A DNA stretch of 64,000 bases, taken from assembly GCA_948567375.1 (NCBI GenBank), contig OX419759.1, positions 61,718,593 to 61,782,592 on the forward strand, in the 5' to 3' direction. The translations under genes were made by a program, and so were the position numbers. The stretch comes from Lunularia cruciata (taxonomy: Eukaryota > Streptophyta > Marchantiopsida > Lunulariales > Lunulariaceae). Shown in pieces: positions 1 to 64,000 of this stretch (its first letter is position 1; each line of letters starts with the position of its first letter). The notes under the pieces were generated by a model, which made no database searches, was not told the DNA's origin, and worked only from the letters and a program-made list of their open reading frames with translations.

Positions 1-6
1 TTTGAG

Positions 7-423
7 GTGATTGTAGGGGTTGATTTGAGGAAAAGAGAGTTTACAATAGAATTTGAAGAGAGTATTGAGAGGATCCAAAAACCTACACCACTTGGAGGAA
101 AGAGTGAGTCTAAGTGCTTTCTATGTGGAGAGAAGGGACATAAGGCAAGTTCATGTCCATTGACCTTTGAGAGCAAGAGATTGAGGGAAAGGAGAGGCTT
201 ACTTGACTTGGGTTTGCATGTTGGACCTTCTTCACCAAAATTGGGAGGGAGAAGATCTAAGACCAAGGAGTTGTGTGAGGTTTGTGGAGTTGAAGGACTT
301 CCAAAAGGACATCGGTGTAGTGGAGTAAAAGCACTTTTGGAAACTTTGGTGAAGGATCTTGGAGAGAGTCTTAGTACAGCTACAGAAATACTACCACCTT
401 CATCAACTAGTTCTCAAGATTAG
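7..423 (+). CDS. Extra zinc-knuckle ORF upstream of gag in Gypsy-A (N-terminus outside window)
   Basis: Open from the window edge to TAG at 421-423. The visible 138 residues hold a CCHC zinc knuckle (CFLCGEKGHKASSC) followed about 50 residues later by a second Cys/His cluster (CEVCGVEGLPKGHRC). The Gypsy-A copy at 57690-58118 has the same ORF with 142 residues, starting MECHQEWKLRL, so the true start is probably a few dozen codons left of this window. It is separated from gag by about 240 bp that includes a purine-rich stretch. CCHC knuckles bind nucleic acid, so a packaging or accessory RNA-binding role is plausible, but its function is unknown to me. Ordinary gypsy elements do not have this ORF. 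Confidence 0.7.
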   Translation: MIVGVDLRKREFTIEFEESIERIQKPTPLGGKSESKCFLCGEKGHKASSCPLTFESKRLRERRGLLDLGLHVGPSSPKLGGRRSKTKELCEVCGVEGLPKGHRCSGVKALLETLVKDLGESLSTATEILPPSSTSSQD

Positions 424-663
424 TGATGGAGATAATCTTTCAACTTATGGATAAACTATCCATGAGAGTTAGATTAATATGCACTCTAGGATTTGATGTT
501 GCTATAGAAATCTTGGAGCAACCTGAACCTTTTGTTTTCCCTAGAGTGGATTATTCTCAGATGGTGTTAGTCATGTATATACTCTATTAGTAATAGAGTG
601 AGAGAAAAAAAAAGAGAAAAAAAAATAAAATTTGAGAGAAAAGAAAGATAGTGAGGGGTTAAG

Positions 664-1848
664 ATGGGAAAACTTCTAGTTTTCTTTGGCAAGGATGGAG
701 AAGATGTGGAGGTCTTTGTGAGAGACTTCAAGAGAGCTTGCATAGGAAACAATGAGAGGAGGAAGAATGAGTGGACCTCATTATTACCAGATTTCTTTGA
801 GGATGCAGCACTTACATGGTATGAGTCAGAATACCAAAAGAGAGAGAGGAGAGAGGGGGAAGAGGAGTCTTGGGAGACTTTGACTTCAGCACTCATTGAG
901 AACTTTCTTCCTGATGAGAGTTATGAGAGATTGATGAGTGAGGTTACATTTCTCAAGCAAGGAGATGGAGAGAAAGTGAGAGTCTATGTGGAAAGAGTAG
1001 AAAAGTTGGAGTCCAAATTTTGCATAGTGTTGAGGAAGGGTGGGGATGATGTGGAGACTACAATGATTGGCATAGGGGCCATGCTCACCAAGAATTTTGT
1101 GGGAGGGTTGAGACCACAAATTAGAAGCAAGGTGAGATATGAGAAACCTTCTTCCAAGGTTGAAGCTATCAAGATCGCAATTCGTATGGAGGAGAGTTTG
1201 GAAGGGGATGAGAGTGATTTGGTGGTGAAGGAGGTTGTGCATCCTCCTCAAGGCTACAAGTATGGTGGAACTTCTGATACTTTGGTGACAAGGGTTGCAC
1301 CACAAGTAGTAGTTGCTCCAGTTCTTGCACCTCCACCAAAAGATCCACTCCAAACCATCACAGAACAACTTGCGGATCTCAAGATCAATGTGGTGCAACT
1401 ATGGGAGAAGAGAGAGGTGGATCAGAATGTAGGGAGAGGGCCTAGGAGTTATAGAAACTATCCATATAGAGGAGGCCAACCAGCCAACAATTTCAATGAT
1501 AGAAATTGTTTTGGTTGTGGAGAAAGAGGCCATATCCAAAGGAATTGCCCAAATTCCACTTACCATGGAGGAAGGGGTTATGAGGGAGCCAATAGAGGGA
1601 AAGAGGGAGGTAGTGAAACCCAAGTGGCTCTTAATCCCAACAAAGGTAAGGGGATAGCATCCATAGATGTGGTTGAGAGCAAGTATGAGAAGGGAGAGTG
1701 CTCAAACTCCAAGGGTCTTAATTTGGAGCTTTTGGCACAAGAGAAGAAGAGAGCTCGTTTTGCAGAGGATGTTCACTCTTCTCAAGGATTTACTTCAAGC
1801 AAGGATACTCCTATGTCTACTAGGAGCACTCGCACCTCAACACCATGA
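664..1848 (+). CDS. Gag polyprotein of Gypsy-A
   Basis: The 394-residue product has a retrotransposon gag core in its first ~200 residues (DFFEDAALTWYESEYQ, then a helical segment ending near KIAIRMEES) and one CCHC zinc knuckle near residue 282 (CFGCGERGHIQRNC), followed by a basic Gly/Arg-rich tail. Gag forms the virus-like particle and binds element RNA. The ATG is chosen because the second copy begins at the equivalent ATG (57427, - strand). The frame ends at TGA 1846-1848 but continues in phase into protease, so this stop may be either a mutation or the natural gag end. Confidence 0.85.
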   Translation: MGKLLVFFGKDGEDVEVFVRDFKRACIGNNERRKNEWTSLLPDFFEDAALTWYESEYQKRERREGEEESWETLTSALIENFLPDESYERLMSEVTFLKQGDGEKVRVYVERVEKLESKFCIVLRKGGDDVETTMIGIGAMLTKNFVGGLRPQIRSKVRYEKPSSKVEAIKIAIRMEESLEGDESDLVVKEVVHPPQGYKYGGTSDTLVTRVAPQVVVAPVLAPPPKDPLQTITEQLADLKINVVQLWEKREVDQNVGRGPRSYRNYPYRGGQPANNFNDRNCFGCGERGHIQRNCPNSTYHGGRGYEGANRGKEGGSETQVALNPNKGKGIASIDVVESKYEKGECSNSKGLNLELLAQEKKRARFAEDVHSSQGFTSSKDTPMSTRSTRTSTP

Positions 1849-1872
1849 ACAACAAAGACTCCAAGGAAGAAG

Positions 1873-4800
1873 TTGGGGATGGAGGACTTCTTGATCTCAA
1901 AGCAACAATGGAACTACAATGTGTTGGAGGATGTTGGTAGTCAAAAGGCTAACATCACAGTGGGCCAATTAATTGCTTTGAACCCTACCTTGAGAAAGGA
2001 GCTTAGAGGTGGTTTGAGTTCTACAAGGAGCAAGAAGAAGAAGAAGGCAAAAGTTCCAATATCAATGGGGGTGGTGGATGCCAAGCCAGCACCATGGGAG
2101 GCTTGTGAATATGCCTCCAAGATTGATGTGAGAGTGAATGGTCACAACATCAAGGATGCATTGGTTGATGGAGGATCAGCAGTGAATGCCATGTCAAAAA
2201 GGTTGATGAAGAAGTTGGGTATGATACCCTCAAGACCTTCAACATTTGTGGTGAGCATGGCAAACAAGCAACAAGTTTGACCAGTAGGGGTGATGGATAA
2301 GGTGGTAGTTTCAGTTATGGGAGTTCAAAATCTCATGACTTTCCAAGTCTTGAAGGATTCAAGCTATAACTTACTTCTTGGGAGGCCATGGTTGAGAGCA
2401 GCACGCACAACTGATCGATGGCATAAAGGGTACTTGAGGATTGGGCCATCAAACCATAGAGTCACTGTTCCTGTGACTAACACCACCAACACTTCACATT
2501 CAGAGACCCCATCTTCTGATTATTGGGAATCAAATTCTGAAGAAGGAGCTTCAAGTGTGGACACAAGCATGGAAGAGGAGACTTCCACAGAGGAGGATGA
2601 ATCTGAATCTGATTCACATGTGTATCCTTTGTGTGCTATGGATTTTGCACCTAAGCCAGAGGTTTTGAAAGACCCAGACAAATCACCATTGACACTTGAG
2701 GAGGTAGAGAGAAGGTTAGCTACCCTCAAGTATGGCCCAAACGTTACCAAGGAGGAGAAGGTGAGATTTGAGGAAATTTTCCGCAAGTTCATCCATGTGT
2801 TTGCTTTTAGTTACAAGGATTTGAAGGAAGTCACCTTGGAGGAGCACAAGATAGAGGTGGAGTCACATGCAAGACCAATCCGCCAAAAGCAACGTTGCAT
2901 TAGCCCACCAATATCTTTGGTTGTGAAGGAGGAGATTGATAAGCTCAAGGAGGCTGGATTTATCTTTGAGGTGGAGAATTCAGAATGGGTGTCTCCAATT
3001 GTCATTGTGAAGAAAAAGAATGGCAAGCTTCGGGTATGTGTGGATTACAAGAAGCTCAATGCTGTTACCAAGAAGGACTACTACCCATTTCCATTCATTG
3101 ATGAGATCTTGGAGGAGGTTGCAGGTCATGAGAGGTACAGTTTTGGAGATGGTTATAGTGGATATAACCAAATCAAGATTGCACCAGAGCATCAACAACT
3201 CACCACATTCACCACACCTTGGGGAACTTATGCTTTCAAGGTCATGCCTTTTGGGCTTTGCAGTGCTCCAGCCACATTCCAATGGTTCATGAACAAGGTA
3301 TTTGAACCTTTCATTGGGAAATTTGTGAGAGATTTCATTGATGACTTTTGTGTCTATGGGAGCAAGGAGGAGCACTTTGAGCACCTAATCAAAGTCTTGC
3401 AACGCTTGGATGAGGCAAATGCATCACTCAACCCAGAGAAGTGCATTTTTGGATGTGAAGAAGGTCTACTTTTGGGGCACATCATCTCCAAGGATGGAAT
3501 AGCAGTTGATCCTGAGAAGGTGAGGAAAATCTCAGACCTTCCATTCCCTTCAAGCTTGACAAAGTTACGCCAATTCTTGGGGATGGTTGGGTACTATAGG
3601 AGGTTCATCTTTTCATTTTCCAACAAGGCTTATGCATTGACCATCTACATGAAGAAGGATGTAGATTACATGGTGATTTTGGAAGACAAGGAGGCTCTCA
3701 AAGCTTTTGAGGAGCTCAAGCAATCCCTTGTTGTAGCTCCAATTCTTGCTAAACCTGATTGGAGTAAGCCTTTCATCCTCTACATTGATGCTTCTAATGT
3801 AGCTATAGGATGCACTCTTAGTCAATTAGACCAAGATGGGCATGATCATCCAATAGCTTATGCTAGTAGGCAGATGGTTTCAGCAGAGAAGAACTACTCT
3901 ATCACGGAGAGAGAAGGGTTGGCAGTGATCTTTGGTCTCAAGAAGTTTAGACACTACTTGATTGGAGGGAAAGACACCATTGTCACGGATCACAAGGCTT
4001 TGAAGTACATCTTCAACAAGCCTAATGTTGAAGGGAGACTAGCAAGGTGGATGATACTCTTGTCTGAGTATGACTACACCATTGAAGATAGGCCAGGAAA
4101 GAAACATGCAAATGCTGATTTATTATCTAGAGTCTATGATCATGATGGAGATGAGCCAGTGGATGATTCCTTCCCGGATGAGGAGCTCATGAAAATCTCA
4201 GTCACTCAAGAGGTTCCAATGGAGTACAAGGAGATTGTGGATTTTGTGACAAGAGGTAACTATCCAGAAGGAATGCATGCTAGGGAGAGGAAGGCCCTTG
4301 CAGCAAGATCTAGACCTTACACAATGGTGGAGGATATTCTTTTTCACCAAGGAGCAGATGGTCTACTTCGAAGAGCAGTGGGTAAGGAAGAGTCTATCCT
4401 ACTCATAAAGGAGTTTCATGAAGGTTTAGTATGTGGAGGACACTTTGCAGGAAAGGTGACTGCTTTCAAGATTCTAGATGCAGGTTACCATTGGAGAGGG
4501 ATTTTCAAGGATTTTCTTGATTATTGCAAAACTTGTCATGTTTGTCAAGCTTTTGCTAGAAAGTCTACATCCACTCCACCACTTAGATCAATTCCATTGC
4601 TAGGACCTTTTGAGAAGTGGGGAATTGATTTTGTAGGTCCTCTCAATAGAACCCCAAGGAACAATCGGTACATTGTGGTAGTTACTGATTACCTTACCAA
4701 GTGGGTTGAGGCTAGACCATTGAGGGACAAGAATGAAGATGAAGTGGGTAGATTTCTTTATGAACGCATTATGACTAGGTTTGGATGCCCTTTGGAGTTG

Positions 4801-5490
4801 GTTTCTGATAGAGGAGGAGAGTTTACAGGAAGCATTACTACAGCCATGCTACGACATTTCTCTATCACACATAGAGTAACTACATCCTATAAGCCAAATT
4901 CCAATGGCTTGGCAGAGAGAACCAATCAGACCTTGTGCATGATGTTGGCCAAAGATGCAGAAATGGAGGGGGCTAAACATCATTGGGACAAGAGGATTCA
5001 TGCAGTTTTGTGGGAGTATAGGACAACCATGAAAACTTCCACCGGATATTCTCCATTTCAATTGGTGTATGATATTGAGTCTACCTTACCTATTCACTTT
5101 GATCTTCCTACCTTCCAAAGCATTCATAGGAGATTGAAGAAAGCATAAGGAGGTGATGCAGAGAAGTCAAGGAAGGATCAACTCATGGAGTTGGAAGAGG
5201 CAAGAGCAGTTGCTATGGTTCGAGTGGAGCAAGCCCAAAGGAAACAAAAGGAGAGCTATGACAAGAGGCAAGGCAAGAAGAAGGTGGAGACTTTCAAAGA
5301 AGGTGATTGGGTAATGTTGTTTGATTCCATTCGATTCAAGAGAGTGCAAAAGAAGTTTTTGCCTAAGTACTTTGGACCTTTCATAGTGGAGAAGGTGTGG
5401 GGAAATTACACCTATGATCTCAAGGAGTTGGGAGGAAGACACTTTGATAGGATTAACCATGATAAGTTGAAGATGTACCATAGAAGGTAG
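1873..5490 (+). pseudogene. Protease-RT-RNase H-integrase (pol) of Gypsy-A, with in-frame stops
   Basis: One frame encodes an aspartic protease (LVDGGSAVN, near 2164), a reverse transcriptase whose catalytic box reads FIDD (3334-3345), RNase H (FILYIDAS; VTDHKALKY), an integrase HHCC finger (CKTCHVC), a DDE triad (D at 4627, D at 4807, E at 4915) and a C-terminal GPF module (KYFGPFIVEKVW). Two stops interrupt it: TGA at 2278-2280 and TAA at 5146-5148, both one C-to-T change from a sense codon (CGA, CAA). No frameshift is present over about 3.6 kb, so the copy is young. The products would copy and integrate the element; this copy cannot make full-length protein without readthrough. Confidence 0.92.
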
Positions 5491-5538
5491 AGAGACCTTC
5501 ACTTTGAGGACAAAGTGAAAACTTAGTCTGGGGGTAAA

Positions 5539-6230
5539 TGTAACACCCATTTGTGCATGTGTGTGGTATTGCGATATTTAGCTTGGTATTACAAGTACTT
5601 AAGAGATATTATTTATATAGAGATAAAGGATGGTTCTATATTAGTCATGGTTAGCTAAAGTTAGTCATAGCTAAGATAGATGGGACCTTACTCTAGAGGA
5701 AGTAGAAAAGATGAGCACCACTATTTTGGATTTTAGTGTGTTGACTTGGTATTATTCCTAGGTGTTTGGCTTTGAGGAAAGAGTTGAGAACTCTTGGGCC
5801 CGCAAGCCTTTTTGTTTTGGATTCTTCTTTAGTCCAAGGATAGCCCATGTGAAGGAATCCTTGACTTAGTGGTTGGGTCAAGATAAGACCACATGCTTAG
5901 GGGAATATGCCCATGTGAATGGATACTCCTTTCTACTTTTTGACTTTACTTGACTTTTAGTCTAGTAACTTGAGTTACTACGGTAATTAGTAACTTTGGT
6001 ACGTAACTATTTCACAAGTATATAAACAAGGGGTGAGGAGGTACTCATCATCCTTTCATTTGCAACTATCTCTCTCTCATTGAGTTCTCTAGTGAGCAAT
6101 GTCTTGAGTCTTGGAGTGTTAGCCTTGGAGGAGTATGATGAAGTTGGGGTTCCTTGCCTTCTTAGTCCATGGTGCGCTACCATAATAGCCATCAGAGGTT
6201 CATCCTGAGTGAGAGACAGGCCGGCTCACA
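5539..6230 (+). repeat. 3' LTR of Gypsy-A (692 bp)
   Basis: Begins TGTAACACCC immediately after a purine-rich tract (GTCTGGGGGTAAA) and ends GGCTCACA at 6230. The other copy's LTR at 58977-59667 matches end to end, with TG...CA termini in both. The right flank starts GTACC; the left flank is outside the window, so the target duplication cannot be tested. Confidence 0.9.
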
Positions 6231-8379
6231 GTACCACCTCATTGACATGCCATCATGGTGATGCTTGACTCCAATGGTCTCCCACCATGATGAAGTCTGA
6301 CTCTAATGGTTGGACAACTTCAACAGTTGTGATATGACGTCACATCCCAAGGATGTGACCTATTGTACATCTGCATATCTTAAATCATATGGCCAAAACT
6401 ACTTCCTTGACCTGCTTGGCCTCCTTGATTCATCTTCTCCGTTGCCTGTTTGGGTCAGTCAATGAACATGCTCATTATACTCTTCAAGTTTTTGGCTGAT
6501 CTTGGTCAAGACACTCTCAAATTTATGGTCAATATGCTTCCACCGCCTCTCATCCAATTTAGCCAATTGCTTGGTTGAATACTTCTTTGCCTCCAAGGCA
6601 TGTATTTTTGACTTCAGCTCTTGTAATTATGTGTGATGAGCCTGATCTAAGCTGCCATTTCTGCTTGAGCTTTCAAGAAATTTGTGGTATCCTCTATTAC
6701 TATGAGTACTTGCATTTGCTCTTCATCCAATGCATCTTGGATGAATTACAACTCATGTGGTGCTCCCTTTTCTTCAAAATTTGCTTTTGCTAATCATATC
6801 AGGCTTAAGTGCCATAGAACTATTAGAAATTTAGTTAATCAGAGAAGTGCCTCCAATGGAAAGGTACTTAGATAAATGACATTGGCAACCTAGGATGGGA
6901 GAAGCACTCAAAATGATGTAGGATAATCTTGAGTACTTGTAGACCAACCTACTTGTAAGATATCTAACAGTGGGAGTGAAGTAAGATGATCTTAAATGCT
7001 AACAAGAAGAATAAGTCTAGAGGCCAAACGAGTTATATGGTCATGTATCAAGTAGGCAAGCAAAGTTATGTCACAAAGGAGATGAGAAGCACTCAAAGAG
7101 GTGTAGAATGACCCCAAGTGCTTGAGAAGCAGACAACACTTGGAAGTTGAGGAATCATTTGGAGTGCTTGGAGGAGATGTAGAACTTGAAGTGCCAACAG
7201 GTGAGGCATATAGGCCCTTCTAAGTGCCACCACAATGTTAATGTGCCACCAAGGACTGCTACCTACAAGATAACTATTGGCACTTGGTGGGCAGGCATGG
7301 TGTGGAGGTAAGTGATTGGAGAACAAAGTTTTGGCATGTGGGAGGGTAACTTTGCACTAAGGATGACACGTAGAGGCCTTTGCCTGCATAATGGTGATTG
7401 CCTACCTGCTCTGTAGCCATCAGAGTGTTGAAGAATGACCAATAATTGGATATATAAATTGAGTGCTTGGCTAGCAATGGCACTTTTTGCAAATCCACCT
7501 GCTCTCTTAGCTGATCAAATAGTGTCCTATGTATTTTCATGGAGAAGTGAGTTATTCCAAATCATTTTGAGAGTGGCACTTGGTGTGATTTTGGTGTACT
7601 CAAAGTGAAGTGAGGTACTTGGCATAGTGTATTAGTAAGTTATAATCACTCCAAAAACTTTTGGATTACTCCTGCATAAAAAAGACTGCTACAACTGCTA
7701 TAGTTACATACTCCAAAACTTACAAGAGAGGCACCTAAGACCATCCTTAGATCCCTTGCTATCAACAAATGGGCAGTATAAATATAATGGATTTGATTAT
7801 AAGTAAGCACTTGGGATTCCTATTCTAGAAGTGGGAGTTGTACAATTTCTATATGATCCATAAAATGAGGAGCAAACATGAACAAAATTTAGAGGGAATG
7901 AGAGGTAACCCACTGAACTGGACAAAGGACCACTAGCAAATGGTACTAGGCCTGGATGATGGGGTTGCAAGAGCAATGACCATAGATAAAAAATTAGCAA
8001 ACAAAGAATTTGCCCCTAAAGTCAAGAACCACTCAAAGAACAATGGATGGAGTGTGGCTAGTTACAAGGACCCTGCACAAAGAGCCATCATAGAAGCAAT
8101 TATGAAGCTCTTTAAATAGAAAAGAACCACCCACTTGACATAGCTAGGTAGTTTTCTTTGATTACATGTACTCAAGAGAGCTTGTAGATTGCATGTGACT
8201 TTGAGGAAAAAGGAGGTGCCACCTACATTGCTCCCTTTGCTATGCATTACTACATGGAGACCAATCTACTAATGAAGGAAGAGAGGAATAGATTTCCCAC
8301 ACATTTTCATCTTGTAGGTTATTTCAAATCACAACCTAAAGGAGAGAAAGACGACTATGTAGGAGAAATGAAAGATAGG
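6231..8379. other. Decayed family X-type repeat, no intact gene
   Basis: No open gene. On the - strand near 6575-6620 a short readable piece encodes LQELKSKIHALEAKK, matching the coiled-coil ORF remnant at 33338-33720. Further right, words such as AGTGCCA and GCACTCAA recur, the same vocabulary found in 8.8-10.9 kb, so this is probably internal sequence of the same retroelement family. Short frames here contain many stops. Confidence 0.4.
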
Positions 8380-8466
8380 AAGACCCCATCAAGCCGTACA
8401 AGGGAGAGACAAAAAAAGGTAACATGGGGCTAAGCCCCAATAGAGTCTATATGAGAAATCTGCCCT
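8380..8466 (-). mobile_element. 3'-terminal ~90 bp of LINE-R
   Basis: Nearly identical to the 3' end of LINE-R at 21890-21980 and 60785-60870, including the palindromic stem TGGGGCT/AGCCCCA at 8425-8439 and the A-run before it. Similarity stops abruptly at 8466, where the other copies continue. This is either a severely 5'-truncated insertion or a small element that shares the LINE tail. Confidence 0.75.
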
Positions 8467-10000
8467 AGATTGCTAAGTATTGGCTAGCCAATGCTAAATT
8501 TGCAAAGATAGGCCAATTCATCCTTGTAGATGAAGAAATGGCCTTGCCAAAGTCTTTAAAGAGGAAGAACACCACATCAAAGAAGAAGCCACATCCTCCA
8601 ACAAAGAAGTCAAAGGGGAGTGCATAGATTGTTGAAGCATCTTCTTCAAAAGATGAAGCCAAGGACACTAAAGTAGATGAAGATGATGATGAAGAGGAGC
8701 AAGGATCCTTCACTCCGCAAGGGCTGACCTCCACTTCAAGAGACAATGATGAAGGAGAAGAAATCTAGGAAGATGTGAATCTAATCTACATGCATAGGAC
8801 CAAGATATAAATGAGTGCCATGTAGATGAAGAAGAGTCCATAATGGAAGAAGTGGTAGTTCCAAAGCGGGCACCATTGAGTCCAAATGTGCAAGAAGAAG
8901 ATGTTGCTATAGAGATTCAAGATTCAAGTGCTCAAAGGACCAAGAACTTTGGCCAAGAAGACAAGAGGAGGCTCAAGACCGCACAAACAAAGAAGATTAT
9001 ATCACAATCAATGGCAAAGAAGAGGAGGAGGTAAACATTGTGACTGATATTCTAGAGGCTACACCTAAAGTGCAGATCCAAGTGCAAGAGTTATCAACAA
9101 GTTCCAAGTCAGTGTAGGTGCAAGAAGGATCAAGCTTTATCATTCATTTGGTTGGCATTGCATTGCAATTAATGCAGGTGTTGTTGCCCCAATACCAAGC
9201 TGAGTGCCCTATTGTGGTGGACTACACCACATTGATCAAAGTTATGGATAAGCAGGTCTACACTCAGAAGGCCAAAGAAGACATGGTGAAAGACAAAGCA
9301 ACAAAGGCCAGAGACCTATACAAGGCAACAACTTTGAAAGTAAGTGCCTTGCTGCAGTAGAACCAAGAGCTCAAAAAGAGAAGTGCCACAGTAGAGAATG
9401 AATGAGATCATCAGGAAGTAGAGACTTGAAGGTTCAAAGTGGATTGAAGGCACTTTGCCTCAATTTTGACCAGTTTAAGAAGGAAGCCGAAGACCAATTT
9501 TGCAACCAGTGCAAGGAGTTGGAGAGCACTTTGAGTGTTATGATGGAGAAACATGACCAAGTAGTAACTCTAGAGTTGCAAATGTAGGAGTACCAAATGG
9601 AGGTATTACTACAACTGGAACATCTCACCAAGGAGGTAGATGAAGAGAAAGTTATGCATGAAGAAATTCTCCAAGTGCTGGAAGACCTGAAGGCCAAATG
9701 ATTTAGTTAATCAAAGAAAATAGAATTGAACCAATTGAGGCATTGCACCAATTAGAGGAGACCCAAGCTTTGTTCATTGAGATGCTGAAAGAAGAAGAAG
9801 TAGTGCATGCCTTGAAAACCAAATTCCATGAATTTAAGTTACAAGTCTATTGCTTACACAATCAGGCCTATGAAGAAGAATAAATGAGCAGCATGTCCTT
9901 GCACTTGAAAGAGCACTCAAACAAGAAGTTCAATGAAGTGTGCTAGACCTTCTTGCTGGAGATAGCTAGGTATCATGCATAAAAAAATCATCTAATTAGA
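8467..10000 (+). pseudogene. Decayed Lys/Glu-rich gag-like ORF debris (family X-like)
   Basis: Several short frames in a row encode Lys/Glu-rich coiled-coil-like peptides, for example around 8843-9034 (ending SMAKKRRR), 9118-9360 and 9402-9587, separated by stops and shifts. Composition and position before an LTR-like region at 10040-10900 suggest a gag-like protein of a non-autonomous retroelement. No RT, integrase or other catalytic motif was found. The function is not recognised. Confidence 0.35.
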
Positions 10001-10485
10001 TACCTAAGAGGTGAACAAAGTCCTTCACCTCCAGTTCTTCTTGTCCAAGGCACTCCCCCTAGAGGAAGTCCTTTGGTAAGGCAAGCATACTTTTGCAAGG
10101 ATTAGATACTTATAGTTGTATAGTAAACCACTCCAAGTAGGCCAGTCACTTTTGCACTCAGAGTTTTGTATATATATATATTTCAGGAGGAGTGCACTCA
10201 GAGTTATGTGGCACTCAAAGTTGTAAAGAGTTGAGTACAAGTGCCCTCAGAATTGCACGCACTTGGGATTGTACATAAATGCAGAGAAGTACCCTCAGGT
10301 TTTTGCACTAAAGATAGAAAAGGAAGGGTCTGATATCTTCCTTGACATGTGTAGGAGCCCAATAATTTTAGAGATGATTAAGATAAGATATATTATAATA
10401 GTAGAAAGTAGTGATGGAAAGTTTAGATTAAAATTTTTCAATAAAGACTTGGGACCTTAATCCCTTTGGCTTGGAGCCAGATTAG

Positions 10486-10494
10486 TATATAAGG
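10486..10494 (+). promoter_or_regulatory. TATA-like box in an LTR-like region
   Basis: TATATAAGG lies in a non-coding stretch with repeated GCACTCAGAGTT-like words. The stretch looks like a retroelement LTR promoter downstream of the gag-like debris. There is no matching second LTR in the window to prove it. Confidence 0.3.
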
Positions 10495-11159
10495 CTGAGT
10501 GCCATTGGCACTTGTGTTCATGTTTTGTGTGTAATGCAGACTTCAATTACTAGTAAAGAGTGATCCTACTTCTTTGCATGTTCTATGTCCATGTATTTGA
10601 ATGCTATTCAATGTAGCAAGAGTATATGTGAGGAATTTCATAGTAGGTCTTCAATGCTTAGTGTTCAATGGGTACTTACCCTTGATCAAGGTGTGCACTA
10701 AATGATTTGAAGGGGTGAACTTGTACAACAAGTGGATTGGGAAGCTTACCGCATAGATAGTACCCCAACATCAAAAAGCTTAGCAAGGAATAGCATGAAA
10801 CTCAATCTTGCCAGTTCTACCTTTTGGGAAGGGTAGAACACATTTGTAGGCATTGTATCTTTAGAGTTGAGTGGCACTCAAAGTTGAACAAACCATCACC
10901 TTCAAGAGAAATCTCAATTAGATCTTAGAGTGAAAGTGATTTTTCTATTTTCTATTTTTGCTGTCATGTGCCATAGAAGATGACAGTATCCTCTTCTAAG
11001 ATTATTTCTAGCCCAAGAGGTTAAACAAGAAAAGATAAATGAATTGAGATTTGGTGACAAGTGTGTGTTTTGCTTCATTCTTAGGCATTTCCAACTAGTA
11101 TCCTTTTGGGAACAAACTATTTTATTGACTAGACTATAAGTATGTCAACACTGAGGTAT

Positions 11160-12538
11160 CAAAACTCCATATCCACCTTGCTTATCTTGCACACAAATGA
11201 TTTGCTCACTGTCCTTGTGGTTACTTACAATTGTGGTCAGTTCCTCAATGCACATTTGGGCCTTTTCAACATGCATATTGAGGGCCTGCTTTTCCTTGGT
11301 GCTCTAGTGATGGAGAACCTTTATTTTTTCTTGAGAGATACTACCTACTTACCCCTAGCACTCAACTTCTCCTTGTGCTTCTTCTTCATCTCCTCCATAC
11401 AATGCTCAGACCTCCCCTTAATAATCAGTAAGTTAGAGTTGGGAGATCTGCTGTTGTGATCTTGATATCATCTTCTTCATCAGGGCTATTTCGTCCTCCT
11501 TTGAGTTGGAAGACACTTCAATTTGGGAGAAAGAAGTCTCTTGCTCTAGAGGCACTACATTGATTTGGTGTTCTTTTGTGTGGGGAGTTCCTTGTGAGTT
11601 ATGGTCACTCTCACCTTTGCTTCCCAATCCCAATTCAACTTTGGATTGGGAATTCACTTCATCTGAAGAGTCAATAACTTGGGGATTATGCTGGTATCTC
11701 TTTGTTGTTTGGACTGACATCATGGTTGCCTTCTGTTTCCTCATGCTTACTATGCAACCCTATCAATTACAATTACAATTACTACACATTTCCTAGTCTT
11801 TTGCTGCTTGAGAAATATGTCTTTGTACTTCTTAGTCTCTTCTACATGCTCATGTTAGGCTTGATGATATCCTCTAGGGTAGTAAAAATTTGGGAATAGT
11901 AGCCATTCTCCTTCTTCAATAGCCTCGTCCCAATATAAAAGTTCAAGACAAACGGAGATAGAAAAGTGTTTCTTGTGTGTGTTTGCAATTGTTTTGTCAA
12001 CTCTTGGGCATGATGATAAAAAATCTTTACCTAGTCCAATGTCTTCCTTCATATAACAGCTGAAAGAAGGTGGCTTGTCTATTGTGGACATACGTTTTCC
12101 ATGTTGATTTGAAGAGCTTCATGAGTGTCACCACAATATGCTTAGTAGGATTGTTAAACCCATTCACCTTCCAGCCACTCCCCATCGTGGTATTCTTTAA
12201 ATGAGGCTTTGAATTTCCTCATCATCTCCTCCGTTGATTGGGGCTACTCCTGGTTGAGGTACATTGCCCCAAGCATAGAGTCAAACTCAAGAACCTTTTG
12301 CCAATGCTCCTCTATCTAGGAAAACATGTTGTTACAAAGGCCAGTGAAGTATGGATTCTTCTTCTCCTTAATCTCCAACACCATCAAGAGATAAATAAAG
12401 TCCCAAATCTATAGCAAGAATCCCAAATGCTTGGAATTTAGGTACTTCATGTAGCACTAATGTACCCATTTCTCCACTCTTGAAGAATGTAAGGCAACTA
12501 TTACTAGAGCCTTCTTCTTCTTCTTCTTTGGAGACATC
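11160..12538 (-). pseudogene. Decayed gag-like ORF starting MSPKKKKKK (family X-like)
   Basis: On the - strand an ATG at about 12538 opens a Lys-rich start (MSPKKKKKKALVIVALHSS). Interrupted frames follow with readable pieces such as STEEMMRKFKASFKEYHDGE and FYHHAQELTKQLQTHTRNT, and then the 103-residue frame at 11433-11744, rich in Ser/Glu/Gln. The order resembles the N-terminal, middle and C-terminal parts of a gag-like protein. Many stops show it is dead. No zinc knuckle or enzyme motif is visible, so the assignment rests on composition and repeat context only. Confidence 0.35.
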
Positions 12539-13626
12539 TTGTTACCAAAATGCTCTAAGTCCCAATTCACTCAATTGTATCTACACTCTCTTGCTCCCAA
12601 TCACCCACTCACACAATCTCTTGTACTAAACCTTAAGACTTAAGACTCTGTCCAGCAAGATCACTTGATGCATCTCAATGAATTGCCTTGTGAACCTTGG
12701 AGGCAGTGCAAATTCAAACGACTAAAACTTACCTTCTTCTGAAATGGGATGTTATACTCTTCCAATCAGATAGTTTTAGATTTTCAGCAGTCATGAGTGA
12801 TGAAACATCATTATTCCCACATGTGTGAAGTGGCACAAGGATTGATGGTGATCAAAACCAATTCTTTGTCCTACATAGCAGCAATTGCTCATGGGAAGTT
12901 AAACCATTGAAGACTGGCAGCCAAATACTGATATGGCAACCCATACCCCTGATTGTGATAGTTTTCATGGTATCATGGTTGGAACCATCATGGTCTCAAG
13001 ACCCTCATTGTTATTGTGGTCTTGGGACTATCATCTCTTCTACTAGTGTAGGGATTGTCCTACTCCGATGATATCTTCTCTTAGTACTGACTGCATGTTA
13101 AGTGTATTTTTCCTGGCAATTGGGGTACAAGCCCTAAGTCATATTTACTAAGATTATTCTAAGCTGTGTACTTAATTAATTACGAGAAAAAACAAAAGAA
13201 AACAAGAAAATTGATGTAAGGAGACTCAAAGTGTGCTACCAATACTCACCATCTCTTGCCAAAGGTGGGGGAGGTCTCAATAGGCTAAGGATCTCACACG
13301 TCTAAGTTGGAAAAGGAAAAAGAGGATGGTCTGATCCAAGTTTTATGGTGTTGGCTCAACCATTACAAATTTTTGGTAGGTGCTCCTAGGGTGAGCAATT
13401 GTGACCCACATGCAAACATTTTGTTACATCAAGAAGTTTTTAACTCTAGTTCTTGTTCCAATGGCTCCACATTTATGTCATTAGGATCCATTTTTATTGA
13501 CTGAATTTTCAGGCTAAATGTGTCATATGCTGAATATTTCTTAGGATGATGGTCTTTCAGACCAGTCTTCCCTGCCATTTCGTCCTTCTGTACCTCTGAC
13601 TTTCTTTCTAGACTAGAGCAAAACCA

Positions 13627-13782
13627 CCTAATCCTATCTCCTAGCTCCAATTTTCACTATTTAATATCAAACTATTACAGAATAAGCAAAAACAAGAAAA
13701 ATATCCTAATCCTATCTCCTAACTCTAATTTTCACTAATTAATATCAAACTCCTACAGAGTAAGCAAAAACAAGAAAAATAT
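13627..13782. repeat. Tandem duplication, 2 x 78 bp
   Basis: The block beginning CCTAATCCTATCTCCTA is repeated after 78 bp with about 10% divergence. Confidence 0.85.
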
Positions 13783-16240
13783 ACCAATAAAGATGCAAAG
13801 AGGGACACCACAATGGTGATATCAAGAAACAATAAATTAGGTTATCGAAGATAAATTATGAGGGATATAGATGAATTCAGGCAAGATTTATAAATTTAAC
13901 AAACTAGAAATGGACAAAACTTCAGGTTCTTCATTAATGATGTCAATAAGAATTTGTAACTCTATCAAAAACAAAACTTCAGGTTTAAGATGCAATTGAC
14001 TACGTTTTAAGTAAGATGCTATTTGTACTCCAATCAAGTTTGTATAGTCATCATGGAGATTCATTCTACACCTTTTAATCTAATTCATAAAACACAATGG
14101 TTACAATGCAATATCATTCTTGGGTAATAATGTAGATTTATATCAGGTAAGCAAAGGAGCACTTGTAATCATTCTTAAGGTACTCAAGAACACTAAACCG
14201 CTTATTCATCCATAACTATAGAGGAAGGGTCTTGAACCACCCTTCACCAGCGCTTCCGGTTTGTGTTATTTTCTTATTCTTTCTTACATTGGGAAATGAA
14301 CAACACATCATACCTTTCAATTGCCACAGTTGAGTGCAGTCTTAGTGCCCATGTAATTATTTTATCAGCTAATAATAGAGCTACCTTACATCCTAAGCCT
14401 CTAGCTACCCTATCTTAACTTCACTTGCAGACTTAGACAAAATTTGAATTTGTCCTCAAGTCAAGATCAAATTTGGTCTTTGGCCTATAGCTTCCACCAA
14501 CAAACTCCAATATTGGTCATTCTGCGCACCAATTCAAACTTATCTAGCAAAACCATATGCCTCTCTTGAAATAGGCAGTTGTGATTTGGTGTACCTATGG
14601 ATATTCTTGCGAAGAAGACCTTCATATACTATTCCGTTGGTTGATAAACTCAAGATACTCTAAAATTTCCTTGGGTTTAGATGGTGAGGTATCGAGGCCT
14701 TCCCAAAAAGCAAGAATCATGAGCAAGAAAAGAATACCAGTTAGTCAGTGGTCTCTTGTATAGCGGTATACGCCTTGTAGTGAGAAAAAGAAGGCCAATT
14801 CCCATCATTGATAATAGAAGGATAACATCACGTTTGAATAATGAAAAAAACCAATAAATTATTAGTTTTTTCTTATCTATCTGGTATTGGCTTGGAAACA
14901 TGAGAGTCATCTCCTCCAAAACAAAATTTGTTATAAAGACAGTACAAGAATTCATTATGGTAACAAGGCCATTAATATATGGCCAGTATGGTGAGTATTC
15001 TCCACCAAATAACAACTTTTCCAAAGATACTATGCACTCTCAATAAGAAACTTTAAAGATAATAGGTTCTTGTTACCAAATCGCACTTAATTAGCTTATA
15101 CAGAATCCTTTATTTACATCTAGATTAAATATATACTTCATTTCATACTTTCTTTGCTTATAAAATCAGTTCAGCAAATGGAACAACATGATAAATAGTC
15201 AAGGATTGTATTTTGAAAAACATTATCTTTAGATACGACTTAACGATGATGATACAAAAAAAAACTTTTGCATCTTGCTTCGTCAATTTTCCGGAACCAA
15301 GCCATCAAAAGAGATGAGATATTTGTTTACTTCTCGTATAAGTTCGTAGTCAATTTATCATTAAAAACATCAATATAATGATGAGATCATGGTTATTTTG
15401 TTGGTTTTCCACTATTCTATGCCCCAACTGTAGTGGCTATAAAAATAACAACCTCTATCTCAAAGCATCCTACATGAAACCAAATATTTGAAAGTTTCTT
15501 TCATTCCTCTCTTTTCTCTTCTAACTTGTAAACTCATCAATTAAAGATAGAGTTTCTATGCCATTTGCATTTGCATATGGACATTTTAGTTGACAATGAG
15601 ATTATAAATAAATATAAAATTATATTATACTAAGCATAGTTGACAGAGATATTACCTTCTCGAGGATCTTTTTTTATTTACAACGATCATTAAATAACAT
15701 TTTCACACTCGATCATCCTATATTTCTAAGAACTCTGAATCTATCATAAACTTCAACAAATCTTAAATTGGGTGATAAAAAAATTGAAAAAATTTATATA
15801 TATATATACCAAAAATTTAAAAGTTTGTACAAAAATTTGACTTTATCTTTATGAAAGGGGTGATAAGTAAATCTATATTGAAAATTATATATGATATTTT
15901 ATGATTCTATTTGAGTATTCTGTTGAAAAAATAGATCACTTAGATTGGATCATTATAGAGATTACTAAGATATACCTTGAGACATTGATTAATTTTATTT
16001 TTATAATATTACAAAAATTATATTAATTACATTTATAAAATTTTATCTTAACCATGTAATTTAAAGCTATGGTTTAAATTTAAACACATTTTAATGCAAA
16101 TGAATTGTTCAATATCATATAAAGATGAATTCTAGAAAATAAATTAATATTAGAATAATATACAGTAACATGTATCTACACTAAATAGTAATCATTTTTC
16201 TAGATTTCAGTATTCTTAACATATTGGGTTTCGCATCTTA
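13783..16240. other. AT-rich non-coding stretch
   Basis: No supported gene. The longest frames (14581-14763 + and 14677-15024 -) overlap each other on opposite strands and match no family I recognise. 15500-16200 is very AT-rich with a short (TA)n run near 15795. Confidence 0.4.
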
Positions 16241-16276
16241 ACCATCCTGCATGTGGATTGAATGTACTACACTAAG

Positions 16277-16500
16277 TGAACGGTCGTAACTGTCGGATTG
16301 CTCTCAAGAACGTTCTGCAAGTGCCTGCCGTACAAATCGAAATCTTGGATAACGGCAGCTGCTTCTTGTAAACATCGGTATCTTGACAATCCAGTCTCAT
16401 TACTCGTCCGACATGTCTTTATCGAGGTCCACCATCCATCTTCAACGGACTTGCAATTGGCCCCACAATGCTTCTTCGTCGGTTTCTATGGGCTCGGTCT
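16277..16500 (-). other. Possible exon remnant on the - strand, unrecognised
   Basis: About 73 codons are open on the - strand up to a stop near 16277, entered through an AG that could be a splice acceptor (near 16494). The reading has protein-like composition (LQEAAAVIQDFDLYGRHLQN). It has no ATG and I do not recognise the family. It could be a chance open frame. Confidence 0.25.
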
Positions 16501-17317
16501 TGTGCCTATACTGACGTTCAATTTTATTTATGAAATTGCCTTGGTTGTCTACATATGTAACGTGTATGCTATGGATATCATGCTCGAAGGTAACTGCTAG
16601 GATAAAGTAGCAAGTTACTATTAAGGTGAAGGTAGATAGGTGGCTGAAATTAAACTGTAAGCTATGCAAGTTATTATTGATGCATAACGGGTTTAAGTTG
16701 ACAGTGAGACAGTTGTATGTAGAGATGTAGTGTTTTGTATGCAAAGCATGTTGGCAGTCATGTCCTCTGCTCATTGTAAGCAGTACTCGAGCTAGAACTT
16801 CAGCGAGGCCGTTACTCTGGTTAGCGACGAGTTATCTTTTTCTTTCTCTTGACTTTTTGTCTTTCAATTTTTGCGAGGTTGGTGAACCTGAACCGTTTAC
16901 TAGTGATCATCAGAAAAAATCACCGATATTATACGTACGAGCAGCATTCACTTTCTTCAATCGCAAGTCATCTGAGAGGTCGGTATTGCCTAGAATGTAG
17001 AGCAAAGATCGTACATCCCGAACATGGTCAGTATACACTCTGAGACTCGTGATAGAGAGTCAGATTTCTCACCCAGTTGCACAAGTTAGCCTGCACGGGG
17101 TTGCAAAGCTAGCTATTCAACCTGCATTCGCATTATATGGTGGTATACTTGGGCTAATATGCACCACGAGAAGTTGTCTCCATGCGAATATGAATCCTCA
17201 TCCAGGCGTCTAAGTTGAAAGACACCTCCAGGTTCAAACTGCCTTCAGCTAGGAATATGCTTTCTATTAGTCATGATATGTGATCACCTAGTTTTTCAGC
17301 ATCTGAACGACAGGAAG

Positions 17318-17391
17318 CTTAAGTTTCTCATGATCATAGATGTACTAACATAAGCTTAAGTTTCTCATGATCATAGATGTACTAACATAAG
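17318..17391. repeat. Tandem duplication, 2 x 37 bp
   Basis: AAGTTTCTCATGATCATAG and its context are repeated perfectly with a period of 37 bp. Confidence 0.95.
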
Positions 17392-17672
17392 ATTGTACCT
17401 GATGTGTTGTGCACAGGGATTTCTCAGGTTATCCGTCCACAAACTCCTCCATTTTAGATGCTTGCAGTTGCAAAGTTTTGCAAAGTAGCAAGGAGCCGAA
17501 GCCCCATCAGGTCTACTTGCTGATGGCTGCGTAAGCAAATGCATCAAGTTCCTCGATTATCTATACCTCGGACGTGTCTATGTTCTGAAAACTCCTACTT
17601 TGTTTGGTTTCGCTGTCTAAGTCCGTGAACTGTGGTTGGCAGATCCAATAATTTGACAGTTCAATTTTGGCC

Positions 17673-17872
17673 GACGACCAATACAGACAAAACATAAAGA
17701 GTGGACAAGGAGATCAAGATAGCGAAAATCGAGATCAAGTATCCACATAAGATCAAGTCTCCAAATCGGCTGGACGACCAATACAGAGAAAACATAAAGA
17801 GCGGACAAGGAGATCAAGATAGCGAAAATCGACATCAAGTATCCACATAAGATCAAGTCTCCAAATCGGCTG
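17673..17872. repeat. Tandem duplication, 2 x 100 bp
   Basis: A block starting GACGACCAATACAGA is repeated at 17773 with only a few substitutions. Confidence 0.95.
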
Positions 17873-17953
17873 GAGACTTTCGGTGACTGCTCAAATCCTC
17901 AATTCTCTACTGATCAATATACGTTCTCCAATGGATCATAGTTCCTCACGAAA

Positions 17954-20140
17954 ATGCCATCTATACCTGGTAGCTGGAATACGTATGCTTACCATCATCC
18001 ACTTCTATCAGAGGAAAATGATGCCCTTGTGAGCACCAGTGAGCCACACCTGAAACCGAGTACACTATCATCTGTGTTTCTTGGTGAGTGTGACTTATAA
18101 CCTCCAAAACCAATCAGTCTTTGCCTTCTTTATGAGTGACTTTTCACCTCTTGAACCGAGTACACCCTCACTTTAAGTTTCAGTAGACGATATTTCGCTC
18201 CCGTATACTCGAAACCTGTTTCAAATTTCCCGGAATAGCCATAACATCCACGTCCAGGATCTGGGCATAATGATGACAGTTACCATATTGTATAGGTATG
18301 TTACGATATGAGACATATTACACCACATTGCACAGGAGGCGTAGTGTAATTTGAACTCAGAAGCCCTTTCTTATACTTTCTTTTGGCACCCAGTCTGTGC
18401 AATGTCGTACTTTCATGATGGAACCAGCAGATACTTCCCAAGTACACGATTTACAGTCTCAGCTGCAGGTTCAGGTATGATTACCAGCAGTGCCCAAACT
18501 GTCGTTGTGTAAATCTTAGAGCTACAAAGATCATCTGCTATAATGTATATAGTATACTGCTCTAATATCTACTATCTCTAAGGCTCCCTTATCATCGGGC
18601 TATTATGAAACTTACAGTGAAACCAGATGTTCTTTTGATATACCGGTGCTCAGTTGCAAGATCTCAAAATATAACTTAATATAACGTTTGCTCACGACCA
18701 GGGTATTCCACTCCATTTATTGAACAGGTCTTATACGTTATACGGCGGTATTAGATCATGGCGCCTGTTTTGGCCATGGCCAATGAAGAATCGTAACTGT
18801 AACTACATTTCCATCGATGCGGATGTTGATGAAGACAGTTAATTTGTTGCTCAGTTTCATAACAGGATACAAGAAGTTTTTGGACAAATTTGCGTCGCTA
18901 AACTTGTCCAGATTTTCCTCTCAGGCGGCAAACTACTGGTGTTCGAGTTCCTCACAAGTGACTCTGCGTTCTTGGATCTCCATTTTATTTGCTGAGGTAT
19001 TCCTCTTCATCAGAATAGAAAATGAGAGTCCAAGAACACAAATTCACTTGTGAGAACTCGACCATCAGTTGACATTTCTCGGGGAGTACAATACCATGAT
19101 AGTAGGGCAGCATACAACTGCAGGTGTTTACGCAAGCGACCTCATTGAGGGTGTCATCTCCTCAAGTCCTCCAGAAGTTCTGGTCCCTACATTGTATTCT
19201 TTTTATCTCCAGATGTTAGATATAGATAAGCATTAATCTAATTCCTGGAACCCAACATGCATGCAATTTGCTCGGTAGTGAGGTGCAAGAGCTGATTGAA
19301 GCAGTAAACATGGAAGGAGAATCGGTGCATACAACTTACACTGACAAGGCGACCGTGAGAGATGATGCTACCTACAGAAATCCTTTCAGGCGGAGGTGAC
19401 GGGTTTTAATCGTTTCATAGAACCGAAAGTTTTCCGGATCCTAGTGTTTAGAATCTGGTAAATGCTCACGCGGATCCATTGTTCTGCATTGTTGAACATG
19501 GTGGTAATCCGCCAAGAGCTCCACAGTCGTTTACAAGAGGACCACCATGTCTAGATCTGCATAAGGCGATGAATATCGTGATAGTCCCGAAGACCGCCTG
19601 CCAAAGGAAAATGGAAACTCAGATGAGGATTTGCCCGGGACTTCAGCAGCGGAATTATCCAAAGATCACTTCAGGGGGGCTGAGTGAAGCGGAAGTAGAT
19701 GCAATTAAGCCAACGTCAACCAACTCCGGCGTCCAAGGTATGTACTCGGTATGAGATGGACATCAATCTGAACAGTAGTTATTTTGATTGTTAGTCAGTC
19801 GATTCGAGGTTTCACTCAGGTGATTGATATGAAATTCAAAACCGTTGGAAGCTGACAGGTTAATCACAGGTTCTCTCATTATATTTGTGAGCAGTATCCA
19901 GGCCGAGACAAATTTAAAATGCATCACCGTTCTGATCAAAATTGGATCTCTGCAGGCGAAACACTCGGATAGAATTATCCTGAGTTTAACGCAGAATTAC
20001 CTCAGCAATCCGAGGACCCAATGGTCTTATTGAGATAGATGGAGGATATTGGAACCTCGAATGAGGTCAATAAGCGGATCAGGGAGGGGGCTGACAAATC
20101 TAAAGAGAATGATAAGGGAAATGTTATTCTGCCTGTGTGA
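17954..20140 (+). pseudogene. Candidate multi-exon host gene remnant, unrecognised
   Basis: Short open blocks bounded by splice-like sites: 17954-18083 (ATG; MPSIPGSWNTYAYHHP...) before GTGAGT; 18184-18295 between TTTCAG and GTATGT (DDISLPYTRNLFQ...); 18394-18474 between ACCCAG and GTATGA (MMEPADTSQVHDLQSQLQVQ); about 19280-19398 (VQELIEAVNMEGESVHTTY); about 19460-19737, ending AAG|GTATGT; and about 19985-20140, ending in TGA (DIGTSNEVNKRIREGADK). Blocks one and two join in phase. Two and three do not, and the last block holds in-frame stops, so the gene is either decayed or wrongly modelled by eye. The residue composition is unlike the surrounding transposons. No family is recognised. Confidence 0.3.
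18944..19060 (+). ncRNA. Imperfect hairpin, possible miRNA precursor or small inverted repeat
   Basis: The arm CGAGTTCCTCACAAGTGA... (18944-18983) pairs with ...TTCACTTGTGAGAACTCG (19022-19060) over about 38 bp with one bulge and a few mismatches. Pairing continues weakly inward (CATTTTAT against AGAAAATG). The size (117 nt) and shape suit a plant miRNA foldback, and it lies in what would be an intron of the candidate gene. No target or expression evidence is available. Confidence 0.4.
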
Positions 20141-20428
20141 GATTTTAATCTGTTTCTATGTTAAAGAATGTGTTTATCATTCTGTAGATAAGAATAATGC
20201 ATTCTGTCAGAGCTTTGCATATTTGTCACAGAACTCAGCCTTTGTTCTCTTCTCATGACAAAACTGAAATTAAAACATGCTTGTTGAAAGCATAAACGGA
20301 AAACTAGTTCTCAAAACCAGATAGCAGATGAGTCGATGATATTACAGTTGGCATATTAATGATCAAGTCGATACTGTGTACTAGACGTCGTTAGTACAAT
20401 AACAGGATAAATTCTACAATGTCACTCA

Positions 20429-20757
20429 CGAATTCACTCACATGATAAGTTGTACACATCGTTATCTAAATTATGCGTTGAATTTGATATGGCCTAAGTG
20501 CATGAAAAGGAGAATCAGCATAAGCTCAAACTGCTGCTACATCGTATGCATCAATAGGAGCCTGAAATCATGTGGTGATCTCAACGAATAACACGAATTC
20601 ACTCACATGATAAGTTGTACACATCGTTATCTGAGTTATGCGTTGAATTGTTATTGCCTAAGTGCATGAAAAGGAGACCCAGTATAAGCTCAAACTGCTA
20701 CTACATCATATGCATCAATAGGAGCCTGAAATCATGTGGTGATCTCAACGAGTAACG
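20429..20757. repeat. Tandem duplication, 2 x 165 bp
   Basis: A unit starting CGAATTCACTCACATGATAA is repeated at 20594 with a handful of changes. Confidence 0.95.
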
Positions 20758-20867
20758 TCTAGTTATCTTTTATATCGTATGTCCGCTTAGTAGGACTGTT
20801 ACATGCACTGGAGTTTAGAGTGACCTCATAAGAGAAGAGGCAAATTTATGAGCCTATATAAATACGT

Positions 20868-20936
20868 CAACCTGGGTTTCACTGAACATGTAAACTTGCT
20901 GCAACCTGGGTTTCACTGAACATGTAAACTTGCTGT
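20868..20936. repeat. Tandem duplication, 2 x 34 bp
   Basis: AACCTGGGTTTCACTGAACA and its context are repeated perfectly with a period of 34 bp. A second, looser duplication (period about 47-55) follows at 21005-21100 (CTATAGCTGATATTGCATGC). Confidence 0.95.
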
Positions 20937-21944
20937 AAGCTCTAGATGTATCCGTCTATCCCGCAGGTGCATGGCTTGCAACGATTACTTAGGCATGGCA
21001 TGCGTTTTTCGCTATAGCTGATATTGCATGCTCTCATAGAAGCTGTATTGTCTATTGGCTATAGCTAATAATGCTTGCTCTCATAGGAGCTATATTGTCA
21101 AAGTAACCTGACCGATAATGGTCAACCATCCATTGCTCATCAATTCCTGAAAGAGATGAATCCCAAGAAGAGTTCGTCAGTCCCTGTACCATGTACACCG
21201 ACTCTTCTTCTCCTGGTGCAGGTTTGCCTCTAGTTTTTATGGTCCTTGTGGAATATCTTTGAAACAAAGCACAAGAACCTCTTCCGCATGCGTAATTTGT
21301 TCAGTAGAGGCAACCATTCTCCATTTGTCCTCGTCTAATATTTGTTCGGTAGACATAACCATAATGCATTGACGTAGTTGTTCATGATGTGCGCCGGGAT
21401 GCCCGGAGAGATAAGACCCACTACTCTAGTCAGTGTACATATGAAGTTCTCTCGATAGTGGACCGTGTATCAATACAACAAACATCGAGTAGAATAACTC
21501 GTAGAGCGCCAGAGGGTATGCTATTAACGCGAACTAGTTGGGATTGGGTATATTTTCTAAATTCTATGGTCGTTGCATATTTTAACAAAACGAATTGAAA
21601 ACAGTTAGGCATAATTTACTGACTGTGACAGAGGAGCAAAAATGGATTTAATTACGATGAGTAAACTTTAAGCCTGAATAACAAGAAATATATAACCTCA
21701 ATGATGTTACGCAGTCGCCTTTTTCCCCCAGTGATTAAACCTCCTTCGTAAGTACAGCAAAACGTACGAAGTCTGTAAGAAAAGGTACGCAAATTCAAAT
21801 TTACCGCACGGATTTACTCACCCAAAGAAAATGCATACGTTTAACGAGTATTGTTCATCAAATGCAAAAAGGCGACCGCGTAGGAAAAATGAGGATGGGA
21901 AGACCCCATCAAGCCATACAAGGGAGAGACAAAAAAAGGTAACA

Positions 21945-21959
21945 TGGGGCTAAGCCCCA
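21945..21959 (-). other. Palindromic stem in the LINE-R 3' UTR
   Basis: TGGGGCTAAGCCCCA, a 7-bp stem around one base. It is conserved at 8425-8439 and, inverted, at 60806-60820. Such 3' structures can be the reverse transcriptase's recognition site on its RNA. Confidence 0.7.
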
Positions 21960-22102
21960 ATGGAGTGTGGATGAGAAATCTGCCCTACCGCACCTAAAAT
22001 ATCCTAGCTATGCAAGTCGTACGGTCTACACACAACTGGAGCATCCGAAGAAACATCACCTAATATGATAACTCTCCTATGGATTGCACCAGCCACTGCC
22101 CT

Positions 22103-23314
22103 CTATAGAGCAATGGATACACGCTGTCTAAAGTAAGCTACAAAGTATGAGAGTGAGAGCGGTACCCCATGACGCCTAACATGATAAGCTCTCGCGCACT
22201 CCCTGACAAATGTGTCAAATGCCGTGTCCATCGCTCCATATAACTCCAAGGCTAGAGGAACAAAGAGGTGACCTCGCTGCATGCCCCTATACTTGGAGAC
22301 CTTGCGACCTGCTGCTGCACTCACCGCCCATCCAGGGGGATGGGTAATCACTCCCTCCAAAACTGTATCTTGCGTAGGGTCCATCACCACGACATCCGCT
22401 ACTGTCACCTGATCATCTCGGACCAAGTATAAGTCTGCACTAACACGTGTCGTCTGCAACGCATACGAACGCTCCCTCCAAGCCAAGTATCCACTCTCTT
22501 GTGCCATAGCAAACACTATGTCTCTAATGGCATGATGGGTAGCTATCCTATGTCCTCCAAAAGGACACCGTGTCATGTGGACCGCCGCTGCATCTAGTGT
22601 AGAACCACACTCACAAGTGAGTAGTGAAGATGCATATGGGTGGACCAAACCTAGGCAAAACCTCATCGCTGTAGAGAAAGTAGCCGGTGCGAGTCGGAAA
22701 GCCCTAATGCATGGTCGAGCTAGGATCCACAAGCCTGCACCCTTGCCGGAGCAAGAGCGTAGACGTGCTCTAGTAGCCTGAGGAATGGACGAGTCAACTA
22801 AGAGAGAATGTAGCATATGCTCACACTGTCGCTCCATCAAGGAAGACTGTAGACCTCTAGTCCAATCTGACGATAGTGAAGCAAACAGTGGAAAACCCTC
22901 TCGTGCTCGTGGAGATAGACTATCTCTCGTCTGCCGCAATAACACCTGGAGAGAAAAGGATCCTCCCTCCACCTCTGTCACATAAGTCTCCAAAACCGGC
23001 CTATCAGCAACCACAAAACGAGAGGCAAGTAGGGGTGCCGAGAGAGCCCAACTACCCAAAAACGCTATAGGTGCCATCTCCTCCATAGAAAGCAAGCCAA
23101 CCCCACCACATGAGATCGGTAGAGCCGTCTGTCTACGTGCCAAATCCCCTATCACACACTCAAAAGTCCCTGGTCCAATAATATCACCAAAGACTCCCAT
23201 AATCCTCCTACCAAATGCTCTCAGACATGGTAGGAAGGACGGTGAGGGGGGAACTGTACGGATGAGGTAGGATGGTCGACGAGCAATACTGGAAGAGAGT
23301 ATACCAAATGCCAC
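22103..23314 (-). pseudogene. LINE-R C-terminal part: thumb, CCHC knuckle, restriction-like endonuclease
   Basis: A 403-codon open stretch forming the last third of the LINE-R protein. After a helical thumb-like region it has a knuckle (CECG...HMTRCPFGGH) near residues 237-260 and then RVSADLYLVRDDQVTVADV, which fits the R...D...D core of the restriction-like endonuclease (D-L-x-L about 10 residues before A-D-V). This nuclease nicks target DNA to start target-primed reverse transcription. It is open throughout, although the element is broken upstream by a TAG near 23318. The stretch 22140-23230 is closely matched by the copy at 59668-60670. Confidence 0.8.
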
Positions 23315-23401
23315 CTACGGATCTCCTAGTAATGGAAGGTCATCCACATGGAGAACATCCTCTGCAAGGGCAGCGTCGAAGAAGCATGTGACAAAATCCT
23401 C

Positions 23402-24972
23402 CTATCCTACTGGCACTCCAAGAACACGAAGTCCCTCTGTGGATGTGATACACCCCTCTGGAAGCTCAAGGTGGGGAGGGATACCTAAAGGAGACCATGC
23501 ACTACACTTTGACACCTTGACTCTCAAGCCTGCAAGATGTAGCTTGGTAGTCAAGTAGTCAAAGGCCTGCCTAATCTGATCTACAGGGCCTACGATGTGT
23601 GTATCATCTGCCAAGGATGGAAATACACAACCTGGCATGCCAAGGATGGAAATACACAACCTGGCATGGCCAAAGTAGTAGACAGGAGAGCTCTAAAGTG
23701 AGCCATGGCAAATAAGGGCCCCCCCAAAGGATCTCCCTGACGTGTACCAACAGCTGACTCCAAGACGGTGACTCCCTCCTGTGAACCACCATGCTGGTAG
23801 TAAAGGGAAGCAGGAGAGCCATAAAAAGACCGCACAAAAGGAATGAGACTCGCCAAGGATCCACCAGCCTCCCTAAGCTCTCTAAAGATGGATGCACATG
23901 AGACGCTATTAAAAGCGTTCTCAACATCCACCTGCAGGACGACCCACTCCGGATGGATATCTAGGAGTGCTCTAATGCCTAGAGATATAGCCTCACATCC
24001 TCCAGGTGTAGCTACTCCAAACTGATGTGTACTAAGGTGCTATCAAAAGTGAGAACGATGCTGAAGGACAATGGTACGACTGACCAAATGCAAAAAGATC
24101 TCTCCAATAGCAATCGGTCTAATGCCTCCCGTGTCCTTCTCGATCGCAAGAAGTCGACTAGCACGTAAGACCCGACTAACAGACATAGGAATATCTCCTC
24201 TCGCTACTGCTGTAGCCACCTGAAACAACTCGGTAAAACCACTAGAAGGATCATCTGCATGGAAGCAATCTCTAAGGTGCTCATAAACCATCCCTGACAA
24301 GCCTCCTGAGGAAAGGCGAGGGGCAGTGCACAATGCTTGTGCAAATAGCGACCTATCAAGACATAAAGGCTACTCAGGTTGATAATCTAAGATCTCTAGT
24401 GGTAGTCCCTCTACTGCTATAGGATGCAATGAGCGTAGGGAAGAGATGGTCTCATCAGTAGGACTCGCTATAGACAAAGGGTGTAGCGCTCGTGCTGCTC
24501 TACTAAGCTCTCCCGCCTGACCCAATGTCCTACATCGTCTTAATCGAGTGGAATCTGTGGTATCCTATGGCGATGTCTGTCTCCTAAATCGTGTAGCCCT
24601 AACAGACTCCTCCTGAAGGGCTGCCCAATCCCCCGCTCGGAATCGACAAAATCTAGCCGCCACCTCTCTATGCCCCGCACGTCCCCCTCTAGCATAACGA
24701 AGACACCATCGAGGGAGTAGGAGGAATAGGAACCACGCTAACTCGTCCAAGGGATCACGTGCCAAACGATCCAGTGGTAGGCAAAAAGCCTGTCTAGCCT
24801 CATCATGGAGTGTGCGGGGTAGCCTATGGAATAGACGTGGACATGGAAAACTAGTCTCAAATAACCCCAAAATGCAACCCGCCTGAGAAGCTAACCACTC
24901 CCACGACTCGATCGGTATCCCTGGAACGATCAACGAAGGTATAGAAGAAGCGTGTGTAATCTCGAGTGTCAC
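23402..24972 (-). pseudogene. LINE-R linker and reverse transcriptase, interrupted
   Basis: Reading on the - strand from 24972: a linker (WLASQAGCILGLFETSFPCP) to 24565, then the RT fingers (24333-24043, GIRPIAIGEIFLHLVSR), palm motif A (DVENAFNSV, 23931 onward), motif B (GTRQGDPLGGPLFA) and the catalytic motif C (SLADDTHIVG, near 23610-23590). Most interruptions are TGA or TAG in one constant frame, as expected from C-to-T decay. A 29-bp tandem duplication at 23609-23666 shifts the frame just before motif C. The enzyme is therefore not functional. Confidence 0.8.
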
Positions 24973-24990
24973 TATTGTCGATGAAGTCGC

Positions 24991-25134
24991 TCATCTCACG
25001 TGGGCATCCCAAGTGGTCCAATCATAGTCCTTGTGCATCCTTCCCACATGGGTCTTTACACCTTGCGAGATAAAGCGTCGGTGACACACCGGGCATGGTG
25101 TATCCCGACCCGCTCTAGGCGACCACACATGGGA
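24991..25134 (-). pseudogene. LINE-R N-terminal C2H2 zinc finger
   Basis: An ATG at 25134 opens MATPSHVWSPRAGRD followed by CPVC-x12-HVGRMH, a classic C2H2 finger, then W-rich sequence and TGA at 24991-24993 in the same frame as the downstream linker. In R2-like elements such a finger contacts target DNA. The in-phase ATG 38 codons further upstream (25248) is less likely, because the intervening residues are hydrophobic and low in complexity. Confidence 0.7.
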
Positions 25135-25250
25135 AGGTGTTGCCATGGCTAGCACAAGAATAGTGATAGTAACACATGATACTCCTCTCCATATCTCACC
25201 ATATCTGCAAAACCACAACCTCTCACATAAGAAAACAATCTCTCCCAACC

Positions 25251-25720
25251 CTAAAATTTATAAACTCTCATAACTTTCAATTTCCGTCTCCAAAATTTTC
25301 AAATTAATTTCATATGAAACTTAATCATGAAAATCCAGAGATTAGAAATGAAAATTCATAACACATCACTCTCAATGTATAATGATCACTCTCAACCCTA
25401 AAAAAGCTAAAAAACTTTATAACTTTCTACTCTATTCTCCATAGTCTTCAATCTAGATGCCAATGGAACCTAAATTGAAAAACAAAGAGAATCGTCTATT
25501 CACCGGAAGGCTACATGCTAGAGAGCACTCAGATTTTATCAAAATTGTCTCACTTGAAGGCTACATGCTAGAGAGCACTCAGATTTTATCAAAATTATCT
25601 CAAATCTCTACCTCTCCTCTCCCGTCTCCACACTCTCCCCGCAGCTCCTCATCAAAGGGAACTCAAGGCACCATATCATTGCGGTAGATTACTCTATAGT
25701 ACCTTCGTTTTGTACCATTT
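25251..25720. repeat. Non-coding stretch with a 2 x 51-bp tandem duplication
   Basis: AT-rich DNA that may be the LINE-R 5' UTR. The unit GAAGGCTACATGCTAGAGAG and its context occur twice (about 25506 and 25557) with one or two changes. There is no gene. Confidence 0.6.
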
Positions 25721-25724
25721 TCGT

Positions 25725-25991
25725 TTATCTTTTCGTGGAAAACATTTTGTCCCCCACTCGAGGTTGTCCAAATGTATAGACTGCAGCCAACCGGCCGGTG
25801 ATGGAATTCTCGCCCTTAAAAAGCAGAAGGGCCGTGTAGAGCGCCGCTAGGGCGCCACCTAGACTGTGCCCTGTGACGAAAAGCTTTGGGTCGTTATGCT
25901 CCTTCATTAGATTCTCAAGCTTCTGGGTCACACGATCGAACGCGCATATCTTCTCTGGATCCTCCTGCACAGCCGGTGATAGTCCGCACAT
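25725..25991 (-). pseudogene. Class 3 (alpha/beta hydrolase) triacylglycerol lipase fragment
   Basis: An 88-codon open frame with the nucleophile elbow GHSLGGALAALY (catalytic Ser of G-x-S-x-G, near residue 43) and the following strand VYTFGQPRVGD, both hallmarks of plant class 3 lipases such as oil-body lipases. About 35 residues precede the elbow. Everything upstream (oxyanion and lid region) and downstream of QPRVGDK, including the catalytic Asp and His, is missing; the reading ends in MFSTKR and a stop unlike the family. It may be one exon of a broken gene or a captured fragment next to LINE-R. It is not functional as it stands. Confidence 0.7.
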
Positions 25992-26203
25992 GGGACCGGT
26001 ACACTACATCAACGTGACGATCCATAAAGGCTAGCTAGAACTCTCGCGCGGGAGCACGAATTTGCATCTCGAGCGCGAAGAGACAAGCGCTGATGGAAAA
26101 AACAGGGAGAAAACAGAATCGTCGAAAGACAGAGGGTTGAGATCAAGACCACATCCGAGCATGACGACAACCGCATCGTGCCCAAACCTTTCCATCGAAG
26201 AGG

Positions 26204-26565
26204 GTGGTAATGAGCCCAGAAATTAAGCTCAAGAAACTTAATTAATCTGTTGTTTAGATGTTCACATATCTTTTCCTAATTTCTTATGTTGAACGGAACC
26301 AGTCGAGATTGTCTGTTCTTCAGTCTAACCTAAGCTGGAGATAAGATTAATAACAGTAACATGGCAAAACTGATATCGATCGCCATGGTGGTAATGAGAC
26401 CAGGAATTAAGCCCAACCAACTCAGTTAATCGGTAGTTTAGATGTTTACATATGCTTTTCTGATATCTTAAGTTCAACGGAACCAATCGAGAATGTCTGT
26501 TATTCAATACATTCAAAGCTGGAGATAAAATTGGGAACGATTACTTGATATCGATCGTCATTCAC
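26204..26565. repeat. Tandem duplication, 2 x ~184 bp
   Basis: A unit starting GTGGTAATGAG is repeated at 26388 with about 15% divergence and small indels. It is non-coding. Confidence 0.85.
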
Positions 26566-27701
26566 CTCTAGCAGCGGATTTTCATACTGTCAGTTCTTCG
26601 CTACTCAAGAATGAGAAGGAAAGAGTAGAACGTAGTTATGCGTCTCTCACCACATCCCTTGCATTTTAAGTCATCCTTCCGAACGATTCCGTTTCACTTC
26701 GGGTTGCCAGACCCCATTCTTCCACAAACTCAACGTGGACTTTACCCAACTCCAAAAATTCGCACCATGAAAAATCCATTGCCGTGCTCCAGTCTAGAGC
26801 ATTGAATGGCTCCGTTCCTCTCCATGCGACTACAATTGCTCTGGCATCTTTTGGTCGATCAGTGGCTATGAAAACTTGTGTATTATTTTGCTTTTGGTAC
26901 TCTGTACAAGAACGAAAAAGGCTGTCCGACGTTAGTTCAGCTCGCGAACTTTTTCAATTCCTCGGTGGTTTTCCACCCAGCTCCATAAGCTTCTATCTAG
27001 CTCTAGTTTTTTAAAGTTTCATGATCACTTGCAAGATTTCTACATAATATCCCAATTGCGTCTCTGAAAGCGACTGTATCCAAGGAGCTTATTCCTGATT
27101 CAGTTTTCTTCATGATAGTGAAATATCAGGAGCAAACTTGATTCCTAGGAAGTTAATATTATGAAGCTATTCATTAGTACGTAGGAAACAAAGGTTTCTA
27201 GGTCTTGTTACTCGGACAAACTTGAAGGATCGGGATGTTATTTGGTTCATATCCAGATTACTTTGGACATTGATTCAGGTTTCGTGTTTTTTTTCTGCAC
27301 GGTTCCGTAATGCTAATTACGTCCACTTGCTATGTTTGTAAAACTTAGAGTCATATTATGGATCCACGAAGACTATCTGGAAACCTTCTCCCAATCCTCT
27401 AGCAAAACACTCTCGTGTAGATTCATACATGTTTGAATGGTTACTCTCTTCTGCTAGGTTATGATCAGTATGATTCCCATATTTTTGAAGCACTAGAATC
27501 GGCCCAGGACCTATGTGCCTCTCGCCTGCTACCAAGTGCAAAGTACAACTCTCCTGATTGGTTATCACCTTTATATATGTACAGGGTTGGGGGCGAACCT
27601 CACTGTGTCAACATGGTGGCCGAGTGAAGCACTGCAGTTCTAGTACTGTGTGCACGATCCTGAGATCCACTTAGACCGCTTCCAAGCGACCCGATTCGCA
27701 G
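26566..27701. other. Upstream region of the PPO pseudogene
   Basis: No gene is supported. The last ~110 bp (27590-27701) match the 5' leader of the intact PPO gene (48838-48950, inverted), which fixes the homologous transcript leader. A TATA-like TTTATATATG occurs near 27570, about 130 bp before the ATG. Confidence 0.45.
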
Positions 27702-28788
27702 ATGGACAAACTCGTGTGCTCCAAACGAGGTCCGGGAGGGGGCAGTGCTTCAAACAGAGCATCCATGTGGAGCACTTATGTGTTGGCAACTGTGTTCTGC
27801 AGACAAGTTCTGCAGCTTGGGCAACTCGCCGATGCAGCACCAATTCTGGCTTCCAGTGCCGCAACATCACCCGGGGACCAGTTGAACGGGGACCAGTTGG
27901 TGTGCTGCCTACCTAACCTAAAAAATTTGTGCTTCCTACTGTTACTTCCCTGCGTGAAAGGAAACCCGCACATGAACTAGCAAAAGACCCTGAATATGTC
28001 TCGAAGTACAATTTGGCGTATGCCAGAATGAAGGATTTGCCGGGCGATGACCCCAGAAGTCTCCTCAAGCAATGGCATACACATTGTTCTTTCTGCAATG
28101 AGGCATTCAACCAAAAGTTCACTCCATATCCACAGGGTCAGCCGACCGGCCAACATCTCAAGTGCATTACAGTTGTACTTTTCTTCCATGGCATAGGATG
28201 TTAATATACTTCCATGAGAAAATTCTGGGTAGCTTGATCAATGATCCCGATTGCGCTCTTCCGTTCTGGAACAACCATTTTCCTGGAACTAATGCAAATT
28301 GGATAACTAGCATGTTCCTCGCGGACTTCCCACTCACATTCGCAAACGGCACCAAGGTCGACAATTTTCAACTCGTCAACGCCAACAGGAACCCGGCCCA
28401 TTTCCCACGGAAAGCTCTTCCACTGGCTTACAATGCTGAGGGTGAACTAAATGGAACGCAACATTTTACAGACCAGCAGATCATAGATGACAACTTGCTT
28501 ATCATTTGGAACGCTATGGTCAACCAAATCAGCAGTCAGCGATTTCTCGGTGGTCCTTACCGCAATGGTACCAACAATTCGGACAGTTGTGTCCCAGTGG
28601 GGCAAACTCCAGGAATAGCTGGTGCAGCAGAAGATCTGCACGACCATGCCCACGAATGGGTGGGCTTGTACAACCCAGAAGAGCCCGACAATCCAGACAT
28701 GGGAAATTTTATCTACGCTGGACGTGACCCCATTTTCTACAATCATCACACCAACATGGATCGCTTATGGGACGTGTGGAAAACTCAA
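27702..28788 (+). pseudogene. Polyphenol oxidase (tyrosinase family) pseudogene, frameshifted and 3'-truncated
   Basis: A close relative of the intact PPO at 47002-48837. It starts with the same MDKLVCS...MWSTYV leader. The frame shifts near 27915 (into LPTVTSLRERKPAHEL) and again near 28165, inside the Cu-A region. The WD pair of the family's LPFWNWDNH is deleted, leaving LPFWNNH. Cu-A (HCSFCNEAF; FLPWHRML) and Cu-B (HDHAHEWVG; FYNHHTNMDRLW) are still readable. Similarity ends at DVWKT (28788), where repeat R begins, so the DWL and KFDV-like regions are missing. It cannot encode an active oxidase. Whether an intron once lay at the break cannot be decided here. Confidence 0.9.
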
Positions 28789-29195
28789 AACATCCAAAAC
28801 ATGATGTTAATTTTTTCTCACGATCTTTAGAAAAATAACTTAAACCTGACACGTTATACGCGCCTGTAAACACGTTTGCTGTTGTGAAGTACCGAATGAA
28901 AGAGGCTAGGGCAATCCATTGTTCCACTGGCATTTTACTTAGCAGTAGTAACTTGAAGACGGTTCTGAAGACCACGTTTCTAATTGCTGTGGATATATAT
29001 GCCATGTTTCGCAACCTAGGAAACAAATATTTTATTGTCAAAGCGAGGAAATGTTTCGAGTTTCGTGCGATTTGAATGTCTAAGAGCTGGATAGCGTGGG
29101 ACGTTTCGAGTTTCTTGCGACCTGGATGTCTACGAGCTGGAAACTACCTTCTAGACATCAGCGTAAAACCTTTGGGAGTACAAAACTTTGTCCGG
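28789..29195 (+). repeat. Repeat R, copy 1
   Basis: About 400 bp repeated in inverted orientation at 61083-61493. It contains an internal 50-bp duplication (GTTTCGAGTTTC at 29053 and 29103) that is also present in the other copy. It abuts the broken end of the PPO pseudogene on the left and the Copia-A LTR on the right. Its origin is unknown. Confidence 0.85.
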
Positions 29196-29882
29196 TGTGA
29201 TAATAGTCACTACTCGACACCCTGCAGTAATCTACTCATGCACATCAAGGGAAGTCTTACACTACTCAACGCTCTGTCTATTTTCTCTTATGAGTGACAT
29301 GATAGCTAGGAAAAGCATTATTACATTATAATTAGACATAAAAAAGAATGACTTTAACTGCTGACGATACTCAAGAACACGTGTGAAGATAAAATGTAGC
29401 TGAGACGTTTCTTAGTTCAGCACTCCTGAGATGCGTACTTCCGACTAAATAAGTTTCAAATAACGCCAGTGAGCATGAAAGTGGACAGCACGTACAGAAA
29501 AGGCAAAATGCAAATGAAGATCAGTATAAATTGTGGAGTGCATCAGCTGGACTTGCATGTGATGGATGTGTTGAGTATGTCTCGGTATTTGATCTAGGAA
29601 TGCGAGTCTTCTAGATCCAACTGTAGACTACCTTCTATGATCTATGTAGTAGTCTGTTTAGGCTGCTACGGCCTGAGCAGCCTTTGAGTCTAGTGACCAG
29701 AGGTATAAAGGTCCATGAAGAGATCTAGCTTAACAGTACTTTGTTGAGAGTATTCTTGAGGATGGGATTGAGGAAAGCAATTTATGAATTGTATAACATT
29801 TGCAATGTTTCAATAAATAATATGTGAGAGTGTTTGGCAGGTAATGCAGCTTTCAAGATATCTTATGGATAGTTTTGTAACA
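29196..29882 (+). repeat. 5' LTR of Copia-A (~687 bp)
   Basis: Runs from TGTGATAATAGTC to TTGTAACA and is followed at once by a primer-binding site. Its match, inverted, is about 55460-56281, and its first 148 bp recur at 60935-61082. Confidence 0.75.
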
Positions 29883-29884
29883 AT

Positions 29885-29896
29885 TGGTATTAGAGC
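29885..29896 (+). other. Primer-binding site of Copia-A
   Basis: TGGTATTAGAGC is one change from the plant Ty1/copia site TGGTATCAGAGC, which pairs with initiator tRNA-Met. It starts two bases after the LTR end. Confidence 0.8.
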
Positions 29897-32330
29897 AAAG
29901 TTGATCTAAAGATTTACAACGGTTGGAAGAATATCAATATCGTATGAAAAATTGCAGAGGAGGAATTTGACAGGAAGAACAACTTTGGGTGGTAGCAATA
30001 GAAGATGAGGGACTTGCTTGTACAGAAAGAGTAGCATAGATTGCTAGGAGGAAAAAAGTGACAATGAGTGGGAGGGTGCAGATCCGAGAGGTAATAGTAT
30101 GATTTAATTAAATCTTTCTGATGAAGAGTTATATGATGAAAGAGGACTGGGCACCAAAGGTGTGGTCACAATTAGATAATTTATATATGACAAAGTCCTT
30201 GAAAAATTGATTATACCTGAAACAAAACTTCTATATATTGCACATCAAGGAGTGCTAAAGCACCTTGAAGCACATCTTCCACATGTTCAACAAAATCATT
30301 GTGAGTTGATGAGTATAGAGGCTACTTTATATGAAGACAATAAGGTATTATTGTTATTGATTTCATTGCCTTTCCCATATGAGCATCTAGTCACAACACT
30401 AGAATGGGAAAGATTTTATACATTTTGAAGAGGTTACTCTAAACTTACTATCAAAATGGGATGGGTAAAAAATCTAACCAAGAGGATAATAATCCTAAGG
30501 CTTTGTTTTTTTATTAGAGGTAGGGCAATAAAAATAGGATAGATCAAGGATAAAAATAGCCATGCACTTGTAGCACCTACTTCTAGGCCATGAAGTGAAC
30601 ATGGTCTAAGCAAATTATCCATAAGACAATTATTGAAGGGCATAAAAGCTGTACAAGCATTGTTTAATAGGAAGAAAGGGAGTGAAATTTAAACTATAAG
30701 AATTTTGAAGTTTGGAATTCTGCACTCAAAACTCCAAATTCTGGAGCACTGTATTTTATATCCTTGGTAGAAAACTACTATAAGGGAGCATGGAAGGTCT
30801 ACACCATGAAGTAAAAATTAGAAGTCTTCTCCCTCTTTAAACAATGGAAGTGATGATAGAAATATATCAAGAGGAGAATGAACTGTGTGAGATAATTGCA
30901 AAGAACACAAATTTGGGAAGTTTGAATGGTTTTCTAAGAGCAAAAGGATAATCCATCACTTCACCATACCATGGTGTGGTGGAGTGGATAAATCATACAC
31001 TCTTGGAGAGAGCTTGGAGTATGTTAACCAAATCCAGATTGGGAAAGAGCTTTTGAGTAGGAACTCTACTTTTGAGTAGGAAGATTCTCCAAAGATAGGG
31101 AATCTTGGGAAATCTTCTTGTAGGAAGCTCATAACAGCATGGTGAGGTATTGTAGGAAAGTTCTCAATGAGGCAAAAAAGGAGGAAGAAAACCAAACTTT
31201 TTCCCTTAGAGGTGAGAACGTTTTTTTTAGGCCTAATTCATCCATTGAGGCCTCTGAAATTGGCTTTGAGTTTTTGGGTGTTTTTGGGCTCTCCCCTATT
31301 AGTGGAAATACTCTTTTTGTGACACCTCTATCTGATCTACTTAGACCATCATATATAACATCCCTCAAGATATCACCAAGCCAATTTCCACCTCTAGATA
31401 ATATATCTAGCAAATGGTATTACAACCAAGCACTCCCATCAAAATGTTGTGGTGGAGTGGATAAATCATACACTCTTAGACAGAGCTTGGTGTATGTTAA
31501 CCAACTCCAGCTTGGAGAAGAGCTTTTGGGTAAAAGCTATAAACACCACTCATTATTTGGTAAACATTCTTTCTCTACTGCTCTTGAGCATGGTACACCA
31601 ATGGAAAAATTGAAAGGTCAGCCTGTAGATTACTTTTCCTTAGCTCGTTTAGATGTATAAATTATGTTCATATTTCACCAGAGCAAAGGATAAAATTAGA
31701 TCCCAAATCTTAAATTTTTATATTTTAAGATATGAGAAGGATACAAAGGATTTAGATTGTGGATCTGGTCATATGCTACCTTTTTATGAAAAGAGATGTA
31801 ATATTTGATGAGACTAGTATGATGGAGATGACTACTATATCTATGTAAGGAGTTTAATTTGAAGTACATATGTTCCTTAAAGAGGGTTTTGGGTTTGAAC
31901 TCCACTAGAACAGGAGGAAGGGAAAATTGTGGATATCCTAAAAGATGTACTTGAAACATTGCTTCTATATTTTGGTATAGGAGTGCAAAACCATGAGTAC
32001 AATAGAAAATAATTTCAAGATATCATAAGCACAATGCCCAGAAAATGAAGGGGAGAGAATATTTATGTCCAATTTTCCTTATGTTAGTGCTATTGGGAGT
32101 TTAATGTATGCAATGGTTTGCACCAAATTGGACATCTCTTATGATTAGTAAATCTTGGGAAGCAACATTGGAGTTGTAAAGTGAATACTTTGTTACTTGA
32201 AAGGGATAATAGATATTTCCAATGTCTTTGCTGAGGAGTATAACCAAGAAAGTGTCCTTACATGGTATGTGGATGTTGATTTTACCAGAGACTTGGATAA
32301 GAGGAGGTCTATAACAGATTTTTTTTTACT
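29897..32330 (+). pseudogene. Copia-A internal region, heavily decayed
   Basis: Fragments on the + strand in Ty1/copia order: gag-like (30190-30450; HCELMSIEATLYEDNK, PYEHLVTTLE), the integrase end (SPYHGVVEWINHTLLERAWS, about 30955-31020), the integrase C-terminal motif (NYVHISPEQRIKLDP, then RDVIFDE near 31800), and the RNase H end (SAIGSLMYAMVCTKLDISYD; WYVDVDFTRDLDKRRS, 32080-32320). Most of RT is absent. A ~90-bp integrase segment is present twice (30969-31060 and 31443-31530) around a ~380-bp insert. Stops and shifts are frequent, so it is dead. Confidence 0.8.
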
Positions 32331-33260
32331 CCAAAAGAGAGTAGTGTCACTCCATATAGCACACAATGGAAAAGTTAAAAAACCATTTTTACTAAAGATC
32401 TACTCCAAATTAGTCTTGAAGGTGATGGTTCATTCATCGTAGAGGTCACTTTGCTCTGCAATCACTACAGATCGAGGAATAACTTGGCCAATGGTCATTA
32501 GCACCTACTCCTTGTTAATGATTTACTTCATGAATGTCGTCTCATGACAAACGCCAAAGGTCATTATTTTTGTGAGCATTGAGCCCATACAATAATTAGT
32601 TCTTGGGTAGTTTCACCCCAAAGGTTCTATTGTTCTCCTGACTACAAGTACATCAACTTCATACTACCCTTCCCAAAAGGCATAATTTTGTAAGAGTCAT
32701 GGATTGAGTTTACTTTTACTCATTGTATTCTCCAACACTTCAGATCAAGATTGATCTCTCTCCACATTGGTTTGCTCATTTAGGTCCCTCAAAAATCACA
32801 CATTCTGATCAAGTGCAAATACATATCTTGATAGTCAAGCACAAGTGATCCTATTGCAATCTTCCTCACCACCACTCATCCAAATATGCAACCAATCACA
32901 AAGAATTTAGACTCAACCATATAAAATTGTGGAGGTTTTATAAGTATGAAGCTTCATGGGCCAAATATTCACTCTTCAGGGACTCAAATATTGACCAAAT
33001 ATTGACATCACCACTACTCATCCAAATATAAATGAAAAAATAATTGAAAATGAATGTGGTTTACATTAGGCTTAAGCCCCTTGGACTAATCCTACTTCTT
33101 TTTTGAGGAGATATTATGGCTACAATCTATGGAAAATTGTATATATACATCTACATCACTTAGTGATAATGTGATTTTATCTTATCATATCCTAACTAAT
33201 TTAAGGGCTACCTAGATGGCATATGCTGAATCAGCATCCCTCTTTTGTTCTCTACTTCTA
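32331..33260. repeat. Family X repeat, copy 1 (LTR-like part)
   Basis: Shares blocks with 39760-40500 and 61990-62720, notably GAAGGTGATGGTTCA and the later CTTAAGCCCCTTGGAC region. Non-coding, about 70% similar by eye. It directly follows Copia-A. Confidence 0.55.
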
Positions 33261-33337
33261 ATTTATTGCCTTTAGCTATTGATCATAAATGCCTTTAAGT
33301 ACAAATTTGACTATTGTTAAGAGTTGTTGGCTTACAA

Positions 33338-33720
33338 TCACAAAATCATGAATCTATATACTATTGTATGACCTTTAGCACCAAACCTCTTTTTCCTTTG
33401 GCATCTGCAATAGTAGTTCAACCTTCTCCTTGTAATATCCAAGCATGTTGAACTTCTGGTTTGTGTAACTCTTAAGACGAGGGAACAAGTGCTTGAGTTT
33501 GTTAGTTGTTGTACACCCTTTGCCTCTAATGCATGGATTTGTGTCTTCAGGTCTTGCAGCTTGGCTTGGTGCAGGAGGGTCTTGGCTAGTTTCTCCATGT
33601 GTCCCACCATTTCTTTCACTATAGACTCCATCATTGTAACCATGAAAGCATGCTCTTCTACTAGGTTAGTGTGTATGGCTTGCATCTCCCTTTGAATCTC
33701 TTGCTTTCACTGAACATAAA
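33338..33720 (-). pseudogene. Family X coiled-coil ORF remnant
   Basis: A 115-codon frame on the - strand with heptad-like hydrophobic spacing (MESIVKEMVGHMEKLAKTL, then LQDLKTQIHALEAKGVQQL). The LQ-LK-x-x-IHALEAK signature is also found at 6575-6620 and, weaker, at 63010-63060, always in family X sequence on the same strand. It has no enzyme motif and no zinc knuckle. It may be a gag-like structural protein of a non-autonomous element. It is broken downstream. Confidence 0.4.
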
Positions 33721-34507
33721 TGAGTTCTTCTCATTCCTCTTTTTGGTCTATCCTCTTCATGAGTTCTTCAATCATAAATTTGCCAAGCTTCTTGTAATTG
33801 TCATGGTTAATTTCATTGGTCACAATCTTGATGTGCACTTGCTCAAGCTCCGCCTTTAGCATGTTGACGTCTTCATCTTGAGCATAAAGTGGTTTGTTAG
33901 TTTTCTCAGCTCTCTTCTATTTCATTCCAATGTTGAGAACTTGCACCCTTGTCTACACTCTTCTAAGGTCTCCATGGTACTCCTCTCACCTGCTCTACTT
34001 TGCCTTCCTCCACTTCTCCATCATCTAGTTGTGATCATTACAAGTTGCTTCTTTGGCCTACAATTGCTCCAAAGACTTCTTGAGCTCCTCATGAGCTCTT
34101 GCCTTGTCTATGTTGACCAATTGAGCAACCCAATGAAGAGGTAACCAACTTGATATGAGTTGTGATTTTCTTGTCCAACTCCCAATAGCAAGGAAAGAGC
34201 ATCTCTATTTATGCAGTGCATGTCCTATTGTGTGAATCATCTAATTTGTAAATTACTAGTCATATTGTCCTATTGGATTAGGATTTGCTTCATGCATCCA
34301 ATAGGTTTTGCTTCATGAATCCAATAGATTTTGCTTCATGCAATCCCTCATGGCTGGTGTCCATGTCTTAGGCCACATGCATATCTCCATCCCTCCCTCC
34401 CTCCTTCTTGTGTATACTTGCCATTGTAGACTCTTCTTCCTTAGCTTTCAATGTCTTTGCAGCTTTCTCCTTCTCATCTTGGATTCTCTTCTCTTGGCCT
34501 CTCGGAC

Positions 34508-34545
34508 CAAAGTTTCAAAAATCTCATGAGATTTTTGAAACTTTG
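34508..34545. other. Perfect 38-bp palindrome
   Basis: CAAAGTTTCAAAAATCTCA is followed directly by its reverse complement with no spacer. It lies at the junction between family X sequence and the truncated start of Gypsy-M. Confidence 0.95.
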
Positions 34546-34565
34546 ATACTCACCTAATTGGGGCT

Positions 34566-35147
34566 ATGTTCTTCTTCTACATCCCTTCCTTCTTTGGCAT
34601 AGGGCTTAGGGGTTTGGAGAGACATACATTTCAGATCCAGACATCTCTAGGGGTGGTTGAACATAGTACATCACATGTGGAGAGCTCATTGTCCAAAATT
34701 CAGCCTGGTCATCCAATTGATAGTTATGTGGTGAGAGTTCAGACCATTGTAACAATAATTGAGTCATATGATGTGCTAGTTGGTGGAGCAATGTTATATC
34801 CCATGGGTTTCAATATTGACTATTGGGAGAAGATAATCTCCTATAGACCAAGTTGATAGTCAGGTGAGGGATGGGTATGTTGCCTACTAATACACTTTAG
34901 TAGTGGTAGTCTTGGTTTGCTGTAATCATGGACCATGGAATCAGTTTTAGCTTTGAATGGTACCGTTATTTGGCCTGGTGACTTATTGGAGGAGAACACC
35001 TATGTAGAGTTTACTCCAATACCAGAGGAGATCACTCGGATTTGGAGTACAAGTGGGATCATTTGGAGTACAATGGAACAACCGAGGAGGCATTGCAACA
35101 ACATGCAGATTTTTTGGTGCAATAAGCTTGGAGTGGACCCTTTGTAA
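34566..35147 (+). pseudogene. Gypsy-M protease-like region
   Basis: Readable on the + strand: VRVQTIVTIIESYDVLVGGA, then YPMGFNIDYWEKIISYRP, and after a frame change WPGDLLEENTYVEFTPIPEE. The D-V-L-V-G-x-x-x-L-Y-P-x-G-F pattern resembles the second half of a retropepsin domain (flap, then ILG-type strand) in gypsy elements. The catalytic D[ST]G itself is not evident, so the start of the domain is probably deleted. Confidence 0.5.
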
Positions 35148-35209
35148 CACCAAGAGACTATTGTGAGGATGAGCTTCTGGATTCTATCACATTGTCACCT
35201 TTGGATACC

Positions 35210-35990
35210 GCACTCATTGCTTAGTAGTATCTAGTAGATGGAGTATGTTTATTGGAGTTGTTTGGTGGGATTAGCATTGGACTAGCTATGGTATTATAGA
35301 CAAGTATACAAGTACAAAGGTACTTTTATGTATAGAGAGATGAGACTACTAGGCGAGTGCCTCTACACCATGTGGCACACTTGGTATATTTATATCCTAA
35401 GTTCTTACTAATGTTAGCAATCATGGGTTACCAAAAGACCCTACAAGTAGATATTTCCTTGTTGTGGGCATAGGATTTGGAGAGACATGGTCCCATTCAT
35501 TTGGTGATTTCTGGATGGCCATGTCAAGAACATATTTGTGTTGGTTGAGGTCAAGGTCTCAAAGATCCCTATTTTGGTGTATTATGGAAGATATTACATA
35601 TACTACAACATCTCTAGGTTCATAAGTCTATTTCTCTAACCTATATTTTAGAGAAATATTCCTTTAATGGGTGATTCTCATACTGGAGTGGTGGTGAGTA
35701 CACATCATGTCTATTTTTAGATGGGATCTACCATGTTGTTAGATGCAACCAATTAGTATGTCTTCCACTCCTATATCAATTTTAGAGGATACTTGGGAGC
35801 CAGATCTTGGACACAAGCTCATAAGAGGGAAAACACATAGAGTTTGGAGGTTCTTGAGGAGCTATATGGGTTGTTTTTCCTTCTAAATGAAGGATTTGGG
35901 TGCTCTACAAAGACTTGGTATTTGGATTGAGCATACTAGTGATAATGATACACTAGTTTTTTGACATCCCTTCAAATATAATGACATGGA
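35210..35990 (+). pseudogene. C5-cytosine DNA methyltransferase domain inside Gypsy-M
   Basis: Frame 2 of the + strand reads VCLLELFGGISIGLAMVL (35243 onward), the SAM-binding motif I of C5 methyltransferases (x-L-F-x-G-x-G/S-G). It then reads YFYV-x-RDE and, at 35489-35533, GPIHLVISGWPCQEH, which is motif IV with the catalytic Cys of PCQ. GQGLKDP follows. At 35642-35663 YILE plus, one base out of phase, NIP matches motif VI (E-N-V). The spacing from motif I to PCQ (about 88 codons) fits the family. TAG and TGA stops and a +1 shift show decay. The target-recognition region is not recognisable. The enzyme family methylates C5 of cytosine in DNA. Confidence 0.75.
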
Positions 35991-36009
35991 GAAAGCATTG
36001 ATTCATAGC

Positions 36010-36840
36010 TAGAGTAGAAACCTTTTTGAGGCTGGTTTGGTGGAGATTTCACATTGAAAGTATGCATCAGCTACGGTGATGCTAGCCAAGAAGGATATGC
36101 ATAGTAACTACATAGATAGGTAGATGTGTGGAGATTATTGTCCTATCAATTGATAGACTAAGGTTCATTGGTATGTCATACCTACACTTGAGGAGATCAT
36201 TGATGTGATTGTGTATACAAAGGTCTTTAGTAATTTGGATCTTTGAGCAAGATATCATCAATTTTTTATGAAAGAGGAGGATAAGACCAAGACAACATTT
36301 TGGGCTATTGATCCTTATGGCAAGGATGTATTATATCAATGGAGGTTCTTACCATTTGAGTTAAAGAATGCTCTTGTAGAGTTCCAAAGGGTCACGGATA
36401 GGATCCAAGCAGGGTTAGATTTTACTCAATGCTATATTGATGGCATTTTGGTCTATAGCACTACTGTAGAGGAGCATGAGAGACATTTGTTGGAGGCGTT
36501 TGAGAGATTGAGATCTCATGGACTCAAATTATATCTTGGGAAGTGTAGATTCTTCCACAAGTTGGTTGAGTATCTAGATCACACTATCTACCCTAGAGGA
36601 CTTAGTGTTTAAAAGACCAAGGTGGAGTCTATTGCACATATTCCTTGGCCTATGGATGTGAGCAAAGTGTGAGCATTCCTTGGGTCGGCAAACTTTTATA
36701 ACCAATATGTTAGAGGATTTAGTGCCATTGCCAAGGCTTTGACAAAGCTGACCAAGCTTACACAAGAGTGGTGCTGGGGAGATGAGTAAGAGAGAGCTTT
36801 TATAGAGCTCAAGGAGAGGTTGAGATCTGCCCTTATTCTT
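36010..36840 (+). pseudogene. Gypsy-M reverse transcriptase
   Basis: Recognisable on the + strand: IPTLEEIIDVIVYTKVFSNL, then an open run at 36268-36612 with KTTFWAIDPYGKDVLYQWRF, PFELKNALVEFQRV, and the catalytic box as CYIDGILVYS (36430-36459). The box should be Y-x-D-D; here the second Asp is Gly (36442-36444, GGC for GAC), so catalysis is lost. The connection region follows (FLGSANFYNQYVRGFSAIAK). Confidence 0.85.
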
Positions 36841-36857
36841 AGGAGATTGATCAAAGG

Positions 36858-37260
36858 ATGACCATTCATGTTCACATTGATTGGAGTATGTTAGGGCTTG
36901 GAGCAATGCTCACCCAACATGATGATGAGAAGAAGGAGTTTATGGTGGCATATGCTAGTTGGTCCAACAATTTAGTGAAGGTAAAGTATAGTTCATATGA
37001 GAGAGAGTGCTTGGAAAAAATATGGGTAGTATCACATTTCATATGTTACATATTTGGTAGCCTCTTCACTCTCATCATTGATCATCATTGATCATCAACC
37101 ATTGAAGTGGTTAATTGAGTCCAACAAGCTTTCAAGGAAGCTTGCACAATGAATTTTGATTTTACATGAGTATGAATTCATAGTTATTCATAGACTTGGA
37201 GTGGTGAACCGTGATGCAAGTGGGTTGAGTAGAAACTTATGTCCTAGCTAGCAAGATCAG
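36858..37260 (+). pseudogene. Gypsy-M RNase H
   Basis: An open frame at 36858-37091 with HIDWSMLGLGAMLTQHDDEK, YASWSNNLVKVKYSSYEREC and IIDHH, the usual RNase H succession of gypsy elements. It then continues with PLKWLIESNKLSRKLAQ and an R-x-GVVNRDASGLSR end after a shift. RNase H degrades the RNA template after first-strand synthesis. Confidence 0.8.
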
Positions 37261-37559
37261 ACCAAAGCATGTGGGCATGGTGAGATAGATGAGGAGCTGA
37301 TGCCACGTTGGTATGCATCTACCTTTCCTATGTATATTTTTTGAGACTTTGGTGGTATCTCTCTCAATGCATACAAGAAGAGTTATTGAGGTCACAGATC
37401 CAAAGTGTAGAGATATTGGTATAGTTCAGCAAGACATTTGTGATGATATCTTAGTGATAGATTATTTTAGTGCATTGGTGTTGTGGGTGGTATAGTTGGT
37501 GCCAAGGAGAGAGAATGTGTTCTTCAGAAAACCAAGGTTTAGATTGAAGAGCAAACACC

Positions 37560-38690
37560 TCTGCATGTATGGGGGAATGGTAGAGTGCAACTAGTACCAC
37601 TTCCATCTCAAAGACCACAATTGGTCCATCATGCCCATGAGGAGCTAGGACATTTTGGAGTAAAATGTACATATATCTTACTCCAAAGCCATTATTGGTG
37701 GCATGGTATGCATACTAGTGTATATTAGTATGTTGCTAGATGTGTGGTTTGTGATTGCGTTAGAGCATCATTTAATGCTTCTATGTCACAATTACACCCA
37801 TTACCTATCATGGGATTGGGTTGCCATTGGAGTTTGTACTTTGATGGACGTTTACCGTTGATTTTGAGATATCATTGATATGTTTTGGTTATGGTAAAGC
37901 AGTTCTCCAAGTGGACTGACTTGTTGGCACTTTTTGACAAGTCTAGTGAAGGGACAACTTACTTAGATCATGTTCTAAGTCATTTTAGGTGAAGTTTTGA
38001 TGGATCAAGATATAGAGTTCTTGGGGGAGTTTTAGGTCCTATGTGACAAGCCCTTGATTAGTCATCATACCACCTCTCAAGATCACCTTGAGGCAGATGG
38101 CTTAGCAAAGAGAGCGGTTCAAACTATGAAGAGAGGATTGTGGAAGTATGGTTTGTAGAGAGACCACTTGGGAGATTGGGATCTCCAATTACCTTGGTTG
38201 GCCATGGGCTTTCTGTTCAGTTGGCAAGCCTTCGTAACATCCTTCTCTTCTTACTTCTACTCTATGGACAAGACCCAAATCTACCTATAGCCATTTTTCA
38301 AGATGCTATTGTATTTTAGAACTTGGATGATCTAGACATATGGTGAGTGCATGTTCTCAATAGGTAGAGATCTTTCAGAGAGTGATGTTGATGGTCTTTG
38401 AGAACTTGACAATTGCTCAACATAGGGATACCTTATGTTATGCTACCATTCAAGGAGGAGGTTATAGACCCTTGATTGGTCAATTACATCCAAGTGATCA
38501 TGTATATCTACAATAGACAACATCGATGACACTTGATGTTATTACAAGCCACACTATCTGGAGAGTGCATGAGGCTTTGCCTTTTGCAGTCCTTATGTTG
38601 GAAGAACATGATGTAATTGTTTGGAAGGATCATGTGTGCAATTATGCACCATGTCACAGTCCAAAAATTGATGGTGCTATAGATCCAAGC
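37560..38690 (+). pseudogene. Gypsy-M integrase, degenerate
   Basis: An HHCC-like finger is visible (HHAHEELGHFGVKCTYILLQ, then CVVCDCVRASFNA), followed by HPLPIMGLGCHWSLYFDG at the expected place of the first catalytic Asp. The later core is broken by shifts. It ends in VWKDHVCNYAPCHSPKIDGA, leading straight into the PHD-like segment. Confidence 0.65.
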
Positions 38691-38717
38691 CTAGCACTTG
38701 TACTTGCAAGCTTGCGG

Positions 38718-38850
38718 TGTATGTTATGTAGCTCTTCTAGTGGAGTTGCTTCTATGTTAGTGTGTGATAGCTATTGGAGGATGGCATATGGCATGTTTGA
38801 CCCCTCCTTTCATGGTGGTTTCTCAAGGACAATGGTTATGTCTTAGATGT
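38718..38850 (+). pseudogene. PHD-finger pattern at the C-terminus of Gypsy-M
   Basis: First frame: CMLC (38718-38729), then MLVCD (Cys at 38763). After a one-base shift at about 38780: GWHMACLTPP (His 38785, Cys 38794), then GQWLCLRCM (Cys 38839 and 38848). Together this follows C-x2-C...C-D...W-H-x2-C-L-x-P-P...G-x-W-x-C-x2-C, the PHD signature; the fourth Cys position reads Tyr. PHD fingers commonly read histone H3 tails. The position, directly after the integrase tail, parallels the chromodomain of chromoviruses. Confidence 0.65.
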
Positions 38851-38916
38851 ATGTGACTTATAACTAGTTCACCCATTTATGATATAAATTGTAGACATGC
38901 AACTAATGATGGGGCT

Positions 38917-39760
38917 TGATAGCACCCGGCCTCCTAATCTTTGGCCACCATAAAGTATACCATATACTTGGATTAGATGGCTATCTGGAGTTATAGGGAC
39001 GTAACCACCAAGTAGGGAGACAATTGTGGCACTTAACGTTGATGTATGACTTATGTGTTGTTGTGCTTCTATAATATATGATGTTGATAGTGATTTATGT
39101 TGTATAGTAATGTATATGTTCATGACATCTATCATGCCATTTGTAATGCTGAAGGTAGGTTGCTCATACATTGGAGTAGTAGTGTTAATAGTCATGGGTA
39201 TTTTGGTAGTTACTCATGGACTACTTGTTGAATGTTAGGTTAGGGTTATTGATCATATAGTGGGACCCACCATCACTTGCACCATTTGCATTGTTAGATG
39301 TGATGTTAGTGGCACCATTAGGGTTGGAGACCTAGGTCAAGCAGAGGAGTATACTTTCAAAGTGCAACACTAGACAACTCACTTTTTTGATGTTGAGCTT
39401 TTGAGTTCTTGGCTATGGTGTATAGAGACCGGCAAGCATCACCTAGAGTCTCTTAGCTAGAGTGGGTGTGGCTTGATTGCAATCAATGCACATCTTAGTA
39501 GAGTGTTTAGTGAATGATCAAGTATTGATTTATGTGAATGTGATTTGAGTTGAAGAACAAATTGATTATTATGGCACTTTTAGCGTTCATATATGACTTA
39601 TGAGTGAGTTGTGCTTCTATAGTGTATGTTCTTGACAAGGATTTATATTGTGTAGCAATGTATATATGCATGAAACTTGATAGTAAAATGATAAAAATAG
39701 TTTTTTCTCATAAGGATGTGGGTTGGAACGACTAGATTTGAAGGAAATAGGTCACAATGT
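38917..39760 (+). repeat. Possible 3' LTR of Gypsy-M
   Basis: Starts TGATAGCACCCGGCC after the purine-rich GATGGGGCT. The right end is uncertain and is placed where family X sequence begins. Inside, about 100 bp near 39040-39120 recur in diverged form at 39575-39670 (GACTTATG...TTGTGCTTCTATA). Confidence 0.35.
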
Positions 39761-39764
39761 CACA

Positions 39765-40500
39765 ATTCATTTATTATTTCTTATTTAACCTCTTGGGTAG
39801 GAACCACTCTCAAAAGAGGGTAGAGTCATCCATAGGGGCACTCTAAGAAAAAGAGAAATTAGAGTCACTTTCATGAAAGATTTGTTCCTAGTTAATTTTG
39901 AAGGTGATGATTCACTTCGTGCTAAAGGCCTCTTCTCCATGAAAAGCCTTAACCCCAAAGTTCATTTCACCTCAAAGGTTAAATTTACCTTGAAGTCCTT
40001 ATCCCTTTCATGATTTTGCTACTTATGCAGTATCCTTCCAGAAGGTGCAATCCCAAGAAAATTGTGAAATTAATTGTCGAACTAGCTTGTCTATTGTGTG
40101 GTACCTTCAATACTCCATTGTTCCCAAAAACCCTCTTTGCATTGTCTTGCTCCTTGAAAACTTTAGGGATAACTTGCCTTGAAATAGTGCAAATATCCTA
40201 ATAGGTATTCAATCACACATTCCTACTACAAGATTCACCACCTTTACTTTACCAAGTATACAATCAATGATGCAAAGTGCAGGCAGACCCACTAAGGATC
40301 AAAATTGCATTCAAAATTTGATGAGGAAGAAGAAAAAAAATTTACATTGGGTCGCAACCCATATATGCAATTCTCTACTTCTCAATGAAGAGATCAAGCT
40401 AAGGGATGTTAGAAATGTTATAATTACACTTATATCACTCATCACTAATCCTATCTACTAATCTTATCTTATATTTACATACTAACTTAAGAATTGCTTA
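39765..40500. repeat. Family X repeat, copy 2 (LTR-like part)
   Basis: Shares TTAACCTCTTGGGTAGGAA with 62020 and, inverted, with about 11015. It also shares the GAAGGTGATGATTCACTT block with 32420 and 62130. It is non-coding. Confidence 0.55.
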
Positions 40501-40779
40501 TGCATCCACAACTAACTCAAAATGATCCTTTGTCACTTTCTTGTTTGGATTTAAATTCAAGTCATATGTCAAAGAACCAAAGGTGGTTCTATACTTGGTC
40601 TTTTGCAATAATTTTCCATTTGCATGAAATTCCCTTCCCTCTAGAGTTTAGGAGAAAGGAAATTCCTTTGCCTCTACACAGTTTATTGATCAACTCTACC
40701 CTACTTTTGTAATCTTCAACATCATGCACACAATAGTGATTGATTCTTGGAACTTCCTTGTTGTGTGCTCCTTCAATTG

Positions 40780-41465
40780 CTCTGCAAGAGTTTTCCCCAA
40801 TCAAAAGGCATAGAATTTTCCAGCTTGGACTACAAATTGGATTGAAAGTTGGAGCATAGATGGGAAGAAACTTGGAGTATAGATTGAAATCAACTTCAGG
40901 ATAGAGTAGGAGGCCTTTAAGCTAATTTCTGCCAAAAAATGGAGATTTGTTGTTGGATTCTTGTGTTTGGATCCTCTACATGCTTGGATTCATGTTTGCA
41001 TGCCCAATTGGCTTGGATTGGTGTTCTTAGATTCTTTCATTCTAGGAATGCTATGTATTTCTTCTGGGTAATGTTGGAAGTGATGACCAATTGGAGTTTT
41101 TGTTGTTGAGTGCATTGAAGTTCTAGTATGAGTATAAACATTATCCTGGTCTGATGGTCATCACTTCTAGTATTACTAAGGAGAAATACATAGCACTCCT
41201 AAAAGGAAAGAATCTGAGCACACTCATCCAAGCCCATTGGGCATACAAACAAGCATGCAAGCACGGAGAGGATCCAACCACATGAATTTAATAACTTCCT
41301 ATGCTTTTGGCAAAAATAAGCTTTAGAGCATCCTTTCCTATCCTCAAGCTGATTTAATTTTTATACAAGTTTCTTCCAATCTGTACTCCAACTTTTAATC
41401 CAATTTGTGCTCCAAGTTGGGAAATTCCATGCCTTTTGAATGGGGAAAACTCTATGCAACTCAGA
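40780..41465. mobile_element. Large foldback (inverted repeat, ~300-bp arms)
   Basis: The left arm, from CTGCAAGAGTTTTCCCC (about 40780) to GGAAGTGATGACC (about 41082), is matched in reverse by the right arm, from GGTCATCACTTC (41157) to GGGGAAAACTC (about 41452). The spacer is about 70 bp. Arms are about 80% similar by eye with small indels. It has no coding capacity. It could be a foldback/MITE-type transposon or a long hairpin-RNA locus. Confidence 0.85.
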
Positions 41466-43140
41466 TGAAAAATAATTTTTTGTGTTGATTTGGTTCAAAT
41501 TACCTAGAAATCAATGGAAAGCTATAAAATAAGCTTTCCAATGGTATGATGCAAGCCAAAATCCAACTATTAAAGCTCCCTTGACAAGCTCTCAAACTTG
41601 GCCAATTTTTTGTAGTTTCCACTCTTATTTTGAAATCTCTAATTGAGGGTTTGCTCTTGGTTCTTGGAAATTTTCTATAGATTTCTTGATAAGAGGTTTA
41701 CTTTATCCTTAAATACACTCCATAAAACTAAAATCTTTAATCATAGTCACAAAAATGGGATAATTGAGATTCAATCATGATTGAAGATGGAAATGTTCTA
41801 CCGAGCTTATGATAGTATTTTGAGTATAACTTGTTACATCAACTCTCATTTACAACAGACCAAGAGCCAGCCAAGTTGTTCATAATAGTTGGTTTTGCCC
41901 TTGTCTAGACCCTTGAAAATTTAGTAGCCTAATCCAACCCCAATCCCTAGATATGAATCAATTTCTTTGCGAGACTAACTTGTGAGCTCTCAGACCCATG
42001 TATGCATGATCCAAGACTTTGAATTCTCCATTTGAATAATTCATACCTTTGAAGAATTTCAGAAAATTAAATCAAAATTATTAGAAATTTTTATAAATTG
42101 ATTCATACCACAAGTTGAGGAGTGATAAAAAATCCAAATATGATCATCATCTCATTTCCAACACCTTACTTTCCAAAGCTACAACTTCAATCAACAAGAT
42201 CTGATTTAAGATTAATCCAAAACTAAAATTTCTTATACTCAGCATTATAAGCACTTTGTCTTCTCTACAACCCCATGGACAGATTGTGAAAATGTGTGGC
42301 AAAGCTCTCCAAAGTGTCCATTTTGTGCACCTGAGTATGAATTCTACTCCCCTTGACTCAATCAATCATATCCCTTGAAAATCTCCTCAAATCACTTGTT
42401 TATTGTCTCCAAATTATAGCTTGTTAGCTTTTCTCTTCAACCATGGTCTTTTTTCCTGAATGCCCTTCTTTCTCTCCCTTGATGGTAGACAAAGCTCTAG
42501 ACTTTTCCTCTTGGGACCCAATCACTTTTACCATTTTTATAATCTAATTGTTTCTCTTTTTGCCAAATGGACCTCCCAATTCCAACTTGAAGCTATTGAA
42601 TAAGATTAAATCCTTCTCCATCTACAAGAGCACATAGATTTTCAAGTCCCAAACTTGCTCATCAATAAGCACAAGAAGAACAAATGGATCTAGCTTCCCA
42701 TCACCAACTTCATGTATGCAACCCCAAATTGCAGTACCATCCAACCTTAAAGTTTATCACATTGTAGAACCTGAAGCTTGATGAGAAAAGGACTCAAAAG
42801 TGGTGGATCAAGAGCATGAGACATCTTTACTCAAGTGCTTCCTTTGATGCTCTAATGCCCACGCTTTGTTATAACTCTCACCCATGTCCTCCTCCCACTT
42901 GAGACTTTTGAGACTAAAATACACCCCCTTTTATCAACTCTCCACCACCTATATACATAAGAGCCACTCAAAGAGGACAAGACTATATTCCACTTGGTGA
43001 ATCATATACATGTACATAAATTGCTCACATAGCAAAAGCTCAACCGTGGGACCTGTCTTACAATCTACTCCAATAATGTGGAGATAAACCATACTAAACT
43101 ACTTTTCACTAGTTACGCAAACCACAACAAAACACTAGTA
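41466..43140. other. AT-rich stretch without a recognised gene
   Basis: Only short frames with many stops. A small stem-loop GGAAAGCT/AGCTTTCC lies at 41517-41540. No similarity to the other repeats of the window was noticed. Confidence 0.4.
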
Positions 43141-44082
43141 GGTGTGATGGACAAGGTGATAATATTGATTATGGGAATTTAAAATCTCATGACTTTCCAG
43201 TCTTGAAATATTCAAGTTATGATTTGCTACCTAGGAGGCCATGGTTGAGAGCAACTTGTACAATTGATTGATGGCACAAAGGGTACTTGAAGATTAGGCC
43301 ATCAAACATTGAGTTATAGTTCCTATAACTAACACAATCCACACTTCACATTCAAAAACACCATTTTATAATTATTGGGAGTTAGATTCAAAAGAAGGAG
43401 CTTTAGGTGTGGACACAAGCATGGAAAAAAAGACTTCCATAGAGGAGGATGAGTTTGAATCTAATTAAGATATGCATTCCTTATGTGCTATGGATTTTAT
43501 ACTTGAGCCAGAGGTTTTGAATGATCTTGATAAATCACCATTGACACTTGAGGAGATAGAAGAGACTATCTACCCTCAAGTGTGGTCCAAATATTACCAA
43601 GGAAGAGAAGGTAAGATTTGAGGAGATCTTTTACAAGTTCATCTATGTGTTTACGTTCATTACAAGGATCTCAAGAAAGTCACCTTGGAGAAGCACCAAA
43701 TAGAGGTGGAGTCACATCCAAGATGAGTCCACCAAAAGCAACATTGCATTACCCACCAATAGCTTTGATTGCAAAGGAGTAGATTGATAAGCTCAAGGAG
43801 ACAAAGTTTATCTTGAGATAGAGAATTTGAAATTGGTGTCTCTAATTATGATTATGAAAAAGAAGAATGGGAAGCTTCACTCACCAATCAATTATCCAAT
43901 GCTATGGAAATATATATATTGGCCTTGTTATGTGTGGATTACAAGAAGCTCAATATTTTTATAAAAAAAACTACTATGCCTTGCCATTCATGGATGAGAT
44001 ATTGAAAAAAGAATGCAGGTTATGAGAGGTATAGTTTTGGAGATAGTTATAATGACTATAACCAAATCAAGATTTCACCAAA
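43141..44082 (+). pseudogene. Gypsy-A pol fragment (protease to RT), decayed
   Basis: Parallels 2286-3190 of the first Gypsy-A copy: GTGATGGACAAGGTGATAAT at the start, the GGCCATGGTTGAGAGCA block, then the RT entry, with deletions and many stops. A ~60-bp insert at about 43876-43930 interrupts the RT start. It breaks off at about 44082. Confidence 0.85.
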
Positions 44083-44308
44083 CCCAAAGGTATTCTTTGT
44101 CAAAATCCTTTGGTACAGGCTCTCCTTCTTGTTCAATTGCTACAGACTTCCACTCCATGCCAATGGTAGTTGGTATAAAACATTCTTCCATCCTTTGCAA
44201 ACTGCTACAAAAACTAAACAAAAAAAAGAAAATGTGTACTCTAAGAAAACTTGAGGTATCATCTTTTCTTATAATCATGTAATATCTTACATGGATTTCT
44301 GTATCCAA
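44083..44308 (-). other. Possible captured exon on the - strand, unrecognised
   Basis: The frame reads LQRMEECFIPTTIGMEWKSV then IEQEGEPVPKDFDKEY, clearly protein-like. It is preceded on the - strand by a T-rich tract and AG, as at a splice acceptor (about 44205-44222). It lies exactly at the broken end of the Gypsy-A fragment. I do not recognise the family. It may be a host exon carried along or deleted around. Confidence 0.35.
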
Positions 44309-46600
44309 AAACTTTCATATTTGCTTTAGTTTGATTTTTATTTATTTTACTTTAAATTTTAATATTAATATATAAGACAATTTTATTTCTTTGCATGACT
44401 TTAATGAAATTATTGTAACTTGAGAAGAAAAATAGGAAGAACCACTATTGATAGAAGCAATAATTAAACTATAAAGCAAATGTTGACAAGAATGAAAACT
44501 ATAAAGGGATTGAAATTTATGGTGGTGATAGATTAGAAAGCAAATCTTTACAAAGTATCAATATTTGGAAACTTGCTTGTAGATATTTTACAAAAGAATT
44601 AAGAAAACTTAACTTTCTTTAGTTTAGTGGAGATTGTAAATTCTAATATCCTTGATAAATACTATATTTTTCTATCATCTGTAGCTTATAACTCTATGCT
44701 CATTGATTTCATAAGGGAGCTTGTTTGTTGTTTACATAAATTTTTCTTATTTTGAAAAATATCAAGAATATATTCAATTCTTAAAGGTGCTAGAAGGTGC
44801 AATTTGGAGTAGATAGCTTGATATATACCAATAATATACAAGATTCAAGAAGAAGAGTGAACAAGATTTTCCAGCTAGATATCTTCTTGCTTGGAAGTAA
44901 TTATTTAATCTTGGAAAATTGTTTATTGATAGTATATAAAGTTTAAAAAGGAGGAGACTAGAATTTACCAATAGATATATTTCTAAATTTCTTGGTGCTA
45001 AGAAGCAATGAAGCAATTTGGAGGATTTTGTAGTGATCACATTTTCATGAAAAAACTATTTTGTTGTTGTATTATGTTCCTTTCTTAAGCTTAGGCTAGG
45101 CTATAGGCTTGTAGAGCCTAGAAAGTGGTTTTATACCGCTTTCCTTTAGAGTGGAAGGCAACCACTCAGTTTATATGAATGAGCACAAAGGAGGTAGTGC
45201 ATATGGAAGAAATGAATTCAAAGAGGTTGAGCATGAGGAAGATCTACACCAAATAAGTACAAGAACTAAGACCTTTGCTGCAACCAAGAGACCTTTGGCC
45301 CCAAAGGAAGTACAATGGTTTGAATGTGCCACCACCTAGATAAATAGTTGCAATCAAGAACCGTTGGCATGCACCAAAGCATTTGCATGTAAGGAATGAG
45401 AGTGCTCAACCATGAGTCAATCATTGAACACAATAACAAATAGACTAAGGAAAAAAAAAACAGGTTAGCAATCCTTCATATTTTGCAAGTTGATATTCAG
45501 TTATGAGCCTGGAGCAATCAAGAGTTTTCTTCCATATTTGGCATCAAGTTTTCATGGGCCTTTGCAATATATAGCATGTACTAAATTCCAGCTAAAGTAC
45601 TGGCTCGAAAATAGTAGTATAGCTGTTGCAAGTGTAAGAAAGAAACAAGAAAATCACGAGGTTAATTATTGGGAAAAGGTCCAAACGACGAACAAAAACA
45701 ACTTCGTACGTTTTGTGTATGCTCTTTCCATGATAGAGTTGAACTGTAGAATCTCATCTACCTGCATAGGTAATGTCAACTTGAGATCGAAGTGATTGAA
45801 CTTATTCTACATGAAGTTTTAAAAGCATTTTCTAAATTTGGTGAAGGATCGTAATCTTCTTCCTGTTTTGCTGGAGCCGACACTAGAGATGGTGAATATG
45901 CGAATTAGACCTCAAAAGCTGCGTACAAAACTAGCTAACTTCCTCCAAGTCCCCAAATTCGTGGACAGCACAATGTACATTAGCTTCATCTTAACTGCAC
46001 GAAGTTCAATACGTTCGCTTCTTCTGTACTGCAGCCAACTAATTGTTCACGACTGTTCATACTGCAAATACTGTAGTGGATATAAGCAGTAGCTTTTCTA
46101 TGAATGTCCCAATATTTGTGATGAGAATCACTGCTGACAGACTGATCACTCTAAGCTGCAGTAATTGAAATTTATCGTTTTCTAGCAAGCGTCTTGTTGA
46201 TCCTTAACTAGCGGTCAGTGCTACGCCATGCATTACTAATTCTGAACCAGGAAATGTAGTTTTATTATCGTTATAATCAACACTGAAATATTCTCGGTCA
46301 TACAATATCTGCCCTCCAATGGTGTAGAGCCTTGTACTTAAACAAGGTCACTGAAAGTTGTCTGAATCCATTTGCTGGTTTTGTTTCTTGGCTCCGAACT
46401 CTACTTCACGTCTATCTTGTCGAGCTTTCTGAATGAACTCTATTAAATAGTAGTTAAAGCTATTTTCTTACATCGGTTTACAAGAGGAAACGATGAGGCT
46501 TCAGGATGAGAGCTGAAGACATGTTCCGTCTAAGAATTCGTGACATCACAGTATGAACACTCGATAATCAATTAACGATACAGAACGGATTTAAAATGCA
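44309..46600. other. No gene recognised; downstream flank of the intact PPO gene
   Basis: AT-rich to about 45450, then more balanced. The open frames (44774-45040 -, 45490-45795 +, 45838-46092 +) show no motif I recognise and are probably chance. Confidence 0.4.
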
Positions 46601-46615
46601 CGAGAACTGCGCATC

Positions 46616-46621
46616 TTTATT
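46616..46621 (-). terminator. Possible poly(A) signal of the PPO gene
   Basis: AATAAA on the - strand, about 380 bp past the PPO stop codon. It is plausible, but plant signals are loose. Confidence 0.3.
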
Positions 46622-47001
46622 TACTCATGAGGTAATGCGGTAACCACGTGAAAAGACAAGTAAGACCACTTTGATCAGGAGAACGACCATACGCCACAAC
46701 CTCTATCCAGCGGCTACGCTCGGCCTGCTTACATCCCAAGTAAGCTAAACTAACAGAAACTGAAATTGTTCTCGACATCCATATGTAGATGACCCGAAGA
46801 TCCAGCTGCACGTGCACAGCAAGCCGGAAACATCTGATCAACGAGATCCAGCAAACAAAGGTAAAGTACTAAACAGTTAACTATGCATACTTCAATTAAG
46901 TTGTCACATGGCATAGTTGGCCATATCAATGGCATGGAATTTCATCGAGAACACAATTCACATGCTCAAAGACAAGATGCTCACAATCCTTCTCGCATGA
47001 A

Positions 47002-48837
47002 TCACTGGAATTGTTGTATGATGTTCCTGAACTTGATCGTAACATTGCTCTCCCTGAACTTTGGCACTATGGTAACCGTAGTGTTGAGATTGTAGTCCGT
47101 GATTCCCAGTCTCTTCAAGGACACACCAGTCGTAAATTGAATGTCAAAGAGTTCATACTCCTCATCTTCACCTGCCTCAGTTGCAATGCCGCTAGCCAGA
47201 TGGGAGAAGGTGCCTATATAGTCAGATAGATCTATATCAGTAGTTCTATCGGCTCCGGGATCGTCGATGTACAGGTCCAAGTGGACGTAGAGCCCATGGG
47301 GAATTTGAACGCCCTCTACTATGATTCCCTCGCTCAACTGGTCTACCCTGTTCACCTGCGTTCCTTTCAGATCCTCTTCCGTGGGAGCCCGACGCGGAAG
47401 CTTCAAGCACAGTGGACTATCCCCGATGAAGTTGTTTGCGTTGGGATCCACTTCGGGACAGTCGCTTGGTTCCCAGATTACAGTATTCATGGTGCCGGAG
47501 GCTGAGGTCGTGTTCTTCGGCTGGTGCTCGATCCACAGCTTATCTGATTCTGACATATCCTGGTACGAGTATCCCAGCTTTCCGCTGTCGAGTGTCTGAT
47601 TCACAGTCACGATCACCATGTCACCATTTTCATCGTAGAATGTAAACTCCGTGTTGAGGAAATCGGTGTCATTGCTGTCCATCCGTTTCCTGTCGCCTCC
47701 TGGAGTCGTGGTGTCAGAAAGAGTTTTCCACACGTCCCAAAAGCGGTCCATGTTGGCGTGATGAGTGTAGAACATTGGGTCACGTCCAGCGAAGATGAAG
47801 TTTCCCATGTCTGGATTGTCGGGCTCGCCTGATTTTTTGTACAAGCCCACCCATTCGTGCACAGGGTTGTGAAGTTCTTCTGCGGAACCAGATATTCCTG
47901 GAGATTTCCCCTCTGGGACAGTACTCGTCGAATGGTTGGTACCACTGCGGTAAGGACCACCGAGAAATCGCTCACTGCTGATTTGGTTGACCACATCGTT
48001 CCAAATCGTATTCAAGTTTCCATCTATGATTTCCTGGTCCGTAAGATTCTGCATTCCATTTAGTTCACCCTCAGCATCGTAAGCCAGTGGAAGAGCTTTC
48101 CCTGGGAAATGGGCCGGGTTCCTGTTGGCGTTGACGAGTTGAGAATTGTTGACCTTGGTGCCGTTTGCGAATGTGAGTAGGAAGTCCGCGAGGAACATGC
48201 TAGGTATCCAATTTGCATTAGTTTCAGGAAGATGGTTGTCCCAGTTCCAGAACGGAAGAGCGAAGTCGGGATCTCCGATCAATTTACCCAGAATTTTCTC
48301 ATGGAAGTATATTAACATCCTATGCCATGGAAGAAAAGTCCAACTGTAATGTATTTGGAGATGTTGGCCTGTTGGCTCATCCTTTGGATAGGGAGTCGAT
48401 CTTTGGTTGAACGCCTCATTGCAGAAAGAACAATGTATATGCCACTGGTTGAGGAGACTTCTGGGGTCATCGTCCGACAAATTCTTCATTCTGGCATACG
48501 CCAAATTGTACTTCGAGACATATTCAGGGTCTTGTGCTAGCTCATGTGCGGGTTTCCTTTCACGCAGGGAAGTAACAGTAGGAAGCACAAATCTTTCGGC
48601 CCTTTTTTTAGATTGCGGTAGGCAGCACACCAACTGCTCCCCGTCATTCCTTTTAAGGGTGATGTTGCGGCAATGACCTTGGCTGGAAGCCAGAATTGGT
48701 CCTGCATCGGCAAGTTGCCCAAGCTGCAGAACTTGTATACAGAACACGGTCGCGAACACATAAGTACTCCACATGCATGCTGTCTTTGAAGCACTGCCCC
48801 CTCCCTGACCTCGTTGGGAGCACACGAGTTTGTCCAT
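47002..48837 (-). CDS. PPO: Polyphenol oxidase (tyrosinase/catechol oxidase family), intact, intronless
   Basis: The 611-residue protein oxidises phenols to quinones with O2 at a dinuclear copper site. Cu-A: HCSFC (His135, with Cys139 placed for the thioether), His163 (QIHYSW) and His172 (LPWHR). Cu-B: His323 and His327 (ELHNPVHEW), then THHANMDRFW (359-368). LPFWNWD at 195-200 is typical. The DWL region (FLNTEFTFYDENGD...KLGYSYQDM) and a KFDV-like end (GLYVHLDLYIDDP) complete the plant layout. The N-terminus has a hydrophobic stretch (residues 22-40) that would be a signal peptide if translation starts at Met22. With Met1 it is preceded by a polar leader; both Mets are conserved in the pseudogene. 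The CC pair at 71-72 matches the family's N-terminal disulphides. Secretion rather than plastid targeting is inferred. The reading frame is intact. Confidence 0.95.
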   Translation of the reverse strand: MDKLVCSQRGQGGGSASKTACMWSTYVFATVFCIQVLQLGQLADAGPILASSQGHCRNITLKRNDGEQLVCCLPQSKKRAERFVLPTVTSLRERKPAHELAQDPEYVSKYNLAYARMKNLSDDDPRSLLNQWHIHCSFCNEAFNQRSTPYPKDEPTGQHLQIHYSWTFLPWHRMLIYFHEKILGKLIGDPDFALPFWNWDNHLPETNANWIPSMFLADFLLTFANGTKVNNSQLVNANRNPAHFPGKALPLAYDAEGELNGMQNLTDQEIIDGNLNTIWNDVVNQISSERFLGGPYRSGTNHSTSTVPEGKSPGISGSAEELHNPVHEWVGLYKKSGEPDNPDMGNFIFAGRDPMFYTHHANMDRFWDVWKTLSDTTTPGGDRKRMDSNDTDFLNTEFTFYDENGDMVIVTVNQTLDSGKLGYSYQDMSESDKLWIEHQPKNTTSASGTMNTVIWEPSDCPEVDPNANNFIGDSPLCLKLPRRAPTEEDLKGTQVNRVDQLSEGIIVEGVQIPHGLYVHLDLYIDDPGADRTTDIDLSDYIGTFSHLASGIATEAGEDEEYELFDIQFTTGVSLKRLGITDYNLNTTVTIVPKFRESNVTIKFRNIIQQFQ

Positions 48838-49760
48838 CTTCGGGTCGGGTTAACCGGAAGTGGTCTAAGTGGATTTCAGGATCGTGTACACAGTACTAGT
48901 AGAAATTGCAGTGCTTCATTCGGCCGCCAGGTTGACAGAGGGGGGTGCCCTTATGCCTGTTACGTAAACGCGGTAAACATTCAGGACAGGTATGTATGTG
49001 TCAGTAGAAGGTGGGAAAGACAATCGACAGATTCTAGCGCTACAAAATCCAGGGGACAAGATTGAGTGAGCGCAAGAGAAAAGACACCCAGACATAGTTA
49101 ACGTAAAAATCAAGTCTTTAGCTTGGACACTGGAAGACAGTTCCCAAATAAAATTTCATCTTCGTGGATGGATAATGGGTATGCAGTACCCAAGAATGTT
49201 AAATCGATCTTACGTAGCATTCCTACAATATTTGGCAACAAGCACGAATCGTGATCTTTTCTAGACCATTTCAGCGTATCTAGCATTTCAACAATCCTCC
49301 AACATCATTGAAATAAACAATGCATACACAATGCATTTCGAATGGCAGGCAATCTGAACCTCATCTTTATCATCTTGAGAGAAAGCCGGGTACCCTGTGA
49401 GCCAAACAAGAATGAGATAGTGCAGGGCAAATGCAATTCAAACTGCTTGAGTGCGAGGAAGGACTTGGAATTGACACGACTCGACAATCCTTTTATATGA
49501 GAGGAATAACGTTGAGACGGCAAGGCTTCCATTATTGCACGAATATCCTCCTCATCGTGTCCACAGTATCCACATGTGATTCCGAAGTATCATTCACTTT
49601 TCCCCGGAAATTCACTTCTGAATTTGTTTTGACAGTAAACCAATATTGCTCCATGATCATATCTCTGTTAGAAAAGTTATCGTCGAGATATCCACACTCA
49701 AGCAAAGAATACACTCATCATTAGTAAAACAAGCTAAATAGAAAGTATTTATCGTTCAAT
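48838..49760 (-). promoter_or_regulatory. 5' leader and upstream region of the intact PPO
   Basis: 48838-48950 matches the leader of the PPO pseudogene (inverted), including CACTGCA and GTACTGTGT blocks, so the transcript probably includes it. A TATA-like CATATAAAAGG on the - strand near 49493-49502 is far upstream (about 650 bp) and would need a leader intron. It is not assigned with confidence. Confidence 0.35.
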
Positions 49761-49769
49761 TTTTTGATG

Positions 49770-50195
49770 GGAAGCTACGTCCGTCCTTAGGTACTTGGCA
49801 TAGAGAGATTGATAGTGTCCTATAGTACACTCCACCCATCTCTCTATGTAAGCATCTATATTTCCATACCATAGCAAATGAATATTGTTAATATCATCAT
49901 GGAAGTTATCTTCTATCCTCATAAAACATTAGCACTAATTATTCTTTGTCTCTCCTCGGAGGAATAAATAATCATATAGATCCCTGCAATTATACCTGTT
50001 GATAGAGCATCAAAAGATAATACCCCACGGAATTGTTTTAATCTTTAGTCACCATTTTAAATTTATGGTGAAGAGAGACTTAACACACTTGTATACTTTT
50101 ATTTTCCTATATATATATTGGAGCATGACTTGACTTGTGTTCCACATATCATTTTTTGGTGAACTTTGATATCTCCACTTCTTATTTTTCACTTC
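49770..50195 (+). repeat. Possible 5' LTR end of Copia-B
   Basis: AT-rich, with a small inverted pair CATAGAGAGAT/ATCTCTCTATG (about 49799-49848). It ends where TAGTATCAGCAGAGA (about 50200) resembles the tRNA-Met primer site TGGTATCAGAGC. The left limit is not fixed. Confidence 0.35.
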
Positions 50196-50339
50196 GTAAT
50201 ATAGTATCAGCAGAGAGAGATTGTGAGAGCCTTTTTGGTTCAAATTGGTGAGAGGGCCTCCATTGTGATCTGATTTTTTTAATTTATACCATAAGTACTA
50301 AACTCTATACTTATAGTGGCATCACGAGTAAGAGAGTTT

Positions 50340-53300
50340 GACAAAGAACAAATCATTCAGTACGGAAATATAGAATGTTTGAAGGTTGTCCAGCAGGTGC
50401 TCCTTCAGATCTTGATGAGCGTGCTTGGAGATACGTTATAGCAGTGCATTACCTTTCTTTGTGTGTATTCCATCTTTGTTTAGTTACATACAAGGAGTTG
50501 ATACTTTATCAGGAGGTTTGGGATACATTAGCAATTTTTTACACATGTGGCCAAAGGCAAGAAAGCTTGAATTGAAGTATCAACTAATGGAGGTTAAGAA
50601 CGACAATTCAAGTATCACCAATTATATTTATCACATTTGTGGTTTAGTTGAACAGTTGAATATCATTGGAGTTAATGGTGAAGATGATGATCTCATTCTT
50701 CATACTATCCAATGTCTAGCAAAGGAGGATAAACATTTTGAACATCTATAGCAATTAGAGATACTTATCCTTAATTTGACAAGCTAGTCATAATGTTAGT
50801 CTTTGAAGAAATACAGTTGCAAGGTGGTGGCAATGGACTTGTTGTTCAAAATCAGGTGCTTTTATTGGGACAGGTCAAGCAAGAGGTAGAGGACATGGAA
50901 GTTCCCTCTGTGGAGGTACCATTGGTAGTGGTCAATCCTCACAGGGACATTATGTAACTCAAGGCAAGTCTACTATGGACAGGTTCTGCAATTACTGTAA
51001 ATCAAAAACTATTATGAGAAGACTTGTTTTAAGATAACTTGTCTTGATATGTGGCATAAAAGAGTAGGCACATGAACCTACAAAGATTTAAGGTGCTATC
51101 TACCTTAGATCTGTTTATGGATTTTTTTTTTATCATAAATGGAGGTTAAGTATCACCAATTATATTTATCACATCCATGGTTTAGTTAAACAATTAAATA
51201 GCATTAGAATTAAGGTTGACGATGATTATCTTATTCTTCATGCTATTCAAGGTCTCCCAAAGGATTATAAAATTTTTGAGATATCTATAGCCATTAGAGA
51301 TACTTATCCTTGATTTGACAAGCTAGTCATGATGTTAGTCTTTGAAGAAGTGCAGTTGCAAGGTGGTGGAAATAATCTTGTTGCTCAAAATCAGGTGCTA
51401 TTTATTGGGAGACATCAAGCAAGACTTAGAGGATCTTGAAGTTCACTTTGTGGAGGTGCCATTGGTAGAGGTCAATCCTCACAAAGACATTATGTAATTC
51501 AAGGCAAGTCCACAATAGACAGGTTCTGCAATTATTGTAAATCAAAAAATATTCTGAAAATACTTGGTTGAAGACACAAGCTTGTACTTGAACAGGGAAA
51601 CTCCATATACAGAGAAATATTCCTACTTGGATAATCATCTCCTAATGATGATTTATATGGCTGCATCATTGACCATGAATAAACAAGAATTTACCACCCA
51701 GAGTTTATGAACATTGTACTAGTGTATTTAATCCAAAAACATGACACGTTATACTAGTGTTTTTAATTCCAAAAATACTTTGATTTGAATTATTGGTTGC
51801 ATACAGATGCTGATACTGAACATAATATTACTCCAATAGTCTCTATCACATTCTCATCTCCATCAAGGAATTTTAGTGGTTTAGGAGAAGTCATTCATGT
51901 GTCTACAATCACCAAGAACCTAGTTTCCATTGACCAAATTATTGAGAACAATTTCAGGTTATATATAACCAAGATGGTGTGTTTGTTGACAAGTATGAGA
52001 AATGTGCTATCCCTGTAGGATGCAAATTTGGATCCAAAATAGTGCAGATAGTTATGTTAGACATCGAGATACCCACTATTACAAATCAGACTGCTATGTT
52101 TAGTCATGGCTAGATTGCCCTCCAGACCTTGGTAAGAAAGCAATTTGTTGCATGTGGAATTTTAAGATCTAGAGAAATTTGGATGGTTTATTGAGTTGGT
52201 ACAAGACAAGGCTCATTGTAAATGACTGTTCACAGCAATATGAAATTGATATTCATGAGACATTCAGCCTTCTTGCCAAGAGGTCATCAATTCATATTCT
52301 CTTAGCATTGGCCACTTTAAACAAGTTGAAGTTCTATTAGATGGACTTTAATAACACTTTCCTAAATGAAAATTTGGAGCAGGAGGTGTGTATAATCCAA
52401 CCTCTTGGATATGGAGATCCAAGATATTCAAACAAGGTTTGTTAATGGAAATAGTCTCTTTATGGACTTAAGCAAACTCCACGAGCTTAGAATGCCAAGA
52501 TAATTTCTGTCTTTTATCCATTGGATTTGAGTTTGGCCATCAGATTCTTTGCTTTACAGACTACAAGTTAGTGACAATATAATTTTATTGATCATCTATG
52601 GTGATGACTTGATTATCCCCGTAGCGCTCAAGATCTCATCCAGCAGGTAAAATTTCAGTTGAAGGACTTGGGAGAACTCAAATATTTCTTGGGTATTGAG
52701 TTTATTCAACACTATAATGACTTTTGGTTACTACCTTTGGCTACTAATATTCTCTCAACATGTTGGAGAAATTTGGTATGATGGTGTGTAAATCCTCTCC
52801 CAAGTTTTGTTAAGTTAACTGCCAACGATGGTGAGTTGTTAGTTGATCCAAATATGTATAGTTAGATTGTTGGCAGTTTGAGTAATTTGACTTTACCAGA
52901 CCAAATCTAACAAGTCTAGTTGCACTAGTAAGTAGATTTATACAAGCACATCTCAACACAGTACAAGGGATTTTATGTTATGTGAAGTTTACCATTTAAT
53001 TTGATCTTCACTATTTACTAGTGGGTTACCCATTCCACAAGGTTCTATTGATATGGATTCGGCAAGAAGTACTCAAGATAGAAGATCTTCATCATGTTAT
53101 GTTTTTAACCTTGTAAGTTTTGCAATTAGTTGGTCATAAAGAAGCAATTGTTGCTTTATCATTGATACAAATAGAATATAGTGGTGCCACTAATGCTACA
53201 AGTGAATTAATTTGGCTTCATGCCTTACTAAAAATATGGAATATGCTTTTTCATGATCTTATAATCTTATATAAAACTAATATCACCAATATTAAACTTC

Positions 53301-53390
53301 TAGCAATTCAATATTTCATGCCAAGACCAAACATATTGAGGTTCATTGTCATTTTATTCCGGAGAAGGCATTGGTTGGAGAAATAAATGC
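50340..53390 (+). pseudogene. Copia-B: decayed Ty1/copia gag-pol
   Basis: Gag: WPKARKLELKYQLMEVKNDN, SITNYIYHICGLVEQLNIIG and a worn zinc knuckle (FCNYCKSK). A ~440-bp gag segment occurs twice (50588-51030 and 51142-51560). RT: HETFSLLAKRSSIHILLALA, then MDFNNTFLNENLEQEVCI, SLYGLKQTPRA, and LKDLGELKYFLGIEFIQHY (about 52220-52710). RNase H pieces follow to about 53390. Frames change repeatedly and the RT catalytic box is not intact. Ty1/copia order and motifs are clear. Confidence 0.85.
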
Positions 53391-55456
53391 GTAGTATATT
53401 CCTATAGATGAGCAAGTTGTTTTAAATATAGTAGTCATCTCCATCATATTAGTGTGATCAAATGGTACATCTCTACTCACAATAAGCAAGCATGTTACCG
53501 GATCCACAATCTAAATCATTTGAATTCTTATCATATCTTAAAATATACACCTTCTAGATTTGGTAGTTAATTTATCTTTTGCTCTTGTTAAATTTGAACA
53601 TAAGTTGTATATCCAAACACTCTAAGTGAAGTGTAACCTACAGGCCAATCTTCCATTTTTTTTCATTGGTGTCCTAAACTCAAGAGCAGTAGAGGGAAGA
53701 GATGTTTACCAAATAAAAAGTAGTGTTATGTCTTTTAGTCAAAAACTATTTCCCCATCTGGACTTGGTTAAAACACTTCAAGCTCCTACCAAGAGTGTAT
53801 GATTTATCCAGTCAGCCACACCATTTTGATGTAAGTGCCTAGTATGGTGAAGTGATGGATTATTCCTTTGCTCTTGCAAAACCAATCAAACTCTCCAAAT
53901 TTGTATTCTCCACCATTATCAAATCTTAAACACTTCACTTCCTCTTGTTGTGTTTCTACAACATCATCTTCCATTGTTTAAAGATGGAGAAGATCTCTAT
54001 TTTTTGCTTTATGGTGTAGACCCATACTTTCTTATAGTAGTCTTCTACCAAAGATATAAAATGTAGTACTCCAGATTTTGGAGCTATGAGTGTGGATCAC
54101 ATACATGAAAATGCATAGTCTAAAATTCTCTCCCTTACTTTCCTATTAAAAAATGCTTTTAAAACTTAACTTACAACTCTTTATGGACTTCAGTACTTGT
54201 CTCTTGGATAGTTTGCTCATACCATGTTCACTAATATGACCCAAAAGTAGGTACTAAAAGTGCGTGAGGTCTTTGGGATCTTCTTCAAAAGTTACTATGG
54301 CAACTTCACCTACAATGGTATCTAGATCCAACTTGTATATATTGCCTACCTTTTCAATTCTTCATCGCCATCATGCTCCTTTAGATATCTTCAAAATTCC
54401 ATTTTTTGTTTGCCACCTCCAACCATTTGACTCTAGTATACCTAACAATAGCAAGTTCTTACACAACTCAAGAACATGCTGCACATTGGATAAGGTCCTT
54501 GAAACACCATCAAACGTCTTAATGTGTATTATACCAATCCATATTACTTTGCAATGCATATTGATCCCCATTAATATAGATCCTCTATTATATGGTTGTA
54601 CATGTGAAACCTATTCTTCTTTGGACAATGTAGTAAGAGCAGCCTGATTTTGCTACACTTGCTTGACATGAAAATTGACCTTTATGTCTACTAGGTTCAG
54701 GCCATTGACCCATACAATCTTTCTTGAAAATGCCCCACCTTCTGCAAGATCCAACATTTGGCTTTGGTGCCTTTAAGTCTAGACTTTGATCTAGATTTAT
54801 CTTTGATCTACCCTCTGTCTATTGTACTACCTCTAATAAACAAAGCCTCAAGGATTTTATCCTCTTTGTTAGGTATTTTACACATCCCATTTGATAATAT
54901 GGTTGAAGTAACCTCATCAAAATCTATATCATCTTTTCTATATAAGAGGGTTGTGACCAGATGTTCATACAATGAAGGTAATGAAGTCAATAAAAATAAT
55001 GCATCATCCTCTTTGTATAGAGTAAGCTCTATAGTAATCAAATCACAATGATTTTGTTGAATATGTTGAGGTACTTTATGAAGCTCTAGCCCTCTTTCAT
55101 CTACAATATATAGAGCTTTGATCTCAAGTATAACCAATTGGTCGAAGGATTTTTTTCATACATAAATTCTCCAATTTTGAACACATCTTTGGTACCAAGT
55201 CCTCTTTCAGTTCATCATATAACACTCCATCAGCAAGATTTAGCCAAATCATACTATTAGCCCTCAGATTAGCCTATCTGCATCCTCCCACTCATTGTCA
55301 CTCTTGTACTCCTAGCATTCTATGGTTCTCTTGTTGTAACAAGAAAATCCCTCATCTTCACTTGCCAAAACCCAAATTTTTTCTTCATGTCAAATTCATC
55401 CATTGCAAATCTTCATTTGATATTGAGATTCTTTGAGTCATTGTACATCTTTAGAT
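53390..55456 (-). pseudogene. Copia-A internal region, second copy
   Basis: The - strand counterpart of 29897-31960. Gag frame at 54808-55137 (NHCDLITIELTLYKEDDALF, LYEHLVTTLLYRKDD). The integrase segment with GGATAAATCATACACTCTTG lies near 53800 and the end of integrase near 53500. Here the integrase segment is single, unlike copy 1. RT and RNase H are absent. Confidence 0.75.
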
Positions 55457-56281
55457 CAATACTAATTTTTGGAAAACTATCCCTAAGGTACCTACGCTCA
55501 AGCAAAGAATACACTCATCTAACAAAAATAACACAAGTTATATGCAGTTTACTTCCTATCTTGAAAGCTGAGTTCACTGCCAAACGCTCTCACATATTAT
55601 TTATTACAACATTGCAAACACCATACAATTCGTGATCGGCTTTCCTCAATCTAGTCTTCAAGAATATTCTCCACGAAGTGGTGTTGAGCTAGATCTCTTC
55701 ATGGACCTTTATACCTCTCTTAGTAGACTGAACTACTGCTCAGACCTTAGCAGCCTAAGTAGACTACTACTGTTAGATCATAAAAGGTAGTCTCCGGTTG
55801 GGTCTAGAAGACTTGCATTCCTAGATCAAATAGCAAGACATACTCAACACATGTTATCACGTCCAAAGTCCAGCTGATGCTCTCCGAAAAATTTATACTG
55901 ATCTCCTTCATTTGCAGTTTGCCTTTTCTGTCCATGCTGTCCACTTTCACGCTAGCTAGCGTTATTTGAGACTTATTTAGTCAGAAGTACGCATATCAGG
56001 ATTGCTGAACTAAAAGCACCTTAGATGCATTTATTTTCACTTTTGTTTTGTCAATATCGTGAGCAGTAAAGTCTTTCTTTTTGTTGTCTAGTTTTAAAGT
56101 AATAATGCTTACCCGAGCTATCATGCCACTCATAAGAGACATTGAGTATAGGCATAGACATAAACATAGTAGTAGTGTAAAACTTTCCTTGATATGCATT
56201 ATCGAATTACTGGAGGGCGCTAGCACTTGTAATAAGTTAAAAGTCAACGTTGTGGTGTCAAGTAGCAACTATTATTATGAC
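55457..56281 (-). repeat. LTR of Copia-A, second copy
   Basis: The inverse of 29196-29882 with indels, longer in the first third. The primer-site region is at its left end (ATTAGTATTGATC on the - strand). The right end is TCATAATAATAG on the - strand. Confidence 0.7.
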
Positions 56282-56465
56282 TGTTAGGGTGTCGGGAGAA
56301 GTCCTGAAGTCGGTCATTCTGTCGTAGAAGATTTGGATTGAAAATCTTTCTCTTGTGCCAAAAGCTCCAAATTAAAACCCTTGGAGTTTGAGCACTCTCC
56401 CTTCTCATACTTGCTCTCAACCACATCTATGGATGCTATCCCCTTATCTTTGTTTGGGTTAGGAG

Positions 56466-57427
56466 CTACTTGGGTTTCACTACCTCCCTCTTTCCCTCTA
56501 TTGGCTCCCTCATAACCCTTTCCTCCATGGTAAGTGGAATTTGGGCAATTCCTTTGGATATGGCCTCTTCCTCCACAACCAAAACAATTTCTATCATTGA
56601 AATTTTTGGCTGGTTGACCTCTCTATATGGATAGTTTCTATAACTACTAGGCCCTCTCCTTACATTCTGATCCACCTCTCTCTTCTCCCATAGTTGCACC
56701 ACATTGATCTTGAGATCTGCAAGTTGTTCTGTGATAGTTTGAAGTGGATCCTTTGGTGGAGGTGCAATAACTAGAGTAACTACTACTTGTGGTGCCACTC
56801 TTGCCACAAAAGTATTAGAAGTTCCACCATAATTGTAGCCTTGAGGAGGATTCACAACCTCCTTCACCACCAAATCACTCTCATCTCCTTCCAAACTCTC
56901 CTCCATACGAATTGCAATCTTGATAGCTTCAACCTTGGAAGAAAGTTTCTCATATCTCACCTTGCTTCTAATTTGTGATCTCAACCCTCCCACAAAATTC
57001 TTGGTGAGCATGGCCCCTATGCCAATCATAGTAGTCTCCACATCATCTCCACCCTTCCTCAACACTTTGCAAAATTTGGACTCTAACATTTCCCCTCTTT
57101 GCACATAGACTCTCACTTTCTCTCCATATCCTGATTTGAGAAAGGTAACGTCACTCATCAATCTCTTATAACTCTCATCTGGGAGAAAGTTCTCAATGAG
57201 TGTTGAAGTCAAACTCTCCCAAGACTCTTCTTCCCATCTCTCCTCTCTCTCTTTTGGTATTCTGACTCATACCATGTAAGTGATGCATCCTCAAAGAAAT
57301 CTGGTAATAATGAGGCCCACTCATTCTTCCTCCTCTCATTATTTCCTATGCAAGCTCTCTTAAAGTCTTTCACAAAGTCCTCCATATCTTCTCTATCCTT
57401 GCCAAAGAAAACCGAAAGTTTCTTCAT
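56466..57427 (-). pseudogene. Gag of Gypsy-A, second copy, frameshifted
   Basis: Starts at ATG 57427 (MKKLSVFFGKDREDMEDF), equivalent to the start at 664 in copy 1. A one-base loss near 57225 shifts the frame; the rest is open from 57212 (MTSTLIENFLPDESYKRL) through the gag core. The zinc-knuckle region is out of frame (IEIVLVVEEEAISKG in place of the CCHC). It is dead. Confidence 0.88.
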
Positions 57428-57689
57428 CTTAACCCCTCATTATCTTTCTTTTCTCTCAATTTTTTTTCTTTTCTCTCACTCTATAACTAATAGAAAATAT
57501 ACATGACTAACACCATTTGAGAATAATCCTTTCTATGGAACACAAAAGGTTCAAGTTTCTCCAAGATTTCTATAGTAACATCAAATCTTAGAGTGCATAT
57601 TAATCTAACTCTTATGGATAGTTTATCCATAAGTTGAAAGATTATCTCCATCACTAATCTTGAGAACTAGTTTATGAAGGTGGTAGTAT

Positions 57690-58118
57690 TTATGTAGTTG
57701 TACTAAGACTCTCTCCAATATACTTCACCAAAGTCTCCAAAAATTCTTTTACTCCACTCCACTTGTGTCCTTTTGGAAGTCCTTCCACTCCACAAACCTC
57801 ACACAACTCCTTGGTCTTAGATCTTCTCCCTCCTAATCTTGGTGAAGAAGGTCCAACATTAAAACCCAAGTCAAATAAACTTCTCTTTTCTCTCAATTCA
57901 AAAGTCAATGGACATGAACTTGCTTTATGTCCCTTCTCTTTACATAAAAAGAATTTAGACTCACTCTTTCCTCCAAGTGGTGTAGATTTTTGAATCCTCT
58001 CAACACTCTCTTCAAATTCTATTGTAAATTCTCTTTTCTTCAAATCCACCCCTGCAATCACCTCAAATCCTTGAAGAACCTTACATAGTCTTAATTTCCA
58101 CTCTTGATGACACTCCAT
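57690..58118 (-). CDS. Extra zinc-knuckle ORF of Gypsy-A, second copy
   Basis: 142 codons from ATG 58118 to the stop at 57690, with no interruption. It has the same layout as the ORF at 7-423. Here the first CCHC has lost its second Cys-pair partner in part (FFLCKEKGHKASSC; first Cys is Phe), and the second cluster's last Cys is Trp (KGHKWSGV). The N-terminus (MECHQEWKLRLCKVLQGFEV) shows the start missing from copy 1. It lies between the leader and gag, about 260 bp before gag. An open frame in a broken element suggests either recent insertion or former selection on this ORF. Confidence 0.6.
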   Translation of the reverse strand: MECHQEWKLRLCKVLQGFEVIAGVDLKKREFTIEFEESVERIQKSTPLGGKSESKFFLCKEKGHKASSCPLTFELREKRSLFDLGFNVGPSSPRLGGRRSKTKELCEVCGVEGLPKGHKWSGVKEFLETLVKYIGESLSTTT

Positions 58119-58954
58119 GTTCCCAAGATGAATCTAAACACTCAAACATGCTTTTTGTTGCTCTCAAACTCTTCATGCATGAGATCTCAACTCCGTAGAA
58201 TTGACACTTCCTCACAATTTCACTCAAATCTCTCAACTTTTATGTGAAAATCCTCTTAAATTTTGCATATTTATTCACAACTCTAGGGCGTCCCTCCCTG
58301 AAAAATTCAAATCTTTTCATTGAGCCATTCGGCCTAGACATCTTTCTATTCAGCACACATATTTCAGATTTAGTCTAAAAACCAACCCCCTCACTTCAAA
58401 AACTCATACCACCCTACTCAAGAATGATCTCTCTCTAATTTTTGTGTCAATAGGTAGGATACAACTTACTTAATTTTCTTGAAAAGTTTCACAAAAATAC
58501 ATTAAAAATTGAATAAATGGAAGATTCTGTACAATTTTCCAAAGAGCATGCAGTTGTGGGAACAATTTACCCTATCAACTTTCAAAAATTCTAGCCCAAT
58601 GTGCATAATAGCTCTCACAATAATTCTAAGTGTGATAACTGGAAGACAACCCAAGCTATCATGTGTAGAAATTTGAATTCCAGATCTCAAACTTGAGATT
58701 TTGCCCAAAATCACCTTAATTCCCAAAATTTGCAATCCACTTCACACAATCTCTCCAAATCCTCTCATGTGTACAAGATGTATAAAATCAACTCAAAGAC
58801 ATCATAATGAACTACAAGGTATACAAATGAATATTGGTTCTCTAATATAAGTTCAGTCTTCTCCTCTCCTAATGTTCTCTCCAAGTGAGCTCTCATAACC
58901 TCCTTCTGCCTAATGTAGAATTGAACACAAAACATTATCTTACCTTCTAGAGAG
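58119..58954 (-). other. 5' leader of Gypsy-A, second copy
   Basis: Non-coding sequence between the primer-site region and the extra ORF; nothing else recognised. Short frames at 58502-58735 and 58765-58998 show no motifs. Confidence 0.6.
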
Positions 58955-58974
58955 GTCCCGGCAACAAAACCAAA
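58955..58974 (-). other. Primer-binding-site region of Gypsy-A
   Basis: On the - strand, TGGTTTTGTTGCCGGGACCT starts two bases after the LTR end. It shares TGG and GTTGCCGGG with the tRNA-Asp type site used by some plant gypsy elements. The middle differs, so the primer tRNA is uncertain. Confidence 0.45.
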
Positions 58975-58976
58975 AA

Positions 58977-59667
58977 TGTGAGTTGGCTTGCATCTCACTC
59001 AGGATGAACCTCTTATGGCTATTATGGTAGCACACCATGGACTAAGAAGGCAAGCAACCCCAACTCCGTCATACTCCTCCAAGGCTAACTCTCCAAGACT
59101 CAAGATATTGCTCACTAGAGAACTCAATGAGAGAGAGATAGTTGCAAATGAAAAGATGATGAGTACCTCCTCACCCTTTGTTTATATACTTATGAAATAG
59201 TTATGCACCAAAGTTACTAATTATCGTAGTAACTCAAGTTACTAGACTAAAAGTCAAGTAAAGTCAAAAAGTAGAAAGGAATATCCATTCACATGGGCAT
59301 ATTCCACTAGCATGTGATCTTATCTTGACCCAACCACTAAGTCAAGGATTCCTTCACATGGGCTATCCTTGGACTATAGAAGAATCCAAAACAAAAAAGC
59401 TTGCGAGCCCAAGAGTTCTCAACTCTTTCCTCAAAACCAAACACCTAGGAATAATACCAAGTCAACACACTATAATCCAAAATAGTGGTGCTCATCTTTT
59501 CCACTTCCCATAAAGTAAGGTCCCCTCTATCTTAGCTATGACTAACTTTAGCTAATCATGACTAATGTAGAACCATCCTTTATCTCCATATAAATAATAT
59601 CTCTCAAGTACTTGTAATACCAAACTAAATATCACAATACCACACACATGCACAAATGGTTGTTACA
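58977..59667 (-). repeat. 5' LTR of Gypsy-A, second copy (691 bp)
   Basis: Reads TGTAACAACC... to ...CAACTCACA on the - strand, matching 5539-6230 over its length with about 90% identity by eye. Its outer end abuts LINE-R sequence at 59668. Confidence 0.92.
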
Positions 59668-60885
59668 GTCCTTCCTTTCACGTCTAAGAGCATTTGATAG
59701 GAGGATAATGGGAGTCTTTGGCGATATTATTGGACCAAGGACATTTGAGTGTGTGATAGGGGATTTGGCATGTAAATAGATGGCTCTGCCAATCTCATGT
59801 GGTGGGGTTGGCTTGCTCTCTATGGAGGAGATGACACCTATAACATTTTTGGATAGTTGGGCTCTCTTGGCACCCCTACTTTCCTCTCATTTTGTGGTTG
59901 CTGATAGGCCAATTTTGGAGACTTATGTGACAGAGGTGGAGGAGGATCCTTTCCTCTCTAGATGTTATTGCGGAAGATGAGAGATAATCTATCTCCACGA
60001 GCATGAGAGGATTTTCCACCTTTTGCTTCACTATCGCCAGATTGGACTATAGGTTTAGAGTCTCTCCTTGATGGAGCAATAGTATGAGCATACGCTACAT
60101 TCTCTCTTAGTCGACTCATCCATTCCTCAGGCTATTAGAGCATGTCTTTGCTCTTGCTCCGGCAAGGGTGCAGGCTCTTGGATCCTAGCTCAACGGTGCA
60201 TTAGGGCATTCTAAGTCACACCAACTACTTTCTCTATAGCAATGAGGTTTCACCTAGTTTTGGTCCACCCATCTACATCTTCATTACTCACTTGTGAGTG
60301 TGGTTCTAGACTAGAGGCAGCAGTGGTCCACATGACATGCTGTCCTTTTGGAAGATAGAGGATAAATACCCATGATGACATTTGGGACATAGTGTTTGCT
60401 ATGGCACAAGAGAGTGGATACTTGGCTTGGAGGGAGCGTTCATATGCTTTGCAGACAACACGTGTTAGGGTAGACTTATACTTGGTCTGAGATGATCAGG
60501 TGACAATAGCAGATTGTGGTTATGGACCCTGAATGGGATACCGTTTTGGAGGGAGTAATTACCCATCTCCTTGGATGGGCGGCAAGTGCAACAATAGGTT
60601 GCAAGGTTTCACTCTCATACTTTGTAGCATATTTTAGTTAGCATGTGTCTATTGCTCTATAGAGGGTAGTGGCTGGTGCAATCCATAGGAGAGCAACCAC
60701 ATTAGGTGATGTTTCTTTGGATGCTCCAGTTGTGTGTAGACCGTACAACTTGCATAGCTCGGATATCTTAGGTGCGGTAGGGCAGATTTCTCATTTAGAC
60801 TCTATTGGGGCTTAGCCCCATTTTAACTTTTTGTCTCTCCCTTGTATGGCTTGATGGGGTCTTCCCATCCTTTTTTTTTCCTACG
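59668..60885 (+). mobile_element. LINE-R, second copy: C-terminal third and 3' UTR, decayed
   Basis: Parallels 23230-21866 inverted. The reading LPISCGGVGLLSMEEM, then LDSWALLAPLLSSHFVVADR, is open at 59780-59980. Then stops and shifts appear through the knuckle (CECG equivalents near 60290) and endonuclease. The 3' UTR stem is at 60806-60820. The 5' side is cut exactly at the Gypsy-A LTR. Confidence 0.88.
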
Positions 60886-60934
60886 TGGTTGCCTTCTTCC
60901 ACCTTTGTTGAAGATGGGACAGGTTTAGAATGCT

Positions 60935-61493
60935 ATCATGTCACTCATAAGAGAACATAGACAGAGCCCTGACTAGTGTAAAACTTCCCTTGATATGCAT
61001 GAGTAGATTACTGCATGGCTGCTAGCCCTCTTAATAAGTTAAAAGTCAATGTTTGTGGTGTTGAATATCGACTATTATTACACTGGACAAAGTTTTTTAC
61101 TCCCAAAAGTTTTATGCTGATGTTTAGAAGCTAGTTTCCAGCTCATAGACGTTGAAGTCACAAGAAACTTGAAATGTCCCATGCTAACCAGCTCTTAGAC
61201 ATTCAAATTGCACAAAACTCAAAACATCTCCTCACCTTGACAATAAAATATTTGTTTCCTAGGTTATGAAACATGACATTTATATCCACAGCAATTAGAA
61301 ATGTGGTGATCTGAACGTCCTCAAGTTACTACTACTTAGTAAAATGCCAGTGGACAATGGATTGCACTAGCCTCCTTCAATCGGTAGTTCACAACAGCAG
61401 ATGTGTCTACAGCCGCGTATAACATGTCAAGTATAAGTTATTTTCAAAAAATTGTGAGAAAAAATTAACATCATGTTTTGGATGTTTTGAAGC
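60935..61493 (-). repeat. Copia-A LTR fragment plus repeat R, inverted copy
   Basis: 60935-61082 is the start of the Copia-A LTR; 61083-61493 is repeat R, both inverted relative to 28789-29340. The junction between R and the LTR is the same as in copy 1. Similarity ends at 61493, the same point where PPO sequence begins in copy 1. Confidence 0.8.
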
Positions 61494-61989
61494 TCAAAAG
61501 GAAACTAGGAATATCCAACCAAATAGCATTATACAAGGAAACACTTAATATAAGCTATGAAAAGTGCACCAAACAAAAAAAGCACAAGATGTGAAATGAT
61601 GAAAAGATGTGCAGAACCTTTAACCAAAGGAGAATACATACCAAAAGGACTATCCAAGATGATCATGAACAATCATAACTGAAAATTTGACAATCATCTT
61701 AGATAATCCTTTTGTTCACTATCACTTCAAGTATTATAAAGGTTCTCTAATGGCATATCTTGTAGAAGGGCTAATAATGTAACATTTTTGAGAGGAGTTC
61801 TTTTGTATCTTGCTAACCATGGTGTATAGTAGTATTCTTTGCCCTTTGTGGCAATGGTTGTCATTGCATCCACTTATGGAGTTAAGCATGCCAAACCGTG
61901 GTGACTCAATGTTGGCCAGATGGTAGTAAAGTGGTGTAGTCCCCTCAAGGATACAAGTAAAAATGACTATAAGTAAATGGAAATGTCAC

Positions 61990-62720
61990 TAAGTTGTAGT
62001 TTGTTTATTATTTTCTGTTTAACCTCTTGGGTAGGAATTATCCAAGGGTTGTGTGATCCCCTATGGCACACTACAAAAAAGGGAAAACTAAATATCACAT
62101 TTACTACAAGTAGGTTCCAATTTGCTTCTGAAGGTGATGGCTCACTTTACTCTGAAGGTTCTTTCACTCCAAAGACTTTGTCTACAAAGATGTGTACTAC
62201 CCTTCCCTAAAAGCACAACTCCAAAGGTGTCTTGCATTGGCCAAATGCCTTTGCCTTTGATCCCATGGTACTCTTGGTACTCCTAATCAAGCTTGACACT
62301 TCAATGCATAGGTTTACTCATTTGGATCCCTCAAAAATCATACATCTCGATCAAGTACAAATATACTTCTCAAATATACACTTGAGCACTTGTGGTCCTA
62401 CTATGAAATTCCTCACCGCTACCCAACATAAGCATTCACCAACACTAAGAATGGAAGAGACACAATTTGCAAAGAACTCAAAGTACTCTTTAATGAACTT
62501 TGATGATATGAGAATGAACACAAATGATTTTGGGCCAAAGCCTTAAATATATTTGTGGTTTACCCCAAAGGGATTTTAAGGCTAAGTAGATCATTTGGAA
62601 ACCTGGTATCTCTACCTACATCACTCACTTAAGATTGTAATCTCGTTGAATCCTCATTATATGCAAGTTACTTAGGCACCTTATACATGCCAAGGAATGT
62701 GTCAAGTCTTCCCCAAAGTC
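61990..62720. repeat. Family X repeat, copy 3 (LTR-like part)
   Basis: Shares TTAACCTCTTGGGTAGGAA and the GAAGGTGATGGCTCACTTT block with the copies at 39765 and 32331. It is non-coding. Confidence 0.55.
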
Positions 62721-62949
62721 AATTTGAATTTATAACACCTCAGACCTACACCTCCAAAGACTTGCATAACTACAAAGTCTCTGAACTCCGTACTCCTGAA
62801 GTATTTACATCTAAGAAGGTCTTTGGTTAACTTCATACTCCAAGTTCCCTACAACTATGAAGAACTTCTTTCAATGAAGTATCTTTTGCTTAAAGTTCTT
62901 GCTACAAAGAAGTACCTTTGCCCAAATAGTTATCACAAACTTCAGTGAA

Positions 62950-63530
62950 CTGCATATCTACACGTTCTATAGGTCTAATTGCTAATTGGTCCATTTGCTC
63001 CTATTTGTAGGTTGTTCCCTCTAACTTCTAAACCTGCAACTTCAATTCATGTATTTTTGTCTTTGTTGCTTCCCTTTGGCTTCCTTGTTCAACATCTCTA
63101 TAAATTGAGCTGTGACTTCCTCCACCTATGGATGGCCCTCAACTTCTCTTCCTCCCAATGCCAGTTCAACATTGCTATTTATTTCTTCACCTCCTCTAGC
63201 ATTTGAGGTTGATCTACTTCTCTCTCTTCCTTCTCCTTCTTTAGGTCTTTGGCTAGTTGTCAATTGAAATGCCACCTCTTTTTAGTACTTGGGCCATCAA
63301 CAGACCAAGGTTATGATCTGTATCTTTTCACACAAAAAATTTGTCAGTACTTGTATCCACAACCGATGTGATTAAGCTTTTCTATGGGTCATCTTGGAGG
63401 TCTATTGGAGGTAGACCTTCTACCTTTCATCAACACTTCATATGTACGTAGTTCAAGTTCTTGACCAATTCACCAAACAAATTTTGGTTGCTTTGTAGCA
63501 GATTGCTCTGCCAACTTGTGGAACCAATAG
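62950..63530 (-). pseudogene. Family X coiled-coil ORF remnant, copy 3
   Basis: On the - strand: QLAKDLKKEKEEREVDQPQ (about 63265-63180) and TKTKIHELKLQV (about 63060-63020), in the same relation to the LTR-like part as at 33338-33720. Strongly charged and coiled-coil-like, with stops between pieces. Confidence 0.35.
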
Positions 63531-64000
63531 CGTACAAGTACTGTGAGAGAAAGGTGAAAAGAACCGTAAGAAAGTGAGTGAAATAGAAAACCTGAAATCT
63601 GATGCAAACAATCAGTCAAAGGAAGCTGGCTAAGTATAGACAACTTTCCACTCTAACAGCATACCTTTTGCATAATGGGTCAGCAAGAGAGGCCACCCAT
63701 CAGACTATTGGGAGAGCCTATATGTCATAAGTGGAAGATCCAGTCCCTACACTTGCCAAAAGTAGACTCGCCAACCAATAACCCAATGCTGTGGAAAAAT
63801 TTTCTTTATATTTTCCGGCCTTGTGAAATCATAAAAGGTTATGCGAGAGTAGCTCACTCCAATATCCACTTTGATTCATGCAACTACAATGGTAATAGCA
63901 GGCATTTTTATGATAGCAAGGTGCTCCTCTTTGGGCACCAATGGAGAGCATGGAATGGAATCATGCTTTTGATACAAAGAAACCTATTCTGTTTATCAGA
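63531..64000. other. Non-coding end of window
   Basis: No gene. 63765-63825 (CCAATAACCCAATGCTGTGG) resembles the insert at 43876-43930 inside the Gypsy-A fragment. Confidence 0.4.

What the first reader, a model, noticed from the sequence alone, without database searches (positions are those of the whole stretch)
35210..35990. A gypsy retrotransposon carries a C5-cytosine DNA methyltransferase
Seen in one frame: motif I ELFGGISIGL (35255-), then GPIHLVISGWPCQEH (PCQ catalytic motif, 35519-35527), then LE plus NIP (motif VI) one base out of phase, between protease-like and RT sequences of the same element. Established: these motifs in this order define C5 methyltransferases. From memory, capture of such enzymes by LTR elements has been reported in dinoflagellates and a charophyte alga; I cannot check whether this land-plant lineage is described. 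Inference: the element could methylate its own or host DNA, perhaps to shape silencing.
Basis: partly seen in the sequence, partly recalled or inferred. Interest (0 to 1): 0.88.

Follow-up and report, generated by a model that had tools for sequence, protein, structure and literature searches.

The report
Liverwort jumping gene carrying DNA methyltransferase
The window holds a dead copy of a very abundant plant retrotransposon, apparently of a liverwort, that carries its own DNA-methylating enzyme of the animal DNMT3 type; such elements were described from algae, and here one is found in large, partly intact numbers in a land plant.

Summary
Confirmed. Window 34615-39673 is a decayed, 5'-truncated Ty3/Gypsy element with a C5-methyltransferase segment (about 35201-35751). 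This copy is dead: stops, frame shifts, and about 780 bp with motifs VIII-X deleted. The family is not: the host genome holds 999 exact copies of its A|B 3' junction, and 20 of 20 copies sampled by RT alone carry the enzyme between protease and RT. By sequence, fold (pLDDT 94; the 50 best PDB matches listed are DNMT3 entries) and tree it is un-rearranged DNMT3-type, not a recent capture of the host's DNMT3 or DRM. Relatives occur in Marchantia, Calypogeia, Sphagnum, Closterium and algae, so the kind is that of KnitGypsy-Dnmt3 (2018). New here: land-plant abundance; gag-PR-MTase joined to RT-RH-INT-PHD by an in-frame UAG-CAR-YYA (leaky-stop motif); and split repeats A...B-A-B with 4-bp target duplications and a palindromic B|A junction, read as a retroviral-type integrase opening a joined-end intermediate inside its LTR. 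Self-methylation is inferred only: old copies decay at CG and CHG, but so does a methyltransferase-free element.

The parts
34615..39673 (+). Decayed, 5'-truncated copy of the methyltransferase-bearing Ty3/Gypsy family
   Evidence: blastn to family members in two blocks, 78.9% and 81.7%
34615..35200 (+). C-terminal protease remnant (without D-S-G site) and linker
   Evidence: translation in pieces beside L006-L008
35201..35751 (+). N-terminal part of the DNMT3-type methyltransferase, motifs I to VI and the start of VIII; stops and frame shifts
   Evidence: motif I 35255-35284, PCQ 35519-35527
35745..35751 (+). Scar of a deletion of about 780 bp (motifs VIII-X and the ORF1 stop), overlap of the two matching blocks
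35752..38846 (+). Relic of RT, RNase H, integrase and PHD finger
   Evidence: PF00078 at 36247-36609; domain order from intact ORF2
39023..39127 (+). Repeat B1
   Evidence: matches B of L012; end read by eye
39130..39567 (+). Repeat A2, after a 2-bp spacer
   Evidence: matches A of L011 (39132-39553); edges read by eye
39568..39673 (+). Repeat B2, 3' end of the element

Best explanation
The window holds a dead relic of a high-copy Ty3/Gypsy retrotransposon family, about 9.95 kb when whole, in a land plant that is most likely a complex thalloid liverwort. The order is A1 - [gag - protease - DNMT3-type C5-methyltransferase] - UAG - [RT - RNase H - DDE integrase - PHD finger] - polypurine tract - B1 - A2 - B2. 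Shown: domains and order, the stop and its context, split repeats, 4-bp target duplications, purifying selection on the methyltransferase, DNMT3 kinship. Inferred: most ribosomes stop at UAG, so the methyltransferase is made and packaged at gag-like rather than RT-like amounts. Reverse transcription makes a cDNA with an LTR of the form B-A; its two ends are joined (the A2|B2 junction), and the integrase opens the joined molecule at the palindrome GACA-GC-TGTC between B and A. The packaged enzyme methylates this double-stranded intermediate before integration, so that the new copy enters the genome already marked. Confidence by step: identity and architecture 0.97; translation through UAG 0.8; joined-end intermediate opened at the palindrome 0.65; methylation of the element's own cDNA as the selected function 0.45.
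For: 20 of 20 RT-sampled copies carry the enzyme; Pfam domains; DNMT3A as best PDB match and DNMT3 entries as best folds; retrotransposon enzymes on one side of a branch, 92/94; dN/dS 0.37; TAG CAG CCA in 10 of 10 and in L005-L007, TAG CAA TCA in L029; exact 4-bp duplications in 12 of 14 copies with both ends readable; 2-bp spacer at 18 of 18 B|A junctions and end-derived extra bases at 2 of 16 A|B junctions; the B|A palindrome kept in L076; integrase cleavage of palindromic 2-LTR junctions on record for a spumavirus (PMC1180852, abstract).
Against: No activity shown; in yeast the Klebsormidium relative gave no methylation, called inconclusive by its authors (PMC5890265). CG/CHG decay is the same kind in a methyltransferase-free element. 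L015 and L027 have no target duplication. Eight rows inside the RT-MT clade, some in long proteins, show no methyltransferase, so it is not indispensable everywhere. No circular molecule was observed in the host.
Confidence: 0.7

Rival explanations
1. The methyltransferase does not act on the element's DNA. It is kept for another reason, for example methylating RNA or the tRNA primer, or acting as a nucleic-acid-binding part of the particle.
For: It sits on the gag side of the stop. No element-specific methylation mark was found. The Klebsormidium enzyme gave no methylation in yeast, an inconclusive test (PMC5890265).
Against: Sequence and fold are DNMT3, with the tRNA enzyme DNMT2 far weaker (E 0.034 against 1.1e-10). 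Catalytic Cys kept in 45 of 46 and motif VI Glu in 48 of 48 rows.
Confidence: 0.25
2. The enzyme serves self-restraint: it brings early silencing of new copies so that the host is spared and the family persists.
For: Old copies are strongly decayed at CG and CHG. Many copies are broken: 5 of 20 RT-sampled methyltransferase frames lack stop and indel. The idea of slowing transposition is raised in PMC5890265.
Against: A methyltransferase-free element is decayed in the same contexts, so silencing does not need it.
Confidence: 0.15
3. The A...B-A-B layout comes from ordinary linear integration with unusual choice of cDNA ends, not from joined ends or a circle.
For: Target duplications and TG...CA-like ends are those of normal integrase insertion.
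Against: The polypurine tract precedes B1, not A, and A1 ends where the internal region begins, so the cDNA ends should be B and A. The A2|B2 junction equals those ends joined, with rare extra bases from either side.
Confidence: 0.25
4. Artefact: a host or foreign methyltransferase gene happens to lie inside one element in this window.
For: The window copy alone is decayed and rearranged.
Against: 20 of 20 RT-sampled copies and relatives in other species have it in the same place.
Confidence: 0.01

Closest known systems
KnitGypsy-Dnmt3 of Klebsormidium nitens (de Mendoza et al. 2018, PMC5890265, parts 1-4 of 7 read)
   Same: Gypsy domain set, un-rearranged DNMT3-type enzyme in the polyprotein, DIRS-like repeat structure, purifying selection. 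Three K. nitens RT sequences fall inside the branch with the MT-RT order (SH-aLRT 92)
   Different: Land plant, at least hundreds of copies; leaky stop, 4-bp target duplications, palindrome and PHD finger described here. Whether the K. nitens element has them was not tested; its methyltransferase was not in hand
SymbioDIRS-Dnmt3 of Symbiodinium (same paper)
   Same: DNMT3 in a retrotransposon with A...B-A-B repeats; two domain orders
   Different: Tyrosine recombinase and DIRS there; DDE integrase with target duplications here
PAT and Ngaro tyrosine-recombinase elements (PMC4157794, passages)
   Same: Split direct repeats A1-B1-A2-B2
   Different: No tyrosine recombinase seen here; integrase H2C2 and rve instead
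Spumavirus 2-LTR circle cleavage (PMC1180852, abstract and section list)
   Same: A retroviral-type integrase acting on a palindromic junction (inferred here)
   Different: There the palindrome is the LTR-LTR junction; here it lies inside the LTR and is inherited in the copies

Membership tests
Ty3/Gypsy LTR retrotransposon | RT - RNase H - DDE integrase order | tested here: met
   PF00078, PF17917/PF17919, PF17921, PF00665 in that order in three ORF2 sequences
Ty3/Gypsy LTR retrotransposon | Short target-site duplication | tested here: met
   4 bp exact in 12 of 14 copies with both ends readable, of 19 examined
Ty3/Gypsy LTR retrotransposon | Identical LTR at both ends | tested here: not met
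   A at the 5' end, B-A-B at the 3' end; works like one through an inferred B-A LTR
Ty3/Gypsy LTR retrotransposon | Primer binding site and polypurine tract | tested here: inconclusive
   AGGGGGG before B1; an ATCAGAG core after A1 resembles the initiator-tRNA site only from recall
KnitGypsy-Dnmt3 | Gypsy pol with un-rearranged DNMT3 and DIRS-like repeats | tested here: met
KnitGypsy-Dnmt3 | Common descent of methyltransferase and RT | tested here: inconclusive
   RT: K. nitens inside the MT-RT branch, 92; methyltransferase of K. nitens not in hand
DIRS/PAT elements | Tyrosine recombinase, no target duplication | tested here: not met
   DDE integrase, no recombinase hit in the ORFs scanned; 4-bp duplications
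DNMT3 methyltransferases | Motif order I to X un-rearranged, DNMT3 fold | tested here: met
DNMT3 methyltransferases | De novo DNA methylation activity | not testable with these tools
   needs expression
Plant DRM | Rearranged motif order (VI-X before I-IV) | tested here: not met
   order I to X here; the host DRM (L002) is rearranged
Chromoviruses | Chromodomain at the integrase C-terminus | tested here: not met
   no chromodomain hit; PHD finger (PF00628, E 7.4e-10 to 6.3e-11) there instead in three ORFs

The most novel reading that the evidence does not exclude
An old green-plant lineage of Ty3 elements that works through joined cDNA ends: a circle, pre-methylated by a DNMT3 enzyme made at gag dose in front of a leaky stop, is opened by a retroviral-type integrase at a palindromic site kept inside the LTR. 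Integration of an already methylated molecule through an LTR-internal attachment site would be a life cycle that I know of for no DDE-integrase retroelement.
Probability: 0.3. Interest if true: 0.85.

Novelty: new variant of a known kind. Interest (0 to 1): 0.64.

Why it matters
[quoted passage not shown] Here a land plant carries such a family with about a thousand exact 3' junctions, and named Marchantia proteins join methyltransferase and RT. So retrotransposons may use, and not only suffer, 5mC in land plants, and in a group with a model plant in which to ask why. The leaky stop and the split repeats give testable predictions about dose and integration. The grouping of the retrotransposon enzymes argues against an acquisition private to Klebsormidium, although its own enzyme was not in the tree.

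Tried and rejected
Nested-insertion artefact: rejected by the RT-based sample. Capture from the host's own DNMT3 or DRM: against it stand motif order (DRM) and the AU test (p 0.0008 for own copies + host DNMT3); a tree in which all retrotransposon enzymes join the host DNMT3 without DNMT3A/DRM is not rejected (p 0.257). Bacterial origin: the pattern scan of bacterial and archaeal genomes gave five loci: four Streptomyces with 30-45% local matches and L029, itself such a retrotransposon in a bin labelled cyanobacterium. Viral origin: 6 stretches of viral contigs matched a pattern, none encodes a relative; viral folds match less well than DNMT3. Element-specific methylation mark: looked for, not found. 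Solo A-B elements: none seen among 12 A|B places without an exact B|A; 11 are B-A-B, one is partial. Frame shift between the ORFs: rejected, both are in one frame. Alignment A1 held a stray one-residue row by my error and was not used. In one search my own-copy RT rows failed to load; one search repeats the tree with one.

Full report
What was checked. The window copy runs from 34615 to 39673 and matches family members in two blocks, 34615-35751 and 35745-39673. Between them about 780 bp are missing, from motif VIII of the methyltransferase to just past the stop that ends ORF1; the break lies where a family member has two copies of GCAGCCAG. The copy also lacks A1, gag and the protease active site. 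It is a relic.

The host. The window lies in a 566-Mb assembly of 74 contigs; eight contigs met here are 60-85 Mb long. Its DRM is closest to three Riccia sorocarpa proteins (63-74% identity), then Sphagnum and Calypogeia (54-55%).

The family in the host. A PF00145 search scored 123 matches, most over the same profile stretch (about 48-120), in open frames of up to 1428 aa; the two best (L001, L002) are host DNMT3-like and DRM genes by my reading. A search with the 331-aa methyltransferase of one copy scored 121 matches, all 96-100% identical, and one with 280 aa of RT scored 138, all at least 98%. These are the scored best of 13,596 and 38,982 first-look candidates: lower bounds, not counts. 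The exact 27-base B|A junction occurs 504 times and the exact A|B junction 999 times, reversed controls 0. A copy can hold more than one A|B (L022 does), so 999 is a count of 3' ends, not of elements.

Does the family always carry the enzyme? I took about every seventh row of the 138 RT matches, 20 in all (one already held was replaced by its neighbour), and fetched 1330 bp upstream of each. All 20 carry the methyltransferase in place, 19 over its whole length and one over 646 of 993 bases, and all 20 stretches end in TAG. The scored RT matches are the most intact, so this says nothing of old copies. Five of the 20 frames have neither stop nor indel. Pooled dN/dS among the 20 is 0.37 (189 pairs). 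In the first set, chosen by PF00145, pooled values are 0.37 for the methyltransferase (14 rows), 0.41 protease and linker (13), 0.23 RT (10), 0.32 RNase H (10), 0.42 integrase (10), 0.46 gag (9), 0.54 PHD plus tail (10). All include neutral change after insertion.

Coding plan. ORF1 (about 1428 aa) holds gag (PF03732 only at E 0.067-0.2, below cut-off), a CCHC-like knuckle and an LDSGAQ protease site read by eye, and the methyltransferase. ORF2 (1037 aa) holds RT, RNase H, H2C2, rve and a C-terminal PHD finger. The two are in one frame, separated by one TAG followed by CAG CCA in 10 of 10 copies and in L005-L007. In L029, whose methyltransferase is 52% identical, the same place reads TAG CAA TCA. 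UAG followed by CARYYA is the type I readthrough motif of plant viruses (PMC5382211, passages). If it works here, the methyltransferase is made with gag and the polymerase part is the minor product. None of the ten copies first fetched shows both ORFs open throughout.

The PHD finger. Its best solved relatives include CHD4, KMT2D/C, PHF12, KDM5B and PHF21A. That several of these read unmodified histone H3 is recalled; a chromatin-reading role for the finger is a guess. PHD fingers are annotated in many of the listed relatives.

The enzyme. Against the PDB the best match is DNMT3A (E 1.1e-10), aligned from motif I through VIII and, weakly, at IX-X; HaeIII (8.8e-5), HhaI (0.015), DRM2 (0.016) and DNMT2 (0.034) follow far behind. 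A model from 34 sequences has mean pLDDT 93.9 and pTM 0.92. The 50 best Foldseek matches listed are all DNMT3 entries, some complexes with DNMT3L, TM up to 0.84 by target length. In the 48-row alignment of retrotransposon enzymes the catalytic Cys is kept in 45 of 46 rows with a letter there, and the motif VI Glu in 48 of 48. In a 43-row tree (15 of 58 rows dropped as short or redundant) the 34 retrotransposon enzymes are one side of a branch (bootstrap 92, SH-aLRT 94), beside host DNMT3, human DNMT3A fragments and four DRMs (98/87). Joining the host's DNMT3 to the host's elements is rejected (p 0.0008). Long branches are present, and a deeper tie of all elements to plant DNMT3 is not excluded (p 0.257).

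Spread. The first protein search gave 76 hits among the 7996 best candidates, the named ones being Marchantia, Calypogeia, Sphagnum and Monoraphidium besides one protein labelled Obscuribacterales. The RT search gave 1443, 120 listed, adding Riccia, Closterium, Klebsormidium, Haematococcus and a few animals. Of those 120, 33 show a methyltransferase by a profile of the family: 20 before RT and 13 after RNase H. Some are short: the only Haematococcus match is 29 residues (22 bits), and P0128, P0159 and P0193 have 30-40. In P0058 the methyltransferase lies before the integrase. The second order forms its own RT clade: 13 rows and one unseen, SH-aLRT 99; 21 rows, support 100, 8 of them without a visible methyltransferase, some in proteins of 1368-1737 aa. 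In one search the other rows, with three of Klebsormidium, form the other side (92); in the 120-row tree the first order is not a clade apart from the second, and the outgroup is not clean. Of the other 87 proteins, 73 have at most about 300 residues before RT, so absence is not shown there; 14 have more, animals among them. Either the domain moved within the polyprotein, or related donors were used twice.

Terminal repeats. A (about 450 bp) stands at the 5' end; B (107 bp), A and B at the 3' end. The ends are TGTCACG...GCACGACA. Of 19 copies examined, both ends could be read in 14. Twelve have an exact 4-bp duplication, eleven by script and L021 by eye because the script took a neighbouring B; L015 and L027 have none. 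The B1|A2 junction has a 2-bp spacer at 18 of 18 places found (GC at 15), making GACAGCTGTC. A polypurine tract (AGGGGGG in most) precedes B1. The A2|B2 junction is the same at 14 of 16 places; the two exceptions carry bases that follow A1 (L027/L028) or precede B1 (L041). Joined cDNA ends would leave this. Eleven of 12 further 3' ends are B-A-B. A1/A2 identity is 97.3-99.8% in six of seven copies, 88.2% in L015. Split repeats are known from PAT and Ngaro elements with tyrosine recombinase (PMC4157794, passages) and were noted for KnitGypsy-Dnmt3; integrase and duplications here show the DDE route. Cleavage of palindromic 2-LTR junctions by integrase is on record for a spumavirus (PMC1180852, abstract); a similar HIV-1 paper (PMC1905944) was seen in a listing only.

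A distant witness. L029, L074 and L076 belong to one 9,285-bp contig binned as a cyanobacterium. It carries gag, protease site, methyltransferase, TAG, RT, integrase and PHD finger, then polypurine tract, B-like sequence and GACAGCTGTC, and its last 127 bases repeat its first 127. I read it as a retrotransposon of an alga or bryophyte in the wrong bin. The closure may be an assembly effect of the repeats, so it is no proof of a circular molecule.

Mutation record. From a young copy to the window copy, C to T is 0.48 at CG, 0.39 at CHG and 0.11 at CHH, against 0.04 transitions at A/T. Another Ty3 element of the window, without methyltransferase, changes in the same contexts, on few sites: 0.35 of 20 CG, 0.24 of 41 CHG, 0.065 CHH. 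The two tyrosinase genes do not (CG 0.09-0.11). CpG observed/expected is 0.36-0.51 in the stretches of ten young copies, 0.11 in that other element and 0.76 in a tyrosinase gene. Host methylation is enough to explain this; an element-made mark is neither shown nor excluded.

Print. KnitGypsy, SymbioDIRS and three related phrases occur in one held paper. Searches for liverwort, Marchantia, PHD, split-repeat and circle versions listed no paper on this family that I could tell from title or abstract start; I did not open most of them, and most subscription papers are not held. A 2025 survey mentions DNMT3 in retrotransposons of streptophytes and dinoflagellates, citing the 2018 paper (PMC12344493, passages). 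PMC6453930 was seen in passages only.

Noticed in passing
window 28102-28827 (+) and 47005-48849 (-): Two tyrosinase / polyphenol-oxidase type genes (PF00264, the second also PF12142 and PF12143) in inverted orientation, 615-aa open frame in the second.
   Followed up: partly
window 1-6230 and 56348-59667: Two inverted copies (92-94% alike) of another Ty3 element without methyltransferase; gag 655-1845 and a 955-aa open pol frame 2281-5145, with CpG observed/expected only 0.11 although the frame is open.
   Followed up: partly
P0156, P0157, P0178, P0181, P0184 and others: A sister architecture with the methyltransferase after RNase H instead of between protease and RT.
   Followed up: partly
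L029/L074/L076; P0031: Retrotransposon sequence with this methyltransferase sits in bins or records labelled Synechococcales and Obscuribacterales; probably misbinned eukaryote DNA.
   Followed up: partly
window 22106-23314 (-): A 403-aa open frame without any Pfam hit at E 0.01, with a second, inverted copy at about 59665-60839.
   Followed up: no
window 17673-17872 and 50610-51574: Recent tandem duplications: a 100-bp unit at 97% and a unit of about 540 bp at 83-87%.
   Followed up: no
P0080: A EukProt protein from a TRINITY transcript assembly, 68% identical to the RT part of ORF2 and annotated RT-RH-INT-PHD: a sign that a relative is transcribed.
   Followed up: no
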